From NCBI GenBank assembly GCA_009773355.1, contig WRPG01000035.1, forward strand, positions 1 through 52,740: DNA of 52,740 bases, read 5' to 3'. This document shows positions 1 to 52,740 of this stretch, one piece after another. The position numbers and the translations under genes are program-made. Each line of letters starts with the position of its first letter. Within the stretch, counting starts at the first letter, position 1. The notes beneath the pieces are model-generated. The model saw only the letters and a list, made by a program, of their open reading frames with translations. It was not told where the DNA came from and did not search any database. The DNA comes from Limisphaerales bacterium (GTDB lineage: Bacteria > Verrucomicrobiota > Verrucomicrobiia > Limisphaerales > SXTU01).

Positions 1-1
1 G

Positions 2-2068
2 CTGGCCCTGCCGGGCGGAGCGTCCGCCACCGGGGGCCGGACGAACGTGATGGGCGCCCTGCCGGCCGGCGCGGCGACGGCGGGGGGGAATGCCGCTGGC
101 GAGGTGCTGCTGGATCCCTCCTTCACCAGCTTCAAGGAAATGCCGCTGGGCCAGGTGCTGGAGATTTACTCCGAGCTGACCGGCCGCACGGTGCTTCGCT
201 CCCCATCCGTCCAGCCAAACCTGCAAATCACCCTGGTCACCAAGACGCCGCTCACCGCCCGGGAAACCATCCAGGCGATCGACGGCATCCTGGCGCTGAA
301 CCAGATCGTCGTCATCCCCACCGGCGAGAAGTTTCTCACGGTCGTCCCCTCGGCGGGGGCGTTGCAGGAAGGCGCGGCCTTCAACACCAACGCCTCGCGC
401 GAGCTGCCCGAGGCCAGCCAATACATCACCAAGATCGTCGAGGTCACCAACGCCAAGCCCAGCGAGGTGGTGGCCGCCATCCAGCCCTTCGCCAAGGTGC
501 CCGGCGGCATCCTGCCGATTGATGCCACGGGCGTGCTGATCCTGCGCGACAACGCGATCAACATCAAACGCATGCTGGAGGTGCTGGAGAAGATTGATAA
601 AGTCGTGGCCTCGGACGAGGAGTTCAAGGTGATCCCGGTCAACTACGCGCTCGCGGCGGACGTGGCGCAGGTGCTGGGCAGCTTCACCGCGTCCGGGCCG
701 GCGGCGGGCGGCAGCACCACGAGCCGCACCGGCTCCTCCACCACGCGCCGGACCGGCACCACCTCGCCGTTTGGCAACACCACGGGACTGCCGGGCGTGG
801 GCGGCGCGACGACGCCCTTTGGCACGCAGCCGGGTGTGAACACCGGCATCCCTGGTGCGGCCCAGCCCGGCAGCGCCCAAGGAGCGTTCCAAAACCGACT
901 CAACCAGATCGTCAGCAACATCACCGGTGGCCGCGCCGGGGCCGCGCCGCTGCTGGGCGAGGCCAGAATCATTCCCTATGACCGGAGCAACGCCCTGCTG
1001 GTGCTGGCCAACAAGGCCGAAATGACGATGCTCACCAACCTGTTGGCGAAGATTGACGTGCCGCAGCAGCAGGTGCTCATCGAGGCGCTCATCTTCGAGA
1101 CCGACATCGGCCACTCACTGGACATCAACTTCGGTCTCGGTCAGAAGACCGGGACGGCGGGGAACGGCCTGTTTGGCAAGGGCGGCATCAACTCGATCAT
1201 CAGCTTCTCCACCAATGCCACGGACCTTGGCGTCGGGGCCAAGACCGGCGGCTTTGCCTACCTTGCCCAAATGGGCGCCAACTGGGCCGCCGCAATCCAG
1301 ATGCTGGAGGCTGATTCCAAGACCGAAGTGCTTTCCCGCCCGCGCATCCAGACCTCGCACGCCGAGGCGGCGACCATCTTCTCCGGCGGCACCACGCCCT
1401 ACGTCACCGGCAGCATCTCGGGCACGGGCTTCGGCACGCAGCAGCAGATCCAGCAGTTGCAGATCGGCATCAACATGCAGGTGCTGCCGCTCATCACCTC
1501 GGACGGCCTGGTGGTGCTCGACATCAACCAGACGATCGAAGGCGAAAACGGCACCGTGGCCATTGATGCCAACCTGAAGGTGCCCAAGACCGTGCGCCAT
1601 ACCGCGCAGGCCAAGGTCGCGGTGAAGGACGGCGAAACCATCATCCTCGGCGGCCTCATTCGCACCGCGAGAACCAAGAGTGTCTCCGGCGTGCCCGTGC
1701 TCAAGGACCTTCCCGGCATCGGCGCATTGTTCCGCTCCACCAGCGAGAATCCCACCCGCAAGGAACTCATGGTGTTGATCCGGCCCACGGTCTTGAAGAC
1801 GCCGGAACTGGCCTCCCTCGCCGCGCAGGCCGAGCGCCAGCGCTCCGCCACCATGCGCGGCGTCGAGCAGACCGTCCGCATCGAAGAGATCAAGCAGGGC
1901 AAGAAGCTCGAAGAGGAGGAGATCGAGGCGATGCGCAAGCTGCTGAAGAAATACCCGCGGGGTCCGCTCCCCCTGCCGGAGCCGCTTTTCCCGCCCGCGT
2001 CCACGCCCACCCCGGAGAAGAAGGAGTCCACCGACTTCCTGGACGTTCCGAAGACCAGCACGCCTTGA
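2..2068 (+). CDS. gspD: Type II secretion secretin GspD-like, 5' end outside window
   Basis: Outer-membrane secretin, the pore of a type II secretion or type IV pilus-like machine. The first in-window start is GTG at 47 (followed by ATG at 50), but the frame is open back to base 2 and reads like the end of a signal peptide, so the true start is probably upstream of the window. Counting from 47: an N0-like domain at about residues 28-110, an N1 repeat at about 125-185, a Gly/Ser/Thr/Pro-rich linker at about 225-300, another N-domain repeat (RIIPYDRSNALLVLANK) near 307, then the secretin domain at about 410-590 with the hallmark ETIILGGLIR and VPVLKDLPGIGALF. The C-terminal tail is charged, then Pro-rich. 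No other secretion gene is in the window, so the system type is inferred from domain order. Family assignment is firm; GspD versus PilQ is less certain. Confidence 0.88.
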   Translation: MALPGGASATGGRTNVMGALPAGAATAGGNAAGEVLLDPSFTSFKEMPLGQVLEIYSELTGRTVLRSPSVQPNLQITLVTKTPLTARETIQAIDGILALNQIVVIPTGEKFLTVVPSAGALQEGAAFNTNASRELPEASQYITKIVEVTNAKPSEVVAAIQPFAKVPGGILPIDATGVLILRDNAINIKRMLEVLEKIDKVVASDEEFKVIPVNYALAADVAQVLGSFTASGPAAGGSTTSRTGSSTTRRTGTTSPFGNTTGLPGVGGATTPFGTQPGVNTGIPGAAQPGSAQGAFQNRLNQIVSNITGGRAGAAPLLGEARIIPYDRSNALLVLANKAEMTMLTNLLAKIDVPQQQVLIEALIFETDIGHSLDINFGLGQKTGTAGNGLFGKGGINSIISFSTNATDLGVGAKTGGFAYLAQMGANWAAAIQMLEADSKTEVLSRPRIQTSHAEAATIFSGGTTPYVTGSISGTGFGTQQQIQQLQIGINMQVLPLITSDGLVVLDINQTIEGENGTVAIDANLKVPKTVRHTAQAKVAVKDGETIILGGLIRTARTKSVSGVPVLKDLPGIGALFRSTSENPTRKELMVLIRPTVLKTPELASLAAQAERQRSATMRGVEQTVRIEEIKQGKKLEEEEIEAMRKLLKKYPRGPLPLPEPLFPPASTPTPEKKESTDFLDVPKTSTP

Positions 2069-2086
2069 TGGCCCGGACGCCGGCGA

Positions 2087-3259
2087 CTACTTCAGCCCGA
2101 TGCTGCTGGAGCGTTTGGCGATCTTCCGGCTGGTGAGCACCTTCGTCACGGTGCCGGACTTGAGGTATTTCTGCTTCACCACATCGAGGATGGCGTCGCG
2201 GTGATCGTAGAGGCGCTTGAGTTTGCGCGGCTTCACGCGCGAGAGGACGTAGGCGGTGAGCAGCGGGAGCGCGATGGTCGAGTCGGTGTAGCAGACGACG
2301 GAGTCGGGGAGCTTGTCGGGGTCCACCTTGCCCCAGCTCACGGCCTCGGCGGGCGTCGCGCCGCTGAGGCCGCCGGTGTCGGGGCGGGCGTCGGTGACTT
2401 GGAGGAAGTAGTCGTGGCCCTTCTCCTGGATGCCGAGGACTTCCTGAATCTGCGGCTCGGTCTGGAGCATGAAGTTTTTCGGGCTGCCGCCGCCGAGGAT
2501 GAAGACGCTGCTGGTGTGGCCGGTGGACTTGGCGTGATAGACGATGGCGGCGGTCTGGTTCACGTCGCGGTTCACGTCGGGTAACAGCGCCGAGCCGCGC
2601 ATGGCCATGGCGGCGACGTTCATGCCGATGCTGGAGTCGCCGGGGCTGCTGGTGAAGATGGGGATGCCGCATTCGTAGGCCGTGGCGAGGACGGAGGAAT
2701 CCTTCAAGCCGAGCTTCTTGCCGCGCGCGGCGACGTATTTGCCGAGGAGGTAGTGGAATTCATCCGTGCCCATGGGCCGCTGGAACTCCGGCCCCTGGAT
2801 GACCTCGCGCACGAAGGCGTCGGTGTCGAGCAGCACGTTGTAATCGAAGAGCACGTCGTAGATGCGGATGACGCCATCGCGATGCAGCGCCACGTCGTCG
2901 AGGAATGGCGAGCCGCTGTGGAGCTGCATATCGAGGCCGAAGTGCAGGTCGTGGTAGAGATTCGCGCCGGTGGAGACGATCCAGTCCACGTAGCCGCCCT
3001 TCATCAGCGGGATGAGGCAGCTCTTGCCGAGGCCGGCGGGCGTGAGCGCCCCGGTGAGGCTCATGCCGATGAAGCCGTCCTTGGGCAGCATCTTCTTCAC
3101 GAGGAGCTGGCTCGCCTCGCGGAGCCGGCCGCCGTTGTAGGCGAGCATGACCTCGTCAATCAGGTCGGCGGCAGAGATGTCTTTGCCCACGCCGAGCGGG
3201 TTGAGGCGCGGATAGGCGGCGAACTTCTTGGAGACTTTGTGGCCGGTGTTCTTGCTCAT
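2087..3259 (-). CDS. Deoxyhypusine synthase-like protein
   Basis: 390-residue member of the deoxyhypusine synthase family, an NAD-dependent spermidine-using transferase fold. The segment EAVSWGKV carries the lysine (K311) matching the catalytic lysine that forms the enzyme-imine intermediate in eukaryotic enzymes; GGGSPKNF near 257 and [11 protein letters not shown] near 204 fit the NAD-binding region. Bacteria lack eIF5A, so bacterial relatives are thought to make homospermidine or related polyamines or to modify other targets; which applies here cannot be told. The ATG at 3259 is the natural start, and the stop lies 18 bp from the stop of the convergent secretin gene. No polyamine gene is adjacent. 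Confidence 0.85.
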
Positions 3260-3334
3260 AAGCGCGGCGAGTGTTGCGGAAGAGAAGGCAAAGGCAAGTG
3301 GAGTTTGTGACGGATCGTCCAGCCGCGCCGTTGC

Positions 3335-4384
3335 TCAACCTGGTGCGATTGAACTGGGCGGCACGCCGAGTGAGAGCGTGAGCTGTTCCGCGTTCACCAG
3401 CGCTTCCGCGTCAAAACCAAGGTCGCGCAAGGTGGCGGCGAAGTCGGCGGCGAAACCGTGGGTGGTGAAGACCCGGGGCGGGCGCACCTGGCGGACGAAC
3501 TCGATCAGCTCGTTGAAGTCCGCGTGGTCGCTCAAGGGAAACGCCGCGTCCACGCCGGAGCGATACTTGCAACTGCTCTCCATCGCCCAGCCGGTCGCGA
3601 CGGCGAGCCGGCTGGGGCCGAGCGCGGCAAGCTGCGGTGACTGTGCGAAGTTGGGCGGGCAGATGAGGACGCGGTCGGTGGGGCTGCCGGGTGTCAACGC
3701 CTCGTATTCTCCGAGGCGCACGCCGCACTGCTCGTAGATTCGGGCGAGCGGGAGCACGGCTTCATGCGCGGCGACGCGCAGGCCGCTCTCGGCGAGCACG
3801 CAGAGAAGCTCCTGCGCCTTGCCGAGCGTCCAGCCGAGGAGCACGGGCGCTTCCCCAGCGGCGAGCGCGGTGCAGCAGAAAGCGAGCAGTTCGGCGATGA
3901 CTTGTTCCGTCGGCGGGAAGACGTATTCGGGCCGGCCAAAGGTGGTTTCCATCACGAGCCAGTCGCAGCCGCGTGCGAGTTGGAAGTCGCACGGCTCGCA
4001 GGCGTCGCTGGCTCGCAGCCGGAAGTCGCCGGTGTAGAGCAGCGAGCCGCCGCTCCACTCGACGAGCACCATCGCGCTGCCGAGGATGTGGCCGGCGGGC
4101 AGGAGCGTGAGCGCGAAGTCGCCGCGCGGGCCGCTGAACTCCGTGCGCTCGCCGAAGCGCAGCACGCGCTCCTCGCGCTGGCCGCCGAGGCGTTGCCGCA
4201 GCAGCCGCGCGGTCGGCTCGGTGAGGATGACGCGTTTGTGGCGCGCGATGTGGTCGGAGTGCGCGTGGGTGACGACGGCCCATTCGTCCGCGCCGCGTGA
4301 GTCGTGTGTATCCAGCCACAGCGCGAGTTCGGGGAGATGCACCGCGCCTCGCTCGAAGCGGAACGGGCGCTGGCGTGAAGTCAT
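3335..4384 (-). CDS. Metallo-beta-lactamase/beta-CASP-like nuclease-type hydrolase
   Basis: 349-residue metallo-beta-lactamase-fold hydrolase. The zinc-binding THAHSDH motif is at residues 39-45, followed by a GHILGSAMV strand and YTGDF (typical of RNA/DNA-processing MBL enzymes), and C-terminal PLSDHADF and FTTHGF motifs resembling beta-CASP motifs B and C. Bacterial relatives are often annotated as ligase-associated exonuclease or mRNA 3'-end-processing factor homologue. No DNA ligase or helicase partner is adjacent, so the substrate is unknown. It lies 75 bp upstream (on the minus strand) of the deoxyhypusine synthase-like gene and could share its transcript. Confidence 0.8.
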   Translation of the reverse strand: MTSRQRPFRFERGAVHLPELALWLDTHDSRGADEWAVVTHAHSDHIARHKRVILTEPTARLLRQRLGGQREERVLRFGERTEFSGPRGDFALTLLPAGHILGSAMVLVEWSGGSLLYTGDFRLRASDACEPCDFQLARGCDWLVMETTFGRPEYVFPPTEQVIAELLAFCCTALAAGEAPVLLGWTLGKAQELLCVLAESGLRVAAHEAVLPLARIYEQCGVRLGEYEALTPGSPTDRVLICPPNFAQSPQLAALGPSRLAVATGWAMESSCKYRSGVDAAFPLSDHADFNELIEFVRQVRPPRVFTTHGFAADFAATLRDLGFDAEALVNAEQLTLSLGVPPSSIAPG

Positions 4385-4444
4385 CGGCGGTGATGCTCGC
4401 TGGCAGAGGGCGAAGGTTCAATGCCGGTCGCGGGAGACGTTTGG

Positions 4445-4534
4445 GTGAAACCGTAGCTCGACATTCCAATGTCGAGTTCAGTGTCTGCCGCAGCCTGATC
4501 GCACTCGACATTGGAATGTCGAGCTACGGTTCAC
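4445..4534. repeat. REP-like double palindrome after the lysR stop
   Basis: Two copies of a near-perfect 20-bp palindrome (core CTCGACATT/AATGTCGAG) face each other across a 25-bp spacer. With flanks, the arms 4445-4477 and 4503-4534 are inverted repeats of about 32 bp that differ by one base. The right arm overlaps the stop codon of the LysR gene. This is the architecture of REP/BIME elements mobilised by RAYT transposases, but no transposase is present here. Confidence 0.85.
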
Positions 4535-5466
4535 GCCGCCTGCGCCTCGGCCTTGCTGCCGCCGACGAGCTGCGCGCCTTCGCGGCGGCAGAGCGAGACG
4601 AATTGTTCCTCGCCCAGGTTGAGCCGGCGTCCACGCCGGTGCAGCACGCCCCAGTTACGGATGAGCTTGCGGCGGCCCAACGGCAACGCGACGAGCGTGC
4701 CGGCGGCGATTTCGTCGCGTGCGACCCACGGGGCGAGGATGGCCACGCCCAGTCCGCGCCCGACCATTTCCCGGATGGCGCTCATGCTGCCGACTTCCAT
4801 CATGGTGAGCAGGGTCATGTCCTCGTGGCGGAAATAGCCTTCCACCAAGCGCGAGGTGAAGCTCGACCGGCTGTAGAGGATGTAGGGTTGCGTGGGAATC
4901 TCCTCGCGCACGACTTGACGCGCGACCGCCCACGGGTGCTGCGCGCTGACGAGGAATTGCAGTTCATCGCTGAACAGCGGCACGAACTCCACGCCGGCCT
5001 CCGGGCCCGGCTCCAGACTCAGCACGAGGTCGGCGTGGCCGTTGTGCAGGAGGTCCACCGCCTCGCTCATGTCGGCGGAGGAGACGGTGACCTGGCATTG
5101 CGGGAACTGTTCCTTGTGCTGGGCGAGCACGTTGGGCAGCAGCGCCTCGCACACGGCCTCGCTCGTGGCGAGCCGCAGATGCGAGCGGCCCCATTTGCCG
5201 AGCCGCTCGAGCGACGCGCGCGCGAGGGACATTTCGCCGAGAATTCTTTTGGCGTAGTGGAGCAACTGCTCGCCCGCCGGCGTCAGGGCCACGGATTTGC
5301 CCACCCTGTCAAAAAGGCGACAGCCAACGTCCTCCTCCAGCGCCTTGATGGCGTGGCTGATGGCGGACTGGGTAAGGAACAAGTCCTTGCCCGTGCGCGT
5401 GAAACTGCCCGTGTTCGCGAGGGTGACGAAGGCGCGAAGCTGCCGGCTGTCGAGGGGTTCGCTCAT
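4531..5466 (-). CDS. LysR-family transcriptional regulator
   Basis: 311-residue LysR-type regulator with an N-terminal winged helix-turn-helix (RAFVTLANTGSFTRTGKDLF then SAISHAIKALE, about residues 8-50) and a C-terminal periplasmic-binding-like effector domain. It is transcribed divergently from the nitrate ABC operon, the usual place for a LysR activator of the adjacent pathway (compare NtcB, Nac, Cbl). The start is taken at ATG 5466 rather than ATG 5508: the longer version would add 14 unrelated residues and run over the -12 element of a candidate sigma-54 promoter at 5504-5519. The ligand is unknown; nitrite or another nitrogen metabolite is inferred from context only. Confidence 0.87.
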   Translation of the reverse strand: MSEPLDSRQLRAFVTLANTGSFTRTGKDLFLTQSAISHAIKALEEDVGCRLFDRVGKSVALTPAGEQLLHYAKRILGEMSLARASLERLGKWGRSHLRLATSEAVCEALLPNVLAQHKEQFPQCQVTVSSADMSEAVDLLHNGHADLVLSLEPGPEAGVEFVPLFSDELQFLVSAQHPWAVARQVVREEIPTQPYILYSRSSFTSRLVEGYFRHEDMTLLTMMEVGSMSAIREMVGRGLGVAILAPWVARDEIAAGTLVALPLGRRKLIRNWGVLHRRGRRLNLGEEQFVSLCRREGAQLVGGSKAEAQAA

Positions 5467-5503
5467 GTAAGAATCTGGTTCATCCGTTGCCGCAATATCT
5501 CTC

Positions 5504-5519
5504 AGCAACCCTCGGGCCA
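5504..5519 (-). promoter_or_regulatory. Candidate sigma-54 promoter of the lysR gene
   Basis: On the minus strand the sequence reads TGGCCCGAGGGTTGCT: GG and GC separated by exactly 10 bases, differing from the TGGCAC-N5-TTGCW consensus only by C for A. Predicted transcription start about 12 bases downstream, near 5492, giving a leader of about 25 bases before ATG 5466. Confidence 0.55.
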
Positions 5520-5533
5520 GCGCCCGCGCCGGT

Positions 5534-5549
5534 TGGCATCGTGCCCGCT
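5534..5549 (+). promoter_or_regulatory. Candidate sigma-54 promoter of the nitrate ABC operon
   Basis: TGGCATCGTGCCCGCT has the -24 GG and -12 GC with the required 10-base spacing; it matches the -24 block well and the -12 block weakly (CCGC instead of TTGC). It lies 49 bp before the nrtA-like start and is back to back with the lysR site. A perfect 8-bp hairpin (GTCGAGTG / CACTCGAC, 5560-5581, loop GAAACA) would sit at the very 5' end of the transcript. Confidence 0.5.
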
Positions 5550-5597
5550 AAGGCGTGCCGTCGAGTGGAAACACACTCGACTGACAACCTGCTGAAC

Positions 5598-6887
5598 ATG
5601 ATGAACAAACCAACCCAACCAGTCCTGACCAACTCCTCCTCCCGTCGCCGCTTCCTCACGCGCGTCGGCCAGACCCTCGGCGCGGGCGCGCTGATGGGCG
5701 GCCTGCCGCGCGGCTGGGTCGGCAGTGTCTATGCCAGTGACGCGCCGGAAACTTCAAAGCTCCGCTGCGGCATCATCGCGCTGACGGACTGCTCGCCGTT
5801 CGTCATCGGCGCGGAGAAGGGCTTCTTCAAGAAATACGGCCTCGATGTGACCGTCGCCAAGGGCGCGAACTGGGCCGCCATTCGCGACTCGCTCTCTTCC
5901 GGCGACAACCAGTTCACGCACATGCTCATCGGCATGCCCATCGCCAGCACGATGGGCCTGCTCGGCTCACCGAAGAAGCCGATGATTGTTCCGTGGCTGG
6001 TCAACCGCAACGGCCAGGGCATCTCCCTCAAAAACGAGTGGAAGGGCAAGGTCGGTGCCGATCCGAAAGCCATCAAGCCGTATGTCGAGGCCGCCAAGAA
6101 GAAGGGCGAGCCGCTCGTCTTCGCCATGACCTTCCCGCCCGGCACGCACGCCATGTGGATGCGCTACTACCTCGGCGCGGGCGGCATCAACCCGGACAAG
6201 GACATCTCGCTCATCACCATTCCGCCGCCGCAGATGGTGTCGAACATGAAAATTGGCAAAATGGACGGCTTCTGTGTCGGTGAGCCGTGGAATGCGCGCA
6301 CCGTCGCGGACAAGGTGGGCTTCTCCACCGTCACCACGCAGGACATGTGGAAGGACCACCCGGAGAAGGTCGCCGGCTTCAGTCTCGAGTTCGCCGAGAA
6401 GAACCCGAAGACCGTCAAGGCCGTGCTCAAGGGCCTGCACGAGGCCAGCGTGTGGCTCGACGACATGAAGAACCGCCCCGAACAGTGCGAGATTGTCAGC
6501 CGGCCCACCTACATCAACTGCGAGAAGGACATCATCCTGGGCCGCCTGCAAGGCAAGGTGGACTACGGCGACGGCCGCACCAAGCAGGACGAGTTCTACA
6601 TGCACTTCAGCAAGCGCAATTGCAACTACCCGCAGCCCAAGTATTGCAAGTGGTGGCTCACGCAGTTCCGCCGCTGGGGCATGGTCACGGGCGCGCCCGA
6701 CTACGAGGGCGTCACCAAGCAGGTCATGCGCCCGGACATCTACACCGAGGCCATGAAGGAAATCGGCATCACCGACCGCGGCGAGGACAACAGCGCCGAG
6801 ACACTGTTCGACGGCTTCAAGTTCGACCCGAAGGGCGACCTCGAGGCGTATGCCAAGGGCTTCCCGGTGAACACCTTGAAAGGCTGA
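5598..6887 (+). CDS. nrtA: Nitrate/nitrite ABC transporter substrate-binding protein (NrtA-like)
   Basis: 429-residue NrtA/CmpA-family periplasmic binding protein. A twin-arginine signal (SSRRRFLTRVG, about residues 14-24) precedes a hydrophobic Gly/Ala stretch, so folded export by Tat is predicted. The mature part begins with SKLRCGIIALTDCSPFVIGAEKG, the family's typical first strand and helix, and keeps FPPGTHAMWMRYYLGAGGINP and MDGFCVGEPWN, which line the anion pocket in NrtA relatives. The start is placed at ATG 5598 (ATG 5601 also possible); the frame upstream to 5487 lacks sense and covers the promoter. First gene of a seven-gene operon running to 10885. Nitrate is the likely ligand; bicarbonate or cyanate binders have the same fold. 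Confidence 0.85.
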   Translation: MMNKPTQPVLTNSSSRRRFLTRVGQTLGAGALMGGLPRGWVGSVYASDAPETSKLRCGIIALTDCSPFVIGAEKGFFKKYGLDVTVAKGANWAAIRDSLSSGDNQFTHMLIGMPIASTMGLLGSPKKPMIVPWLVNRNGQGISLKNEWKGKVGADPKAIKPYVEAAKKKGEPLVFAMTFPPGTHAMWMRYYLGAGGINPDKDISLITIPPPQMVSNMKIGKMDGFCVGEPWNARTVADKVGFSTVTTQDMWKDHPEKVAGFSLEFAEKNPKTVKAVLKGLHEASVWLDDMKNRPEQCEIVSRPTYINCEKDIILGRLQGKVDYGDGRTKQDEFYMHFSKRNCNYPQPKYCKWWLTQFRRWGMVTGAPDYEGVTKQVMRPDIYTEAMKEIGITDRGEDNSAETLFDGFKFDPKGDLEAYAKGFPVNTLKG

Positions 6888-6955
6888 TTCAATTCCGCCG
6901 CGGGTTGCGCGCCCTGCGCAACCCGCGGTGCCAACCTTCAAAATGATTCTTCGCC

Positions 6956-7222
6956 ATGCGCCAATCGCTCTGGGTGCAAGCTTTCCGGCAAGCTTCCGTC
7001 TGGCGGCGCGCCGCCGTGGTCGGGCTGCCCATCGGCGTCCTGCAGGCCGTCATCAACCAGGGCGACGTGTGGCTGCGCCACGAGCAGACCGCTGGCACGG
7101 TCGTCAAGACCCTCATCTCGCCGCTGGTGACCTTCTCCGTGGCGCTCATCTCCGCCGCCGGTGTGTGGGTGGAAGAGCAGCGGCGGCAACAGGCGGATGG
7201 GCCGCCGACCCCGAGGCCATGA
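6956..7222 (+). CDS. nrtS: Small nitrate/nitrite transporter NrtS, first copy
   Basis: 88-residue hydrophobic protein with two predicted membrane helices (about residues 19-35 and 47-70) separated by a short loop containing INQGDVW. The pattern (FRQASVWRRA...VGLPIGVLQAVINQGD...SPLVTFSVALISA) is that of NrtS, a class of nitrate/nitrite transporter made of very small membrane proteins that can work as a pair. The stop codon overlaps the start of the second copy in ATGA, so the two are probably translationally coupled. It sits inside the ABC operon, between binding protein and permease. Confidence 0.8.
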   Translation: MRQSLWVQAFRQASVWRRAAVVGLPIGVLQAVINQGDVWLRHEQTAGTVVKTLISPLVTFSVALISAAGVWVEEQRRQQADGPPTPRP

Positions 7223-7479
7223 GCGCGACCGTCTCCCGTCGTGCGCTGTGGGCGCAGGCCTTCCGCCAGCGTTCGGTCTGGCTGCGCGCGGTCCGGCTGG
7301 GCCTGTCCGTTGGCTTCCTCCAGGCGGTCGCCAACCAGGGCGACCATTGGATGACCGGCGCGGTGGACGGGACGGTGCTCCTCAAGAGCATCGTCTCGCC
7401 GTTGATTGGCTTCGCGCTCGTGCTGGTCTCCGCCGCCGAGACCTGGGTGCAACGCACCGAAGAGCAGCTTCACTCCTGA
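7219..7479 (+). CDS. nrtS: Small nitrate/nitrite transporter NrtS, second copy
   Basis: 86-residue paralogue of the preceding gene, aligning over its whole length (ALWAQAFRQRSVWLRAVRLG, LQAVANQGDHW, IVSPLIGFALVLVSAAE). Two membrane helices are predicted. The start ATG at 7219 overlaps the preceding stop. Pairing of two different NrtS subunits is known for the family, so a heteromeric transporter is the simplest reading; an accessory role to the ABC permease cannot be excluded. Confidence 0.8.
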   Translation: MSATVSRRALWAQAFRQRSVWLRAVRLGLSVGFLQAVANQGDHWMTGAVDGTVLLKSIVSPLIGFALVLVSAAETWVQRTEEQLHS

Positions 7480-7516
7480 CCTCATTTCAATTCGCAAGAC
7501 TCGCAGAACATTGACC

Positions 7517-8302
7517 ATGAAATCATTCAAACTCGACTGGCTCATCCTGCCCCTCATCGGCATCGCCTTGGTGGTGCTCGCGTGGCAGGTCTCCAGCAAG
7601 ACGTGGGCGAAGGAACTGCCCACGCCCAAGAAGACGTGGGACGCCAGCAAGGACTACGTGATGAAGCCCTTTGAGAAGCGCGGCGAGATGGACCAGGGCA
7701 TCCTGCGCTTCACCTGGTATTCCCTCATCCTCGTCGCCAAGGGCTACGCGCTCGCGCTGCTGGTCGGCACGCCGGTCGGCTTCTTCCTCGGGCTGTCGAA
7801 GGCGTTCACCAAGACCTTCGACCCCATCATCCAGGTCTTGCGCCCCGTCTCGCCGCTGGCGTGGCTCCCGCTTGGGTTGGTGTTGTTCCTCGGCGCGGGC
7901 AAGCAGGCGAGCGAGCTGGGCGCGCTCTTCACCATTGCCATCTGTTCCATGTGGCCCACCGTGCTGAACACCGCTGTCGGCGTGCGCGCCGTGCCGCAAG
8001 ACTATCTGAACGTCGCCAAGGTGCTCAAGCTCTCGCGTTGGAAGACGCTCACCAAGGTGCTCATCCCCGCGACGCTGCCTTACATGTTCACCGGCTTCCG
8101 CCTCAGCCTCGGCATCGCGTGGCTGGTCATCGTCGCCGCTGAGATGCTCACGGGCCGGCCCGGTGTGGGCGGCTTCCTCTGGCAGGAATACAACGCGCTG
8201 GTCTACGAGCACATCATCCTGTGCATCATCACCATTGGCGTCGTGGGCTTCGTCCTCGACCGCCTGATGAGCCTCGTGGAGTCGCGCTTCAAGACCGCCT
8301 GA
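7517..8302 (+). CDS. nrtB: Nitrate ABC transporter permease (NrtB-like)
   Basis: 261-residue inner-membrane permease of the NrtB/SsuC type (binding-protein-dependent transport family). One helix at residues 8-25 is followed by a roughly 40-residue periplasmic loop and then five more predicted helices. The EAA-type cytoplasmic loop that docks the ATPase reads YLNVAKVLKLSRWKTLTKVL with IPATLP (about residues 162-187). The start ATG 7517 was chosen because the signal-anchor helix begins right after it. The next gene starts 2 bp after its stop. Confidence 0.88.
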   Translation: MKSFKLDWLILPLIGIALVVLAWQVSSKTWAKELPTPKKTWDASKDYVMKPFEKRGEMDQGILRFTWYSLILVAKGYALALLVGTPVGFFLGLSKAFTKTFDPIIQVLRPVSPLAWLPLGLVLFLGAGKQASELGALFTIAICSMWPTVLNTAVGVRAVPQDYLNVAKVLKLSRWKTLTKVLIPATLPYMFTGFRLSLGIAWLVIVAAEMLTGRPGVGGFLWQEYNALVYEHIILCIITIGVVGFVLDRLMSLVESRFKTA

Positions 8303-8304
8303 AC

Positions 8305-8694
8305 ATGAAGAGCCACAAAATCTCCCACCGCGCCCCGAAGCCCGCGCGTTCGCTCGCGAAGAAATCCGCCGCCGCGCTCGGCCAGGTGGTGCGCGTGTTG
8401 AAGAATCCCTTCAACGGAGTGAAACCCGTCATCGGCCCGGCTCCCGTCGCGCTCAAGCTCCGCGCGCCGGCCGCGAAGGAAGTCTTCGTCGCTGGCTCGT
8501 TCAACGGCTGGCAGGTCGGCGCGACGCCGCTGCGCCCGGCCCAGGGCGGCGAGTGGCAGGGCGAGTTGAAACTCACGCCCGGCCGTTACGAATACCTCTT
8601 CGTCGTGGACGGCTCCTGGCTGCCCGACCCCGCCGCCCGCGAAGCCGCGCCGAACCCATTCGGCGGCTGGAACTCCGTCCTGTCGGTGAACTGA
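8305..8694 (+). CDS. Small CBM48 glycogen-binding-domain protein
   Basis: 129-residue protein with a basic, Ala/Lys-rich N-terminal third (residues 1-45) and one E-set/CBM48 (AMPK1 glycogen-binding) domain at about 48-127. The diagnostic AKEVFVAGSFNGWQ, the GEWQGELKLTPGRYEYLFVVDG strand pair and WLPDP are all present. No signal peptide, so it is cytoplasmic, and no catalytic domain. In other proteins this domain binds alpha-glucan or a partner enzyme. Its position between permease and ATPase genes of a nitrate transporter, 2 bp after nrtB, is unusual; a link between carbon reserve status and nitrate uptake is speculation. Confidence 0.78.
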   Translation: MKSHKISHRAPKPARSLAKKSAAALGQVVRVLKNPFNGVKPVIGPAPVALKLRAPAAKEVFVAGSFNGWQVGATPLRPAQGGEWQGELKLTPGRYEYLFVVDGSWLPDPAAREAAPNPFGGWNSVLSVN

Positions 8695-8715
8695 AAGTGA
8701 AATGAAAGCAGAACC

Positions 8716-8834
8716 GCTTCACGCAAAGGCACAGAGTGAGCATAGGAGGAACGGGATTTCTTCCCGCATATCGGACACCCATCCCCCCGTCCGTTTCCCA
8801 CATCACCGCGCGCTTGGCGGCCTTTGCGTGAAGC
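8716..8834. repeat. 15-bp perfect inverted repeat between cbm48 and nrtC
   Basis: GCTTCACGCAAAGGC at 8716-8730 is repeated exactly in reverse complement at 8820-8834. The 89-bp interior has no gene. The left arm begins 22 bp after a stop codon; the right arm ends 12 bp before the ATPase start, so this lies inside an operon and is unlikely to be a simple terminator. Confidence 0.8.
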
Positions 8835-8846
8835 CCCTTTCCTGAC

Positions 8847-9758
8847 ATGCCCTATCTCGAACTCAAATCAGTTTCCAAAGGCTACGGCGTAAACGGTTCG
8901 CGCTCGGAAGTGCTCCGGGACATCAACTTCACCGTGGAGAAGGGCGAGTTCGTCGCCATCGTCGGCTACTCCGGCGCGGGCAAGACCACGCTCATCTCGC
9001 TCATCGCCGGCCTGCTCCGTCCCGACACCGGCACCGCCACGCTCAACGACCTGGAAATCACCGCGCCCGGTCCTGACCGTGGCATCGTCTTCCAAAACTA
9101 CTCGCTGCTCCCGTGGCTGACGGTGTTCGAGAACATCCTGCTCGCCGTGGACCAGGTCTTCCCGAACTACTCGCCGGAGAAGAAACGTCAGCACGCCGAG
9201 CAGTTCATCGCCATGGTGAACCTCACGCCCGCGCGCGAGAAGCGGCCCAGCGAACTTTCCGGCGGCATGAAGCAGCGCGTGAGCGTGGCCCGCGCGCTGG
9301 CGATGGACCCGCAGATTCTCCTGCTGGACGAGCCGCTCTCCGCGCTCGACGCCCTGACGCGCGCGACCTTGCAGGACGAGATTTCCCGCATCTGGAGCGA
9401 GAGCCGCAAGACCGTCGTGCTCATCACCAACGACGTGGACGAGGGCATCTACCTCGCCGACCGCATCATCCCGTTGAGCGCGGGTCCAGGCGCGACGCTC
9501 GGCCCGTCCTTCACCGTGGACATCCCGCGCCCGCGCGACCGCAAGGAGCTGAACCACGAGCCGCGCTTCAAGCGGCTCCGCCGCGAGGTGATGGAATGGC
9601 TCATCGCCTCGAACAAGAAAAAGGCCGTCACGCTCACCAAGAACCTCGTGCTGCCCGACATCATGCCCGAGGACTTGAGCGTGCCGCGACAGCTCGGCGG
9701 CCGCACCAAGCCCATCCGCCGGAGCGAAATCAAGGCCGAGGTCGTGGAAATGAACTGA
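8847..9758 (+). CDS. nrtC: Nitrate ABC transporter ATPase, NrtC-like without regulatory domain
   Basis: 303-residue ABC ATPase. Walker A GYSGAGKTT (about residue 39), signature LSGGMKQRVSVARAL, Walker B ILLLDEPLSALD. The H-loop reads LITNDVDEG, with Asn where the catalytic-site His normally sits; this and the following IIPLSAGPGATLGPSF are, as I recall them, traits of the NrtC subunit, which pairs with a canonical NrtD. Classical cyanobacterial NrtC is about 650 residues because of a C-terminal NrtA-like regulatory domain; that domain is absent here, so nitrate feedback through it would be missing. The canonical partner is the ATPase at 9980. Confidence 0.85.
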   Translation: MPYLELKSVSKGYGVNGSRSEVLRDINFTVEKGEFVAIVGYSGAGKTTLISLIAGLLRPDTGTATLNDLEITAPGPDRGIVFQNYSLLPWLTVFENILLAVDQVFPNYSPEKKRQHAEQFIAMVNLTPAREKRPSELSGGMKQRVSVARALAMDPQILLLDEPLSALDALTRATLQDEISRIWSESRKTVVLITNDVDEGIYLADRIIPLSAGPGATLGPSFTVDIPRPRDRKELNHEPRFKRLRREVMEWLIASNKKKAVTLTKNLVLPDIMPEDLSVPRQLGGRTKPIRRSEIKAEVVEMN

Positions 9759-9769
9759 GCACTGATGAA

Positions 9770-9937
9770 AGCTCCAAGCTCCAATTCCCAAATCCCAAAG
9801 AAGCTCCAAGCTCCAAGCTCCAAGGCCGGAGCCGTCTGGTGTGCCCGTTCGACGGTTGAGGATCGGGGCACCGTCACCCGGTTGGAGCTTGGGGTTTGGA
9901 GCTTCTTTGGAGCTTGGAGCTTGGGATTTGGAACTTC
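9770..9937. repeat. Word-repeat hairpin (GCTCCAA / TTGGAGC)
   Basis: The left arm (about 9770-9823) is built of repeated AGCTCCA words with AATTCCCAAATCCC; the right arm (about 9881-9937) is its imperfect reverse complement. The centre holds a second short inverted pair (GTGCCC / GGGCAC). The element begins 12 bp after the nrtC-like stop and ends about 43 bp before the next ATPase start, inside the operon. Its composition is clearly less GC-rich than the flanking genes. Confidence 0.85.
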
Positions 9938-9979
9938 TTCCTTTCCGGCTGCCCGCTTTCCCGTCCGCCAACCCCACTC

Positions 9980-10885
9980 ATGAGCGCCCACGTAGAACTT
10001 TCCAAGCTGACCAAGATTTACCCGACCCCCAAGGGGCCGGCCATCATCGTCAAGGACTTCGACCTGCGCATCAAGCAGGGCGAGTTCGTCTGCCTCATCG
10101 GCCACTCCGGCTGCGGCAAATCCACCGTCCTCTCGATGCTCGCCGGCCTGAATGAAATTACCGGCGGGGCCATCATCCTCGCGGGCAAGGAACTCGCCGG
10201 CGCGGGGCCGGACCGCGGCATCGTCTTCCAATCGCCGTGCCTGCTGCCGTGGATGACCGCGATGGAGAATGTTCTCCTCGGGGTTGACCAGGTCTTCTAC
10301 ACCGCCAGCAAGGAGGAGCGGCACCAGATTGCCGAGTATTACCTCACGCTCGTCGGCCTCGGCGAGTCGCTGCACAAGAAGCCCGCTGAACTTTCGCAGG
10401 GCATGAGACAGCGCGTCGGCATCGCCCGTGCCTTCGCGCTCTCGCCCAAGATGCTGCTGCTCGACGAGCCGTTCGGCATGTTGGATTCGCTCACGCGCTG
10501 GGAACTCCAGCAGGTGCTCATCGAGCTGTGGCGCAAGGACCAGAAGACCGCGCTCATGGTCACGCACGACGTGGACGAGGCGCTCTTCCTCTCCGACCGC
10601 ATCGTCTGTATGACCGACGGCCCCGAGGCCGAGGTCGGCGACATCATCGAGGTGAACTTCCCGCGCCCGCGCGTCCGCCAGGTCGTGATGGAGCATCCCG
10701 ACTACTACAAGCTCCGCGAGCGGCTCATCGAGTTCCTCGAAGTCCACGCGCACAAGAACAAGCACAAACACGCCGCGCCGCCGGCTCCGACCGCGCCGCC
10801 CGCCGAGGCGCTGGTGGACACGCAGTCCGCGCCCGCCAGCGCGCCGGAACCGAAGCACACGTCGCTGATGGTGGCGGTGGAGTGA
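9980..10885 (+). CDS. nrtD: Nitrate ABC transporter ATPase, NrtD-like
   Basis: 301-residue ABC ATPase with all catalytic motifs: Walker [10 protein letters not shown], signature [10 protein letters not shown] (Gln in place of the first Gly), Walker [13 protein letters not shown] and H-loop MVTHDVDEA. The last 50 residues are a His/Lys then Ala/Pro-rich tail (about 255-300) not needed for catalysis. The start is ATG 9980; the longer upstream frame runs into the hairpin repeat. Last gene of the operon that begins at 5598; a terminator-like hairpin follows at 10961. Confidence 0.87.
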
Positions 10886-10960
10886 ACTCAACCCCTTGGC
10901 CAGATTTGGGCACGTTGCCGAAAACCAAGCATGAGAGACAACCGGCCAGTGACCGTCGGG

Positions 10961-10982
10961 ACCGGGCGCGCGGCCCGGTTTT
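10961..10982 (+). terminator. Rho-independent-type terminator after the nitrate ABC operon
   Basis: ACCGGGC / GCCCGGT, a perfect 7-bp GC-rich stem with a 5-base loop, followed by TTTT. It lies 76 bp after the last ATPase stop and before the sigma-54-like site of the next operon, so it separates the two units. The T-run is short. Confidence 0.6.
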
Positions 10983-11019
10983 CAAGGGATTTGAAGGTTT
11001 TTCCGTGCCACTGATTTCG

Positions 11020-11035
11020 TGGCACCCCGCCTGCT
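11020..11035 (+). promoter_or_regulatory. Candidate sigma-54 promoter of the nasT-cyn operon
   Basis: TGGCACCCCGCCTGCT: perfect TGGCAC -24 block, and TGCT at -12, with the correct 10-base GG-to-GC spacing. The -24 half is also one arm of a GTGCCAC / GTGGCAC inverted repeat (11005-11025). The start would fall near 11047, leaving a leader of about 250 bases before the ANTAR-protein gene. Confidence 0.6.
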
Positions 11036-11298
11036 GAACCGCGCAGGTGAAGTCTCCAGACTTCGACGCGAAGCCAACGTCGCCTTCGCCGAATCGGACA
11101 ACGAGGTCCAAACGCGCCGGTCGCCTGTGGCGGCCGGGGTGGCAGTCCCAAGTTGCCGGATTGGTGTTGGGTGATGGTCGCGTGCGGCTCTGAACAGAGC
11201 GCGCTTTCCTCCGTCCCCCCGGACTTCTCCGCATGTGGATTGCACAGTGCCGTCGTGGCTAGGCCAGGCGGCGAATGTGACCGAACGATTCCGGCCTT
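11036..11298 (+). other. Long untranslated leader of the nasT-like gene
   Basis: No coding frame was recognised in these 263 bases. Visible structure: a short hairpin GAAGTC-TCCA-GACTTC at 11049-11064 and a GCTCT-GAAC-AGAGC hairpin further down. NasT-type proteins act on leader RNAs with two hexanucleotide-loop stems; I could not find such a pair convincingly, so the leader's role is open. Confidence 0.4.
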
Positions 11299-11889
11299 AT
11301 GGCGGAGCGAACCATCAGAATCCTGTTGGTGGACGAGTCCGAGACGCGGCTGCGGCTGCTGCAAGCCGCGCTCGCCGACTGCGGCTTCACGGCGGTCGTC
11401 TGCGTGCGCACCACGGAGGACGTGCTGGAGCGCGTGTATGCGACCAACCCGGACGTCATCCTGATTGATGTTGAATCGCCCACGCGCGACACGCTCGAAC
11501 AACTCACGCTCATCCAGCAGCACCAGCCCCGGCCCGTCGTCCTCTTCACGCAGGACCAGAACGTGCAGTCCATCCACGCCGCCATCCGCTCCGGCGTCTC
11601 GGCCTACGTCACCACCGGCATCAGCGCCGCGCAGGTGCGGCCGGCGATTGACGTGGCGATGGCGACCTTCCAGCGCTTCCAGTCGTTGCGCGGCCAGGTG
11701 GCCGGCACCGGCGCCGAGCTGGACAGTCGCGCGCTCGTCGAGCGCGCGAAGTCCGTCCTGATGCGCGAGCACCAGCTCACCGAAGAGCAGGCGTATCACC
11801 TCCTGCGCCGCACGGCGATGAACCGGAAGCGGAAGCTCGCCGACGTGGCCCGCGATTTCCTTGCCTCCACTGTCTCCCAACCTGTCTGA
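11299..11889 (+). CDS. nasT: NasT-like ANTAR-domain response regulator (antiterminator)
   Basis: 196 residues: a receiver-like domain (about 6-125: IRILLVDES, NPDVILIDVESP, VVLFTQD) followed by an ANTAR RNA-binding domain (about 140-192: LVERAKSVLMREHQLTEEQAYHLL then RRTAMNRKRKLADVARD). In NasT relatives ANTAR binds a leader RNA and prevents termination of nitrate/nitrite genes; a nitrate-binding NrtA-like partner, NasS, holds it inactive. Here an NrtA-family gene follows 17 bp downstream, which fits either NasS-NasT pairing or a simple transporter operon. It starts with ATG; the SD sequence is weak. Confidence 0.85.
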   Translation: MAERTIRILLVDESETRLRLLQAALADCGFTAVVCVRTTEDVLERVYATNPDVILIDVESPTRDTLEQLTLIQQHQPRPVVLFTQDQNVQSIHAAIRSGVSAYVTTGISAAQVRPAIDVAMATFQRFQSLRGQVAGTGAELDSRALVERAKSVLMREHQLTEEQAYHLLRRTAMNRKRKLADVARDFLASTVSQPV

Positions 11890-11906
11890 AAACCACCGCA
11901 CCCACC

Positions 11907-13397
11907 ATGCACCACAACGCCCTGAATGACCCGTTCGACGCCGCGCAGCCCCTCGTGGACGCGCCGCATTCCCACTCCCACCAACCCGCGACCGCCGGCC
12001 CGCTGGCTGAAGTCCAGCGCGACTTCGAGGCGCGGCAGGCGCCCGCTTTCCGAGGGATGGAGCATTTCCACGAAGCCGGTCACGCCTGCACGGGGCGCGA
12101 CTGCAACCACGCCTCACACCAAGCCGACCGCCCGGCGGCCTCCGCAAACAACCTCCTTTCGCGCGTCGTCGAGAATGCCGTCATGCGCGCCATCTTCCCG
12201 GATGACATGGAACGGCGTGCCTTCCTCGGCGTCGTGGGCCGGGGCACGGCGGCGGCGGTCATCGGCTCGATGTTTGATTTTGGCACGGCGCAGTCCATGG
12301 CCGCCGAGCCGGTGAAGAACATCGAGAAGAAGGACTTGAGCGTCGGCTTCATCCCCATCACCTGCGCCACGCCGATCATCATGGCGGAGCCGATGGGTTT
12401 CTACGCGAAGCACGGCCTCAACGTGAAGGTCCGCAAGGCCGCCGGCTGGGCGGTCGTCCGCGACTGGGCCGTGAACAAGGAGGTGGACGCCGCGCACATG
12501 CTCAGTCCCATGCCGCTGGCGCTCACGCTCGGGGCCGGCTCGCCCGCCGTGCCGTTCTTCATGCCCGCCGTCGAGAACATCAACGGCCAGGCCATCACGC
12601 TCGCGCTGAAGCACAAGAACGTGAAGGGGCCGAAGGACATGAAGGGCTTCCGCTTCTGCGTGCCGTTCACCTACTCGATGCACAATTATCTCCTCCGCTA
12701 CTACCTCGCGGAAGGCGGCCTGCATCCCGACAAGGACGTGCAAATCCGCATCGTCCCGCCGCCCGAGATGGTCGCCAACCTCAAGGCCGACAACGTGGAC
12801 GGTTACCTCGCACCCGACCCGTTCAACCAGCGTGCGGTGTATGAGAACGTCGGCTTCCTGTTCAAGCTCACCAAGGAGCTGTGGGAGGGCCACCCCTGCT
12901 GCGCGTTCGCCATCTCGAAGGAGTTCACGGAGAAGAATCCGAACACCTTCAAGGCGCTGTTCCGTTCCATCGTGGACGCAACGCACTTCGCCGCCGACCC
13001 GAAGAACCGGAAGGACATCGCCAAGGCCATTTCCCCGACCAACTACCTGAATCAGCCGCAGATCGTGCTCGAACAGGTGCTCACCGGCCGTTACGCGGAC
13101 GGCCTCGGCGGCATCCAGAACGTGCCCGACCGCATCGGCTTCGACCCGTTCCCATGGCACTCGATGGCGATGTGGATTCTCAGCCAGATGAAACGCTGGA
13201 AGCACGTCGAGGGCGAACTGGACTACGCAAAGATTGCGCAGCAGGTCTATCTCGCCGCGGAGTGCGACAAGGTGATGGCCGAGCTGGGCTACAAGGCGCG
13301 CGGCGCGACCAGCAAGAAGCACATCATCATGGGCCGCGAGTTCGACCCGGCGAAGGTGGCCGAATACGCGAAGAGCTTCCCGATCAGCAACCTGTAA
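11907..13397 (+). CDS. cynA: NrtA/CynA-family substrate-binding protein with long His-rich N-terminus
   Basis: 496-residue NrtA-family protein. The binding domain (about 141-490) begins KKDLSVGFIPITCATPIIMAEP and keeps FTYSMHNYLLRYYLAEGGLHPD and VDGYLAPDPFNQ. A Tat-like motif ERRAFLGVVGRG is at 102-113, so about 100 residues precede it, far longer than a normal signal n-region; this part has ten His and two Cys (HSHSH, HFHEAGHACTGRDCNHASH), suggesting metal binding. Permease, ATPase and cyanase genes follow, as in cynABDS, so cyanate is the favoured ligand; nitrate is possible. Adjacency to NasT also allows a NasS-like sensor role. Starts at ATG 12056 or 12182 would shorten the N-terminus, but the whole stretch has coding-like composition. 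Confidence 0.78.
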   Translation: MHHNALNDPFDAAQPLVDAPHSHSHQPATAGPLAEVQRDFEARQAPAFRGMEHFHEAGHACTGRDCNHASHQADRPAASANNLLSRVVENAVMRAIFPDDMERRAFLGVVGRGTAAAVIGSMFDFGTAQSMAAEPVKNIEKKDLSVGFIPITCATPIIMAEPMGFYAKHGLNVKVRKAAGWAVVRDWAVNKEVDAAHMLSPMPLALTLGAGSPAVPFFMPAVENINGQAITLALKHKNVKGPKDMKGFRFCVPFTYSMHNYLLRYYLAEGGLHPDKDVQIRIVPPPEMVANLKADNVDGYLAPDPFNQRAVYENVGFLFKLTKELWEGHPCCAFAISKEFTEKNPNTFKALFRSIVDATHFAADPKNRKDIAKAISPTNYLNQPQIVLEQVLTGRYADGLGGIQNVPDRIGFDPFPWHSMAMWILSQMKRWKHVEGELDYAKIAQQVYLAAECDKVMAELGYKARGATSKKHIIMGREFDPAKVAEYAKSFPISNL

Positions 13398-13409
13398 TCC
13401 GCCGCGCGC

Positions 13410-14306
13410 ATGGCTCTCCGTCCCTCGTGGAAGGACCGCTTCGGTCCCTACCTCCTGTCGCTGTTCATCCTCGGGCTGTTCCTGCTCGTGTGGGAAGGAG
13501 CCACGCGGCCGCCACGCTTCGACGCCAAGGGCAAGACCGAGGACCAGCTCACGACGATGGAGTTCAACGGCGACATCGTGAAGGACGCCGCCGGCCATTA
13601 TCTCTGGAACCCCGACAAGGTGAAGGGCATCCCCGGCCCGATGAAGGTGTTCGAGAAGGCGCGCACCGAACTGGGCGAGGCCTTCGTGAAGAAGGGCACC
13701 AACGACCACGGCATCGGCTTGCTCGTTGGCTACACCATCAAGCGGTTCATGGCCGGCTTCCTCGCGGGGTCGGTCGTGGCGATTCTACTCGGCGTCCTCA
13801 TCGGCCTCTCGAAGCCGCTGTTCCTCGCACTGAACCCGTTCATCCAGGTGCTCAAGCCCATCTCGCCGCTCGCGTGGATGCCGCTGCTGCTCTACTCGGT
13901 GAAAGACCCGTTCTGGACGGCCATCCTCGTCGTGTTCATGGCGTCGCTCTGGCCCACGGTGGCGAACACTGCGTTCGGCGTGAACTCGATTCGCAAGGAC
14001 TACCTGCACGTCGCCGCGCTGCTGGAGATGAGCTACCTGCGCCGGCTGTTCACGGTCGTCCTGCCCGCCGCCGCGCCGGCCATCATCGCCGGTTTGCGCA
14101 TTTCGTTCGGCAGCGCGCTGGTGGCGGTGGTGCCGGCGGAGATGCTGCTGGGCGAACTCGGCGCGGGCTACCTCACCTGGATCGAGTGGAACAACCTCGA
14201 CATCAGCGGCGTCATCTTCGCGATCCTTGTCGTCGGCTTCGTCGGCTACGCGCTGGACTTCGCTTTCGGCAAGCTCGCCGCGCTCTTCACCTACACGGAA
14301 GTCTGA
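13410..14306 (+). CDS. cynB: Cyanate/nitrate-type ABC transporter permease
   Basis: 298-residue NrtB/CynB-type permease, paralogous to the permease at 7517. The first helix (about residues 11-28) is followed by an unusually long extracytoplasmic segment of about 80 residues before the remaining helices; the helix start YTIKRFMAGFLAGSVVAILLGV is typical. The EAA-type loop is HVAALLEMSYLRRLFTVVLP with AAAPAIIAGLRIS. It starts 12 bp after the binding-protein gene. Confidence 0.83.
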   Translation: MALRPSWKDRFGPYLLSLFILGLFLLVWEGATRPPRFDAKGKTEDQLTTMEFNGDIVKDAAGHYLWNPDKVKGIPGPMKVFEKARTELGEAFVKKGTNDHGIGLLVGYTIKRFMAGFLAGSVVAILLGVLIGLSKPLFLALNPFIQVLKPISPLAWMPLLLYSVKDPFWTAILVVFMASLWPTVANTAFGVNSIRKDYLHVAALLEMSYLRRLFTVVLPAAAPAIIAGLRISFGSALVAVVPAEMLLGELGAGYLTWIEWNNLDISGVIFAILVVGFVGYALDFAFGKLAALFTYTEV

Positions 14307-14315
14307 TTTCCGCCC

Positions 14316-15182
14316 ATGTCATTCCTCAAAGTTGACCACGTCTCGAAGCTGTATCCGGTCCTCGACGACAAGGCGAAAAGGGGTGAGAGCTTCGTCGTCT
14401 TCCGCGATGTCACGTTCGAGATCAGGCAGGGTGAGTTCCTCACGATGATCGGCCACTCGGGCTGCGGCAAAAGCACCTTGCTGAACATCATCGCCGGGTT
14501 CGACCAGTCCAGCACCGGCGGCGTCATCCTCGAAGGCCGCGAGATCACCAAGCCCGGTCTCGACCGGATGGTTGTCTTCCAGAGCTTCGCGCTGATGCCG
14601 TGGCTCACCGCGTTCGACAACGTCCGCGTCGCCGTGCGGCAGGCGCATCCCGACTGGCCGCCGGAGCAAATCCGCGACTGGACGCAGAAATACATCGACA
14701 TGATGAACCTCCACGGCGCGGAGCAGAAGCGCCCGGCGTTCCTCTCCGGCGGCATGAGACAGCGCGTCGGCCTCGCGCGCGCGTTCGCCGTCGAGCCGAA
14801 GGTGCTGCTGCTGGACGAACCGTTCGCGCAGATTGACGCGCTCACGCGCGGTGGCATCCAGGAGGAGCTGGTCCGCATGTGGAACGCCACGCGCAACACC
14901 GTCTTCATGGTCACGCACGACGTGGACGAGGCCATCCTGCTCTCCGACCGCATCGCGCTGATGACCAACGGCCCCGAGGCCGAACTGGCCGAGATCATCG
15001 AGGTGACCGTTCCGCGCCCGCGCACCCGCGCGGAGCTGATTGACTCGCCGGACTACGTGCGCATCCGCAACCACATCCTGCACTTCCTCGTGAAGGGCGC
15101 GAAGAAGAGCAAGCACACCGGCAAGGACGCGCCCGCCGCACCCGCCATTGAGTCAAAGCCCGAACTGCAACCCACCACCTGA
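14316..15182 (+). CDS. cynD: Cyanate/nitrate-type ABC transporter ATPase
   Basis: 288-residue ABC ATPase with complete motifs: Walker [10 protein letters not shown], signature LSGGMRQRVGLARAF, Walker B VLLLDEPFAQID, H-loop MVTHDVDEA. It is the only ATPase in this operon, so a homodimer is expected, unlike the NrtC/NrtD pair upstream. The C-terminal 25 residues are Lys/Ala/Pro-rich. Start 9 bp after the permease stop. Confidence 0.85.
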   Translation: MSFLKVDHVSKLYPVLDDKAKRGESFVVFRDVTFEIRQGEFLTMIGHSGCGKSTLLNIIAGFDQSSTGGVILEGREITKPGLDRMVVFQSFALMPWLTAFDNVRVAVRQAHPDWPPEQIRDWTQKYIDMMNLHGAEQKRPAFLSGGMRQRVGLARAFAVEPKVLLLDEPFAQIDALTRGGIQEELVRMWNATRNTVFMVTHDVDEAILLSDRIALMTNGPEAELAEIIEVTVPRPRTRAELIDSPDYVRIRNHILHFLVKGAKKSKHTGKDAPAAPAIESKPELQPTT

Positions 15183-15211
15183 ACCGCAAATCCTCAAACG
15201 CACATCAGCAC

Positions 15212-15655
15212 ATGACCAAAGCACAAATGACCGAAGCCATCCTCGCCGCGAAGCAGGCGAAGAAGACCACCTGGACCGCCATCGCCAAGGCCGCCGGACT
15301 GTCCGAGGTTTACACCACCTCGGCCTGCCTCGGTGAAAACGCGCTGGACACCGCCGCCGCGAAGAAAGTCGCGAAGTTTCTCCGCCTCAAGCCCGCCGTC
15401 GCCGCCGCGCTGACCGAGTTCGCGAACAAAGGCGAGGCCGCGCCGACCGTGCCCAAGGAGCCGCTCCAGTATCGCTTCCAGGAAATCATCTACGTCTATG
15501 GCCGCACGATTAAGGAGGTCATCGAGGAGAAGTTCGGCGCGGGCATCATGAGCGCAATTGACTTCACCATGGACATCGAGAAGGTGCCGGATCCCAAGGG
15601 CGACCGCGTGAAGGTCACGATGAACGGCAAGTTCCTGCCCTATAAAAAGTGGTGA
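15212..15655 (+). CDS. cynS: Cyanate hydratase (cyanase)
   Basis: 147-residue cyanase, which converts cyanate plus bicarbonate to ammonia and CO2 in the cytoplasm. The N-terminal helical domain (residues 1-75) is followed by the catalytic domain: YRFQE gives R88 and E91, and GIMSAIDF gives S114, matching the catalytic Arg, Glu and Ser of the E. coli enzyme (R96, E99, S122). The C-terminal GKFLPYKKW is also as in the family. Full length. It follows the ABC ATPase by 29 bp and fixes the probable substrate of the transporter. Confidence 0.95.
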   Translation: MTKAQMTEAILAAKQAKKTTWTAIAKAAGLSEVYTTSACLGENALDTAAAKKVAKFLRLKPAVAAALTEFANKGEAAPTVPKEPLQYRFQEIIYVYGRTIKEVIEEKFGAGIMSAIDFTMDIEKVPDPKGDRVKVTMNGKFLPYKKW

Positions 15656-15660
15656 GCATC

Positions 15661-16344
15661 ATGTCCACCCGCCCGACCATCCCTGGCTTCCGCCTCGGCA
15701 TCTACGTCTTCAAGGACGCTGAGATCGTGGACTATGCCGCTCCTCACGGGGTCTTCTCTGTCGCGCGCCGCTTCGACCCCGAGCTGGAGGCGTTCCTCAT
15801 CGCAGACAGCGCGCGCCCCGTGCAGACGCAGGCCGGCTTCACCGTGCTGCCGAACTACTGCTTCAACGACCGCCCGGCGATGGACGCCTTCCTCATCCCG
15901 GGCGGTTTCGGCACGCGGCAGGAAATCCGCAACGAACGCCTGCACGAGTTCATCCGCGCGCTGCCGGAGATGACTCTGCTCACCAGCGTCTGCACCGGCT
16001 CGTGGATTTACGGGAAGATGGGTTTGCTCGACGGCCTGCCCGCGACGAACCGCAAGGAGCCCGACCGCGTCGAGGCGTCCGGCGCGGGCATGGTGCCGCT
16101 GGACCGGCTGGCGAAGATCGCGCCCGCCTGCCGCATCAGCCGCGCGCGCGTGGTGGACGCGGGTCGCATCATCACGGCGGGCGGCATCGCGTCCGGCATG
16201 GAGATAGGCTTCCACCTGCTGCGCCGCGCGGGCTACGCGGAGGAATTCATCAGCGAGGTCGCGCGGGTGATGGAATACCACGCCGCCTACGCGGTTTATC
16301 GCGACGACCTCGAACTGGCCGCCTCGCCGACCATCGCCGCGTGA
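15661..16344 (+). CDS. DJ-1/PfpI-family protein, isonitrile hydratase-like
   Basis: 227-residue class I glutamine-amidotransferase-like protein of the DJ-1/PfpI family. The nucleophile elbow LLTSVCTGSWIYGKMGLL carries the expected Cys; an acidic residue near the N-terminus (DAEIVDYAAP) and GGIASGMEIGFHLL are as in AraC-like GATase regulators and isonitrile hydratase. No HTH domain follows, so an enzyme is likelier than a regulator. The ATG at 15661 is preferred over GTG 15649 or 15652, which overlap the cyanase stop. Its place 5 bp after cyanase hints at another C-N compound substrate, which is inference. Confidence 0.75.
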   Translation: MSTRPTIPGFRLGIYVFKDAEIVDYAAPHGVFSVARRFDPELEAFLIADSARPVQTQAGFTVLPNYCFNDRPAMDAFLIPGGFGTRQEIRNERLHEFIRALPEMTLLTSVCTGSWIYGKMGLLDGLPATNRKEPDRVEASGAGMVPLDRLAKIAPACRISRARVVDAGRIITAGGIASGMEIGFHLLRRAGYAEEFISEVARVMEYHAAYAVYRDDLELAASPTIAA

Positions 16345-16596
16345 CGGCAGCCTGTTCAAATTTCGCCATCATGCCCGCGAACCTGCACAACTCGAAGCCG
16401 GGGAGCATCGCGTCCAGCCGTGGCAACCCGTCCTTCGCCGCTGGCACCGGGGCTTTGCGTGGTGTTCCGGCGCGTGCCAGCCGGACTTGGTTCCTGCGCA
16501 AGTGGCCTGCCTGCCAGTTGGTTCGCCCCGCAATCAACTCGATTCATTTGCGGCACGAATTCTTTTGCCAGCGCGTTCGCGCGCGGATTTGCACCG
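16345..16596. other. Intergenic stretch before the porin promoter
   Basis: About 250 bases with no plausible coding frame, no strong terminator and no clear repeat. It runs from the end of the cyanase operon to the sigma-54-like site at 16597. Confidence 0.5.
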
Positions 16597-16612
16597 TGGC
16601 ACCGCCACTGCT
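16597..16612 (+). promoter_or_regulatory. Candidate sigma-54 promoter of the porin gene
   Basis: TGGCACCGCCACTGCT: perfect TGGCAC, TGCT at -12, correct 10-base spacing. It is followed by GAACCGC, as is the site at 11020, so the two share about 20 of 24 bases. Predicted start near 16624; leader about 135 bases. Confidence 0.6.
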
Positions 16613-16758
16613 GAACCGCCGTCCGGCTCGCGGGATAAATTCGCCCGCCGCGCGGGAAGCCGCGCCGCCCTTCATCCGTTGCGGTGGAGCGGAGCCGACC
16701 ATTTCCAGCGTGACGGCTGTCCCTGTTCGCCGTCCGCCGGGAAGCGCCAGAAAACACA

Positions 16759-18090
16759 ATGCACATGAAACCAAACCACCTGATGCCCATCACCTCCGCG
16801 CTGGTGCTCGCCGCCGCGAGCGCCGTGTATGCGCAGGAAAAACCCTACACCGCGCCCGTCGCGCCCGCCGCGCCGGCGGCCCAGCCGACCGCGATTGAGA
16901 AGTTCCTCAACGTGGACGGCAAGCTGCCGGAGGCGCTCGCCAAGGGGAAATTCAACCTCAACGCGCGCCTGCGCTACGAGTTCGCCGACGGGCAGACCAC
17001 CACGCCCGCGCACGCCCCCACGCTGCGCACGCGCTTCGGCTTCACCAGCGCGCCGCTCAACGGCTTCCAGGGCATGGTCGAGGCGGAGAACATCACCGCC
17101 CTCGGCGACCGCGCCAACTACGGCCTTCCCGGCATCGGTCCCGCCGGCAAGACGGTCGTCGCCGACCCGCCGACCACGGAGATCAACCAGGCCTGGGCGA
17201 GCTACGCGAAATACGACACCACGCTGAAGGCGGGCCGCCAGCGCATCGTGCTCGACAACCACCGCTTCGTCGGTGACGTCGGTTGGCGGCAGAACATGCA
17301 GACCTACGATGCCGCGTCCATCGAGAGCAAATACTTCAAGGACTTCAACCTCTACTACGGTTTCGCGTGGGACGTGAACCGCGTCTTCGGCGACGTGGCC
17401 GGCCTGCCCGCCGCGAACCGCGACTTCGACTCGGAGTCGCACTTCCTCAACTTCAGCTACAGCGGCTGGAAATACGGCAAGGTCACGGCCTACGCGTATC
17501 TGCTGGAGTTCGACAACTCCGCCGCGAACTCCTCGGCCACCTACGGCCTGAGCTTCGCGGGTGCCTACACCTTCGACAAGGAGACGAACCTCAAGGCGAA
17601 CTACCGCGCCGAATACGCGTTCCAGACGGACTACAAGAACTCGGCCCTCGCGAGCTTCGACTGCCACTACTACAACCTGGAATCGAGCCTCGACTACAAG
17701 AAGTTCAACGTGGGCGCGGGCTACGAGGTGCTCGGCAGCAACCAGAACGGCACGCGCGGCTTCGGCACGCCGCTGGCCACCCTGCATGCCTTCAACGGCT
17801 GGGCGGACATCTTCCTCGCCACGCCGACGACGGGTCTGCGCGACGTGTATGCCTTCGCGGGCGTGAAACTCCCTTGGGAGATGCCGCTCAAGGTCATCTA
17901 CCACAAGTTCGACGCCGACCGCGGCGGCGCTGACTTCGGCTACGAATACGATGCGGTCCTCTCGCGCGCGTTCGGGAAGAACTGGGTGGCAATGCTCAAA
18001 TACGCCTACTACGACGGCAAGGCACCCGCTGGCAACGCCGGCCAGGTGGACACCCAGAAACTCTGGGCCCAGGTCGAGTTCAACTTCTGA
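16759..18090 (+). CDS. Outer-membrane beta-barrel porin (alginate export/OprD-like)
   Basis: 443-residue outer-membrane protein. A Sec signal peptide (about residues 1-26, ending AASAVYAQE) is followed by an Ala/Pro-rich linker and a barrel of alternating aromatic strands (LNARLRYEFADG, NFSYSGWKYGKVTAYAYLLEF, MLKYAYYDG), ending in Phe (VEFNF), the usual C-terminal signal for outer-membrane assembly. Relatives are annotated as alginate-export or carbohydrate porins. Alone between two terminators/promoters in the nitrogen cluster, it probably admits anions such as nitrate, nitrite or cyanate; specificity cannot be read. Start ATG 16759 or 16765. Confidence 0.8.
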   Translation: MHMKPNHLMPITSALVLAAASAVYAQEKPYTAPVAPAAPAAQPTAIEKFLNVDGKLPEALAKGKFNLNARLRYEFADGQTTTPAHAPTLRTRFGFTSAPLNGFQGMVEAENITALGDRANYGLPGIGPAGKTVVADPPTTEINQAWASYAKYDTTLKAGRQRIVLDNHRFVGDVGWRQNMQTYDAASIESKYFKDFNLYYGFAWDVNRVFGDVAGLPAANRDFDSESHFLNFSYSGWKYGKVTAYAYLLEFDNSAANSSATYGLSFAGAYTFDKETNLKANYRAEYAFQTDYKNSALASFDCHYYNLESSLDYKKFNVGAGYEVLGSNQNGTRGFGTPLATLHAFNGWADIFLATPTTGLRDVYAFAGVKLPWEMPLKVIYHKFDADRGGADFGYEYDAVLSRAFGKNWVAMLKYAYYDGKAPAGNAGQVDTQKLWAQVEFNF

Positions 18091-18117
18091 TTGTTAGTTC
18101 CCTGCGTGTTGTTACTA

Positions 18118-18148
18118 CGCCCGGCCGCAAGGCCGGGCGTTTTCTTTT
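18118..18148 (+). terminator. Strong Rho-independent terminator after the porin gene
   Basis: CGCCCGGCC / GGCCGGGCG, a perfect 9-bp stem with a GCAA tetraloop, followed by TTTTCTTTT, 28 bp after the porin stop. Confidence 0.92.
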
Positions 18149-18402
18149 GATGCCGTGACTCGCGGGAGACGGCGCGGGCGGGTGTTCACTTTTTTCCAGC
18201 TTGGCCAGCTTCGCCGAGCCGCGGGCCATGCCGGCACGCCGGCCCCGCTTCCGGTCAGGCTGCGGCGTGGCTGGCCAGGCTGGCCGCGCCGCGATGGTCC
18301 ATGCGCATCCTCGCTGGGGGCCGTGGTTTTCGCGCTGATTGAACTCCATTCATCGCGTGGTTGCGGTGAATTCACTCGCTTTTCCACGCGCCGGCCGCCG
18401 TC
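18149..18402. other. Intergenic stretch before the redox operon
   Basis: About 250 bases without a supported gene. It contains partly complementary words (TTGGCCAGCTT and GGCTGGCCAGGCTGGCC) but no clean hairpin with a T-run. Confidence 0.4.
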
Positions 18403-18418
18403 GGGCACCACCGCTGCT
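18403..18418 (+). promoter_or_regulatory. Candidate sigma-54 promoter of the redox operon
   Basis: GGGCACCACCGCTGCT: GG and GC are separated by 10 bases, with GGCAC at -24 and TGCT at -12; only the leading T is lost. It lies 40 bp before ATG 18459 and supports that start over the longer frame beginning at 18339, which would be partly upstream of the promoter. Confidence 0.55.
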
Positions 18419-18458
18419 ACTGCGTGGACCAGCCGTTCAACGGTGCGGAAACCATTCG

Positions 18459-20498
18459 ATGACCGTCGCCAACCTCATCCGCCATTGTCAGGAGGCCCTG
18501 CTCACCGCGTCCGCCGACGCGCCGCCGGCGAGCGCGCCGCGCGCCGCAGCGTTGAAGGCGCGCGGCACGGAGTCGCTTGTCATCATCGGCAATGGCATGG
18601 CGGGCTACAAGCTGTGCGAGCGCCTCGTCGCCTCGCGCGTGCATGAGCGGCTGGACATCACGGTCTTCGGCGAGGAGCCGCGCCCGGCCTACGACCGCGT
18701 CCACCTGACCAAGTTTCTTTCCGGGCGCGCGCCGGAGCAACTGGAACTGGCTCCGCGCGAGTGGTATGAGCGCCACGACCTCGCGCTCTTCACCGGCGAC
18801 CCGGTTGTGGCGGTGGACCGCGACCAACGCCATGTCCGCTCCGCCAGCGGGCAGACGGTGTCGTATGACCGCCTCGTGTTCGCGACCGGCTCGCGGGCGT
18901 TCGTGCCGCCCATCGAAGGTAGCACCCTGCCGGGCGTGTTCGTCTATCGCACCATTGAAGATCTTGCCTCCATCAAGAGTTACGCGCCCTTCTGCCGCCG
19001 CGCGGCGGTGCTGGGCGGTGGACTGCTTGGCCTTGAAGTCGCGCACGCGCTCAAGCAGCTCGGGCTGGAGACGTGGGCAGTCGAGCGCGGCTCGTCGCTC
19101 ATGGCGCGGCAATTGGATCGTGACGCCAGCGCGCTGCTCCGCGCGCATGTCGAGAAGCTGGGCGTGCGCGTCTGCGTCGGCTGCGAGACCGAGCGCATCG
19201 AACCCATCGGCCCCGACCGGCTGCTGCAATTCAAGACCGGCGAGTGCCTGCGCGTGCAACTCGTCGTCATCGCGGCGGGCATCCGGCCGCGCGACGAACT
19301 CGCGGTGGCCTGCGGCTTGAAGCTCGGCCCGCGCGGCGGCATCGCCGTCAGCGATTCACTGCAATCTTCGGACCCCGCCGTCTTTGCGCTCGGTGAGTGC
19401 GCCAGCCACAACGGCGAAATCTACGGCCTCGCCGCGCCCGCCTATCAGATGGCGGACACGCTCGCGGGCGTGCTCGCGGGGAAGCGCCGCCGTTTCGCCC
19501 GCGCCGCGCAGTCCACCTGGCTCAAGCTGCCGGGCATCACCGTCGCCACGCTCGGTGATTACCAGGCGGACGCGGAGCACCTCGTCGCGCGACCGACGGG
19601 CGCGTATCGCCGGCTTGTGTTCGAGCAGAACCGCCTCATCGGCGCGGTCGCCGTCGGTGACTGGCCGGAGCAGCCGCGCGTGCAGGAACTCATCGAGCGC
19701 CGTGCCCGCGTCTGGCGCTGGCAGCGGCACCGCTTCGCCACGACCGGCAAGCTCTGGCGCGGCGACGCCGCGCCGCACGTCAGCCAGTGGCCCGCGAACG
19801 CGATTGTCTGCAACTGCATGGGCGTGCGCTGCGGCGTGCTCGCGACCGCCTGCGCGGAGGGCTGCGGCACCATCGAGCAGCTCGCGGCGCGCACGGGGGC
19901 CTCGACCGTCTGCGGTTCGTGTCGCCCGCTGCTGGCGGAAATGGTGGGCGCGCCCGCAGTGAGCCGCCGGCAGCCGGGCGCGCGCGCGTTGCTCGTCGCG
20001 TCGGGCCTCGCGCTCGTGCTCGCCCTGGTCATCGGCGTGGCGAAACCCATTCCGTTCGCCGACACGGTGCAGTTCACCCGGGCGATTGAGGCGTTGTGGT
20101 TGAATCCGCTGCTCAAGCAAATCACCGGCTTCACGCTCGTCGGGCTGGCGCTCGTGAGCCTGCTCCTATCGCTGCGCAAGCGCATCGCGCGTTTCTCCTT
20201 CGGTGAGGTCGGCTCGTGGCGCGCGTTCCACGCCGCGCTGGGCGTGCTCACGCTCGTGGCGGTCATCGCACACACCGGCTTCCGGCTCGGGCACAACTTG
20301 AATTTCGTCCTGATGGCGAACTTTCTCGCGCTCGCCTTGGTCGGCGCGCTGGCTGGCGCGGTCACCGCGCTCGAAGCACGGCTGGCCGGTCCGGCGGCCC
20401 GGCGGTTGCGCGCGCTCTGGACGGGCGCGCACCTCGCGCTGCTCTGGCCGCTGCCGGTGCTCATCGTGTTCCACGTGCTCGCTTCGTTTTGGTTTTGA
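18459..20498 (+). CDS. NirB/NasB-like FAD-NAD(P)H + [2Fe-2S] protein fused to a cytochrome b-like membrane domain
   Basis: 679 residues in three parts. Residues 35-440 are a pyridine-nucleotide-disulfide reductase of the type in NirB and in the NADH-linked subunit of assimilatory nitrate reductases (FAD motif VIIGNGMAGYK at 41-51; second Rossmann AVLGGGLLGLEVAHAL). A BFD-like [2Fe-2S] domain follows, with C451, C453, C485 and C488. The siroheme domain of NirB is absent; instead residues 508-679 hold five predicted helices. Helix 3 has H591 and H605 and helix 5 H658 and H672, each pair 14 residues apart, the spacing of the two-heme cytochrome b bundle. Predicted: cytoplasmic NAD(P)H oxidation with electrons passed across the membrane to the multiheme cytochrome encoded next. 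Heme binding and direction are inference. Confidence 0.82.
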   Translation: MTVANLIRHCQEALLTASADAPPASAPRAAALKARGTESLVIIGNGMAGYKLCERLVASRVHERLDITVFGEEPRPAYDRVHLTKFLSGRAPEQLELAPREWYERHDLALFTGDPVVAVDRDQRHVRSASGQTVSYDRLVFATGSRAFVPPIEGSTLPGVFVYRTIEDLASIKSYAPFCRRAAVLGGGLLGLEVAHALKQLGLETWAVERGSSLMARQLDRDASALLRAHVEKLGVRVCVGCETERIEPIGPDRLLQFKTGECLRVQLVVIAAGIRPRDELAVACGLKLGPRGGIAVSDSLQSSDPAVFALGECASHNGEIYGLAAPAYQMADTLAGVLAGKRRRFARAAQSTWLKLPGITVATLGDYQADAEHLVARPTGAYRRLVFEQNRLIGAVAVGDWPEQPRVQELIERRARVWRWQRHRFATTGKLWRGDAAPHVSQWPANAIVCNCMGVRCGVLATACAEGCGTIEQLAARTGASTVCGSCRPLLAEMVGAPAVSRRQPGARALLVASGLALVLALVIGVAKPIPFADTVQFTRAIEALWLNPLLKQITGFTLVGLALVSLLLSLRKRIARFSFGEVGSWRAFHAALGVLTLVAVIAHTGFRLGHNLNFVLMANFLALALVGALAGAVTALEARLAGPAARRLRALWTGAHLALLWPLPVLIVFHVLASFWF

Positions 20499-21868
20499 AT
20501 GCACGCCAAAAGACAATCGGGGTCTGGCTGGGCTGGGTTGCCTTCCTCCTCGCCATGACCGCATACCTCACCTATCGCTGGCGCGGCCCAGACCGCACGG
20601 CCTTCCTGCCGGGGCCGACCTCGCACGGTCATTATCAAATCGAGCTGGCCTGCAACGCCTGCCACACGCCGTGGATGGGCGTGAAGGAAAAGGCCTGCCT
20701 CGACTGCCACAGCGCAGAATTGAAGTTGGCGAACGACTCGCATCCCAAGAGCAAGTTCACCGACCCGCGCAACGCCGACCGGCTCAAGGTGCTCGCGGCG
20801 GACAACTGCCTCACCTGCCACAAGGAGCATGTGCCCGAGCGCACGCGCGCGATGGGCGTCATGCTGCCGGACGACTACTGCTACCGCTGTCATCAGGAAA
20901 CGGTGAAGGAGCGCAGCAGCCACAAGAATTACGCGTTCAACTCCTGCGCCACCGCCGGCTGCCACAACTACCACGACAACACGGCGCTCTATGAGGACTT
21001 CCTCGTCAAGCACCTCGACGAGCCGAAAACGAAATCCGCGCCACGCGTCGCTTCACGCGCGCTGCTCGCCTTCCTGAACGAGTCCGAACGCTGGCCGAGG
21101 AAATCTGCGCTCACGGCGGCGAAGCACGACGCGCCCGCGTCCGCGCGCGCGGACAAGGAGACATTGCACGCCTGGGAAACCACCAGCCACGCGCGCGCCG
21201 GGGTGAATTGCTCGGACTGCCATCTGGTGCCGGACGCGCAGTCGAAGATGAAGAGTTGGTCGGACAAGCTCGACCACACCGCTTGCGCTGCCTGCCACAA
21301 GGACGAGGTCGGCGGCTTCCTCGCTGGCAAGCACGGGATGCGGCTCGCGCAGGGATTGCCGCCTATGCAGCCAGTGCTCGCCCGCCAGCCGATGAAGCGC
21401 GAGGCCGCGCACCGTGAGCTGGGTTGCACTTCCTGCCACGGCTCGCACGAGTTCGATTCCCGCCGCGCCGCCGTCGAGTCGTGCCTGGCCTGCCACAACG
21501 ATTCACACAGCCTGGCTTACAAAAACTCGCCGCATTTCGCGCTGTGGGAGGCGGAGGTGAAGGGCGGCGCGCCCGCCGGCTCCGGCGTGAGCTGCGCCAC
21601 CTGCCACCTGCCGCGCCAGAAGTCCGCGACCGACAGCGTGCCGCGCGTGCTCGTGGACCACAACCAAAACGCCAACCTCCGCCCGAACGAGAAGATGGTC
21701 CGCTCCGTGTGCCTCGACTGCCACGGGCTGGGCTTCACGCTCGACGCCCTCGCCGACCCGGCGCTGGTGCACACGAATTTCATCGGTCGCCCCGCCCGCC
21801 ATGTTGAAAGCCTCGACCTAGCGGCGCGGCGGCTGTTGGAAACCCAAAGCAAGCAAACGAAACCCTGA
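20495..21868 (+). CDS. Membrane-anchored undecaheme cytochrome c
   Basis: 457 residues starting, most likely, at TTG 20495, which overlaps the preceding stop (TTGA); the first in-frame ATG (residue 21) would cut into the only membrane helix (about 8-27). After this anchor come ten CXXCH motifs (Cys at 53, 68, 105, 129, 239, 264, 311, 330, 367, 406) and one CX4CH (151-157), so eleven c-hemes, all on the periplasmic side. A heme-free segment at about 160-235 splits five N-terminal from six C-terminal motifs. It resembles the cytochrome c3/NapC-NirT superfamily in spacing only; NrfA's CXXCK is absent, so a transfer rather than a nitrite-reducing role is favoured. Confidence 0.85.
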   Translation: MNARQKTIGVWLGWVAFLLAMTAYLTYRWRGPDRTAFLPGPTSHGHYQIELACNACHTPWMGVKEKACLDCHSAELKLANDSHPKSKFTDPRNADRLKVLAADNCLTCHKEHVPERTRAMGVMLPDDYCYRCHQETVKERSSHKNYAFNSCATAGCHNYHDNTALYEDFLVKHLDEPKTKSAPRVASRALLAFLNESERWPRKSALTAAKHDAPASARADKETLHAWETTSHARAGVNCSDCHLVPDAQSKMKSWSDKLDHTACAACHKDEVGGFLAGKHGMRLAQGLPPMQPVLARQPMKREAAHRELGCTSCHGSHEFDSRRAAVESCLACHNDSHSLAYKNSPHFALWEAEVKGGAPAGSGVSCATCHLPRQKSATDSVPRVLVDHNQNANLRPNEKMVRSVCLDCHGLGFTLDALADPALVHTNFIGRPARHVESLDLAARRLLETQSKQTKP

Positions 21869-21879
21869 AATACACACAC

Positions 21880-22488
21880 ATGACAACACCCCACAAGAAA
21901 CTGGTCCTCGGCACCGCGTTCCTCGCCTCCGTCGTCCTCGTCGCCGGGCTGACCGGCTGCAACAAACCCGCCGCGCCCGTGGCTGCTCCGCCGCCCGCCG
22001 GCTTCACGCCCAAGCAGATGGCCGACGGCCTCTTCGCCGTCATGTCCTCGGACCGCGCGGTCTATACCAAGAACGTCGTCGCGCGCCTGCAAAACGACGA
22101 GAAGGTCATCAAGGCCAGCGAGCACTGGAAGGATGAGAAGGCGTTGCCGCTGCCTGCGCAGATGTTCCGCATGGGTGCCGAGGCGGTCGCCGAGAAGAAC
22201 CCCGGCTTCACCTACGGGCTGCTTTCGCTCTGGCCCATCAACAAGCAGAACACGCCCAAGACCGACGCGGAGAAGACCGGCCTCAAGTTCGTCTCCGACA
22301 GCGGTGGCAAGACGAATTACTACGCCGAGGAAACGCTGGGCGGGAAAAAGTATTTCACCGCCGTCTATGCCGACGTGGCCGTCTCGAAGGCCTGCGTCTC
22401 CTGCCATAACGGCCACAAGGATTCGCCTCGAACCGATTTCAAACTGGAGGATGTCATGGGCGGCGTGGTCATCCGCCTGCCGCTCTGA
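21880..22488 (+). CDS. Tll0287-like (DUF3365) mono-heme lipoprotein
   Basis: 202 residues. A lipoprotein signal peptide ends in the lipobox LTGC (C27), followed by a Pro/Ala linker and a domain of the DUF3365/Tll0287 type, known as a sensor-like or c-type heme domain. One CVSCH motif at 172-176 lies before the conserved HNGHKDSPRTDFKLEDVMGG end. Placed 11 bp after the multiheme cytochrome, it is likely a periplasmic, membrane-tethered partner or redox/NO sensor for it. Function is otherwise unknown. Confidence 0.82.
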   Translation: MTTPHKKLVLGTAFLASVVLVAGLTGCNKPAAPVAAPPPAGFTPKQMADGLFAVMSSDRAVYTKNVVARLQNDEKVIKASEHWKDEKALPLPAQMFRMGAEAVAEKNPGFTYGLLSLWPINKQNTPKTDAEKTGLKFVSDSGGKTNYYAEETLGGKKYFTAVYADVAVSKACVSCHNGHKDSPRTDFKLEDVMGGVVIRLPL

Positions 22489-22533
22489 TTCCACGGATCT
22501 TTTTGACACCAACGCACTGCCTCCCTCATTCAC

Positions 22534-22959
22534 ATGACACCACGACAAGTTGAACTCGTTCAAACCACCTGGGAAAAAGTCGTTCCCATCTCCGACCAGG
22601 CCGCCGCGCTCTTCTACGGCCGGCTCTTCGAGCTGGACCCGGAGTTGAAGCCCATGTTCAAGAGCGACATCCGCGAGCAGGGCAAGAAGCTCATGACCAT
22701 GATCACCGTCGCCGTGCGCGGCCTTGGTGATCTCGGCAAGCTCGTCTCCGCCGTCGAGGACTTGGGCCGCCGCCACGTCGGCTACGGCGTGCGCAAGAAG
22801 GACTATGAGACCGTGGCCGCCGCGCTCCTCTGGACGCTGGAGCAGGGCCTCGGTCCCGACTTCACGCCCGAGGTGAAGGCGGCGTGGGTCGAGACCTACA
22901 CCGTCCTCGCCACCACGATGCAAAAGGCGGCGGCGAAGCAGCTCGGAACCGCCGCCTGA
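22534..22959 (+). CDS. Single-domain globin (flavohemoglobin-like)
   Basis: 141-residue globin of the bacterial hemoglobin/flavohemoglobin N-domain type. WEKVVPISDQAAALFYGRLFELDPELKPMF matches helices A-C/D; the proximal His is H81 in RRHVGYGV; WTLEQGLGPDFTPEV is the G-helix region. There is no reductase domain. Bacterial single-domain globins detoxify NO or bind O2; here NO or nitroxyl made during nitrite turnover is a reasonable target, and the FAD fusion protein of the same operon could reduce it. This is inference. Confidence 0.88.
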   Translation: MTPRQVELVQTTWEKVVPISDQAAALFYGRLFELDPELKPMFKSDIREQGKKLMTMITVAVRGLGDLGKLVSAVEDLGRRHVGYGVRKKDYETVAAALLWTLEQGLGPDFTPEVKAAWVETYTVLATTMQKAAAKQLGTAA

Positions 22960-23208
22960 TGCGGCCTGTATCCCACCATGACTTGCTTATGACTGGCTGA
23001 ATTACCAAGTGGCTTTGCCTAGCAGGCAGCGCCCGCGCTGGGAGCACGCCATTGTGCTGTGCTTTCCACCCTGCGCAATTTGCGACAACTCGCACGGGTT
23101 GGCGGCATTGGGTGTTGTCACTTATGACTGCCATAAATCCCATCCGCACGGAAACGTTCATGGTTAATCGGCATCAGCTCCATGCCGCCGTGCTGGGCAT
23201 GTTGAATC
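22960..23208. other. Intergenic stretch between globin and narK operons
   Basis: About 250 bases with no supported gene. It contains a weak 5-bp hairpin (AGCAC / GTGCT) and no convincing terminator. Confidence 0.4.
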
Positions 23209-23224
23209 TGGCTCATGCTCTGCC
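23209..23224 (+). promoter_or_regulatory. Candidate sigma-54 promoter of the narK operon
   Basis: TGGCTCATGCTCTGCC: TGGC at -24 and TGC at -12 with correct 10-base spacing, CTC for CAC. It lies 74 bp before the narK start, with a predicted transcription start near 23236. Confidence 0.45.
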
Positions 23225-23297
23225 GCTAAACTATTCACCCATCGTCCCCCGGCTCCCGCTCTTCGCTGGCAAGCGGGCTGCAAGAGGCGCGGCGACG

Positions 23298-24509
23298 ATG
23301 AAATTGTCTGAACTCAAAACTGCCGGCCACTGGCCCACGCTGGTCACCTCGTTCCTCTACTTCGACTACAGCTTCATGGTGTGGACGCTGCTTGGCGTGC
23401 TGGCGAACCAGATCGCCGCGCCGGAATCGCTGAACCTCACGCCGCAGCAACGGTTCTTCATGGTGTCCGTGCCCATCCTTTCCGGCGGGTTCATCCGGCT
23501 CCTGCTTGGCCTGCTCGTGGATCGCATCGGCGCGAAGACGACCGGCATCCTCGCGCAGGTCGTCGTCATCGCGGGCCTGTCGGCCGCGTGGGTGTTTGGA
23601 TTGAAGAACTACGAGGCCACGCTGCTCATGGGCGTGGTGCTGGGCGTGGCGGGCGCGAGCTTCGCCGTCTCGCTGCCGCTGGCGGGCCGCTGGTATCCGC
23701 CGCACATGCAGGGCCTGGTGATGGGCCTGGCCGGCGCCGGCAACATCGGCGTGGTGATTGACTCGCTGCTCGCGCCCCGGCTCGCGGCGGCCTACGGCTG
23801 GGAGGCGGTGTTTGGCTTCGCCATGATTCCCGCCGTCCTCGTGCTGGCGGTTTACTGCTACGTGGCCAAGGAACCGCCGTTGAAAGTCCCCGCGAAGAAA
23901 ATCGGCGACTACTTTCGCCTCTTCGCCGACAAGGACGTCCACTGGTTTTGCTTCTTCTATACCGTCACCTTCGGCGGCTTCGTCGGCTTGGCCTACTCGC
24001 TGGGAATGTATTTCAAGGACCGCTTCAGCCTCACGCCCTCGCAGGCTGGCGACCTCGTCGCGCTCTGCACGGCCATCGGCGCGCTGGGGCGTCCGCTCGG
24101 CGGCGGCATCTCCGACCGCATCGGCGGCATCCGGTCGCTGCACATTTACTACACGACGGCGTGCGTCGCGCTCATCGCGGGCGGGCTGATTGACAGCCTC
24201 TGGCTCAACGTCGCCGCCTTCTTCATCGCGTGCGGCGCGTTCGGCATGGGCAACGGCTCCGTCTTCCAGCTCCTGCCGCAGCGCTTTGGCAAGGAACTCG
24301 GCCTGATGACCGGCCTCGTCGGCTGCGGCGGCGGCCTCGGCGGCTTCCTGCTCGCGAACATGATGGGCCAGAGCCGGCAGCACACGGGCAGTTACCTCAT
24401 CGGCCTGCTCGTCTTCGCGGGCCTGTGCATTTTGGCGCTCGTCGGCCTGAGCCTCGTGAAGAAGCGCTGGCGCACAACGTGGGGTGCTTCCGCAGCGGCC
24501 CGCATCTGA
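23298..24509 (+). CDS. narK: NarK/NasA-family nitrate/nitrite MFS transporter
   Basis: 403-residue major-facilitator protein with about 12 predicted helices. The N-terminal LVTSFLYFDYSFMVWTLLGVL and the two Gly-rich nitrate signatures (LGVAGASFAVSLPLAGRWYP and FGMGNGSVFQLLPQRF, then GLVGCGGGLGGFLLANMMG) identify the NNP/NarK family, importing nitrate and/or exchanging nitrite. The start is ATG 23298, since the longer upstream frame crosses the promoter. It heads an operon whose following genes mostly overlap or sit within a few bases, to 34988. It is the third uptake route here beside ABC and NrtS. Confidence 0.92.
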   Translation: MKLSELKTAGHWPTLVTSFLYFDYSFMVWTLLGVLANQIAAPESLNLTPQQRFFMVSVPILSGGFIRLLLGLLVDRIGAKTTGILAQVVVIAGLSAAWVFGLKNYEATLLMGVVLGVAGASFAVSLPLAGRWYPPHMQGLVMGLAGAGNIGVVIDSLLAPRLAAAYGWEAVFGFAMIPAVLVLAVYCYVAKEPPLKVPAKKIGDYFRLFADKDVHWFCFFYTVTFGGFVGLAYSLGMYFKDRFSLTPSQAGDLVALCTAIGALGRPLGGGISDRIGGIRSLHIYYTTACVALIAGGLIDSLWLNVAAFFIACGAFGMGNGSVFQLLPQRFGKELGLMTGLVGCGGGLGGFLLANMMGQSRQHTGSYLIGLLVFAGLCILALVGLSLVKKRWRTTWGASAAARI

Positions 24510-24515
24510 ACGGCA

Positions 24516-26282
24516 ATGACCGCGACTCTCCCAATTCCCAGCATCGCGATGGAATCGAAAGCCGCTCCCCCGACGGCCACCGTCACCATTCGCGTTGATT
24601 CGCGGGAGGCGCGGGCGGAACCTGCCGTCGTGAACCCCCCGGCCCAACTCCGCATCCACGCCACCAGCTTCACCCGCCCGCGCACCGACGACAAACCCGG
24701 CGACGACGCCTTCGTTGCCCGCGCGCTCGACGACGGCACGTTCGTCGCCGTGGTCGCCGATGGTCTCGGCTCCGCCCGCCAGGGTCGCGACGCGGCGGAG
24801 AAAGTCGTCGCCCACTACACCGCGAACTTCCGCAACCGCCCGGCGGCATGGAGCACCGCCAAGACGCTGGAGGAAATCACCCGCCACCTGAACCGCCAGC
24901 TCCATCAGGAAGGCCTCGCCCGGCACGAGTCGCCCGAACTCGCCTCCACCGTCGTCGCCGCTGTGCTCGATGGCGACCGCCTGCATGTCCTCAACGCCGG
25001 CGATTCCCGCGCCTATCGCTTACGCGCCGGCAAGCTGGAGCAGCTCACCCACGACCACCGCGAGACGGCCCAAAGCCATGTGCTCATGCAGGCCCTTGGC
25101 CTCGCTGACACCGTCGCGCCGCACGTCGCGCAGACCGACCTCGCCGTCGGCGATTTCATCCTGCTCTGTTCCGACGGCCTTTCCGACGTGCTCGACGACG
25201 CGGCGCTCACCGAACTCCTCGCCGAGCGCACCGGCGCGCGCGGCCTCGTGGCCATTGCCCGCGAGCGCGCCACGCCCGAGACGCTGGATGACATCACCGC
25301 CGTCGTTCTCGAAGTCCAGGAACTTGGTCCCGCCGCCAGCGCCGCGCCCGTCGCGTTGCCCATTCCCGCTCAGCTAAAGGTTGGCGATGTTGTGGATGGC
25401 TTCACGCTCCGTCGCAGCTTCCGCGCGAGCGACCGCATCTGGCTCGCCGCGAAGGCCGGCAAATCCTTCGTGCTGAAATTCGCCCCGCTCGAAGCGCAGA
25501 CCAACGACGCCTTCCTCACCGCCTTCATCCGCGAAACGTGGAACGCCACGACGCTCAAGGCCGACTATTTCCCCGCCGCCACCGCGCCCGAAGACGCCAC
25601 CGCGCGCTACTACGTCCTCGACTATTTCCACGCGCCCACACTGAAACAGTGGCTCGCTGACAACGGTCCGCTGCCGACTGCCGATGCCGTCACGCTCGGC
25701 AAGTTCGTGCTCGCCGCCGGCCAGTTCCTCCTGCGCCACGACTTCGTCCACGGCGACTTAAAACCCGAGAACATTCTCGTGCTCGGCGAACCCGGCGCGC
25801 TCGCGTTCAAGCTCATTGACCTCGGCAATGTTGCCGAAGTGTTCAGCGTTAACTCGCGCGCCGGCACGCCCAGTTACCTCGCGCCGGAGCGTTTCCACAA
25901 CGCCGCCGTCAGCGAGCCGACGGAAATCTTCGCCCTCGGCGCGACGCTCTACGAGGCGCTCACGGGCAAGCTGCCGCACGGCGAAATCGAGCCGTTCCAG
26001 ACGCCGCAGCTCCGCGCCGCGCGCCCGCCCAGCACTCACAACCCGCATGTCCCGCACTGGCTCGATGCCATCGTCCTCCGCGCCCTCGCGCTGCGGCCCG
26101 ACGATCGTTTTGCCGCCTACAGCGAGATGCGCTACCAGCTTGAGCATCCTGAGCAGGTGAAACCCTTCCGCTCCGCCGGTTCGCCGCTGCTCGAACGCGA
26201 CCCGTTGCTGCTGCTCAAGCTGCTGCTCGCCGCCAGCCTCGCCGTTAACCTGTTCCTGACCTGGAAACTTTTCCATCCCTGA
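24516..26282 (+). CDS. Bifunctional PP2C phosphatase-Ser/Thr kinase with C-terminal membrane helix
   Basis: 588 residues. A PP2C-type phosphatase domain at about 45-270 has KPGDDAFV, VVADGLGS (metal-binding Asp), LNAGDSRAYRL and LLCSDGLSDVL. A protein kinase domain at about 290-555 has VLKF (ATP lysine), HGDLKPENIL (HGD instead of HRD), IDLGN in place of DFG, and GTPSYLAPE. The glycine-rich loop is degenerate. One C-terminal helix (about 566-584) anchors it, both catalytic domains facing the cytoplasm. Such fusions lie beside nitrate-assimilation genes in proteobacteria too (for example between nirB and nasA in Pseudomonas), so it probably regulates uptake or reductase activity; targets are unknown. 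Confidence 0.87.
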   Translation: MTATLPIPSIAMESKAAPPTATVTIRVDSREARAEPAVVNPPAQLRIHATSFTRPRTDDKPGDDAFVARALDDGTFVAVVADGLGSARQGRDAAEKVVAHYTANFRNRPAAWSTAKTLEEITRHLNRQLHQEGLARHESPELASTVVAAVLDGDRLHVLNAGDSRAYRLRAGKLEQLTHDHRETAQSHVLMQALGLADTVAPHVAQTDLAVGDFILLCSDGLSDVLDDAALTELLAERTGARGLVAIARERATPETLDDITAVVLEVQELGPAASAAPVALPIPAQLKVGDVVDGFTLRRSFRASDRIWLAAKAGKSFVLKFAPLEAQTNDAFLTAFIRETWNATTLKADYFPAATAPEDATARYYVLDYFHAPTLKQWLADNGPLPTADAVTLGKFVLAAGQFLLRHDFVHGDLKPENILVLGEPGALAFKLIDLGNVAEVFSVNSRAGTPSYLAPERFHNAAVSEPTEIFALGATLYEALTGKLPHGEIEPFQTPQLRAARPPSTHNPHVPHWLDAIVLRALALRPDDRFAAYSEMRYQLEHPEQVKPFRSAGSPLLERDPLLLLKLLLAASLAVNLFLTWKLFHP

Positions 26283-26285
26283 CGC

Positions 26286-27383
26286 GTGAACGAACGCAAC
26301 CATCTCGGCCTGATTGGCGGCGCTGCGCTCGCGCTGGCGGTGGCCGGGGGCATCTGGCTCGGCTCGCACGGCCTGCGGCACTTCGATCCCGCCGTGATTG
26401 GCTACGCGCTGGGGACGCTGCTCGCCGCGTTTGCCGTGGGCTACCGCTTCGTGACGTGGGCGCAGCGCCCGCCCTCGCGGATGTATTTCCGTCGCGGCCT
26501 GCAACTGCTCCTGAGCCGCAAGCAATCAACTGGCGTCGCGCCCGCCTCAGCCACCACTCCACCACTCCATCACTCCACCACTCCGCCGCCCTACGGTGCC
26601 GGCACGCTCGGCCATGCGCTGGCCACGAAGTTCGTCACGCAGGACTTCATCCGTCGCCGCAGCCCGCTGCGCTGGGTCATGCATGTGTGCCTTTCCGGCG
26701 GCTGCACGCTGGCGTTTGCCATCACGTTCCCGTTGGTGTTCGGCTGGGTCCACTTCGAGTCGCTGCCGGGCAACGCGGAAATCTACACGGTGAAGGCGCT
26801 CGGCCTTGCGGTGGACCAGTTCAGCGTCCACAGCGCGAAGGCGTTTGTGATGTTCAACCTGCTGAACTTCTCCGCCGTCATCGTGCTCGTCGGGCTGGTG
26901 CTCGCGGCATATCGGCGCGTCACCGACGCGGGCGAACTGGCAACGCAGAAATTCTTTGAGGACATCCTGCCGCTGCTGCTCATCTTCGCCGTGACCGTCA
27001 CCGGCCTTGCGCTGACGGTGAGCTACAAGTTCATGGCCGGGCGCGGGCACGGGCTGTGGGCGTTGGTTCACATGGTGAGTGTCGTCGCGCTCCTGCTCTA
27101 CATCCCATTCGGCAAGCTCTTCCACATCTTCCAACGCACCTGCTCGCTTTCGGTGAGCCTCTACAAAAAGGCCGGCCAGCACGGTCCGCGCGCGCATTGC
27201 CGGGCCTGCGGCGAGGACTACGCCAGCCAGATGCACGTGGACGATTTGAAGGTCGTGCTCGACCAGCTCGGCTTTGATTACCGCTTCGCCACCGCTCGCG
27301 GCCGCGTTCACTACCAGGACATCTGCCCCGCCTGCCGCCGCCGGCTGCTGGCGTTGAACCAGGGAAGGAGCATCGGCCGATGA
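26286..27383 (+). CDS. NarI/HdrE-like membrane redox subunit with C-terminal Cys motifs
   Basis: 365 residues from a GTG start 3 bp after the kinase gene. About six helices are predicted: two N-terminal (8-26, 36-55) and four later (130-154, 186-208, 225-246, 258-281). H262 and H280 are 18 residues apart in the last helix, the spacing of a heme-ligand pair in NarI; H133 starts another helix. C-terminal C305/C308 and C347/C350 form two CXXC pairs, perhaps zinc or Fe-S. A low-complexity insertion at about 84-103 (TTPPLHHSTTPPP) comes from repeat-like DNA. It likely feeds quinol electrons to the nitrate reductase encoded next; heme content is inferred. Confidence 0.65.
   Translation: MNERNHLGLIGGAALALAVAGGIWLGSHGLRHFDPAVIGYALGTLLAAFAVGYRFVTWAQRPPSRMYFRRGLQLLLSRKQSTGVAPASATTPPLHHSTTPPPYGAGTLGHALATKFVTQDFIRRRSPLRWVMHVCLSGGCTLAFAITFPLVFGWVHFESLPGNAEIYTVKALGLAVDQFSVHSAKAFVMFNLLNFSAVIVLVGLVLAAYRRVTDAGELATQKFFEDILPLLLIFAVTVTGLALTVSYKFMAGRGHGLWALVHMVSVVALLLYIPFGKLFHIFQRTCSLSVSLYKKAGQHGPRAHCRACGEDYASQMHVDDLKVVLDQLGFDYRFATARGRVHYQDICPACRRRLLALNQGRSIGR
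26551..26585 (+). repeat. CCACTCC word repeat inside the NarI-like gene
   Basis: Tandem ACCACTCC/ATCACTCC words, in frame, encode the Thr/Pro/His-rich insertion. The same words make up the inverted repeat found 3' of this gene (27395-27483), suggesting shared origin. Confidence 0.7.
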
Positions 27384-27394
27384 AGACGAACGAA

Positions 27395-27483
27395 GTGATG
27401 GAGTGTTGGAGTATTGGAGTGATGGGCTTCAGCACGCGCACGTTCCTGTCCAACACTCCAGCACTCCAATACTCCACCACTCC
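27395..27483. repeat. Word-repeat hairpin (TGGAGT / ACTCCA)
   Basis: The left arm 27395-27423 and right arm 27449-27483 are imperfect inverted repeats made of GTTGGAGTATTGGAGTG-like words. It starts 12 bp after the NarI-like stop and ends 15 bp before the nitrate reductase start, inside the operon. Confidence 0.85.
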
Positions 27484-27497
27484 GTTGCCCCGCTGAC

Positions 27498-29693
27498 ATG
27501 GCCACACTGACCATCACCGACGACCGCTACACCGAGCTTTACGGCCCGACGCCGAACTACACGCCAGCTGGCGGCTGGAACAACGGCGAGCCCGACAAGC
27601 TCGTGAAGACGCATTGCTGCTTCTGCGGCGTGCAGTGCGGCATCCAGCTCAAGGTCAAAGACAACAAGGTCATCGGCTTCGAGCCGTGGGAGGAGTTTCC
27701 GGTCAACCAGGGCAAGCTCTGCCCCAAGGGCGTGAAGCGTTACATGCAGAACGACCACCCCGACCGCCTGCTCACGCCGCTCATCCGCAGCGCGACCGGC
27801 TTCGACGTGGCGAGCTGGGAGAAGTCGCTCACCAAGACCGTCGCGGCCATCCAGTCCATCCAGGCAAAACATGGCAAGGACTCCTTCGCCTTCCTCGGCG
27901 GCGCTTCAATGACGAACGAGAAGGCCTACCTCAACGGCAAGTTCGCCCGCATTGCGCTCCAGACGGCGAACATTGACTACAACGGCCGCCTTTGCATGGT
28001 CAGCGCGGGCGCGGCCAACCGGATGGCGTTCGGCGTGGACCGCGCGGCCAATCCGTGGAGCGACATCCCGCTCGCGAAGGTCATCATCCTCACCGGCACG
28101 AACCTCGCCGAGTGCTTCCCCATCCTCACCGACTACATCTGGCGCGCGCGCGACAATGGCGCGAAAATCATCGTCATTGACCCGCGCATCACGCCCATCG
28201 CGCGGACCGCCGACCTCTTCCTGCCGGTGCGACCGGGCCGCGACAGCGCGCTCGCGAATGGCATCCTGCATGTGATGATCGAGCGCGGCTGGATTGATGA
28301 GAAGTTCATCGCCGAGCACACGCACGACTTCGACAAGGTGCGCGAGTTGGTGAAGAAATACACGCCCGAGGTGACGGAGAAAATCACCGGCGTCCCGGCC
28401 AAGAGCATCCTCGCCGCAGCGGAAGCGTGGGGCACGGCGGAAACCTCGATGCTCCTGCACGCGCGCGGCATCGAGCACCACACGAAGGGCGTCGAGAACG
28501 TCCTCACCTACATCAATCTCGTGCTCGCCAGCGGCCGCATCGGCAAGCCCGGCTGCGGCTACGGCACGATCACCGGTCAGGGCAACGGCCAGGGCGGACG
28601 TGAGCACGGCCAGCGTTGCAATCAGCTTCCAGGCGGGCGCGACATCAACAAGCCGGAGCACCGCCAGTTCATCGCGGACTTCTGGAAAATCCCCGAGCCG
28701 GAGCTGCCGAAGCAGGGCCTCACCGCGTGCGAAATCATCGACGCCATCGAACGCGGTGAAATCAAAGGCCTGCTCTCCATCAGCTTCAACCCGCTCGTCT
28801 CGATTCCCGACTCGAACCGCACGCGCGCCGCGCTGGAGAAGCTCGAGTTCTTCGCGTGCATTGACCCGTTCCTGAGTGAGACTGCGCGCCACGCCGACGT
28901 GGTGTTCGCCGGCTCGTTGCAGGAGGAGGACGAAGGCACGGTCACGACTGGCGAGGGCCGCTGCGTGCGCCTGCGCAACTCCGTCTCGCCGCCCGGCAAC
29001 GCGCGCGTGGACTGGCAAATCATCTGCGACCTCGCCAGGCGGCTGGGCAAGGAGCAGTGGTTCAGCTACGGGAACGCGGGTGAGATTTTCACCGAGCTGA
29101 CGGCAGCCTCGAAGGGCGGGCCGATTGATTACAGCGGCATGACCTACGAGCGCATCGAGCAGAACATGGGCCTGTTCTGGCCGTGCCCCGCGCCGGAGCA
29201 TCCCGGCACGCCGCGCCTGTTCGAGGGCGGGAAGTTCCATCACCCCGACGGCAAGGCGAAGTTCCACGCCTACGACTACCGCCCGCCCGCCGAGGACGTG
29301 GATGCCGAGTTCCCCATCTTCTTCACGAGTGGACGCGTCGTGTCGCAATACCTCAGCGGCACGCAGACGCGGCGCATCGGGAGCCTCGTGGACCAATATC
29401 CCGAGCCGCTGTGTGAGATGCACCCGCTGCTCGCCGCGAAATTCGGCATCAACGACCGCGACATTGTCAAAGTCACGACGCGGCGCGGCGAGATGACCTT
29501 GCCGGCGCAGGTCGTGAAGAGCATCCGGCCCGACACGGTGTTCATCCCGTATCACTGGGCGGGCAAGAAGGCGGCGAACCAGCTCACAAACCGCGCGCTC
29601 GATCCCATCTCAAAGATTCCCGAGTTCAAAGTCTGCGCCTGCAAGGTTGAGAAGGTCGCCGATGCGCCGCTCAAGAACCTCACCACCCAATGA
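27498..29693 (+). CDS. nasA: Assimilatory-type molybdopterin nitrate reductase, catalytic subunit
   Basis: 731 residues of the Mo-bis-MGD family (Nas/NarB/NapA branch). The N-terminal [4Fe-4S] site is C40, C43, C47 and C75 (CCFCGVQCG then LCPKG); the presumed Mo-ligand Cys is C166 in [39 protein letters not shown] and the C-terminal MPT-binding domain ([19 protein letters not shown]) are typical. There is no Tat signal, so it acts in the cytoplasm, as for assimilatory enzymes. It lacks the C-terminal [2Fe-2S] domain seen in some NasA proteins; electrons must come from other subunits such as the ferredoxin-like and NarI-like proteins beside it. Confidence 0.92.
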
Positions 29694-29703
29694 AAGCCGA
29701 GAT

Positions 29704-29779
29704 GAACCACAAAGACACGAAGAGCACAAAGGGGAAATTCTCTGTCGGACTTCTTCGTGCCCTTCGTGTCTTCGTGGTT
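29704..29779. repeat. Inverted repeat (AACCAC...GACACGAAG)
   Basis: Arms 29704-29727 and 29757-29779 are near-complementary (words CACAAAGACACGAAG / CTTCGTGTCTTCGTG). It starts 10 bp after the nitrate reductase stop and ends 8 bp before the next start. It is AT-richer than the flanking genes. Confidence 0.88.
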
Positions 29780-29787
29780 AAACCCGC

Positions 29788-30513
29788 ATGACCTCCGAAC
29801 TCGAATTCTTCATTGACCCGTCACGCTGCATTGGCTGCCAGGCGTGCGTGCAGGCGTGCGCTGAATGCGGCACGCATCGCGGCGTGCCGATGATTCACCT
29901 CGACTACGTGCATCGCCCGACCGGCGTGCAGACCGCACCGGTCGTCTGCATGCACTGCGAAGATCCGACGTGCGCGCGTGTCTGCCCCGCCGACGCCATC
30001 AAGCAGGACGACGAGGGCATCGTGCACAGCGCCGCCAAGCCGCGCTGTGTCGCGTGCTCCAACTGCGTCCTCGCCTGCCCGTTCGGCGTGCCAAAGATGA
30101 AGGTGGACTTCGACCTGATGATGAAGTGCGACATGTGCTACGACCGCACGAGCGTCGGCAAGAAGCCGATGTGCGCCACCGTCTGCCCTAGCGGCGCGCT
30201 CTACTACGGCACGCGCGAATACGTGGCCGAGTTCCGCCGCGAAACGCCGGTGAACGAGTTTCGCTTTGGCCGCGAGACGGTGCGCACGAAGGTGAACATG
30301 ATGACCGCGCCGCAAATGAAGGCGCTGCCATTTGATGTCGCCGACTTCCTGCCGTGGGAAGGTCAGGATTTCGACCCGCTTTCGCTCGCCCGCGCCGGCG
30401 CGCCGGACGCGGCGAGTTCGTCCGTTTGGGATGAGGAGTCGCTGCCGGGCACCTGCGGGAGCGGCAACTGCGCCTGCAAGCAGCAACCCGAGGCCGCAGC
30501 CATTGCCAACTAA
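29788..30513 (+). CDS. Multi-cluster 4Fe-4S ferredoxin subunit (NrfC/DmsB-like)
   Basis: 241 residues. Four cysteine groups: [16 protein letters not shown] near 14, [14 protein letters not shown] near 54, [15 protein letters not shown] near 86 and [22 protein letters not shown] near 112, enough for four [4Fe-4S] clusters as in the electron-transfer subunits of molybdoenzymes. The C-terminus ends with another Cys-rich stretch (CGSGNCACK). No signal peptide, consistent with a cytoplasmic partner of the nitrate reductase 95 bp upstream. The Rieske gene starts 2 bp after it. Confidence 0.9.
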
Positions 30514-30515
30514 CC

Positions 30516-31028
30516 ATGCCTGACCAACCCGATTGGAAAGCCCAGTTCCCCGTCCGCCAGTCGGACGAGCATGACATCTCGCGCCGGCAGTTTGCGAAGG
30601 TCGCGTGCTGCTCCGCGCTCGCCGTGGGCACGGGCTGGGCGATGCGGGACAAGATTCTTCCCCTGCCGCCCGCGACCGAGCCGAAGCTCGTGGCCCGCGT
30701 CGAGGAAGTGTCCGTGGGCGGCAGCCGGCTCTTCCGCTACCCGACCGAAGACCATCCCGCCATCCTCGTGCGCTTGGGTGAGAACGAGTTCGCCGCCTAC
30801 AGTCAGGCTTGCACGCACCTGATGTGTCCGGTGCATTACCAGCACGAGAAGAAACAGTTTTACTGCCCGTGCCACGAAGGCTTCTTCAGCGCGCAGGATG
30901 GCCGCGTGCTGGCAGGACCGCCGCCGCGTGCGCTGCCGCGTTATCCGGTCGAAGTCCGCGACGGGCAGATTTGGGTCGTTGCCGCCGTGAAGACGGCGGC
31001 GAGCCAACAGACGCAAACCCCTGTATGA
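30516..31028 (+). CDS. Rieske [2Fe-2S] protein with Tat-type N-terminus
   Basis: 170 residues. [21 protein letters not shown] (about 21-41) is a twin-arginine signal/anchor. The Rieske cluster ligands are C99/H101 (CTHLMC) and C117/H120 (CPCHEG), with C104 and C119 forming the disulfide of high-potential Rieske proteins. The domain would face the periplasm if exported, like the bc1-type protein. With the NarI-like protein it suggests quinol oxidation tied to nitrate reduction. It overlaps the cupin start by ATGA. Confidence 0.88.
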
Positions 31029-31375
31029 GCCAACGCACCTTCAACGCCGAGCAGCTCGTCCGGTTCTCACCCGAGAAGGCGACGGTCACGGAGCTTTCCA
31101 TCACAGGCTTCACGAGCATCGCCGTGTGGGGCGTGCGGCCGGGGCAGGAAGTTCCCGCGCACACGCATCCCGACGGGCAGGACACCTGGGTGATGGTGCG
31201 CGGCGAACTGACTTACTACCTCGGCGGCGGCCAGCGCCGGACCATCCGCGCCGGTGACGTGGATGTCGCCGACAAAAACCAAGTCCACGGCGCGCGCAAC
31301 GAATCCAGCGCCGACGCCATTTTTCTCTCCATTTACTCCGCCCCGAAGCTGGGCTGGGAGAAAGCCGAGCCATGA
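31025..31375 (+). CDS. Small cupin-domain protein
   Basis: 116-residue single cupin. Metal-binding motif 1 is AHTHPDGQDTWVMVRGE (about residues 45-61) and motif 2 is AGDVDVADKNQVHGARN. Linked by ATGA overlaps to both the Rieske and nitrite reductase genes, so co-translated. Small cupins next to nitrogen genes have no fixed role; a sensor or a small-molecule enzyme are possible. Confidence 0.78.
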   Translation: MSQRTFNAEQLVRFSPEKATVTELSITGFTSIAVWGVRPGQEVPAHTHPDGQDTWVMVRGELTYYLGGGQRRTIRAGDVDVADKNQVHGARNESSADAIFLSIYSAPKLGWEKAEP

Positions 31376-33219
31376 CCGAAACCGCGACTCTCAATCCCAC
31401 CGCGACCACCACCGGCGCGTTCACTGCCGAGCAGAAGGAGTTTCTCTCCGGCTTCATGGCCGGCGTGGCACAGCGCGGAATTCATCCCTACGTCGGCACG
31501 ACTTCCACTGGCCAGCTCACCGACGACCCCGCGCAGGGCGGCGCGAACCTTGCCGAGGAGACCGTCTATGGCACGCCGCTCGGCGACGTGACCAAGCAGG
31601 AGCGCTGGAAGCACGAGGAGCATCCGCTCGACGGCTGGGACCGCATCCTCGCGCACGCCGAGGCGGGCAAGATGCCGGACGAGGAGCACACGTTCCGCTT
31701 CCGTAACTTCGGCATGTTCTACGTCGCGCCGGCGCAGAACAGCTTCATGCTCCGCTGCCGCATTCCGGCGGGTGAACTCACGGCGGTGCAACTGCACGGC
31801 CTCGCGGAAATCGCGGATGACTACGGCAACGGCAAGTCCGCCGTCACCACGCGCTCGAACATCCAGATTCGCGAAATCGCGCCGGCGAACTTGGTGAACG
31901 TGCTCACGAAGCTGCAATCGCTCGGCCTGACCGCGAAGGGCAGCGGCGTGGACAACATCCGCAACGTCACCGCGTCGCCCACCGCCGGCTTCGACCCGCG
32001 CGAACTGCTGGACACGCGGCCCTTCGCGCACGCGCTGCACCACTACATCCTGAACCACCGCGAGTTCTACAACCTGCCGCGCAAGTTCAACGTCGCCTTC
32101 GAGGGCGGTGGCGCGGTGGATACGGTGGCGGACACGAATGACATCGGGTTCATGGCGGTGTCTGTCGCGGCGGCAGCTGAGAAAGTGGGAAAGCGAGAAA
32201 GTGAGACGGAGCGCGAAGCTCACTCCCCCACTTTCTCACCTGCTCACCTGCCTGCTCCAGGTATCTACTTCCGCGTGGAACTCTGCGGCATCACCGGCCA
32301 CAAGCAGCTCGCGCAGGACAGCGGCATTCTCGTGAAGCCCACCGAGGCGCTCGCGGTGTGCGCCGCGATGATTCGCGTCTTCCTCGAAAACGGCGACCGC
32401 ACCGACCGCAAGAAGGCGCGGCTGAAATACCTCGTGGACAAGTGGGGCGTGGAGAAGTTCCTCGCCGAGACGCAGAAGAAGCTGGCATTCCCGCTCGTGA
32501 AGTTTCCGTTGGAGCAGTGCACCAAGCGGCCCGCAGCCGTGAAGCACGGGCACATCGGCGTGTATCGGCAGGCGCAACCGGGGAAGAACTACATCGGCGT
32601 GGTCGTGCCCGTCGGCGTGCTCTCGACCAGGCAGATGCGCCGCATCGCCGACCTCGCGGTGAACTACGGCTCCGGTGCCCTGCGCCTCACGCCGTGGCAG
32701 AACGTGCTCATCCCCGACGTGCCGGATGCCTTCGTCGAGACCGTGAAGCGCCAGCTCGTCCGCATCGGCTTGCACCACGAGGCGACCAACATCCTCGGCG
32801 GACTCGTGGCCTGCACCGGCAACAAGGGTTGCAAGTGGTCCAGCACCGATACCAAGGGCCAGGCCGTCGCGCTCGGTGACTACTTAAACAAGCGGCTCTC
32901 GCTCGACCACCCCATCAACATCCACCTCACCGGTTGCCCGAACTCCTGCGCGCAGCATTACGTCGGCGACATCGGCCTGCAGGGTGTGAAGGTCGGCACC
33001 GCGAGCAGCGAGGGCTACCACGTCGTCTTCGGCGGCGGCACCGGCGCGGACGCGGCCATCGGCAAGCAGGTCTTCACTGGCATTCCGTTCAGCGATTTGC
33101 CGTTGCTGCTGGAGCGGGTGTTGAAGACGTATCAGGCCAAGCGCCAGCCGGGGGAAACCTTCGCCGCCTTCACGCGGCGGCATGAGGTGAAACAACTTCA
33201 GGAAATGTTCTCCGAATGA
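31372..33219 (+). CDS. nirA: Siroheme nitrite (or sulfite) reductase, NirA-like
   Basis: 615 residues of the siroheme/[4Fe-4S] nitrite-sulfite reductase family, giving the six-electron reduction of nitrite to ammonium. Cluster ligands: C481 and C487 (CTGNKGC), C522 and C526 (CPNSC). Two ferredoxin-like half-domain repeats precede them (FMLRCRIPAGELTAVQL; NYIGVVVPVGVLSTRQM). About 30 residues near 266-296 (EKVGKRESETEREAHSPTFS and following) interrupt the conserved VSVAA...IYFRVEL strand pair; they come from an inverted-repeat DNA element inserted in frame. The next gene is a CysJ-like flavoprotein, overlapping by 4 bp. Context favours nitrite over sulfite. Confidence 0.87.
   Translation: MTETATLNPTATTTGAFTAEQKEFLSGFMAGVAQRGIHPYVGTTSTGQLTDDPAQGGANLAEETVYGTPLGDVTKQERWKHEEHPLDGWDRILAHAEAGKMPDEEHTFRFRNFGMFYVAPAQNSFMLRCRIPAGELTAVQLHGLAEIADDYGNGKSAVTTRSNIQIREIAPANLVNVLTKLQSLGLTAKGSGVDNIRNVTASPTAGFDPRELLDTRPFAHALHHYILNHREFYNLPRKFNVAFEGGGAVDTVADTNDIGFMAVSVAAAAEKVGKRESETEREAHSPTFSPAHLPAPGIYFRVELCGITGHKQLAQDSGILVKPTEALAVCAAMIRVFLENGDRTDRKKARLKYLVDKWGVEKFLAETQKKLAFPLVKFPLEQCTKRPAAVKHGHIGVYRQAQPGKNYIGVVVPVGVLSTRQMRRIADLAVNYGSGALRLTPWQNVLIPDVPDAFVETVKRQLVRIGLHHEATNILGGLVACTGNKGCKWSSTDTKGQAVALGDYLNKRLSLDHPINIHLTGCPNSCAQHYVGDIGLQGVKVGTASSEGYHVVFGGGTGADAAIGKQVFTGIPFSDLPLLLERVLKTYQAKRQPGETFAAFTRRHEVKQLQEMFSE
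32175..32241. repeat. Inverted repeat inserted within the nitrite reductase gene
   Basis: GAGAAAGTGGG near 32179 pairs with CCCACTTTCTC near 32227 (arms about 16-18 bp, 33-bp spacer). It lies wholly within the reading frame without breaking it, in the insertion between two conserved strands. Confidence 0.8.
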
Positions 33220-34988
33220 GCCAGCAGAATTTCGTTCCCGTTCTTCCCGACAACGCGCCGTTCACACCGGAGCAGCGCGCGTATCTCAACGGCTTTCTCG
33301 CGGGCCTGTTCTCCCGCGCGCCGCAGCCAAATCTCGGAGCCGTTGCGCCCGAATCGAAGCCGTTGACACCGCTGACCATCCTGTTCGGCTCGCAGACCGG
33401 CAACGCGGAGAACCTCTCCAAACGCATCGCGAAGGAGGCGGGTAAGCGCGGGTTCGCGCCGACCGTGCAGGACCTCGGCAAGTATGAGATCGCGCAGCTC
33501 GTGTCCGAGCAGGCGCTGCTCATCGTCACGAGCACCTACGGCGATGGCGAACCGCCCGACAACGCGAAGGCGTTCTGGGAGTTCCTCAGCGGCGAGGCCG
33601 CGCCGAAGCTGGCGCAGACGAAGTTTTCCCTGCTCGCGCTCGGCGACTCGAACTACTCGAAGTTCTGCGCGTTCGGCAAAGGCGTTGACGAGCGGTTGGA
33701 GAAGCTCGGCGCGACGCGTGTTCACCCGCGCACGGACTGCGACGTGGAATACGAGGAGCCGTTTGCGAAGTGGATGGATGGGGCGTTGAGCGCGCTGGCA
33801 CCGGCCGCTGCTCCCGCACCGACGGCGACTGTGGTTGAGGCCGTGCCTGCGAAGACTGCGTCCACTTACTCGAAGTCGCATCCCTTCCCCGCGCCGCTGC
33901 TGGCCAACGTCCGGCTCAACGGCGGAGGCTCCGCGAAGGACACGCGGCACTTCGCCTTCTCGCTCGAAGGCTCCGGCCTCGGCTACGAGGCGGGCGACGC
34001 GCTCGGCGTGCGGGCCACGAATTGCTCCGAACTTGCCGAGGAACTCCTTCGGGCGCTCGGCCGCTCCGGCGAGGAGCCGGTGCCCGACCGCGACGGCAAG
34101 GAAACGCCGCTGCGCGAGGCGCTGGTGCACCACTACGAAATCACGCGCATCCCCTCGCCGCTGCTCAAGGCCGTGGCCGAGCGTTCGGGCGACGCGGAGT
34201 TGCAGAAGCTCACCGCGCCCGGCGCGAACGGCGAGCTGACCAAGTTCCTCTGGGGCCGCGAGATCATTGACCTGCTGCACGGGCACCCGGCGGCGAAGTT
34301 CGCGCCGACCGAGTTCGTTGCGCTGCTGAAGAAACTTCAGCCGCGCCTCTACTCGATTTCCTCCAGCCCGAAGGCGCACCCCGGCGAGGTGCATCTGTGC
34401 GTGGGCGTGGTGCGCTACGATTCGCTCGGCCGGTCGCGCAAGGGCGTGTGCTCGACCTTCCTCGCCGAGCGCGTGCCGGCGGGTGGCGCGGTGCCGGTGT
34501 TCGTGCATCACAACAAGAACTTCCGCCCGCCCGCGAACCCGGACGCGCCGATGATCATGGTCGGCCCCGGCACGGGCATCGCGCCGTTCCGCGCGTTTCT
34601 GGAGGAGCGCAAGGCTGCGGGCGCGAAGGGGAAGAACTGGCTTTTCTTCGGCGACCAGCGCGCGGCGACGGATTTCCTTTTCCGCGAGGAAATCGAGACC
34701 ATGCAGCGTGAAAGCACGCTGCACCGGCTCGACCTCGCGTTCAGCCGCGACCAGGCGGAGAAGATTTACGTGCAGACGCGGATGACCGAGCACGCGAAGG
34801 AACTTTATGCGTGGCTGGAGGAAGGCGGCGGCTTCTACGTCTGCGGCGACGCGAGCCGCATGGCCAAGGATGTGGACGCGGCGTTGCACCAAGTCATCCA
34901 GACCGCCGGCGGCAAGTCTGCGGAGGAAGCCACCGCCTACGTCGCCGCGCTCAAGAAGGACAAACGTTACCAGCGGGACGTGTATTGA
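33216..34988 (+). CDS. CysJ-like diflavin reductase (electron donor for NirA)
   Basis: 590 residues: an N-terminal lead (PFTPEQRAYLNGFLAGLFS) shared with assimilatory sulfite-reductase flavoproteins, a flavodoxin domain at about 48-190 (LFGSQTGNAENLSKRI; TSTYGDGEPPDN; LGDSNYSKFC), an FAD domain (RLYSISSSPKAHPGEVHL) and an NADPH domain (VGPGTGIAPFRAFLEER; FYVCGDASRMAKDVDAAL), ending in Tyr (RYQRDVY). It should pass NADPH electrons to the siroheme enzyme encoded just upstream with a 4-bp overlap. Last gene of the operon. Usually such pairs reduce sulfite; here the nitrogen context points to nitrite. Confidence 0.88.
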   Translation: MSQQNFVPVLPDNAPFTPEQRAYLNGFLAGLFSRAPQPNLGAVAPESKPLTPLTILFGSQTGNAENLSKRIAKEAGKRGFAPTVQDLGKYEIAQLVSEQALLIVTSTYGDGEPPDNAKAFWEFLSGEAAPKLAQTKFSLLALGDSNYSKFCAFGKGVDERLEKLGATRVHPRTDCDVEYEEPFAKWMDGALSALAPAAAPAPTATVVEAVPAKTASTYSKSHPFPAPLLANVRLNGGGSAKDTRHFAFSLEGSGLGYEAGDALGVRATNCSELAEELLRALGRSGEEPVPDRDGKETPLREALVHHYEITRIPSPLLKAVAERSGDAELQKLTAPGANGELTKFLWGREIIDLLHGHPAAKFAPTEFVALLKKLQPRLYSISSSPKAHPGEVHLCVGVVRYDSLGRSRKGVCSTFLAERVPAGGAVPVFVHHNKNFRPPANPDAPMIMVGPGTGIAPFRAFLEERKAAGAKGKNWLFFGDQRAATDFLFREEIETMQRESTLHRLDLAFSRDQAEKIYVQTRMTEHAKELYAWLEEGGGFYVCGDASRMAKDVDAALHQVIQTAGGKSAEEATAYVAALKKDKRYQRDVY

Positions 34989-35028
34989 CGCGGCGGAGTG
35001 CGGCGTTCGCGTCGCAGAAGGCGGAGGC

Positions 35029-36372
35029 ATGAAAGAGTTGCGCCGGGCTTTCGCCACGATGCCAGGCGCAGGGGCGTTTCTGCGGCCTGAAGGCCGCGCT
35101 GACAGCGCGCTTGCCCCCGTTCGCTTGCGCGTGCTACGGAACGTCGTGCCGGAACCACGCCTCTCTCCCCGCTACCGTCTGCCGCGCCACCGCCGGGCTG
35201 TCCCGGCGGACTGGCGCGAGGACGAAGACCCTTCGCTCCCGCCGCGCGACCCGACGCGCTGGCTCAAGCTCGCCACCGCCATCGTCGGGCAGTCCTCCCG
35301 CGAGCGGCCCGCCGATGCCGTGCTGCGCCAGCAGTTGCGCAACGCCGGCGGCTTGTCCAACGAGGAGGCCGCGCAAGTCAGCCAGGCCGTCTTCGGCTAC
35401 TTCCGCTGGCGCGGCTGGCTGGACGATTCGCTCAAGCTCGAATCGCAAATCCGCAGCGCGCTCGAACTCACCGCCGAGTTCGCGATGAACCCGCAGTCCT
35501 TCCGCGACGCGGACCTGCTCGCCCGCACGCTGCCGGCGTGGGTGAACGACTGCGTGCCCGTCAGCGCCGCGTGGCTGCGCGTCATCCAGGCCGAGCCGAC
35601 GCTCTGGCTTCGCGTCAAGCCCGGCCGCGCCAAGGCGCTGGCGCAGGTGCTCGGCCACACGCGCACTTGTCCGCTGCCCGTTGCGCTCGCCTACGCGGGC
35701 GAGGAAGACCTGTTCCGCCGCCCGGAATTCCACGCGGGCGACTTCGAGATTCAGGACGTGGCGTCGCAGGCCGTCGGGATGGTCTGCGGCGCGAAGCCCG
35801 GCGAGACGTGGTGGGACGCGTGCGCCGGCGAGGGCGGCAAGACGCTGCATCTCTCGGCGCAAATGCAGGGCAAGGGAATGATCTGGGCCAGCGACCGCGC
35901 CGAGTGGCGCTTGAAGAAACTCAAGCTCCGCACCGCCCGCGCGCAGTGTTTCAACTACCGCGCCGCGCATTGGGACGGCGGCGCGAAGCTGCCGACGAAG
36001 ACGCGCTTCGACGGCGTGCTGCTGGATGCCCCATGCAGCGGCCTCGGCACCTGGCAGCGCAACCCGCACGCGCGCTGGACCACGACGCCCGACGACGTGC
36101 GTGAACTTGCGGTGGTGCAGACGCAGCTCCTCCACCACGTCGCGCCCTCCGTGAAGCCCGGCGGCAAGCTCGTCTATTCCGCCTGCACGCTCACCCGCGC
36201 GGAGACGGAGGAAGTGGCCGCCGCGTTCCAGGCCGCGCACCCGGAGTTCACGCCCTTGCCGGTGGCGGACCCGTTTCAGACGCACAAGCCGCCGCAGCCG
36301 CAGCATTGTCTCTGGCCGCAGGAGACCGGCGGCAACGGGATGTTCATCGCGGGGTGGAAGCGGACCGGGTAG
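35029..36372 (+). CDS. RsmB/NOL1-NOP2-sun family RNA (cytosine-5) methyltransferase
   Basis: About 447 residues from ATG 35029. The N-terminal half resembles the NusB-like RNA-binding part of RsmB (about 85-200); the C-terminal half is the SAM domain with WWDACAGEGGKTLHLS, LLDAPCSGLGTWQRNP (catalytic-loop Cys) and LVYSACTLTRAETEEV (nucleophile Cys). Likely target 16S rRNA C967 or another C5 site. The start is uncertain: the first 30 or so codons lie over repeat-like DNA (35076-35096), and GTG 35131 or GTG 35149 could be the true start. Confidence 0.82.
   Translation: MKELRRAFATMPGAGAFLRPEGRADSALAPVRLRVLRNVVPEPRLSPRYRLPRHRRAVPADWREDEDPSLPPRDPTRWLKLATAIVGQSSRERPADAVLRQQLRNAGGLSNEEAAQVSQAVFGYFRWRGWLDDSLKLESQIRSALELTAEFAMNPQSFRDADLLARTLPAWVNDCVPVSAAWLRVIQAEPTLWLRVKPGRAKALAQVLGHTRTCPLPVALAYAGEEDLFRRPEFHAGDFEIQDVASQAVGMVCGAKPGETWWDACAGEGGKTLHLSAQMQGKGMIWASDRAEWRLKKLKLRTARAQCFNYRAAHWDGGAKLPTKTRFDGVLLDAPCSGLGTWQRNPHARWTTTPDDVRELAVVQTQLLHHVAPSVKPGGKLVYSACTLTRAETEEVAAAFQAAHPEFTPLPVADPFQTHKPPQPQHCLWPQETGGNGMFIAGWKRTG
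35076..35096 (+). repeat. Dispersed 21-bp repeat, copy 1
   Basis: The 21-bp sequence beginning GTTTCTGCGGCCTGAAGG recurs exactly, in reverse complement, at 38673-38693, and in degenerate form at 38794-38810. Its core GCGGCCTGAAGGCCGC is a palindrome with TGAA loop. It lies at the doubtful N-terminus of the RNA methyltransferase gene. Confidence 0.75.
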
Positions 36373-36401
36373 GGCGAGGCTCCGTCGAGCCGCCTCAACG
36401 C

Positions 36402-36579
36402 AGGTCAGCCATCTTGGCTGACTTCTAATCGGCTCCATCGCTCCCGGAACTGAACAGTTGCTCCCCATTCACCTCCGTCAGACAGTCCGCCTTGAGGCGA
36501 ACGTCGGACATGGGGATTCGTGCGGATTGGCAAAAGGTAAGCGACAGCGAAGTTAGATGTCAGGCAGGATGCCTGACCT
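36402..36579. repeat. REP-like double palindrome 3' of the lacI-family gene
   Basis: Palindromes GTCAGCCA-TCT-TGGCTGAC (near 36404) and GTCAGGCA-TCC-TGCCTGAC (near 36559, as reverse complement) form arms of an inverted repeat (36402-36428 and 36553-36579). They differ from each other by compensatory changes that keep each stem. The right arm overlaps the LacI-type gene's stop codon. A further imperfect hairpin lies between (GTCCGCC near 36487 with GTCGGAC). It sits between convergent genes. Confidence 0.8.
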
Positions 36580-37591
36580 ACTTCTTCGCCGGGGCCGCCG
36601 TGCTCTGGCGGATGACGAGGTCGGCGGGCAGGCGCTTGGACTCAAACTTCTCCCGCCGCAGTTGCGCGAGCATCAGTTCCATCGCGGCGACGCCGAGGCG
36701 GAACTTGGGCTGGCGCACGGTGGTCAGCGGCACGCGAAAATGTTCGCTGACCAGGACATTGCCGAAGCCGGCGAGCGAAATGTCCTGCGGAATTTTCAGG
36801 CCCTGCTTCAGGAACAGGCTTCCCGCGCCGATGGCAACCATGTCGTTGACGGCCTGGACGGCAGTGGCTCCGGTGGACTCGCCGAGAAACTGCACCGCCG
36901 CCTTTTCGCCTTCCTCGATGGTCGCGCCGGCCTGGAAAATGAGGCTGTCGTCGAGTTCCACCTTCGCCTCGCGCAGCGCCTTCTTGTAGCCGGCGAAGCG
37001 GTCGTGCGCCCACGGCGACACCTGCGGGCCGGCGAAGAACGCGATGCGCTTGTGGCCCAGATCAAGGAGATGGCGGGTGACGTTGGCAGAGGCCGTCACG
37101 TCGTCGCTCTCCACGCACGGGAAGCCGGCGCAAAACTTCGCGCGCGAGCCGAGGATGACCACTGGCACGCCGCTGCCTTGCAACTCCTCATAGACTTTCG
37201 CGCTCGCCTCCATGCGCGACGCGGGCGAGATGAACAGGCCGTCCACGCGCCGCGAAAGCAGCCGCCGGATGCACTGCTCCTCGCGCGGCGGGTCGTTGTG
37301 CGAGTGCATCAGCAGCACCGCGTAGCCGTGCTGGTAAGCCCATTCCTCGATGGCCATGACCATCCGCGCGAAGATGGGGTTGGTGAGCGTGGAGATGACC
37401 AGGCCGAGCAGCCGCGTGCTGCGCGTGCGCAGGCCGGCGGCGGCGGCGTCGGGCACGTAGCCCATCTCCTCGGCGAGATCCTTGATCCGCGCCTTGGTGG
37501 CGATGGAGATGTCCTTCGCGTCACGCAGCGCCTTGGAGACGGTCATCACCGAGCACCCGGCGCGATAGGCGATGTCTTTGAGGCGGACCAT
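36578..37591 (-). CDS. LacI-family transcriptional regulator
   Basis: 337 residues. The N-terminal LacI HTH (VRLKDIAYRAGCSVMTVSKAL, residues 2-22, then AEEMGYVPD) is followed by the two-lobed effector domain (LLGLVISTLTNPIFARMV; VDGLFISPAS; AVQAVNDMVAIGAG; TTVRQPKFRLGVAAMELML). Ends in a short AAPAKK tail. Neighbouring genes give no sugar locus, so effector and targets are unknown. Confidence 0.92.
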   Translation of the reverse strand: MVRLKDIAYRAGCSVMTVSKALRDAKDISIATKARIKDLAEEMGYVPDAAAAGLRTRSTRLLGLVISTLTNPIFARMVMAIEEWAYQHGYAVLLMHSHNDPPREEQCIRRLLSRRVDGLFISPASRMEASAKVYEELQGSGVPVVILGSRAKFCAGFPCVESDDVTASANVTRHLLDLGHKRIAFFAGPQVSPWAHDRFAGYKKALREAKVELDDSLIFQAGATIEEGEKAAVQFLGESTGATAVQAVNDMVAIGAGSLFLKQGLKIPQDISLAGFGNVLVSEHFRVPLTTVRQPKFRLGVAAMELMLAQLRREKFESKRLPADLVIRQSTAAPAKK

Positions 37592-37735
37592 TCAGCGGGA
37601 GGCAAGTGGCGTTCGTGTCACGTTTCTGTTTCGACCACGGAGCGTGGGGCAATGGCGGAAAAAGAAAAGGGCGAAGTGCGCCGCTCACATCGCGCGGGCA
37701 TCAAGAAATTCCTGAGTGAGGGACGGCAAGCCGGC

Positions 37736-38620
37736 TCACACGTGCGACCCGCTCCAGTTCAACTTCTGCCGCAGCGTCCGGAAGAACGAGCCGCCCGCCA
37801 GGTGCAGCAGCCGCACCGAGCGCGCGCTGCGGCGGATCAGCACCGTCTCACCCGCCGCCAGCGGCGCGACCACCTCGCCGTCGGCGGACAGCAGCGTCTC
37901 GATGCGCCCGCTCAGGGCCCGAATGCCGATGGCGGAGTTCAGGCTCACGACGACGGAGCGGTTCGAGAGCGTGTGCGGGCAGATGGGCGTGATGGTGAAA
38001 ACCTCCGCCCTCGGGCTGACAATCGCCCCGCCCGCCGCCAGCGAGTATGCCGTCGAGCCGGTTGGTGAGCTGACAATGAGGCCGTCGCAGCGGTAGCGGG
38101 TGAGTTCTTCGCCGTCCACGGTCACTTCCAGTTCGATGAGCCGAGAGCCGGAACCGCGGCTCACCACGAAGTCATTGAGCGCCGGCCGGGACAACAGCCC
38201 TCCGCCAAGTGATCCGCTCACTTCGATGAGCGGGCGCGTCTCGATGGTGAACTTGCCCTGCCACACGGCGCGCAGTTCCTTCGAGAACTGGCTGGCGGAA
38301 ATCGCCGTGAGGAAGCCGAGGCCGCCGAGGTTCACGCCCAGGAGCGGCGTGCCTGCGTCCGCCGTGTCGCGCGCGGCACGGAGCATTGTGCCGTCGCCGC
38401 CGAAGACCAGCAGGAGGTCGGTCTCGCAAGCCACGGCGGCGGCATCGGCGGCGGTGCGGACCTTGAGATTTGCGAGGCGTGCGGTGGCGGCATCGGCAAC
38501 TGGCTCGCGTCCGCTGGCGCGCACGAGCCGTGCGGCCTGCTGCACGACCGAAACACAGGAGCTTTTCTCCACGTTCGCCACCAGCCCGACGCGCTGGATT
38601 CTGTCCGCGAGCTTCTTCAC
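37736..38620 (-). CDS. nadK: NAD kinase
   Basis: 294-residue NAD+ kinase making NADP. The GGDGT motif (LLVFGGDGTMLRAAR, about residue 73), LGVNLGGLGFLT, ALNDFVVSRG and IVSSPTGSTAYSLAAGG are all present. Full length for bacterial NadK. It stands alone on the minus strand between the LacI-type gene and MurJ. Confidence 0.95.
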   Translation of the reverse strand: MKKLADRIQRVGLVANVEKSSCVSVVQQAARLVRASGREPVADAATARLANLKVRTAADAAAVACETDLLLVFGGDGTMLRAARDTADAGTPLLGVNLGGLGFLTAISASQFSKELRAVWQGKFTIETRPLIEVSGSLGGGLLSRPALNDFVVSRGSGSRLIELEVTVDGEELTRYRCDGLIVSSPTGSTAYSLAAGGAIVSPRAEVFTITPICPHTLSNRSVVVSLNSAIGIRALSGRIETLLSADGEVVAPLAAGETVLIRRSARSVRLLHLAGGSFFRTLRQKLNWSGSHV

Positions 38621-38672
38621 GTGCGAAGGGGTTTAACCGAAGCCGGACGCCAAGGCAATCGCGCGAGAGAAT

Positions 38673-38810
38673 CGGCCTTCAGGCCGCAGAAACTTCCGCA
38701 CTCGCAGTCGTGCTCATGGCCGCGATGGGCTGGTTGCTCACTGGACCGGTGAAACCCTGCCCGTTCCCGAATGCCATTTGACCATTCCGGCTTGCTGCGG
38801 CCTGAAGGTT
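38673..38810. repeat. Dispersed GCGGCCTGAAGG repeat, inverted pair
   Basis: 38673-38693 is an exact reverse-complement copy of 35076-35096; 38794-38810 is a degenerate copy in the opposite orientation (TGCTGCGGCCTGAAGGT), so the interval between nadK and murJ is bounded by an inverted pair. No gene was seen in the roughly 200 bases between them. Confidence 0.7.
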
Positions 38811-38826
38811 GCGCTCCGCACCGATC

Positions 38827-40392
38827 TCACTCCCGCGAGCGCCGCAGCTTCTTCTGAATCAACGCGGCCACCTCCATCGCCGCCGGCAGCTTGTCCGCCC
38901 ACAGCACGGCCCAATACAACGCGGTGGTGAGAATCGCGGGCACGAAGACCCCACCGAGTTTGGCCGCCAGCGTGGCGTGGCCGAACTGCGTGTCCCATGC
39001 ATTGTAGCCGGGCCAGGCGAGAATGCTGACGACGATGGACGCAGCGAGCACAGGTTTGAGGCTGCGCTTCACCTCGATGAGTTCGAGCGTGCCGAGCTTC
39101 TTGCGCAACGCTCGTAAGAGCAGCCAGACGTTGAGACAGGAAGTAATTGAGTTCGCAAGGCCGAGGCCGGCCTGCCGCAGGTCGCTGATGAACAGCACCG
39201 AGAGCAGCAGGTTCGCGCCGAGGCAGAAGACGCTCACGCGCATCGGCGTGTGCGTGTCGCCCAGCGCGTAGAAGGCACGGGCGAGGATGTTCACCATCGA
39301 GAAGGCCACGAGGCCCGGCGCGAGGCATTGCAACGCCAGCGCCGCGCGCTGCGTGGACTCCGGGCCGAACGCGCCGCGCTCGAAGAGCAGCCGCACGATG
39401 GGTTCCGCGAGGAACAGCAGGAGCACGGCGGCGAGGCTGTTGATGACAACGAGATACGACAGCCCCTGCCCCAGCGTCGCGCGGAACTCGGGGAACTTCT
39501 TCTCCGCCGCCAGCCCGGACAGGCTCGTGAGCAGATACGTTGCGAGCGAGATGCCGAAGACGCCCTGCGGCAGCTCCATCAGGCGCACGGCGTAGTCGAA
39601 CGAAGCGACGATCTGCGGGTCCACAAGGAACGCGACGCAATCCGTTAACACGACATTGATTTGAAAGGCCGCCACGCCAACCGTCGCCGGAATCATGCGC
39701 CGCGCGACCTCGTGGACGGTCTCGTCCTTCCACGGCGTCACCCAGGCAAACCGAAAACCTTCCCGCCGCAAACTTGGCAGTTGAAACGCCGCCTGCGCCA
39801 CGCCCGCCACCAACACGCCCACGGCGAGAGCGAAGACCTGATTCTCCAACCGCACCCCAAACTGCGGCGCGAGCAGATACACCGACGCGATCATCACCAC
39901 GTTCAGCGCCGCCGCGCCGATGGCCGGGATGAAGAAATGTCCGCGCGCGTTCAGGATGCCCATGAACACCGCCGTGAGGCAGACCAGCGCCAGATAGGGA
40001 AACATCATCCGCAGCAGCTCCAGCATCAGCGTGGTGTTCGCCGAGAACCGGCCGACCGACAGCACCACCGACAGCCCAAGCATGCCCACGCCGACGATGA
40101 CCGTGGTGAGCACGACCAAGGCCGAAGTCACGGCGTTGGCCGCGTGCCACATGGCTTCCGGCCCTGCGTTCGCCTCCTTGTCCTTGAAAATGGGGATGAA
40201 CGCCGCCGTGAGCGCGCCCTCGCCGAGCAGCCGGCGGAACAGGTTCGGGATCTTGAACGCCAGCTTGAAGGCTCCCGCCACCGGGCCATCCCCCATAAAC
40301 CCCGCGTAAGCCATCTCGCGCACCATGCCCAGCACGCGGCTCGTGAGCGTGGCCACGCCCATCGCGCCGGAGGACTTGAGCATCTGCGACAT
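38827..40392 (-). CDS. murJ: MurJ/MviN lipid II flippase
   Basis: 521-residue MOP-superfamily flippase with about 14 predicted helices, moving lipid II across the inner membrane for peptidoglycan synthesis. The N-terminal SGAMGVATLTSRVLGMVREMAYAGFMGDGPVAGAF region, FKIPNLFRRLLGEGALTAAFIP and PQGVFGISLATYLLTSLSGLAAE are family hallmarks. Start ATG 40392. Divergent from the proteasome-like gene, separated by the hairpin at 40414-40496. Confidence 0.93.
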   Translation of the reverse strand: MSQMLKSSGAMGVATLTSRVLGMVREMAYAGFMGDGPVAGAFKLAFKIPNLFRRLLGEGALTAAFIPIFKDKEANAGPEAMWHAANAVTSALVVLTTVIVGVGMLGLSVVLSVGRFSANTTLMLELLRMMFPYLALVCLTAVFMGILNARGHFFIPAIGAAALNVVMIASVYLLAPQFGVRLENQVFALAVGVLVAGVAQAAFQLPSLRREGFRFAWVTPWKDETVHEVARRMIPATVGVAAFQINVVLTDCVAFLVDPQIVASFDYAVRLMELPQGVFGISLATYLLTSLSGLAAEKKFPEFRATLGQGLSYLVVINSLAAVLLLFLAEPIVRLLFERGAFGPESTQRAALALQCLAPGLVAFSMVNILARAFYALGDTHTPMRVSVFCLGANLLLSVLFISDLRQAGLGLANSITSCLNVWLLLRALRKKLGTLELIEVKRSLKPVLAASIVVSILAWPGYNAWDTQFGHATLAAKLGGVFVPAILTTALYWAVLWADKLPAAMEVAALIQKKLRRSRE

Positions 40393-40413
40393 GCGCCGCG
40401 AGGCTAAGGCGGT

Positions 40414-40496
40414 GGTTCAAAGTTCAAAGTGCAAAGTTCAAGGTCACAAAGCCCGCACCTGCTCAACCTTGAACTTTGAACCTTGAACCTTGAACC
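40414..40496. repeat. Word-repeat hairpin (GTTCAAAG / CTTTGAAC)
   Basis: Left arm 40414-40444 of TTCAAAGTTCAAAG words and right arm 40465-40496 of CCTTGAAC words form a long imperfect hairpin. It sits between two divergent starts (murJ and the proteasome-like gene), so it is not an operon terminator. Confidence 0.85.
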
Positions 40497-40538
40497 GCTT
40501 GGCTTCGCTGCTACCGTCCCGGCAAAACCAAACCGCGC

Positions 40539-41270
40539 ATGACCGAGGAACCTTATCGTTGGCTGGAGGCGGTCGCGAACCGCCGCGAATACGTCCGCGA
40601 GCAGCTCCGGGGCGGCTCGCCCGTCTTCGCCGCCAGCCTGCCCGACGGCATCCTGCTGCTGGGCGTGGGCGCGGGCCGCTCGAAGGTCTTCGAGCTGCAC
40701 GACCGTCTCGCGCTCGCGGGCCTCGGCCACCCGGCGGACATCGAGAAGGTCCGGCAGGCCGCGATTGACGCCGCGCACCTCGAAGCCTTCACCCGCGCGC
40801 CCGAGGACGTGAGCCTGCGCCGCCTCGTGAGCTTCGGCCTCAGTCCGCAGCTCAAGCAGAACTTCGAGCAACTCTTCACCGCGCCCACGCTCGTCGAGCT
40901 GCTCATCGTCGAGCTGGGCAACGACCCGAGCCAGGACCTGCTCGCGAACGTGCATTTCGATGGCGCGTTCCAGCTCCAGACCGGCGGCCTCGCCGTCGCC
41001 GCGAACACGCCGGAAGCCGAATCCGCCGCGAAGGACTGGCTCATCAAAGCCCTCGCCGGCCAGACCGACCGCGCCGCCGTCGCCGACCTGCTGCTGCAAG
41101 CCTGGTGGGTGCTGACGGAGAACAAGTCGTTCACGGACAAACTGCCGGCGGAAGCGGAGCGGCGCGAGGGGTGGAAGAAGGCGGTGAGCGGAAAGACGGT
41201 GGAGGCGGGGTGGCTGAGTCGCTCCGTCAACCGGTGTTCACGCTTCTCGCTGGTGCCGATAATCTCATGA
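40539..41270 (+). CDS. 20S proteasome alpha-subunit-like protein
   Basis: 243 residues with an Ntn-hydrolase/proteasome alpha fold: EYVREQLRGGSPVFAASLPDGILLLGVG, then VFELHDRLALAGLGHPADIEKVRQAAIDAAHLEAF, matching alpha-subunit N-terminal helix, first sheet and H1 helix. No N-terminal catalytic Thr, as expected for an alpha-type. Proteasome-like genes are known in some Verrucomicrobiota. No beta subunit, Pup or ligase is nearby. The last 15 or so residues after EAGWLSRSV look unlike the family and overlap the next start (ATGA). Confidence 0.72.
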   Translation: MTEEPYRWLEAVANRREYVREQLRGGSPVFAASLPDGILLLGVGAGRSKVFELHDRLALAGLGHPADIEKVRQAAIDAAHLEAFTRAPEDVSLRRLVSFGLSPQLKQNFEQLFTAPTLVELLIVELGNDPSQDLLANVHFDGAFQLQTGGLAVAANTPEAESAAKDWLIKALAGQTDRAAVADLLLQAWWVLTENKSFTDKLPAEAERREGWKKAVSGKTVEAGWLSRSVNRCSRFSLVPIIS

Positions 41271-41638
41271 AGCACGAGAACCAGCTTCCGCCACTTTCGG
41301 CTGGCGCACGGATTGCCGTCGCGCTCCTGTCATTGTTCATCCTCCCGATTTCCGTTGGATGCCTGCTGTTCGCTCATCGGGCCTTTGATTCACTCGCAGC
41401 CCCGGCTTGGGCTTCTCAGTTCTTCACCAGTTTGTTCGGCTTTGTGTTTACCGAGTTTTTTGCGGCAAGCACGGCGTTCTTGCTCGTTATGTTCCTGTGG
41501 GCTTCGTTTCGTCCGGCTTGGGTGGAGCGCCTCTTGGTGCGTGCCGGCAGTCGCGTTGGACACTCCATCCTGCTCTTGTTCTGCGGCATCTTCATACCGG
41601 CTGTAATTGGGGCTGTCGTTCTGGTTATCACCAAATAG
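41267..41638 (+). CDS. Small membrane protein, function unknown
   Basis: 123 residues with three predicted helices (about 15-37, 49-75, 96-120). ATG at 41267 overlaps the stop of the preceding gene. The base composition is less GC-rich than that of the neighbours. I do not recognise a family. A transferred or orphan gene is possible. Confidence 0.5.
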   Translation: MKHENQLPPLSAGARIAVALLSLFILPISVGCLLFAHRAFDSLAAPAWASQFFTSLFGFVFTEFFAASTAFLLVMFLWASFRPAWVERLLVRAGSRVGHSILLLFCGIFIPAVIGAVVLVITK

Positions 41639-41671
41639 CCATGAAGCGCATCGCAGTTTTGAAACGCTTGA

Positions 41672-41950
41672 GCCGCGCCTCCGCCCGAACTCCCGCTTGT
41701 CTTCCCCTCGTTCCGCCTGGATTGCCGCCTGAGCGCCGTCGAAGTCATTGCGGAACGCATCGGGCAGTTTCCTGCCGCAGAGGTGGCCGAGTTGCGCGTC
41801 CGGCTGGGCGGCCACCTGAAGGACTTGCAGCCGCTGTCCTCCGAGTTCGTCGCCAGCTTCGAGCGCGGCGCCTGGCGGTTCGAGGAGCTTCTCCCCGTTT
41901 CGGGATTGCAGACCGGGCGCGGAAAGTTCCTCCTTTGTCCTCATGTATGA
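41672..41950 (+). pseudogene. Coding-like frame without an ATG/GTG start, before the PRMT-like gene
   Basis: The frame following the TGA at 41669 is open for 92 codons and reads like real protein (FRLDCRLSAVEVIAERIGQ, VAELRVRLGGHLKDL, SEFVASFERGAWRFEELLPV), ending with a stop that overlaps the next ATG (ATGTATGA). No early ATG, GTG or TTG is in this frame; an ATG at 41641 in another frame (MKRIAVLKRL) could belong to it if a frameshift lies near 41665-41675. Either a broken gene, a non-standard start or a sequencing error. No family recognised. Confidence 0.4.
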
Positions 41951-43088
41951 TCTGCGCGGCTACGGCGGGATGCTCTCGGACGAAGGGCGCGTGGCGGCCT
42001 TCCACCAGGCCATCCGCGCGGCGGTGAAGCCGGACGACGTGGTGCTGGAGCTGGGCACGGCCACGGGTTTGATGGCCTGCTGGGCCGCGCAGGCCGGCGC
42101 GCGCCACGTCCACGCGGTCGAGCCGGACGCGTCCATCGCGCTGGCCCGCCAGTGCGCGCGGGACAACGGCCTCGCCGACCGCATCACCTTTCACCAGACG
42201 GTTTCCTCACGCCTCTCGCTGCCCGAGCGCGCCAACGTGCTCATCGAGGACATGCGCGGAGCCATGCCCTGCTTCAAGACGCACCTGCTGGACGTGGCGG
42301 ACGCGCGCGCGCGCCTGCTCACGCCGGACGCAACCCTCATCTGCCAGCGCGACACGCTCTTCGTCACCGTGGCCGAGTCGGAAAAGCAGTCGCGCCACGT
42401 CCACGCGCCGTGGGACGGCAGCCGCTGGGGGCTGGACCTCGGCGCGGTGGCCAGGCTCGCGCCCAACTGCTTCACCAAGCACCGTTGCGCGCCGGAGGAG
42501 GTGCTGGCCGAGCCGCGCGCCTGGGCGGAAATCCATTATCCCACGGTCAGCGCGCCCCATGTGCGCGGCGGCGCGGAGCTTACGGTGACGCGCGCGGCCA
42601 CCGCGCACGGGCTGGCCCTGTGGTTTGAGGCCGGGCTGTTCGGCGGCTTCCGCATCTCGAACGCACCCACGGAGCCGAAGCACACCTACGGCAGCGCCTT
42701 CCTGTCGTGGCCCGCGCCCACGCCGCTGCTCGCGGGCGACCGCGTGGAGGTGCGGCTGGACGCGCTCTTCACCGGGGAGGACTACGAGTGGAACTGGGCC
42801 AGCACCGTCCGCCGCGACGGGCTGGCCGAACCGGTGGCGCGGTTCAAGCAGTCCACGTTTCAAGGCCGCGTGGTCACGCCGCAGGACCTGGCCAGGAAGG
42901 CGGGCAACTTCCGCCCGCGCCGGGGCGAGGCCGCCGAGGCGCAACGCTTCCTGCTCGAACGGATGAACGGCACGGCCACGAACGCGGAGCTGGCCGCCGC
43001 GCTGCGCGCGCAGTTCCCGCCGGCGTTTCCCTCGGACGCGGCGGCGTTGGCGCGCGTGGTGGAGGTGGCGGAGAAATTGGCCGAGTGA
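41943..43088 (+). CDS. PRMT-like SAM-dependent methyltransferase
   Basis: 381-residue class I methyltransferase resembling protein arginine methyltransferases: YGGMLSDEGRVAAFHQAI before motif I VVLELGTATGLMACWAAQAG, then HVHAVEPDASI and VLIEDMRGA in place of the double-E loop, and a C-terminal beta-barrel-like half. Bacterial members have unknown targets. About 60 C-terminal residues (from RPRRGEAAEAQRFLLERMNG) form a separate small helical domain. The start overlaps the end of the coding-like frame upstream. Confidence 0.7.
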   Translation: MYDLRGYGGMLSDEGRVAAFHQAIRAAVKPDDVVLELGTATGLMACWAAQAGARHVHAVEPDASIALARQCARDNGLADRITFHQTVSSRLSLPERANVLIEDMRGAMPCFKTHLLDVADARARLLTPDATLICQRDTLFVTVAESEKQSRHVHAPWDGSRWGLDLGAVARLAPNCFTKHRCAPEEVLAEPRAWAEIHYPTVSAPHVRGGAELTVTRAATAHGLALWFEAGLFGGFRISNAPTEPKHTYGSAFLSWPAPTPLLAGDRVEVRLDALFTGEDYEWNWASTVRRDGLAEPVARFKQSTFQGRVVTPQDLARKAGNFRPRRGEAAEAQRFLLERMNGTATNAELAAALRAQFPPAFPSDAAALARVVEVAEKLAE

Positions 43089-43122
43089 GCGGGCGGCCTG
43101 AGCCGCCCGAGGCCGCCCTCCC

Positions 43123-43734
43123 TCACGCCCGCGACAGCGCGGCCTTGAGCTGCGCCATCAGCGCCGCGTGGGTCTCCAGCGCGGGGAGCTGCGGGAACTC
43201 GCGCTTCACGTTCTCCGGCGCGTGGAGGAGAAAGCCCTGGTCCGCCTGGAGGAGCATCGCCGTGTCGTTGTAGGAGTCGCCGGCGGAGAGGACGCGGTAG
43301 TTGAGCAGTTGCAGCGCGCGGACGGACTCGCGCTTCTGGTCGGCCATGCGGAGCTGGTAGCCGGTGAGGCGGTCGTTCTCCACGAGCAGCCGATGGCAGA
43401 AAAGCGTGGGCCAGCCAAGCTGCCGCATGAGCGGTTGGGCGAACTGCTCGAAGGTGTCGCTCAGGATGATGACCTGCGTGAGCGCGCGCAGCTCGTCGAG
43501 GAATTCCTTGCCGCCCGGCAGCGGCGCAAGCGTGCCGATGACGGCCTGGATGTCGGAGAGCTTGATGCCGTGCCGGTCGAGGATGCCGATGCGCTGGCGC
43601 ATGAGCTTGTCGTAATCCGGCTCGTCGCGCGTGGTGCGGCGGAGGTCGGGGATGCCGGTCTTCTCGGCGACGGCGATCCAGATCTCCGGCACCAGCACGC
43701 CTTCCAAGTCCAGGGTGACAATCGTCTGTTTCAC
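43123..43734 (-). CDS. thrH: ThrH-like phosphoserine phosphatase/homoserine phosphotransferase
   Basis: 203-residue HAD-family enzyme, closely like Pseudomonas ThrH over its full length: TLDLEGVLVPEIWIAVAEKTG (nucleophile Asp in DLEG), PDYDKLMRQRIGILD, VIILSDTFEQFAQPLMRQLGWPTLFCH and AGDSYNDTAMLLQAD. The start is GTG 43734 (VKQTIVTLDLEG); the longer frame to 43860 runs over a repeat and has no family match. Acts in serine/threonine metabolism. Confidence 0.92.
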   Translation of the reverse strand: MKQTIVTLDLEGVLVPEIWIAVAEKTGIPDLRRTTRDEPDYDKLMRQRIGILDRHGIKLSDIQAVIGTLAPLPGGKEFLDELRALTQVIILSDTFEQFAQPLMRQLGWPTLFCHRLLVENDRLTGYQLRMADQKRESVRALQLLNYRVLSAGDSYNDTAMLLQADQGFLLHAPENVKREFPQLPALETHAALMAQLKAALSRA

Positions 43735-43821
43735 GGCGCGGGAGAGTGGCGATGGGGCTGACGGAAGTCGAGCGCGGCATGACCACCGCAAGTGAGCGGC
43801 CGGGGCTTCTCGCACTGACAC

Positions 43822-43888
43822 GGAGCGCAGGTGTCCAACCTGCGCGATGGAATGAAACACGAACGCGCAGGATGGACTCCTGCGCTCC
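43822..43888. repeat. REP-like double palindrome (GCGCAGG...CCTGCGC)
   Basis: Arms 43822-43845 and 43865-43888 are inverted repeats of 24 bp with two mismatches, and each arm is itself palindromic (GCGCAGG / CCTGCGC), with a 19-bp spacer. The right arm ends 2 bp from the DUF1501 gene's stop codon. Confidence 0.88.
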
Positions 43889-43890
43889 GC

Positions 43891-45204
43891 TCAACTGAAC
43901 AACTGCCGCGCTGGCTCGCCACGATCCGTGATGGGCACGGGGCGCGGGCCGTCGTAGAGGTTCTTGGCGGGGTTGATGCCCAGCGCGCAGCAGATGGTGG
44001 CGTGGACATCGGGGACGGACAGGGGGTTGGAAACCGGCTTCTTCGCCAGCTCGTCGGTTTCGCCGATGGCCTGGCCGGTCTTCAGGCCGCCGCCGGCAAG
44101 CACCCAACTGAAGGTTTTGCCCTGATGGCCGCGTCCGCCGCCGCCATCGAACTCCGGCGGGCGGCCAAACTCCGTGCCGATGACGATGAGGGTCTTGTCG
44201 AGGAGGCGCTGCTTCTCCAAGTCCGTCACCAGCGTCGCGACTGCCTGGTCGAGCTGCTGGATGAGGATGTGCTGGTTGAGCTGGCCGTCATTGTGCGTGT
44301 CCCAGCCGGTGCCGTTGATGAAGTTCAGGTTGAAGGAGACTTCGATGAACCGCACGCCGCGCTGCACGAGCCGGCGCGCCAGCATGCAGCGCTGCCCGAA
44401 CTCGCCGCCGTAAGCCTGCCGCAGCGACGACGCCTCGCCGTCCAGCTTGAACGCGGTCATGAAGTCGCCGTTCGCCAGCGTGACGGAGGCGGCGAGCGCC
44501 TCGTCGTAATCGGCGATGACCTTGTCGCCCTTGGTGCGCTCGCCGTAGCTCTTGCGGAGTTCGGAGAGGAGCTGCTCGCGGTCGGCCTGGCGGGCGGAGT
44601 TGACGTAGCTCGGGCGCGTGAGGCCGGCGGGGCCTTTCTCCGTGTCGGTGAGATAGACGTAGCTGTGCTTCGCGCCGAGGTAGCCGGGGCCGCGCATGAC
44701 CATCGGGTAGCCGATGACGACGTAGGGCGGGATGCCGTCCGCCAGCGCGCCGCGCTCGTGCGACACGAGCGAGCCGAGGCTCGGGTAGGTGATGGTGCCG
44801 GTCGGGCGGCGGCCGGTGTGGACAAAGTTCGTGGCGGCCGCGTGCTCGTCAATGATGTCGTGGTTCACCGTGCGCAGGAGCGCGAAGCGGTCGAGGAGGT
44901 TCGCCGTGCCCTTGAGGTGCTCGCAGAGCTGCACGTCGCGGATGGCGGTGTTGATGGCCGGGTAGGCGGAGCCGGCGATTTTCTTCTGCGGGTCGCCGAG
45001 GCGCTTGGGGTCCCAAGTGTCCGTGTGCGCGCAACCGCCGCCGAGCCAGAGGAAGATGCAATGCTCGGCCTTGCCCTGCGGGTAGGTTTTCTTCTCCTGG
45101 GCAAGCGCGGAAAGTCCGCTGAGGCCGAGGGCGGCAGCGCCTGCGCCGGTGCGGGCGAGGAAGGAGCGGCGCTTAAAAGAGGCGGTTTCAATCTCAGGTT
45201 TCAT
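43891..45204 (-). CDS. DUF1501 (sulfatase-like) Tat-exported protein
   Basis: 437 residues. A twin-arginine signal ([20 protein letters not shown], about 12-31) precedes a DUF1501 domain of alkaline-phosphatase-like fold: [19 protein letters not shown] near 48, [27 protein letters not shown]...GWDTHNDG and [14 protein letters not shown]. In Planctomycetes and Verrucomicrobia these are usually paired with DUF1549/DUF1553 proteins, one of which lies 2 kb upstream. The biochemical role is unknown. The start overlaps the HEAT-protein stop (ATGA), so the two are co-translated. Confidence 0.9.
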
Positions 45205-46358
45205 TTTCGCTTCGTTCTCAAGTTGATGTATCGCTTGGCTTCGTTGCTAACCCGCTCGCTCCTGTCGTGCGACAACGCTTGCAGTCTCGCGAGAGCTTCT
45301 GCTGTGTCCGTTCCTCCGTATATGTGAAGAACTGCGATGCGCACGTCCTCTGAGTCGTCGTTCCAGAAGTTCAGGAGGAGTGGAATCGCCTCGGGGTGCT
45401 TGCACTGAATCAAGCTCCGGACCGCATAGTGGCGCATTCCTCCCGCCAGTTGAGCGGCCAATTCGGTGCTCCCAGCATTCCGAATGTCTTTCCCAGTGAG
45501 GTTCATGGCACGCTTGAGCCCCTCAAACGCCTCGTCGCTCGTGAAATTCCCAAGCGCTATGATGGCGGGCGTCATTGTAACGGTGTAGCCGCTGACGACC
45601 GCCTTGTTGAAGATGGGCACCGCCCTCTTGTCGTTGAGGGTGGTCAGGATTTTCATCGCTTCTTCTCGGTCATCCCATTTGCCGTCAAAAACCTGCCGGC
45701 CCAGCGACTTGATGAGTTCCCCAAATTTCTTGGGGTCTGCCGCTACGACTCGGACCTTGCCATTTTCCTGAACGTCCACGGGACCAGTCGGTTTGGAGAT
45801 GGTCCGATTTCCACTCTGCTTCAACATTTCGCCAGCACTCCAGATGTCCAGCCTTCGAGCGCAAGTGACAGAGTAAGCTCCAGGTTCACTGAAAGTGGCC
45901 CAATGAGGAACAAACAGCCGGAAGGCATCGCTACCCTTCGCTGCAATTATCCGTGCTCCCGTGACGCCACCTTCGTTCATTCGCACCGTCGGTTGAGGCA
46001 CTGGCTTACCATCCGCCGCGATAAACATGATTTTGAAGCTATCAGGTCGGCCGACTTCGTTTCGGTAATCGCCGCCCACCGTCATCCCCAAGTCCACGTC
46101 AGAGAGGTTTCGAACTTGGAGTGTGAACCAAGTTGGTTCGCCCAGCATGAACTCGGGTTTGTCGAAGCGCAGGCTCACGTCGAGTTTCAAGCCGTTCGTA
46201 TCGTAGATTGCTGAACTGGCAGGCAGTCCACCAACCCACAAAGCGAGGAGTATGGCCATTGCCTGCCATGTGCGGCGGAAACCGTTGAAACGGCTTCCGC
46301 CCGTCTGGCTCGCTGGCACCCTGCTGAAGCCGGGTGCTAATGAGAGGGGATGGTTCAC
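45201..46358 (-). CDS. HEAT-repeat exported protein
   Basis: Up to 385 residues. A membrane/signal segment at about 35-49 ([15 protein letters not shown]) precedes a beta-sandwich-like domain (about 55-180: [29 protein letters not shown]) and alpha-helical HEAT-like repeats (about 225-380: [36 protein letters not shown]). The first 29 residues look like a dispersed non-coding element read through; ATG 46259 would give a shorter start but remove the positive charges before the signal helix. Function unknown; coupling to DUF1501 suggests a shared export or degradative role. Confidence 0.7.
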
Positions 46359-46382
46359 GTTGCTCTCAAAGTTCGCTCGTCA

Positions 46383-46625
46383 TCAATTCCTGCCGTGGCT
46401 GAACAACGGCAGCATCCGCTGCACGAAAAACACTGCGCGCTTGCGGGCCAGCCGGTGCCATTCCTCCCGGCACGCCTGACCAATCAGCCAGCCGCTTGCG
46501 GAACGCGGGGCGGGCGCTTGCAGCCGGGCCGCGCCCTCCAGCTCTCGTGCCAAGTCGAGCAGTGTCGCGCTCTCCGGCATCCGGTTCACGAGGTCCATCA
46601 CGACGGCTTTGTCATCGGTGTTCAC
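46383..46625 (-). CDS. Small third gene of the toxin-antitoxin-like cluster
   Basis: 80 residues from GTG 46625, which overlaps the PIN-protein stop (GTGA). The N-terminus (NTDDKAVVMDLVNRMPESATLLDLARELE) resembles small antitoxin-type proteins that begin with a short helix and a LP-D-A/S-L-D motif; the C-terminal half (EEWHRLARKRAVFFVQRMLPLF) is basic and amphipathic. Not assigned to a family with confidence. ATG 46595 is an alternative start. Confidence 0.45.
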   Translation of the reverse strand: MNTDDKAVVMDLVNRMPESATLLDLARELEGAARLQAPAPRSASGWLIGQACREEWHRLARKRAVFFVQRMLPLFSHGRN

Positions 46626-47041
46626 GATGCGTTCGGCATCAACACCGGAATCGGCTGGCGGCCATGCCGGCGATAAACATGGAAATCCGAATCCAGTGTG
46701 AACACACGAGACGTGGGCAATTCCTCGGTCATGCAAACCACGCACGCGTCGGCGAACGGCATCGGGATATCCGCATATCGTTGCATGAGCCGGACAAGTC
46801 GCTCGACCTGCCCGGAGGAGTCAAACACCGAGACAATGACACCGCGCACAATCAAATCATGCAGCCGTTCGGTGGCTGTGTTGTCTTTGGAGAGCAGGTA
46901 ATACGCCTCGGTAAGCACCGCGTCGCACGTCAGCACTGGAGGCTTAATGCCGCGAAACACCTTCGCCACCCATGTGTGCGCCTGCTCGCCCGCGCTCAGA
47001 TAGGCGACTAGCGGACCCGTATCGAGAATCAACGTTTCCAT
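46622..47041 (-). CDS. vapC: PIN-domain (VapC-like) toxin
   Basis: 139-residue PIN-domain RNase. Acidic active-site residues: D7 (LILDTGPLVAYL), a Glu in LTEAYYLL (near 45), D in MPFADACVV (near 98) and D in FTLDSDFHVYR (near 116). Starts at ATG 47041, overlapping the upstream antitoxin-like gene by 13 bp, the usual order antitoxin then toxin. Confidence 0.85.
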   Translation of the reverse strand: METLILDTGPLVAYLSAGEQAHTWVAKVFRGIKPPVLTCDAVLTEAYYLLSKDNTATERLHDLIVRGVIVSVFDSSGQVERLVRLMQRYADIPMPFADACVVCMTEELPTSRVFTLDSDFHVYRRHGRQPIPVLMPNAS

Positions 47042-47325
47042 TTCCCGAGGTCTTTGAGGTGGCTTTTGTTCGTCGCCAAATCACCCGGTCCGCCGGTGAC
47101 GGAGCCGCACAAGTCCTTGGTCAGGTCGTAAAACGATTTGCCATCTGGAAACGGGCGGAGACGACGGACGGTCTCCGCCAAGGTGGCTCCGCGAAGGGAA
47201 GCTGCCTTGGTGCGGCCAGTCGGACGGGAGGTGGCGTCCACACTGTTCATCAGCTTCTCCGCAAGGCGCAGCCGCTTCGCGGGCGTGAGCTTCATCGCTT
47301 CCTTCTCAAGGGTTTCCGTAGTCAT
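47029..47325 (-). CDS. Antitoxin-like protein partner of the PIN toxin
   Basis: 98 residues from ATG 47325 (ATG 47343 possible). The N-terminus MTTETLEKEAMKLTPAKRLRLAEKLMNSV is the helix-rich pattern of addiction-module antitoxins (the LTPAKRLRLAEKL motif); the C-terminus (FPDGKSFYDLTKDLCGSVTGGPGDLATNKSHLKD) resembles VapB-type tails that wrap the toxin. Overlap with the toxin supports the assignment. Confidence 0.72.
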   Translation of the reverse strand: MTTETLEKEAMKLTPAKRLRLAEKLMNSVDATSRPTGRTKAASLRGATLAETVRRLRPFPDGKSFYDLTKDLCGSVTGGPGDLATNKSHLKDLGKWKR

Positions 47326-47349
47326 GACGCTAACTTTCTCCAACTCAAC

Positions 47350-50300
47350 TCACGGCACAAACACAAACTCCGGCGAGTTCACCATCGCCCAGAGCACGTC
47401 TTCCATGCGCTCGCGCCAATCTTTCTTCAGGCGCGGGGTCGGCTCGTCGCCGAGGCGGGCCTTTTCCTCGACCACGTATTTGATTTCGCTGGCCTTGGCG
47501 TTGAGGTGGTTGGTCCAACTCAGGAGCTGTGTGGGGTCGAAGTCCTTGCGTGATTTGCGCGGGCCGCAGTCCACGACGCGCTCGGCGTAGCCGGCCTGCA
47601 GGTAGCTCGTGAACTTCGTGCGTTCCGCCGTCGTGGGCGCGCGGGACAGCACGCGAGCGAAGACGGCGTCCACGAGCGCGGGCAGCGGCTGGTTCTCCAA
47701 GCACAGGTCGGTCACCGCGCAGTCGTCGGTGAGGCGGGCGATGCGGCCGTTGCCCATGTCACCGTTGGCGAGCACGGCGGGCTGGAGGACGTTGGGTGCG
47801 TCGTCGCGCGTGGAGAGCGGCCCCTGGCGGGCCTCGCGCCAGCCGAACATCTGGAGCACGTCCACGATGGCCTGCGTCTTGGGCATCGAGAGCGCGGGGC
47901 GGTCGCGATCGTTCGAGAGGCCGGTGAACTGCCATGCGCGGCGCGCGTAGCCGAGGTTCAGGAAGCTCTGCGCGGCGCTCTTGGCGTCGTTGTCGAGCGT
48001 GAGCAGCTCGGAGGAAAGGGGCTTGCCGGTCACGGCGAAGAGCGAGTCCACGAGCTGCTCGGCGGCGAGGCGGCGGCGCGCGGGCGAGGCGAAGAGACGG
48101 TCTGCCGGCTCGTCGGACTTCGGCGTGTGCAGGCCGGCGACGCGCTGGTAGGCGTGCGAGTTGAAGACGAGGCGGGCGAGGTGCTTGAGGTCATAGCCGT
48201 TCGCCATGAACTCCCGCGCGAGCCACGCCATCAGCTCGGGATGCGACGCGGTCTTGTTCTCCCAGTCGTCCACCGGCTCGATGAAGCCCCAGCCCAGCCA
48301 GCGCTTCCACGCGCGGTTCACGAGGACTTGGGCGAAACGGTCGTTGCTCGGCGAGGTGATGTAGGCGGCGAGCTGTTCGCGGGTGTCATCGGGCTTGCGC
48401 GTGAAGTCCGCCGAGGCCGCGCCGCCGTAGTTGGCGAACGTCCACTCGGGCGAAACCTTCTCGCCGGGGTGCAAGGTGACTTGAATGCGCTTGCCCACGA
48501 CGATGTTGGCGTTGGCCGGGATGGAGCTGCTCTTGGGCACGTCCTGCGCGTCGCGCTTGAGCATGGCGGCGAGGCTGAAGAGGTCGCGCTGCTTGAAGTC
48601 GTGATACGGCGCGTCGTGGCAGCGGGCGCAGGCGAGGTTCATCGCGAGGAAGGCGGAGGAAACAATCTGCGCGCGGTCCGCCATCGGCACGTCGTTCTGC
48701 GTCGCGAGACCGAAGCCCGCCGGCCCGCCGTGATAGACGCTGCCGTCCATCGCGATGAGTTCGGTGGCGAAGCGGTCCATCGGTTTGTTGTCAGCGAAGG
48801 ACTCGTGAATCCACCAGCGGAACGGGCCGGTGTTGTTGAGCGTGGGCTTGAGGATGGCAGGGTTCTCGGCCAGCACGTCCTGCCAGTAGCCGACCCAGTT
48901 GTCCGCCCAGCCGGGCAGCGCGAGGAAGCGGTCAATCGCGGCGGCGCGCTTGTTCGGCGACTGGTCCGCGAGGAACGCGCGCAACTGCTCGGGCGTGGGC
49001 GGCACACCGACGGTGTCGAGCGCGAGGCGGCGGAGGAACGTGGCGTCGTCCGTGAGCGGCGCGGGCTGGACCTTTGCGGCGGCGAGCTTCGCGGCGAGGA
49101 ATCGGTCAATTTCCGTGCGCGGCGACGGGCTGGTGCCGGGGGCGATGGCGGGAATGCCCGGGCCGGGTTTGTCGGCGAGAAACTTGCGGACGGCCTCGTG
49201 GCGCTGCGCCCAATACTTATTCTCGGCGGCATTCGCGTCGCGGCGGCGCTGGGCGTCGGTGGTGGCGAGGCGGCCGAGTTGCTGGGCGGAATAGCTTTCC
49301 CACGCGAGGTCGTCGTGGGCGACGCGCGCGGTGGGGGCGAGGAGGACGAAGCGCTCGCCCGTGCCGGCGGTTTGCAACCGCCGTCCATCGCGTTCGTTCG
49401 CCCCGGACGGCGATTTCAAATCGCCGGCACGGGCGCTGGCGACGGCGGTCGCAGCGGATTTCTCGGACAGTTCGACGCTCACCGTCAGCTCGCCGACCTC
49501 GGGCCGCAGGCCTTTGCCGCCGATGATGGCTTCGAGCACGAAGAGTTGTTCCTTGCCCGTGGACTTCACCGTGCACCACTCCTCCTTGTGGCCGTTGAGC
49601 GGGAAGCGGAGGCTCGGCGGATAATCCGCGCCGGGCGCTTCACCGACCTTGCCGTGTCCGCCGCCGCCCGTCGCGATGAACTTGGTCTGCGCCGCAAGCC
49701 GGCCGTCCACATGGACCTTGGCCCCCTGAAGCGAACGCAGCAGCACGCGATGCTCGCCCGTCGGCAGCTTCACGAGCGCCGACGCGCGGAGCAGGAACGG
49801 ATTCGAGCGGTCGGCGCGCACGCCGCGGTCGGTGTATTTCTGCGGCACGCCCACGAAGCCAAACGCCGGCTCGGTGTAGGTCTCGACCGGTATGCCGAGC
49901 GTGAAGTTCCAGTTCGCCGTCGCGCCGATGCCCTCGAAGAGTTCCACCTGCACCGCGCCCTTGGGCAGCTTCGCGAGGTCGAACTTCGCGACGGGCGGCA
50001 CAAAGTTGAAGCGCGTCGCGATGGCCTTCGCGTCCAGCGCGCGGCGGTGGATGGCGACCTCGTTGAGGAGGCCGTTGAACGTGCTGCCCGCCTGCGCACC
50101 CATCGAGGAGCCAATCCACACCTCGTCGTCGTCCACGACCGGCGCGGCATCGGACTGGCCGCCCATGTCCCACTTGCCCTTCACCTCGACGCCGTCGAGA
50201 TAGCCTTTCACCGAGCCGCCCTTGCCGAACGTGTAAGTGACCGCGACGTGATGCCAGCCGGAGCCGGGCGCGAAGCCGTCGGTCGAGGTCCAGCGATGCC

Positions 50301-50889
50301 AGTTCTTCTCGGCCTCCTCCTTGGTCGCCTTGGCCTTCGCCGCGCCATCGCCCTTTTCGGTGTCGCGGAAGAGGAAGCTCACGCAGGCCGCACCGCCGGT
50401 GCCGTGCAGGCGCAGCGCGTAGTTCTGGTTGTTGGCCTCGAAACCCTTGTTTCCCGTGCGGCCCTTGCCGACCACATAGACATACTGCCCGTCCTTGAGG
50501 CTGTTCACATAAACCCACGCCTCCATCGTGATGGCGTCGCCCTTGGCGAAGTCCAGCGGGCTGCTCGCGCCGGGGTCCTTCACGCGGATGAACTCGCCCT
50601 TGCCGCTGAAACCCGCCGCCGCGCTGTCCGGCTCGAACTCGGGGAACTGCTCGCTCGGCTGCGCGCGCTGGCCGATGGCGACCTTGCCCTCGACGGCACC
50701 GTTGAGCAGCGCGGCCTTTGCGCCGGGCGCGGAGTTCAGTGCGGTCGCGCCGGTGTCATTGAGCCGCCAGTAAGCCGCCGGCTTGTCGGCGAGCACGAGG
50801 TCGGCGTAACGGGAGGGCTTGGTGGCGGCCGTGGCGGTGGCGACGAGTGCGGCCAGCAGCAGGCCAGGGAAAAGACGAAGGGCGTTCAT
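47350..50889 (-). CDS. LamG + DUF1549/DUF1553 exported protein (planctomycete-type)
   Basis: 1179 residues from ATG 50889 with a Sec signal peptide (MNALRLFPGLLLAALVATAT, cleavage near ATA-A). A LamG/concanavalin-like domain lies at about 30-290 (YWRLNDTGATALNS; WHHVAVTYTFGKGGSVKGYLDGV), then a beta-rich section with a repeat-derived insert (about 488-513), then DUF1549 (about 595-790: IDRFLAAKLAAAKVQPAPLTDDATFLRRLALDTVGVPP; ACARCHDAPYHDFKQRDLF, with a CXXCH motif) and DUF1553 (about 855-1175: NDRFAQVLVNRAWKRWLGWGFIEPVDDW). Commonly paired with DUF1501 proteins. Function unknown; polysaccharide-related surface roles have been proposed. Confidence 0.9.
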   Translation of the reverse strand: MNALRLFPGLLLAALVATATAATKPSRYADLVLADKPAAYWRLNDTGATALNSAPGAKAALLNGAVEGKVAIGQRAQPSEQFPEFEPDSAAAGFSGKGEFIRVKDPGASSPLDFAKGDAITMEAWVYVNSLKDGQYVYVVGKGRTGNKGFEANNQNYALRLHGTGGAACVSFLFRDTEKGDGAAKAKATKEEAEKNWHRWTSTDGFAPGSGWHHVAVTYTFGKGGSVKGYLDGVEVKGKWDMGGQSDAAPVVDDDEVWIGSSMGAQAGSTFNGLLNEVAIHRRALDAKAIATRFNFVPPVAKFDLAKLPKGAVQVELFEGIGATANWNFTLGIPVETYTEPAFGFVGVPQKYTDRGVRADRSNPFLLRASALVKLPTGEHRVLLRSLQGAKVHVDGRLAAQTKFIATGGGGHGKVGEAPGADYPPSLRFPLNGHKEEWCTVKSTGKEQLFVLEAIIGGKGLRPEVGELTVSVELSEKSAATAVASARAGDLKSPSGANERDGRRLQTAGTGERFVLLAPTARVAHDDLAWESYSAQQLGRLATTDAQRRRDANAAENKYWAQRHEAVRKFLADKPGPGIPAIAPGTSPSPRTEIDRFLAAKLAAAKVQPAPLTDDATFLRRLALDTVGVPPTPEQLRAFLADQSPNKRAAAIDRFLALPGWADNWVGYWQDVLAENPAILKPTLNNTGPFRWWIHESFADNKPMDRFATELIAMDGSVYHGGPAGFGLATQNDVPMADRAQIVSSAFLAMNLACARCHDAPYHDFKQRDLFSLAAMLKRDAQDVPKSSSIPANANIVVGKRIQVTLHPGEKVSPEWTFANYGGAASADFTRKPDDTREQLAAYITSPSNDRFAQVLVNRAWKRWLGWGFIEPVDDWENKTASHPELMAWLAREFMANGYDLKHLARLVFNSHAYQRVAGLHTPKSDEPADRLFASPARRRLAAEQLVDSLFAVTGKPLSSELLTLDNDAKSAAQSFLNLGYARRAWQFTGLSNDRDRPALSMPKTQAIVDVLQMFGWREARQGPLSTRDDAPNVLQPAVLANGDMGNGRIARLTDDCAVTDLCLENQPLPALVDAVFARVLSRAPTTAERTKFTSYLQAGYAERVVDCGPRKSRKDFDPTQLLSWTNHLNAKASEIKYVVEEKARLGDEPTPRLKKDWRERMEDVLWAMVNSPEFVFVP
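49357..49434. repeat. REP-like double palindrome inside the DUF1549/DUF1553 gene
   Basis: A 78-bp element of exactly 26 codons. Arms 49357-49383 and 49408-49434 are inverted repeats; each contains its own palindrome (GGCGGTT-TGC-AACCGCC and GGCGATTT-C-AAATCGCC) and the two differ by paired changes that preserve the stems. In frame it encodes ARAGDLKSPSGANERDGRRL and a few more residues, between two protein domains. Confidence 0.85.
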
Positions 50890-50982
50890 GGTGTTCGGTC
50901 GGGCCATCAATTGACGATGACAGCAGCGTGGGGACTCAAGTCCAGCCGGTAAATAGCCCGATGGGGCTAACTCGGGCCGGCA

Positions 50983-51040
50983 ACCCTTACGTTTTACACA
51001 TTACGCATTACAAGAAGCGTAATGCGTAACGCGTAAGGGT
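50983..51040. repeat. Inverted repeat (ACCCTTACG...ATTACGCATTAC)
   Basis: Arms 50983-51011 and 51017-51040 are imperfect inverted repeats rich in TTACGCATTAC words around a 5-base loop. The right arm ends on the first base of the response regulator's stop codon. A stem this long next to a stop could act as a terminator, but there is no T-run on the minus strand. Confidence 0.85.
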
Positions 51041-51666
51041 CACAACCGCACAATGCCGCGCTGAATCGCCGTCGTGGCCGCCTGCGTGCGGTCCTGCACG
51101 CCGAGCTTGTCGAGGATGACCTTCACATGGTTCTTCACGGTGTTCTCCGCCACGCCCAGCGCGGAGCCGATTTCCTTGTTGCTCCGGCCCTTCACGATGA
51201 GTTCGAGCACCTCGCGCTCGCGCGGGGAAAGCTCCGGCGCGGCCTGCCGCTGCGCGAGCCGCGCGGCGACCTCGGCGGGCAGCCGGTAAGTGCCGGCATG
51301 GACGGCGCGGATGGTTTTGAGCAACGGCTCGCTGTCGGTGTTCTTGAGGAGATAGCCGCACGCGCCGGCCTGGAGCGCGCGGAAGATGTCCTCGTCGGTG
51401 TCGAAGGTGGTGAGCACCAGCACGCGCGCGTCGGGGGATTTGGCGCGGATGGCCGCCGTCGTCGCCGCGCCGTCCATTTCGGGCATCCGCAGGTCCATGA
51501 GCGTGAGGTCGGGCTGGTGGCGCTCGAACTCCTTCAACGCCGCCGCGCCGCTCGCAGCCTCGGCCACGACCGTCAGGTCCGGCTGCATCTCCAGCAGGCT
51601 GCGCAGGCCGATGCGCACGACCAGATGGTCGTCCACAAGCAGCAGGCGGATTTTGGGCTTGGCCAT
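51040..51666 (-). CDS. NarL/FixJ-type response regulator
   Basis: 208 residues. The receiver domain (about 5-122) has LLLVDDHLVVRIGL (acidic pair), the phosphoacceptor Asp in LTLMDLRMPEMDG (about residue 57) and LTTFDTDEDIF; the LuxR-type HTH (about 145-205) has LSPREREVLELIVKGRSNKEIGSALGVAENTVKNHV. The start is ATG 51666 (AKPKIRLLL); the longer frame begins in repeat DNA. Pairs with the histidine kinase just upstream. Its targets are unknown. Confidence 0.93.
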   Translation of the reverse strand: MAKPKIRLLLVDDHLVVRIGLRSLLEMQPDLTVVAEAASGAAALKEFERHQPDLTLMDLRMPEMDGAATTAAIRAKSPDARVLVLTTFDTDEDIFRALQAGACGYLLKNTDSEPLLKTIRAVHAGTYRLPAEVAARLAQRQAAPELSPREREVLELIVKGRSNKEIGSALGVAENTVKNHVKVILDKLGVQDRTQAATTAIQRGIVRL

Positions 51667-51690
51667 GACTAGGCGGGGAACGGCATTCCA

Positions 51691-51885
51691 ACCACGGATG
51701 AACACAGATGGACACGGATGGGAAGACGCAGGCTGACACAGGACGGAGCGCGGCGTTCACGCCGCTTCAACACCCGAAGCACCGGAAGCTCCCAGTAAGA
51801 CCCAACGCGTCCGGCCAACGAGTGTTGAAGCGGCGTGAACGCCGCCCTCCGTCCGCATCCGTGTCCATCTGTGTTCATCCGTGGT
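51691..51885. repeat. Nested inverted repeats between sensor kinase and regulator genes
   Basis: The outer arms 51691-51720 and 51856-51885 are a perfect 30-bp inverted repeat (beginning ACCACGGATGAACACAG). Nested inside, 51741-51773 and 51822-51854 form a 33-bp inverted repeat with one mismatch, whose GGCGTTCACGCC core is itself palindromic. The element fills almost the whole gap between the two genes and ends 6 bp before the kinase stop codon. Confidence 0.92.
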
Positions 51886-51890
51886 TCAAT

Positions 51891-52740
51891 TCAGTTTTCC
51901 ACCGTCACCACGACTTCCGTGCCTACGCCGGGCTTCGACGCGAGCTGCACGTCGGCCTTGATTTGCTCGGCGCGCTCGTGGATGCCGCGCCAGCCGAAGT
52001 GGCCGTTGCTGTCGCGCTCCAACCGCCCGGCCTCGAAGCCAATCCCGTCGTCCTTCACGCGCAGGCGGACCCCGTCCGCCTCGAAAATCACTTCGGCGTC
52101 AATGCGGCTGGGCTTCGCGTGGCGCACGGCGTTGGTGACGCACTCCTGGCCGATGCGCAGGAGGTTGTTCTCGACGGCCTCGCTCAAGCCGCGCGCGGTG
52201 CCGCGCAGTTGCAGGTCGAAGGCGATGCCCGTGCCGGCGGTCATCTGCCGGCCCAGTTCGCCGAGCGCCTCGGCGAGGCCGCCGCGCTCCAACTCCTGCG
52301 CGCGCAGGTTCATCAGCGAGCGGCGGAACTCCTCCTGGCCGTGCCGCACCATCTGCTTGGCGGTGTCGAGGCGCGTGCGCGCGGCGTCGGCGGCGGACGG
52401 CAGGCTGGCGGCGAGCGAGTCGAGCTGGAAGCCGAGGCCGGAGAAACTTTGCGCAAGCGTGTCGTGCATCTCGCGGGCCATGCGCTGGCGCTCCTCCAAG
52501 GCCGCTTCGCGCTCGGCCTTGAGGCGGATGACCTCGGTCTGCTGCGTGACGCGCCGGCGCAGCAGCACGGCCCACGCGAACGCCGCGACCAGCAGCACCA
52601 GCAGCCCGCCCGCGACCGCCGTGAGGCGTTCCGCCGTCCACGGCGAGGGCACGGCCAGCAGGGCGATGTCCTCCGCAGAGCGCAGCAGCAGCTCGATGGA
52701 GCGCGGGTTCGCGCGGAAGCCGGTGCCCGGCGTGGCGGAC
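51891..52740 (-). CDS. Two-component sensor histidine kinase, N-terminus outside window
   Basis: C-terminal part of a NarL-partner histidine kinase. The frame is open to the window edge, so GTG 52652 need not be the start; about 29 further codons (ending ELLLRSAEDIALLAVPSPW) continue upstream. Visible: one membrane helix (LTAVAGGLLVLLVAAFAWAV), a coiled-coil linker, the HisKA_3 H-box REMHDTLAQSFSGLGFQLD and an ATPase domain (GQECVTNAVRHAKPSRI, VKDDGIGFE, GWRGIHERAEQI). Relatives often carry a periplasmic beta-propeller sensor; none can be seen here. Confidence 0.9.
   Translation of the reverse strand, partial: SATPGTGFRANPRSIELLLRSAEDIALLAVPSPWTAERLTAVAGGLLVLLVAAFAWAVLLRRRVTQQTEVIRLKAEREAALEERQRMAREMHDTLAQSFSGLGFQLDSLAASLPSAADAARTRLDTAKQMVRHGQEEFRRSLMNLRAQELERGGLAEALGELGRQMTAGTGIAFDLQLRGTARGLSEAVENNLLRIGQECVTNAVRHAKPSRIDAEVIFEADGVRLRVKDDGIGFEAGRLERDSNGHFGWRGIHERAEQIKADVQLASKPGVGTEVVVTVEN

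Follow-up and report, generated by a model that had tools for sequence, protein, structure and literature searches.

A predicted NADH-to-periplasm heme wire, found in many bacterial phyla and encoded here inside a nitrate-assimilation cluster

A set of neighbouring bacterial genes, apparently undescribed but found in many phyla, looks like a molecular wire that would carry electrons from cellular NADH through the inner membrane to a chain of eleven c-type hemes outside it. We analysed a 52,740-nucleotide stretch of Limisphaerales bacterium DNA (Verrucomicrobiota; GCA_009773355.1, contig WRPG01000035.1), here called the window, in which four consecutive forward-strand genes encode a NirB-like flavoprotein fused to a membrane domain, a multiheme cytochrome, a Tll0287-like lipoprotein, and a globin. 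The path NADH, FAD, FeS, two hemes b, and 11 hemes c is well supported by sequence and conservation, although electron flow along it is inferred. Its purpose is less certain, with disposal of nitric oxide (NO) during nitrate assimilation being the likeliest reading, tentatively held. Literature searches, limited to open-licence papers, found no description of the system, and papers that looked like prior art proved not to be.

The fusion protein (18459–20498, 679 aa) comprises an NADH/FAD domain at about residues 40–416, one BFD [2Fe-2S] domain at 450–497, and five membrane helices spanning 508–678. Profile searches matched Pfam Pyr_redox_2 (4.6e-52), Rubredoxin_C (a rubredoxin-reductase-type C-domain; 5.7e-10), and Fer2_BFD (4.6e-07), with BFD ligands C451, C453, C485, and C488, whereas the NCBIfam NirB model (4.3e-135) matched only over its first 471 of 794 positions. 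The siroheme/4Fe-4S half of NirB and NasB large subunits is absent and replaced by the five-helix cytochrome b-like domain; within the window, a NIR_SIR domain occurs only in a separate nirA gene. AlphaFold2 (mean pLDDT 78, membrane helices only moderately confident) predicted helices at 508–527, 550–572, 584–606, 614–641, and 644–678, placing H591/H605 in helix 3 and H658/H672 in helix 5, with 13 residues between the members of each pair. The membrane domain matched curated profiles only weakly across 14 members (DUF4405 in 9, best 2e-4; cytochrome b561 in 5; Ferric_reduct in one, at 0.16), a profile of it gave only chance-level hits against solved structures, and a fold search of the whole fusion showed only flavoprotein matches in the rows listed.

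The second gene (20495–21868) encodes a membrane-anchored cytochrome with 10 CxxCH motifs and one CxxxxCH motif, 11 in all. We read its likely start as the TTG at 20495–20497, which gives a 4-nt overlap with the fusion gene, whose stop is the TGA at 20496–20498. It is followed by a Tll0287-like (heme Cache) lipoprotein with one CxxCH motif (21880–22488; PF11845, 9.3e-19) and a single-domain globin (22534–22959; 3.9e-18). Residues Y28, Q49, and H81 were invariant in 69 neighbouring globins and correspond, by comparison with Hmp, to the Tyr B10, Gln E7, and His F8 of an NO dioxygenase-type globin, an activity that is inferred here. No Rfam family was found in the window and a promoter scan found none; terminator-like sites were no more frequent than in shuffled sequence, one of them (18117–18140) lying just after a forward-strand alginate-export-type porin gene (16759–18090) upstream of the fusion.

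The observation made in the sequence-only reading is thus confirmed: the fusion, its four His residues, the overlapping 11-heme cytochrome, the lipoprotein, and the globin are all as it described. Two corrections apply. "b561/DUF4405-like" is more exact than its "cytochrome b-type," and, although it correctly saw no siroheme domain in the fusion, a true siroheme nitrite reductase lies in the same cluster.

The arrangement is not a local oddity. A single genome scan returned 396 relatives, and the same arrangement recurs in 109 non-redundant loci from at least nine phyla; no viral contigs carrying it were found. By best hit, the fusion and the Tll0287-like gene each lay beside the cytochrome in 107 of the 109 loci (a further fusion, at locus L100, was labelled by its H-NOX part), and 108 of 109 cytochromes had exactly 11 motifs. 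Both H-x13-H pairs were retained in 73 of 74 adjacent fusions, the exception (locus L090) having H672 replaced by Arg. Homologues lacking these His residues while the operon is kept, which had been named beforehand as grounds for refuting the wire, were essentially not found, with that one exception. Across 83 sequences, the two loops taken as cytoplasmic averaged 4.6 and 3.9 Lys+Arg, against 1.5 or less in the loops taken as periplasmic, giving the topology that a wire with one heme b near each membrane face needs. Against the explanation proposed below, two Dadabacteria loci (L039 and L044) and one Bryobacterales locus (L047) keep cytochrome b and the 11-heme protein without the FAD-BFD part.

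In the window, the operon lies inside a nitrate-assimilation cluster. Downstream, all on the forward strand, are a NarK/NNP-type nitrate/nitrite transporter (23085–24509), a PP2C phosphatase-Ser/Thr kinase fusion (24516–26282) that recurs near the module in 7 of 109 loci, a QmoC/NarI-like membrane subunit that is a probable partner of NasA (26286–27383), an assimilatory nitrate reductase molybdopterin subunit of NasC/NasA type (27498–29693), a DmsB-like 4Fe-4S subunit (29788–30513), a NirA-type siroheme nitrite reductase (31372–33219), and a CysJ-like flavodoxin/FAD/NAD(P) reductase overlapping nirA by 4 nt (33216–34988). Nitrate-assimilation genes lay within 10 kb in 47 of 109 loci and were not seen within that distance in the other 62, although some records are short. 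All 25 carriers checked have a NasA-like homologue: all 9 carriers in a phylum sample, against 83 of 388 genomes overall in that sample, and 16 of 16 named carriers, of which 15 also have NIR_SIR domains.

Several features point to NO. A globin or truncated globin was found near 77 of 109 loci, and Hmp-like reductases lie beside truncated globins in Neptuniibacter and Crenothrix. The Crenothrix fusion carries an H-NOX domain (HNOB, 6.2e-34) at its N terminus. NsrR-like genes (NCBIfam NsrR, 6e-40 and 1e-35, under the curated cut-off) were found near 7 of 109 loci, heading the operon in four isolates, but are thus few, with none in the window. The C-terminal part of the cytochrome resembles octaheme nitrite reductase and NrfA (2.3e-8, over about 50 residues). 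However, all of its motifs are CxxCH or CxxxxCH, the NrfA-type CxxCK motif being absent; 12 non-motif His residues are at least 94% conserved, enough for all 11 hemes to be bis-His and purely conductive; and the AlphaFold2 model of the cytochrome had a pLDDT of only 40, so that a catalytic heme cannot be recognised. In addition, a stand-alone Tll0287-like protein bound NO only weakly (PMC12889525). Whether carriers lack Hmp or NrfA gave a mixed and indecisive picture, with full-length Hmp-like proteins in 7 of 25, NrfA in 9 of 25, and neither in the genome of the window.

We propose that the four genes encode an inner-membrane NADH:multiheme-cytochrome oxidoreductase that belongs to the nitrate-assimilation machinery and most likely protects against, or balances, NO. 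In this view, NADH would reduce the cytoplasmic FAD, and electrons would pass to the BFD [2Fe-2S] cluster, then to a heme b held by H591 and H658 near the cytoplasmic face and a heme b held by H605 and H672 near the periplasmic face, and from there to the anchored 11-heme cytochrome. They would then reach a periplasmic acceptor, most likely NO (possibly nitrite), directly or through the Tll0287-like lipoprotein and the small cytochrome c that many relatives add. The cytoplasmic globin, with its flavohemoglobin-like heme pocket, would remove NO on the inner side and may itself be reduced by the FAD-BFD domain. Only the anatomy and its conservation are demonstrated by our analysis; use of NADH (deduced from the NirB-type domain), heme content, electron flow, the acceptor, expression, and all activities are inferred, and the assignment to NO falls somewhat short of being more likely than not. 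The interpretation in the sequence-only reading is partly supported: its transmembrane NAD(P)H-to-periplasm wire is upheld, and of the purposes it suggested, nitrite/NO handling gains support whereas extracellular acceptors gain none. A bolder version, in which the 11-heme cytochrome itself reduces NO (or nitrite) in the periplasm as part of a so far unrecognised, widespread class of reductase system, NADH-driven, tied to assimilatory nitrate use in many phyla, and unrelated to NorB, NorV, or Hmp, remains possible but is unlikely on present evidence.

Alternatively, the same wire may act as a redox valve, carrying excess NADH electrons to periplasmic cytochrome c and a terminal oxidase to balance redox during nitrate use, with NO not being the substrate. 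A small class I cytochrome c accompanies the module in 37 of 109 loci, stand-alone Tll0287-like proteins look redox-active (PMC12889525), and the conserved His residues would suffice for purely conductive hemes; however, this reading, which we consider unlikely though the best of the alternatives, does not explain the globins, the NsrR-like regulators, or the H-NOX fusion. Less likely still, the cytochrome may be a periplasmic nitrite (or hydroxylamine) reductase that makes ammonium, fed by NADH through the fusion, as the nitrate/nitrite context and the C-terminal similarity could suggest. As the missing assimilatory nitrite reductase it was rejected, given the siroheme enzyme in the cluster and the NIR_SIR domains in 15 of 16 named carriers, and the lack of CxxCK and the short similarity also speak against it. 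It is comparably doubtful that the module supplies the nitrate reductase, with the FAD-BFD domain passing NADH electrons to NasA like NasB or Flp and cytochrome b and the 11-heme protein linking to the quinone or cytochrome pool. Flp of Bradyrhizobium is needed for growth on nitrate and for NO tolerance (PMC4724949), and all 25 carriers checked have a NasA-like homologue, but NasA here has its own DmsB-like Fe-S and membrane subunits (in relatives, a DmsB-DmsC fusion), and most NasA-bearing genomes of the phylum sample lack the module. A conduit to extracellular acceptors, as in MtrCAB or PioAB, is very unlikely despite local similarity to DmsE-family decaheme cytochromes (5e-13), since the porin is of alginate-export type rather than MtrB-like and lies near only 18 of 109 loci, and no outer-surface cytochrome was seen next to the module.

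Among described systems, narK-bjgb-flp-nasC of Bradyrhizobium japonicum likewise joins nitrate assimilation genes with a single-domain globin, NarK, and an FAD/NAD(P)H oxidoreductase, and was shown to combine nitrate assimilation with NO detoxification (PMC4724949); Flp is, however, described as cytoplasmic, and that unit has no cytochrome b, 11-heme cytochrome, or Tll0287-like protein. In NADPH oxidases, ferric reductases, and MsrQ, a cytoplasmic flavin feeds two stacked membrane hemes b, held by His pairs in two helices, that reduce an acceptor on the far side; here the flavin domain is of NirB/ferredoxin-reductase type with a [2Fe-2S] relay, and the partner is an 11-heme cytochrome. The last heme domain of that cytochrome shares the GVxCxxCHxP...H...CxxCH pattern of octaheme nitrite reductase (TvNiR) and NrfA, but it differs in its 11 hemes, its N-terminal anchor, and the absence of a CxxCK active-site heme. 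Some copies lie beside an NsrR-like gene, globin, and Hmp-like reductases, recalling NsrR-controlled NO defence (Hmp, NnrS, and Hcp), although the membrane wire and multiheme cytochrome were not found among the regulon members in that account (PMC1274295).

In sum, if this reading is right, hundreds of species in many phyla carry an unnamed NADH-to-periplasm electron conduit tied to nitrate assimilation. It would add a new type of transmembrane electron carrier, a NirB-like flavin/FeS head on a cytochrome b stem that feeds 11 hemes, would give a function to a common gap in genome annotation, and would offer a testable answer to how bacteria handle the NO made when they assimilate nitrate.

All four genes described by the sequence-only reading at 18459-22959, namely a fusion protein, an 11-heme cytochrome, a heme lipoprotein and a globin, are present, and its observation held. 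The fusion (18459-20498) carries a pyridine-nucleotide/FAD domain, a rubredoxin-reductase-type C-domain, and one BFD [2Fe-2S] domain, and the NirB model matches over its first 471 of 794 positions only. The remainder is hydrophobic, with helices at residues 508-527, 550-572, 584-606, 614-641, and 644-678 in an AlphaFold2 model of moderate confidence. The 11-heme gene, which encodes ten CxxCH motifs and one CxxxxCH motif, most likely starts at TTG 20495 by our reading, overlapping the stop of the fusion. The lipoprotein is Tll0287-like, and the globin is a single-domain globin whose nearest solved relative is annotated as a hemoglobin-like flavoprotein fused to a Roadblock/LC7 domain (3wfw, 3.4e-30).

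This arrangement is more than a chance occurrence. A scan of GTDB genomes with the cytochrome alignment identified 396 relatives. We examined 116 loci, or 109 after removal of near-identical ones. These are recorded as Verrucomicrobiota, Planctomycetota, Pseudomonadota, Acidobacteriota (Bryobacterales), Poribacteria, Dadabacteria, Binatia, Nitrospirota, and Myxococcota, i.e., at least nine phyla; many are metagenome bins, but isolates include Cerasicoccus, Pelagicoccus, Rhodopirellula, Polyangium, Neptuniibacter, and Planctomycetales bacterium 10988. The fusion and the Tll0287-like gene were each found beside the cytochrome in 107 of 109 loci by best hit, with the fusion of Crenothrix (locus L100) having been labelled by its H-NOX part, and 108 of 109 cytochromes have exactly 11 motifs, the exception having its gene split into two frames. 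At two loci (L162 and L172), the fusion and cytochrome are broken into several frames and are apparently decaying or misassembled copies. Of 74 adjacent fusions, 73 keep both H-x13-H pairs, whereas in one (locus L090) the last His is Arg. The BFD cysteines are 95-99% conserved.

In 83 homologues, the loops between helices 2-3 and 4-5 carry on average 4.6 and 3.9 Lys+Arg, compared with 1.5 or less in the loops between helices 1-2 and 3-4 and in the C terminus. By the positive-inside rule, the first two loops would face the cytoplasm together with the FAD-BFD part, placing H591 and H658 near the cytoplasmic face and H605 and H672 near the periplasmic face, so that each face would receive one bis-His heme b. 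The domain anatomy, its conservation, and the loop charges were observed directly, whereas the topology, the hemes b, their His ligation, and the passage of electrons are inferred from sequence alone. The membrane domain matches DUF4405 and cytochrome b561 profiles weakly, consistent with this class. Use of NADH rather than NADPH is suggested, by an established sequence rule only, by the acidic residue E209 after the glycine-rich motif.

The operon lies inside a nitrate-assimilation cluster, in which nitrate-type ABC transporters, cyanase, and a porin are followed by the four genes and then by NarK, a phosphatase-kinase fusion, a QmoC/NarI-like membrane protein, a NasA-type nitrate reductase, a DmsB-like Fe-S protein, a siroheme nitrite reductase, and a CysJ-like reductase. 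Two separate nitrate-type ABC transporter sets and the cyanase occupy 5487-15655. The PP2C phosphatase fused to a Ser/Thr kinase (24516-26282) is next to NarK and recurs near the module in 7 of 109 loci. The assimilatory nitrate reductase sits with DmsB-like Fe-S and QmoC/NarI-like or DmsC-like membrane subunits, both here (26286-30513) and in two other loci (L018:310-1839 and L020:2191-3819), so it looks quinol-linked, which is unusual for an assimilatory enzyme. The siroheme nitrite reductase overlaps the CysJ-like flavodoxin/FAD/NAD(P) reductase by 4 nt (31372-34988), suggesting an NADPH-fed nitrite reductase pair. The window also encodes a deoxyhypusine synthase-like protein (2087-3259), here in a bacterium.

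As to the link to nitrate, 47 of 109 loci have nitrate-assimilation genes within 10 kb. Of 388 genomes sampled from the phylum, 9 carry the module (four weaker membrane-domain hits being excluded), and all 9 are among the 83 with a NasA-like match at 1e-60. The probability of this, calculated by hand, is about 7e-7 if genomes were independent, which they are not, and the match may include other molybdenum enzymes. All 16 named carriers have a NasA homologue, and 15 have NIR_SIR domains, which can also be sulfite reductases; the exception, Binatia locus L085, gave no NIR_SIR match.

Several features may relate the module to nitric oxide. An Rrf2 gene best matched by NsrR (6e-40 and 1e-35 in the two tested, under the curated cutoff and with RirA close behind), or similar to these, lies near 7 of 109 loci, and in two Cerasicoccus, a Puniceicoccaceae isolate, and Pelagicoccus it heads a run of Tll0287-like protein, cytochrome c, globin or truncated globin, fusion, and 11-heme cytochrome. 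In Crenothrix polyspora, the fusion begins with an H-NOX domain (HNOB, 6.2e-34) and lies in a cluster with a truncated globin and flavin/FeS reductases. A globin or truncated globin is near 77 of 109 loci, and Y28, Q49, and H81 are invariant in 69 single-domain globins; by comparison with Hmp, these would be the B10, E7, and F8 residues of an NO dioxygenase pocket. Furthermore, the Bradyrhizobium globin and Flp remove NO formed in nitrate assimilation (PMC4724949). However, although the Tll0287-like family binds NO tightly in a signalling protein, a stand-alone member did not (PMC12889525), cautioning against overinterpretation. In an Opitutales relative (L170:4071-7006), ResB- and CcsA-like cytochrome c maturation genes lie, as judged by eye, between the truncated globin and the fusion.

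The 11-heme protein may be an enzyme or only a wire. Its profile finds octaheme nitrite reductase (2.3e-8) and NrfA over about 50 residues near the C terminus, as well as DmsE-type decahemes. However, it has no CxxCK motif, and 12 non-motif His are at least 94% conserved, so every heme could be bis-His; structure prediction of this protein failed.

Variants among the relatives are also informative. In two Dadabacteria loci (L039 and L044) and one Bryobacterales locus (L047), the cytochrome b part stands alone, with its four His, beside the 11-heme gene; thus, cytochrome b plus 11 hemes seems to be the core, and the FAD-BFD head an input that can be replaced. In Polyangium, a long low-complexity linker joins head and stem, and a small cytochrome c accompanies 37 of 109 loci. 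At three further loci (L026, L027, and L029), weak relatives of the membrane domain (L014, L015, and L017) lie near 10-heme cytochromes and, in some, Fe-S proteins, possibly representing another cytochrome b plus multiheme system.

In sum, the interpretation offered by the sequence-only reading, a transmembrane electron wire from NAD(P)H to the periplasm perhaps serving nitrite/NO handling, redox disposal, or extracellular acceptors, is supported in part. The wire itself is likely in our judgement, whereas NO handling in nitrate assimilation is the best single reading of its purpose but remains tentative as a full statement. The parts are of known kinds, in a combination for which we found no description in the open literature, and the system differs from other transmembrane NAD(P)H-to-heme conduits in this combination rather than embodying a wholly new principle.
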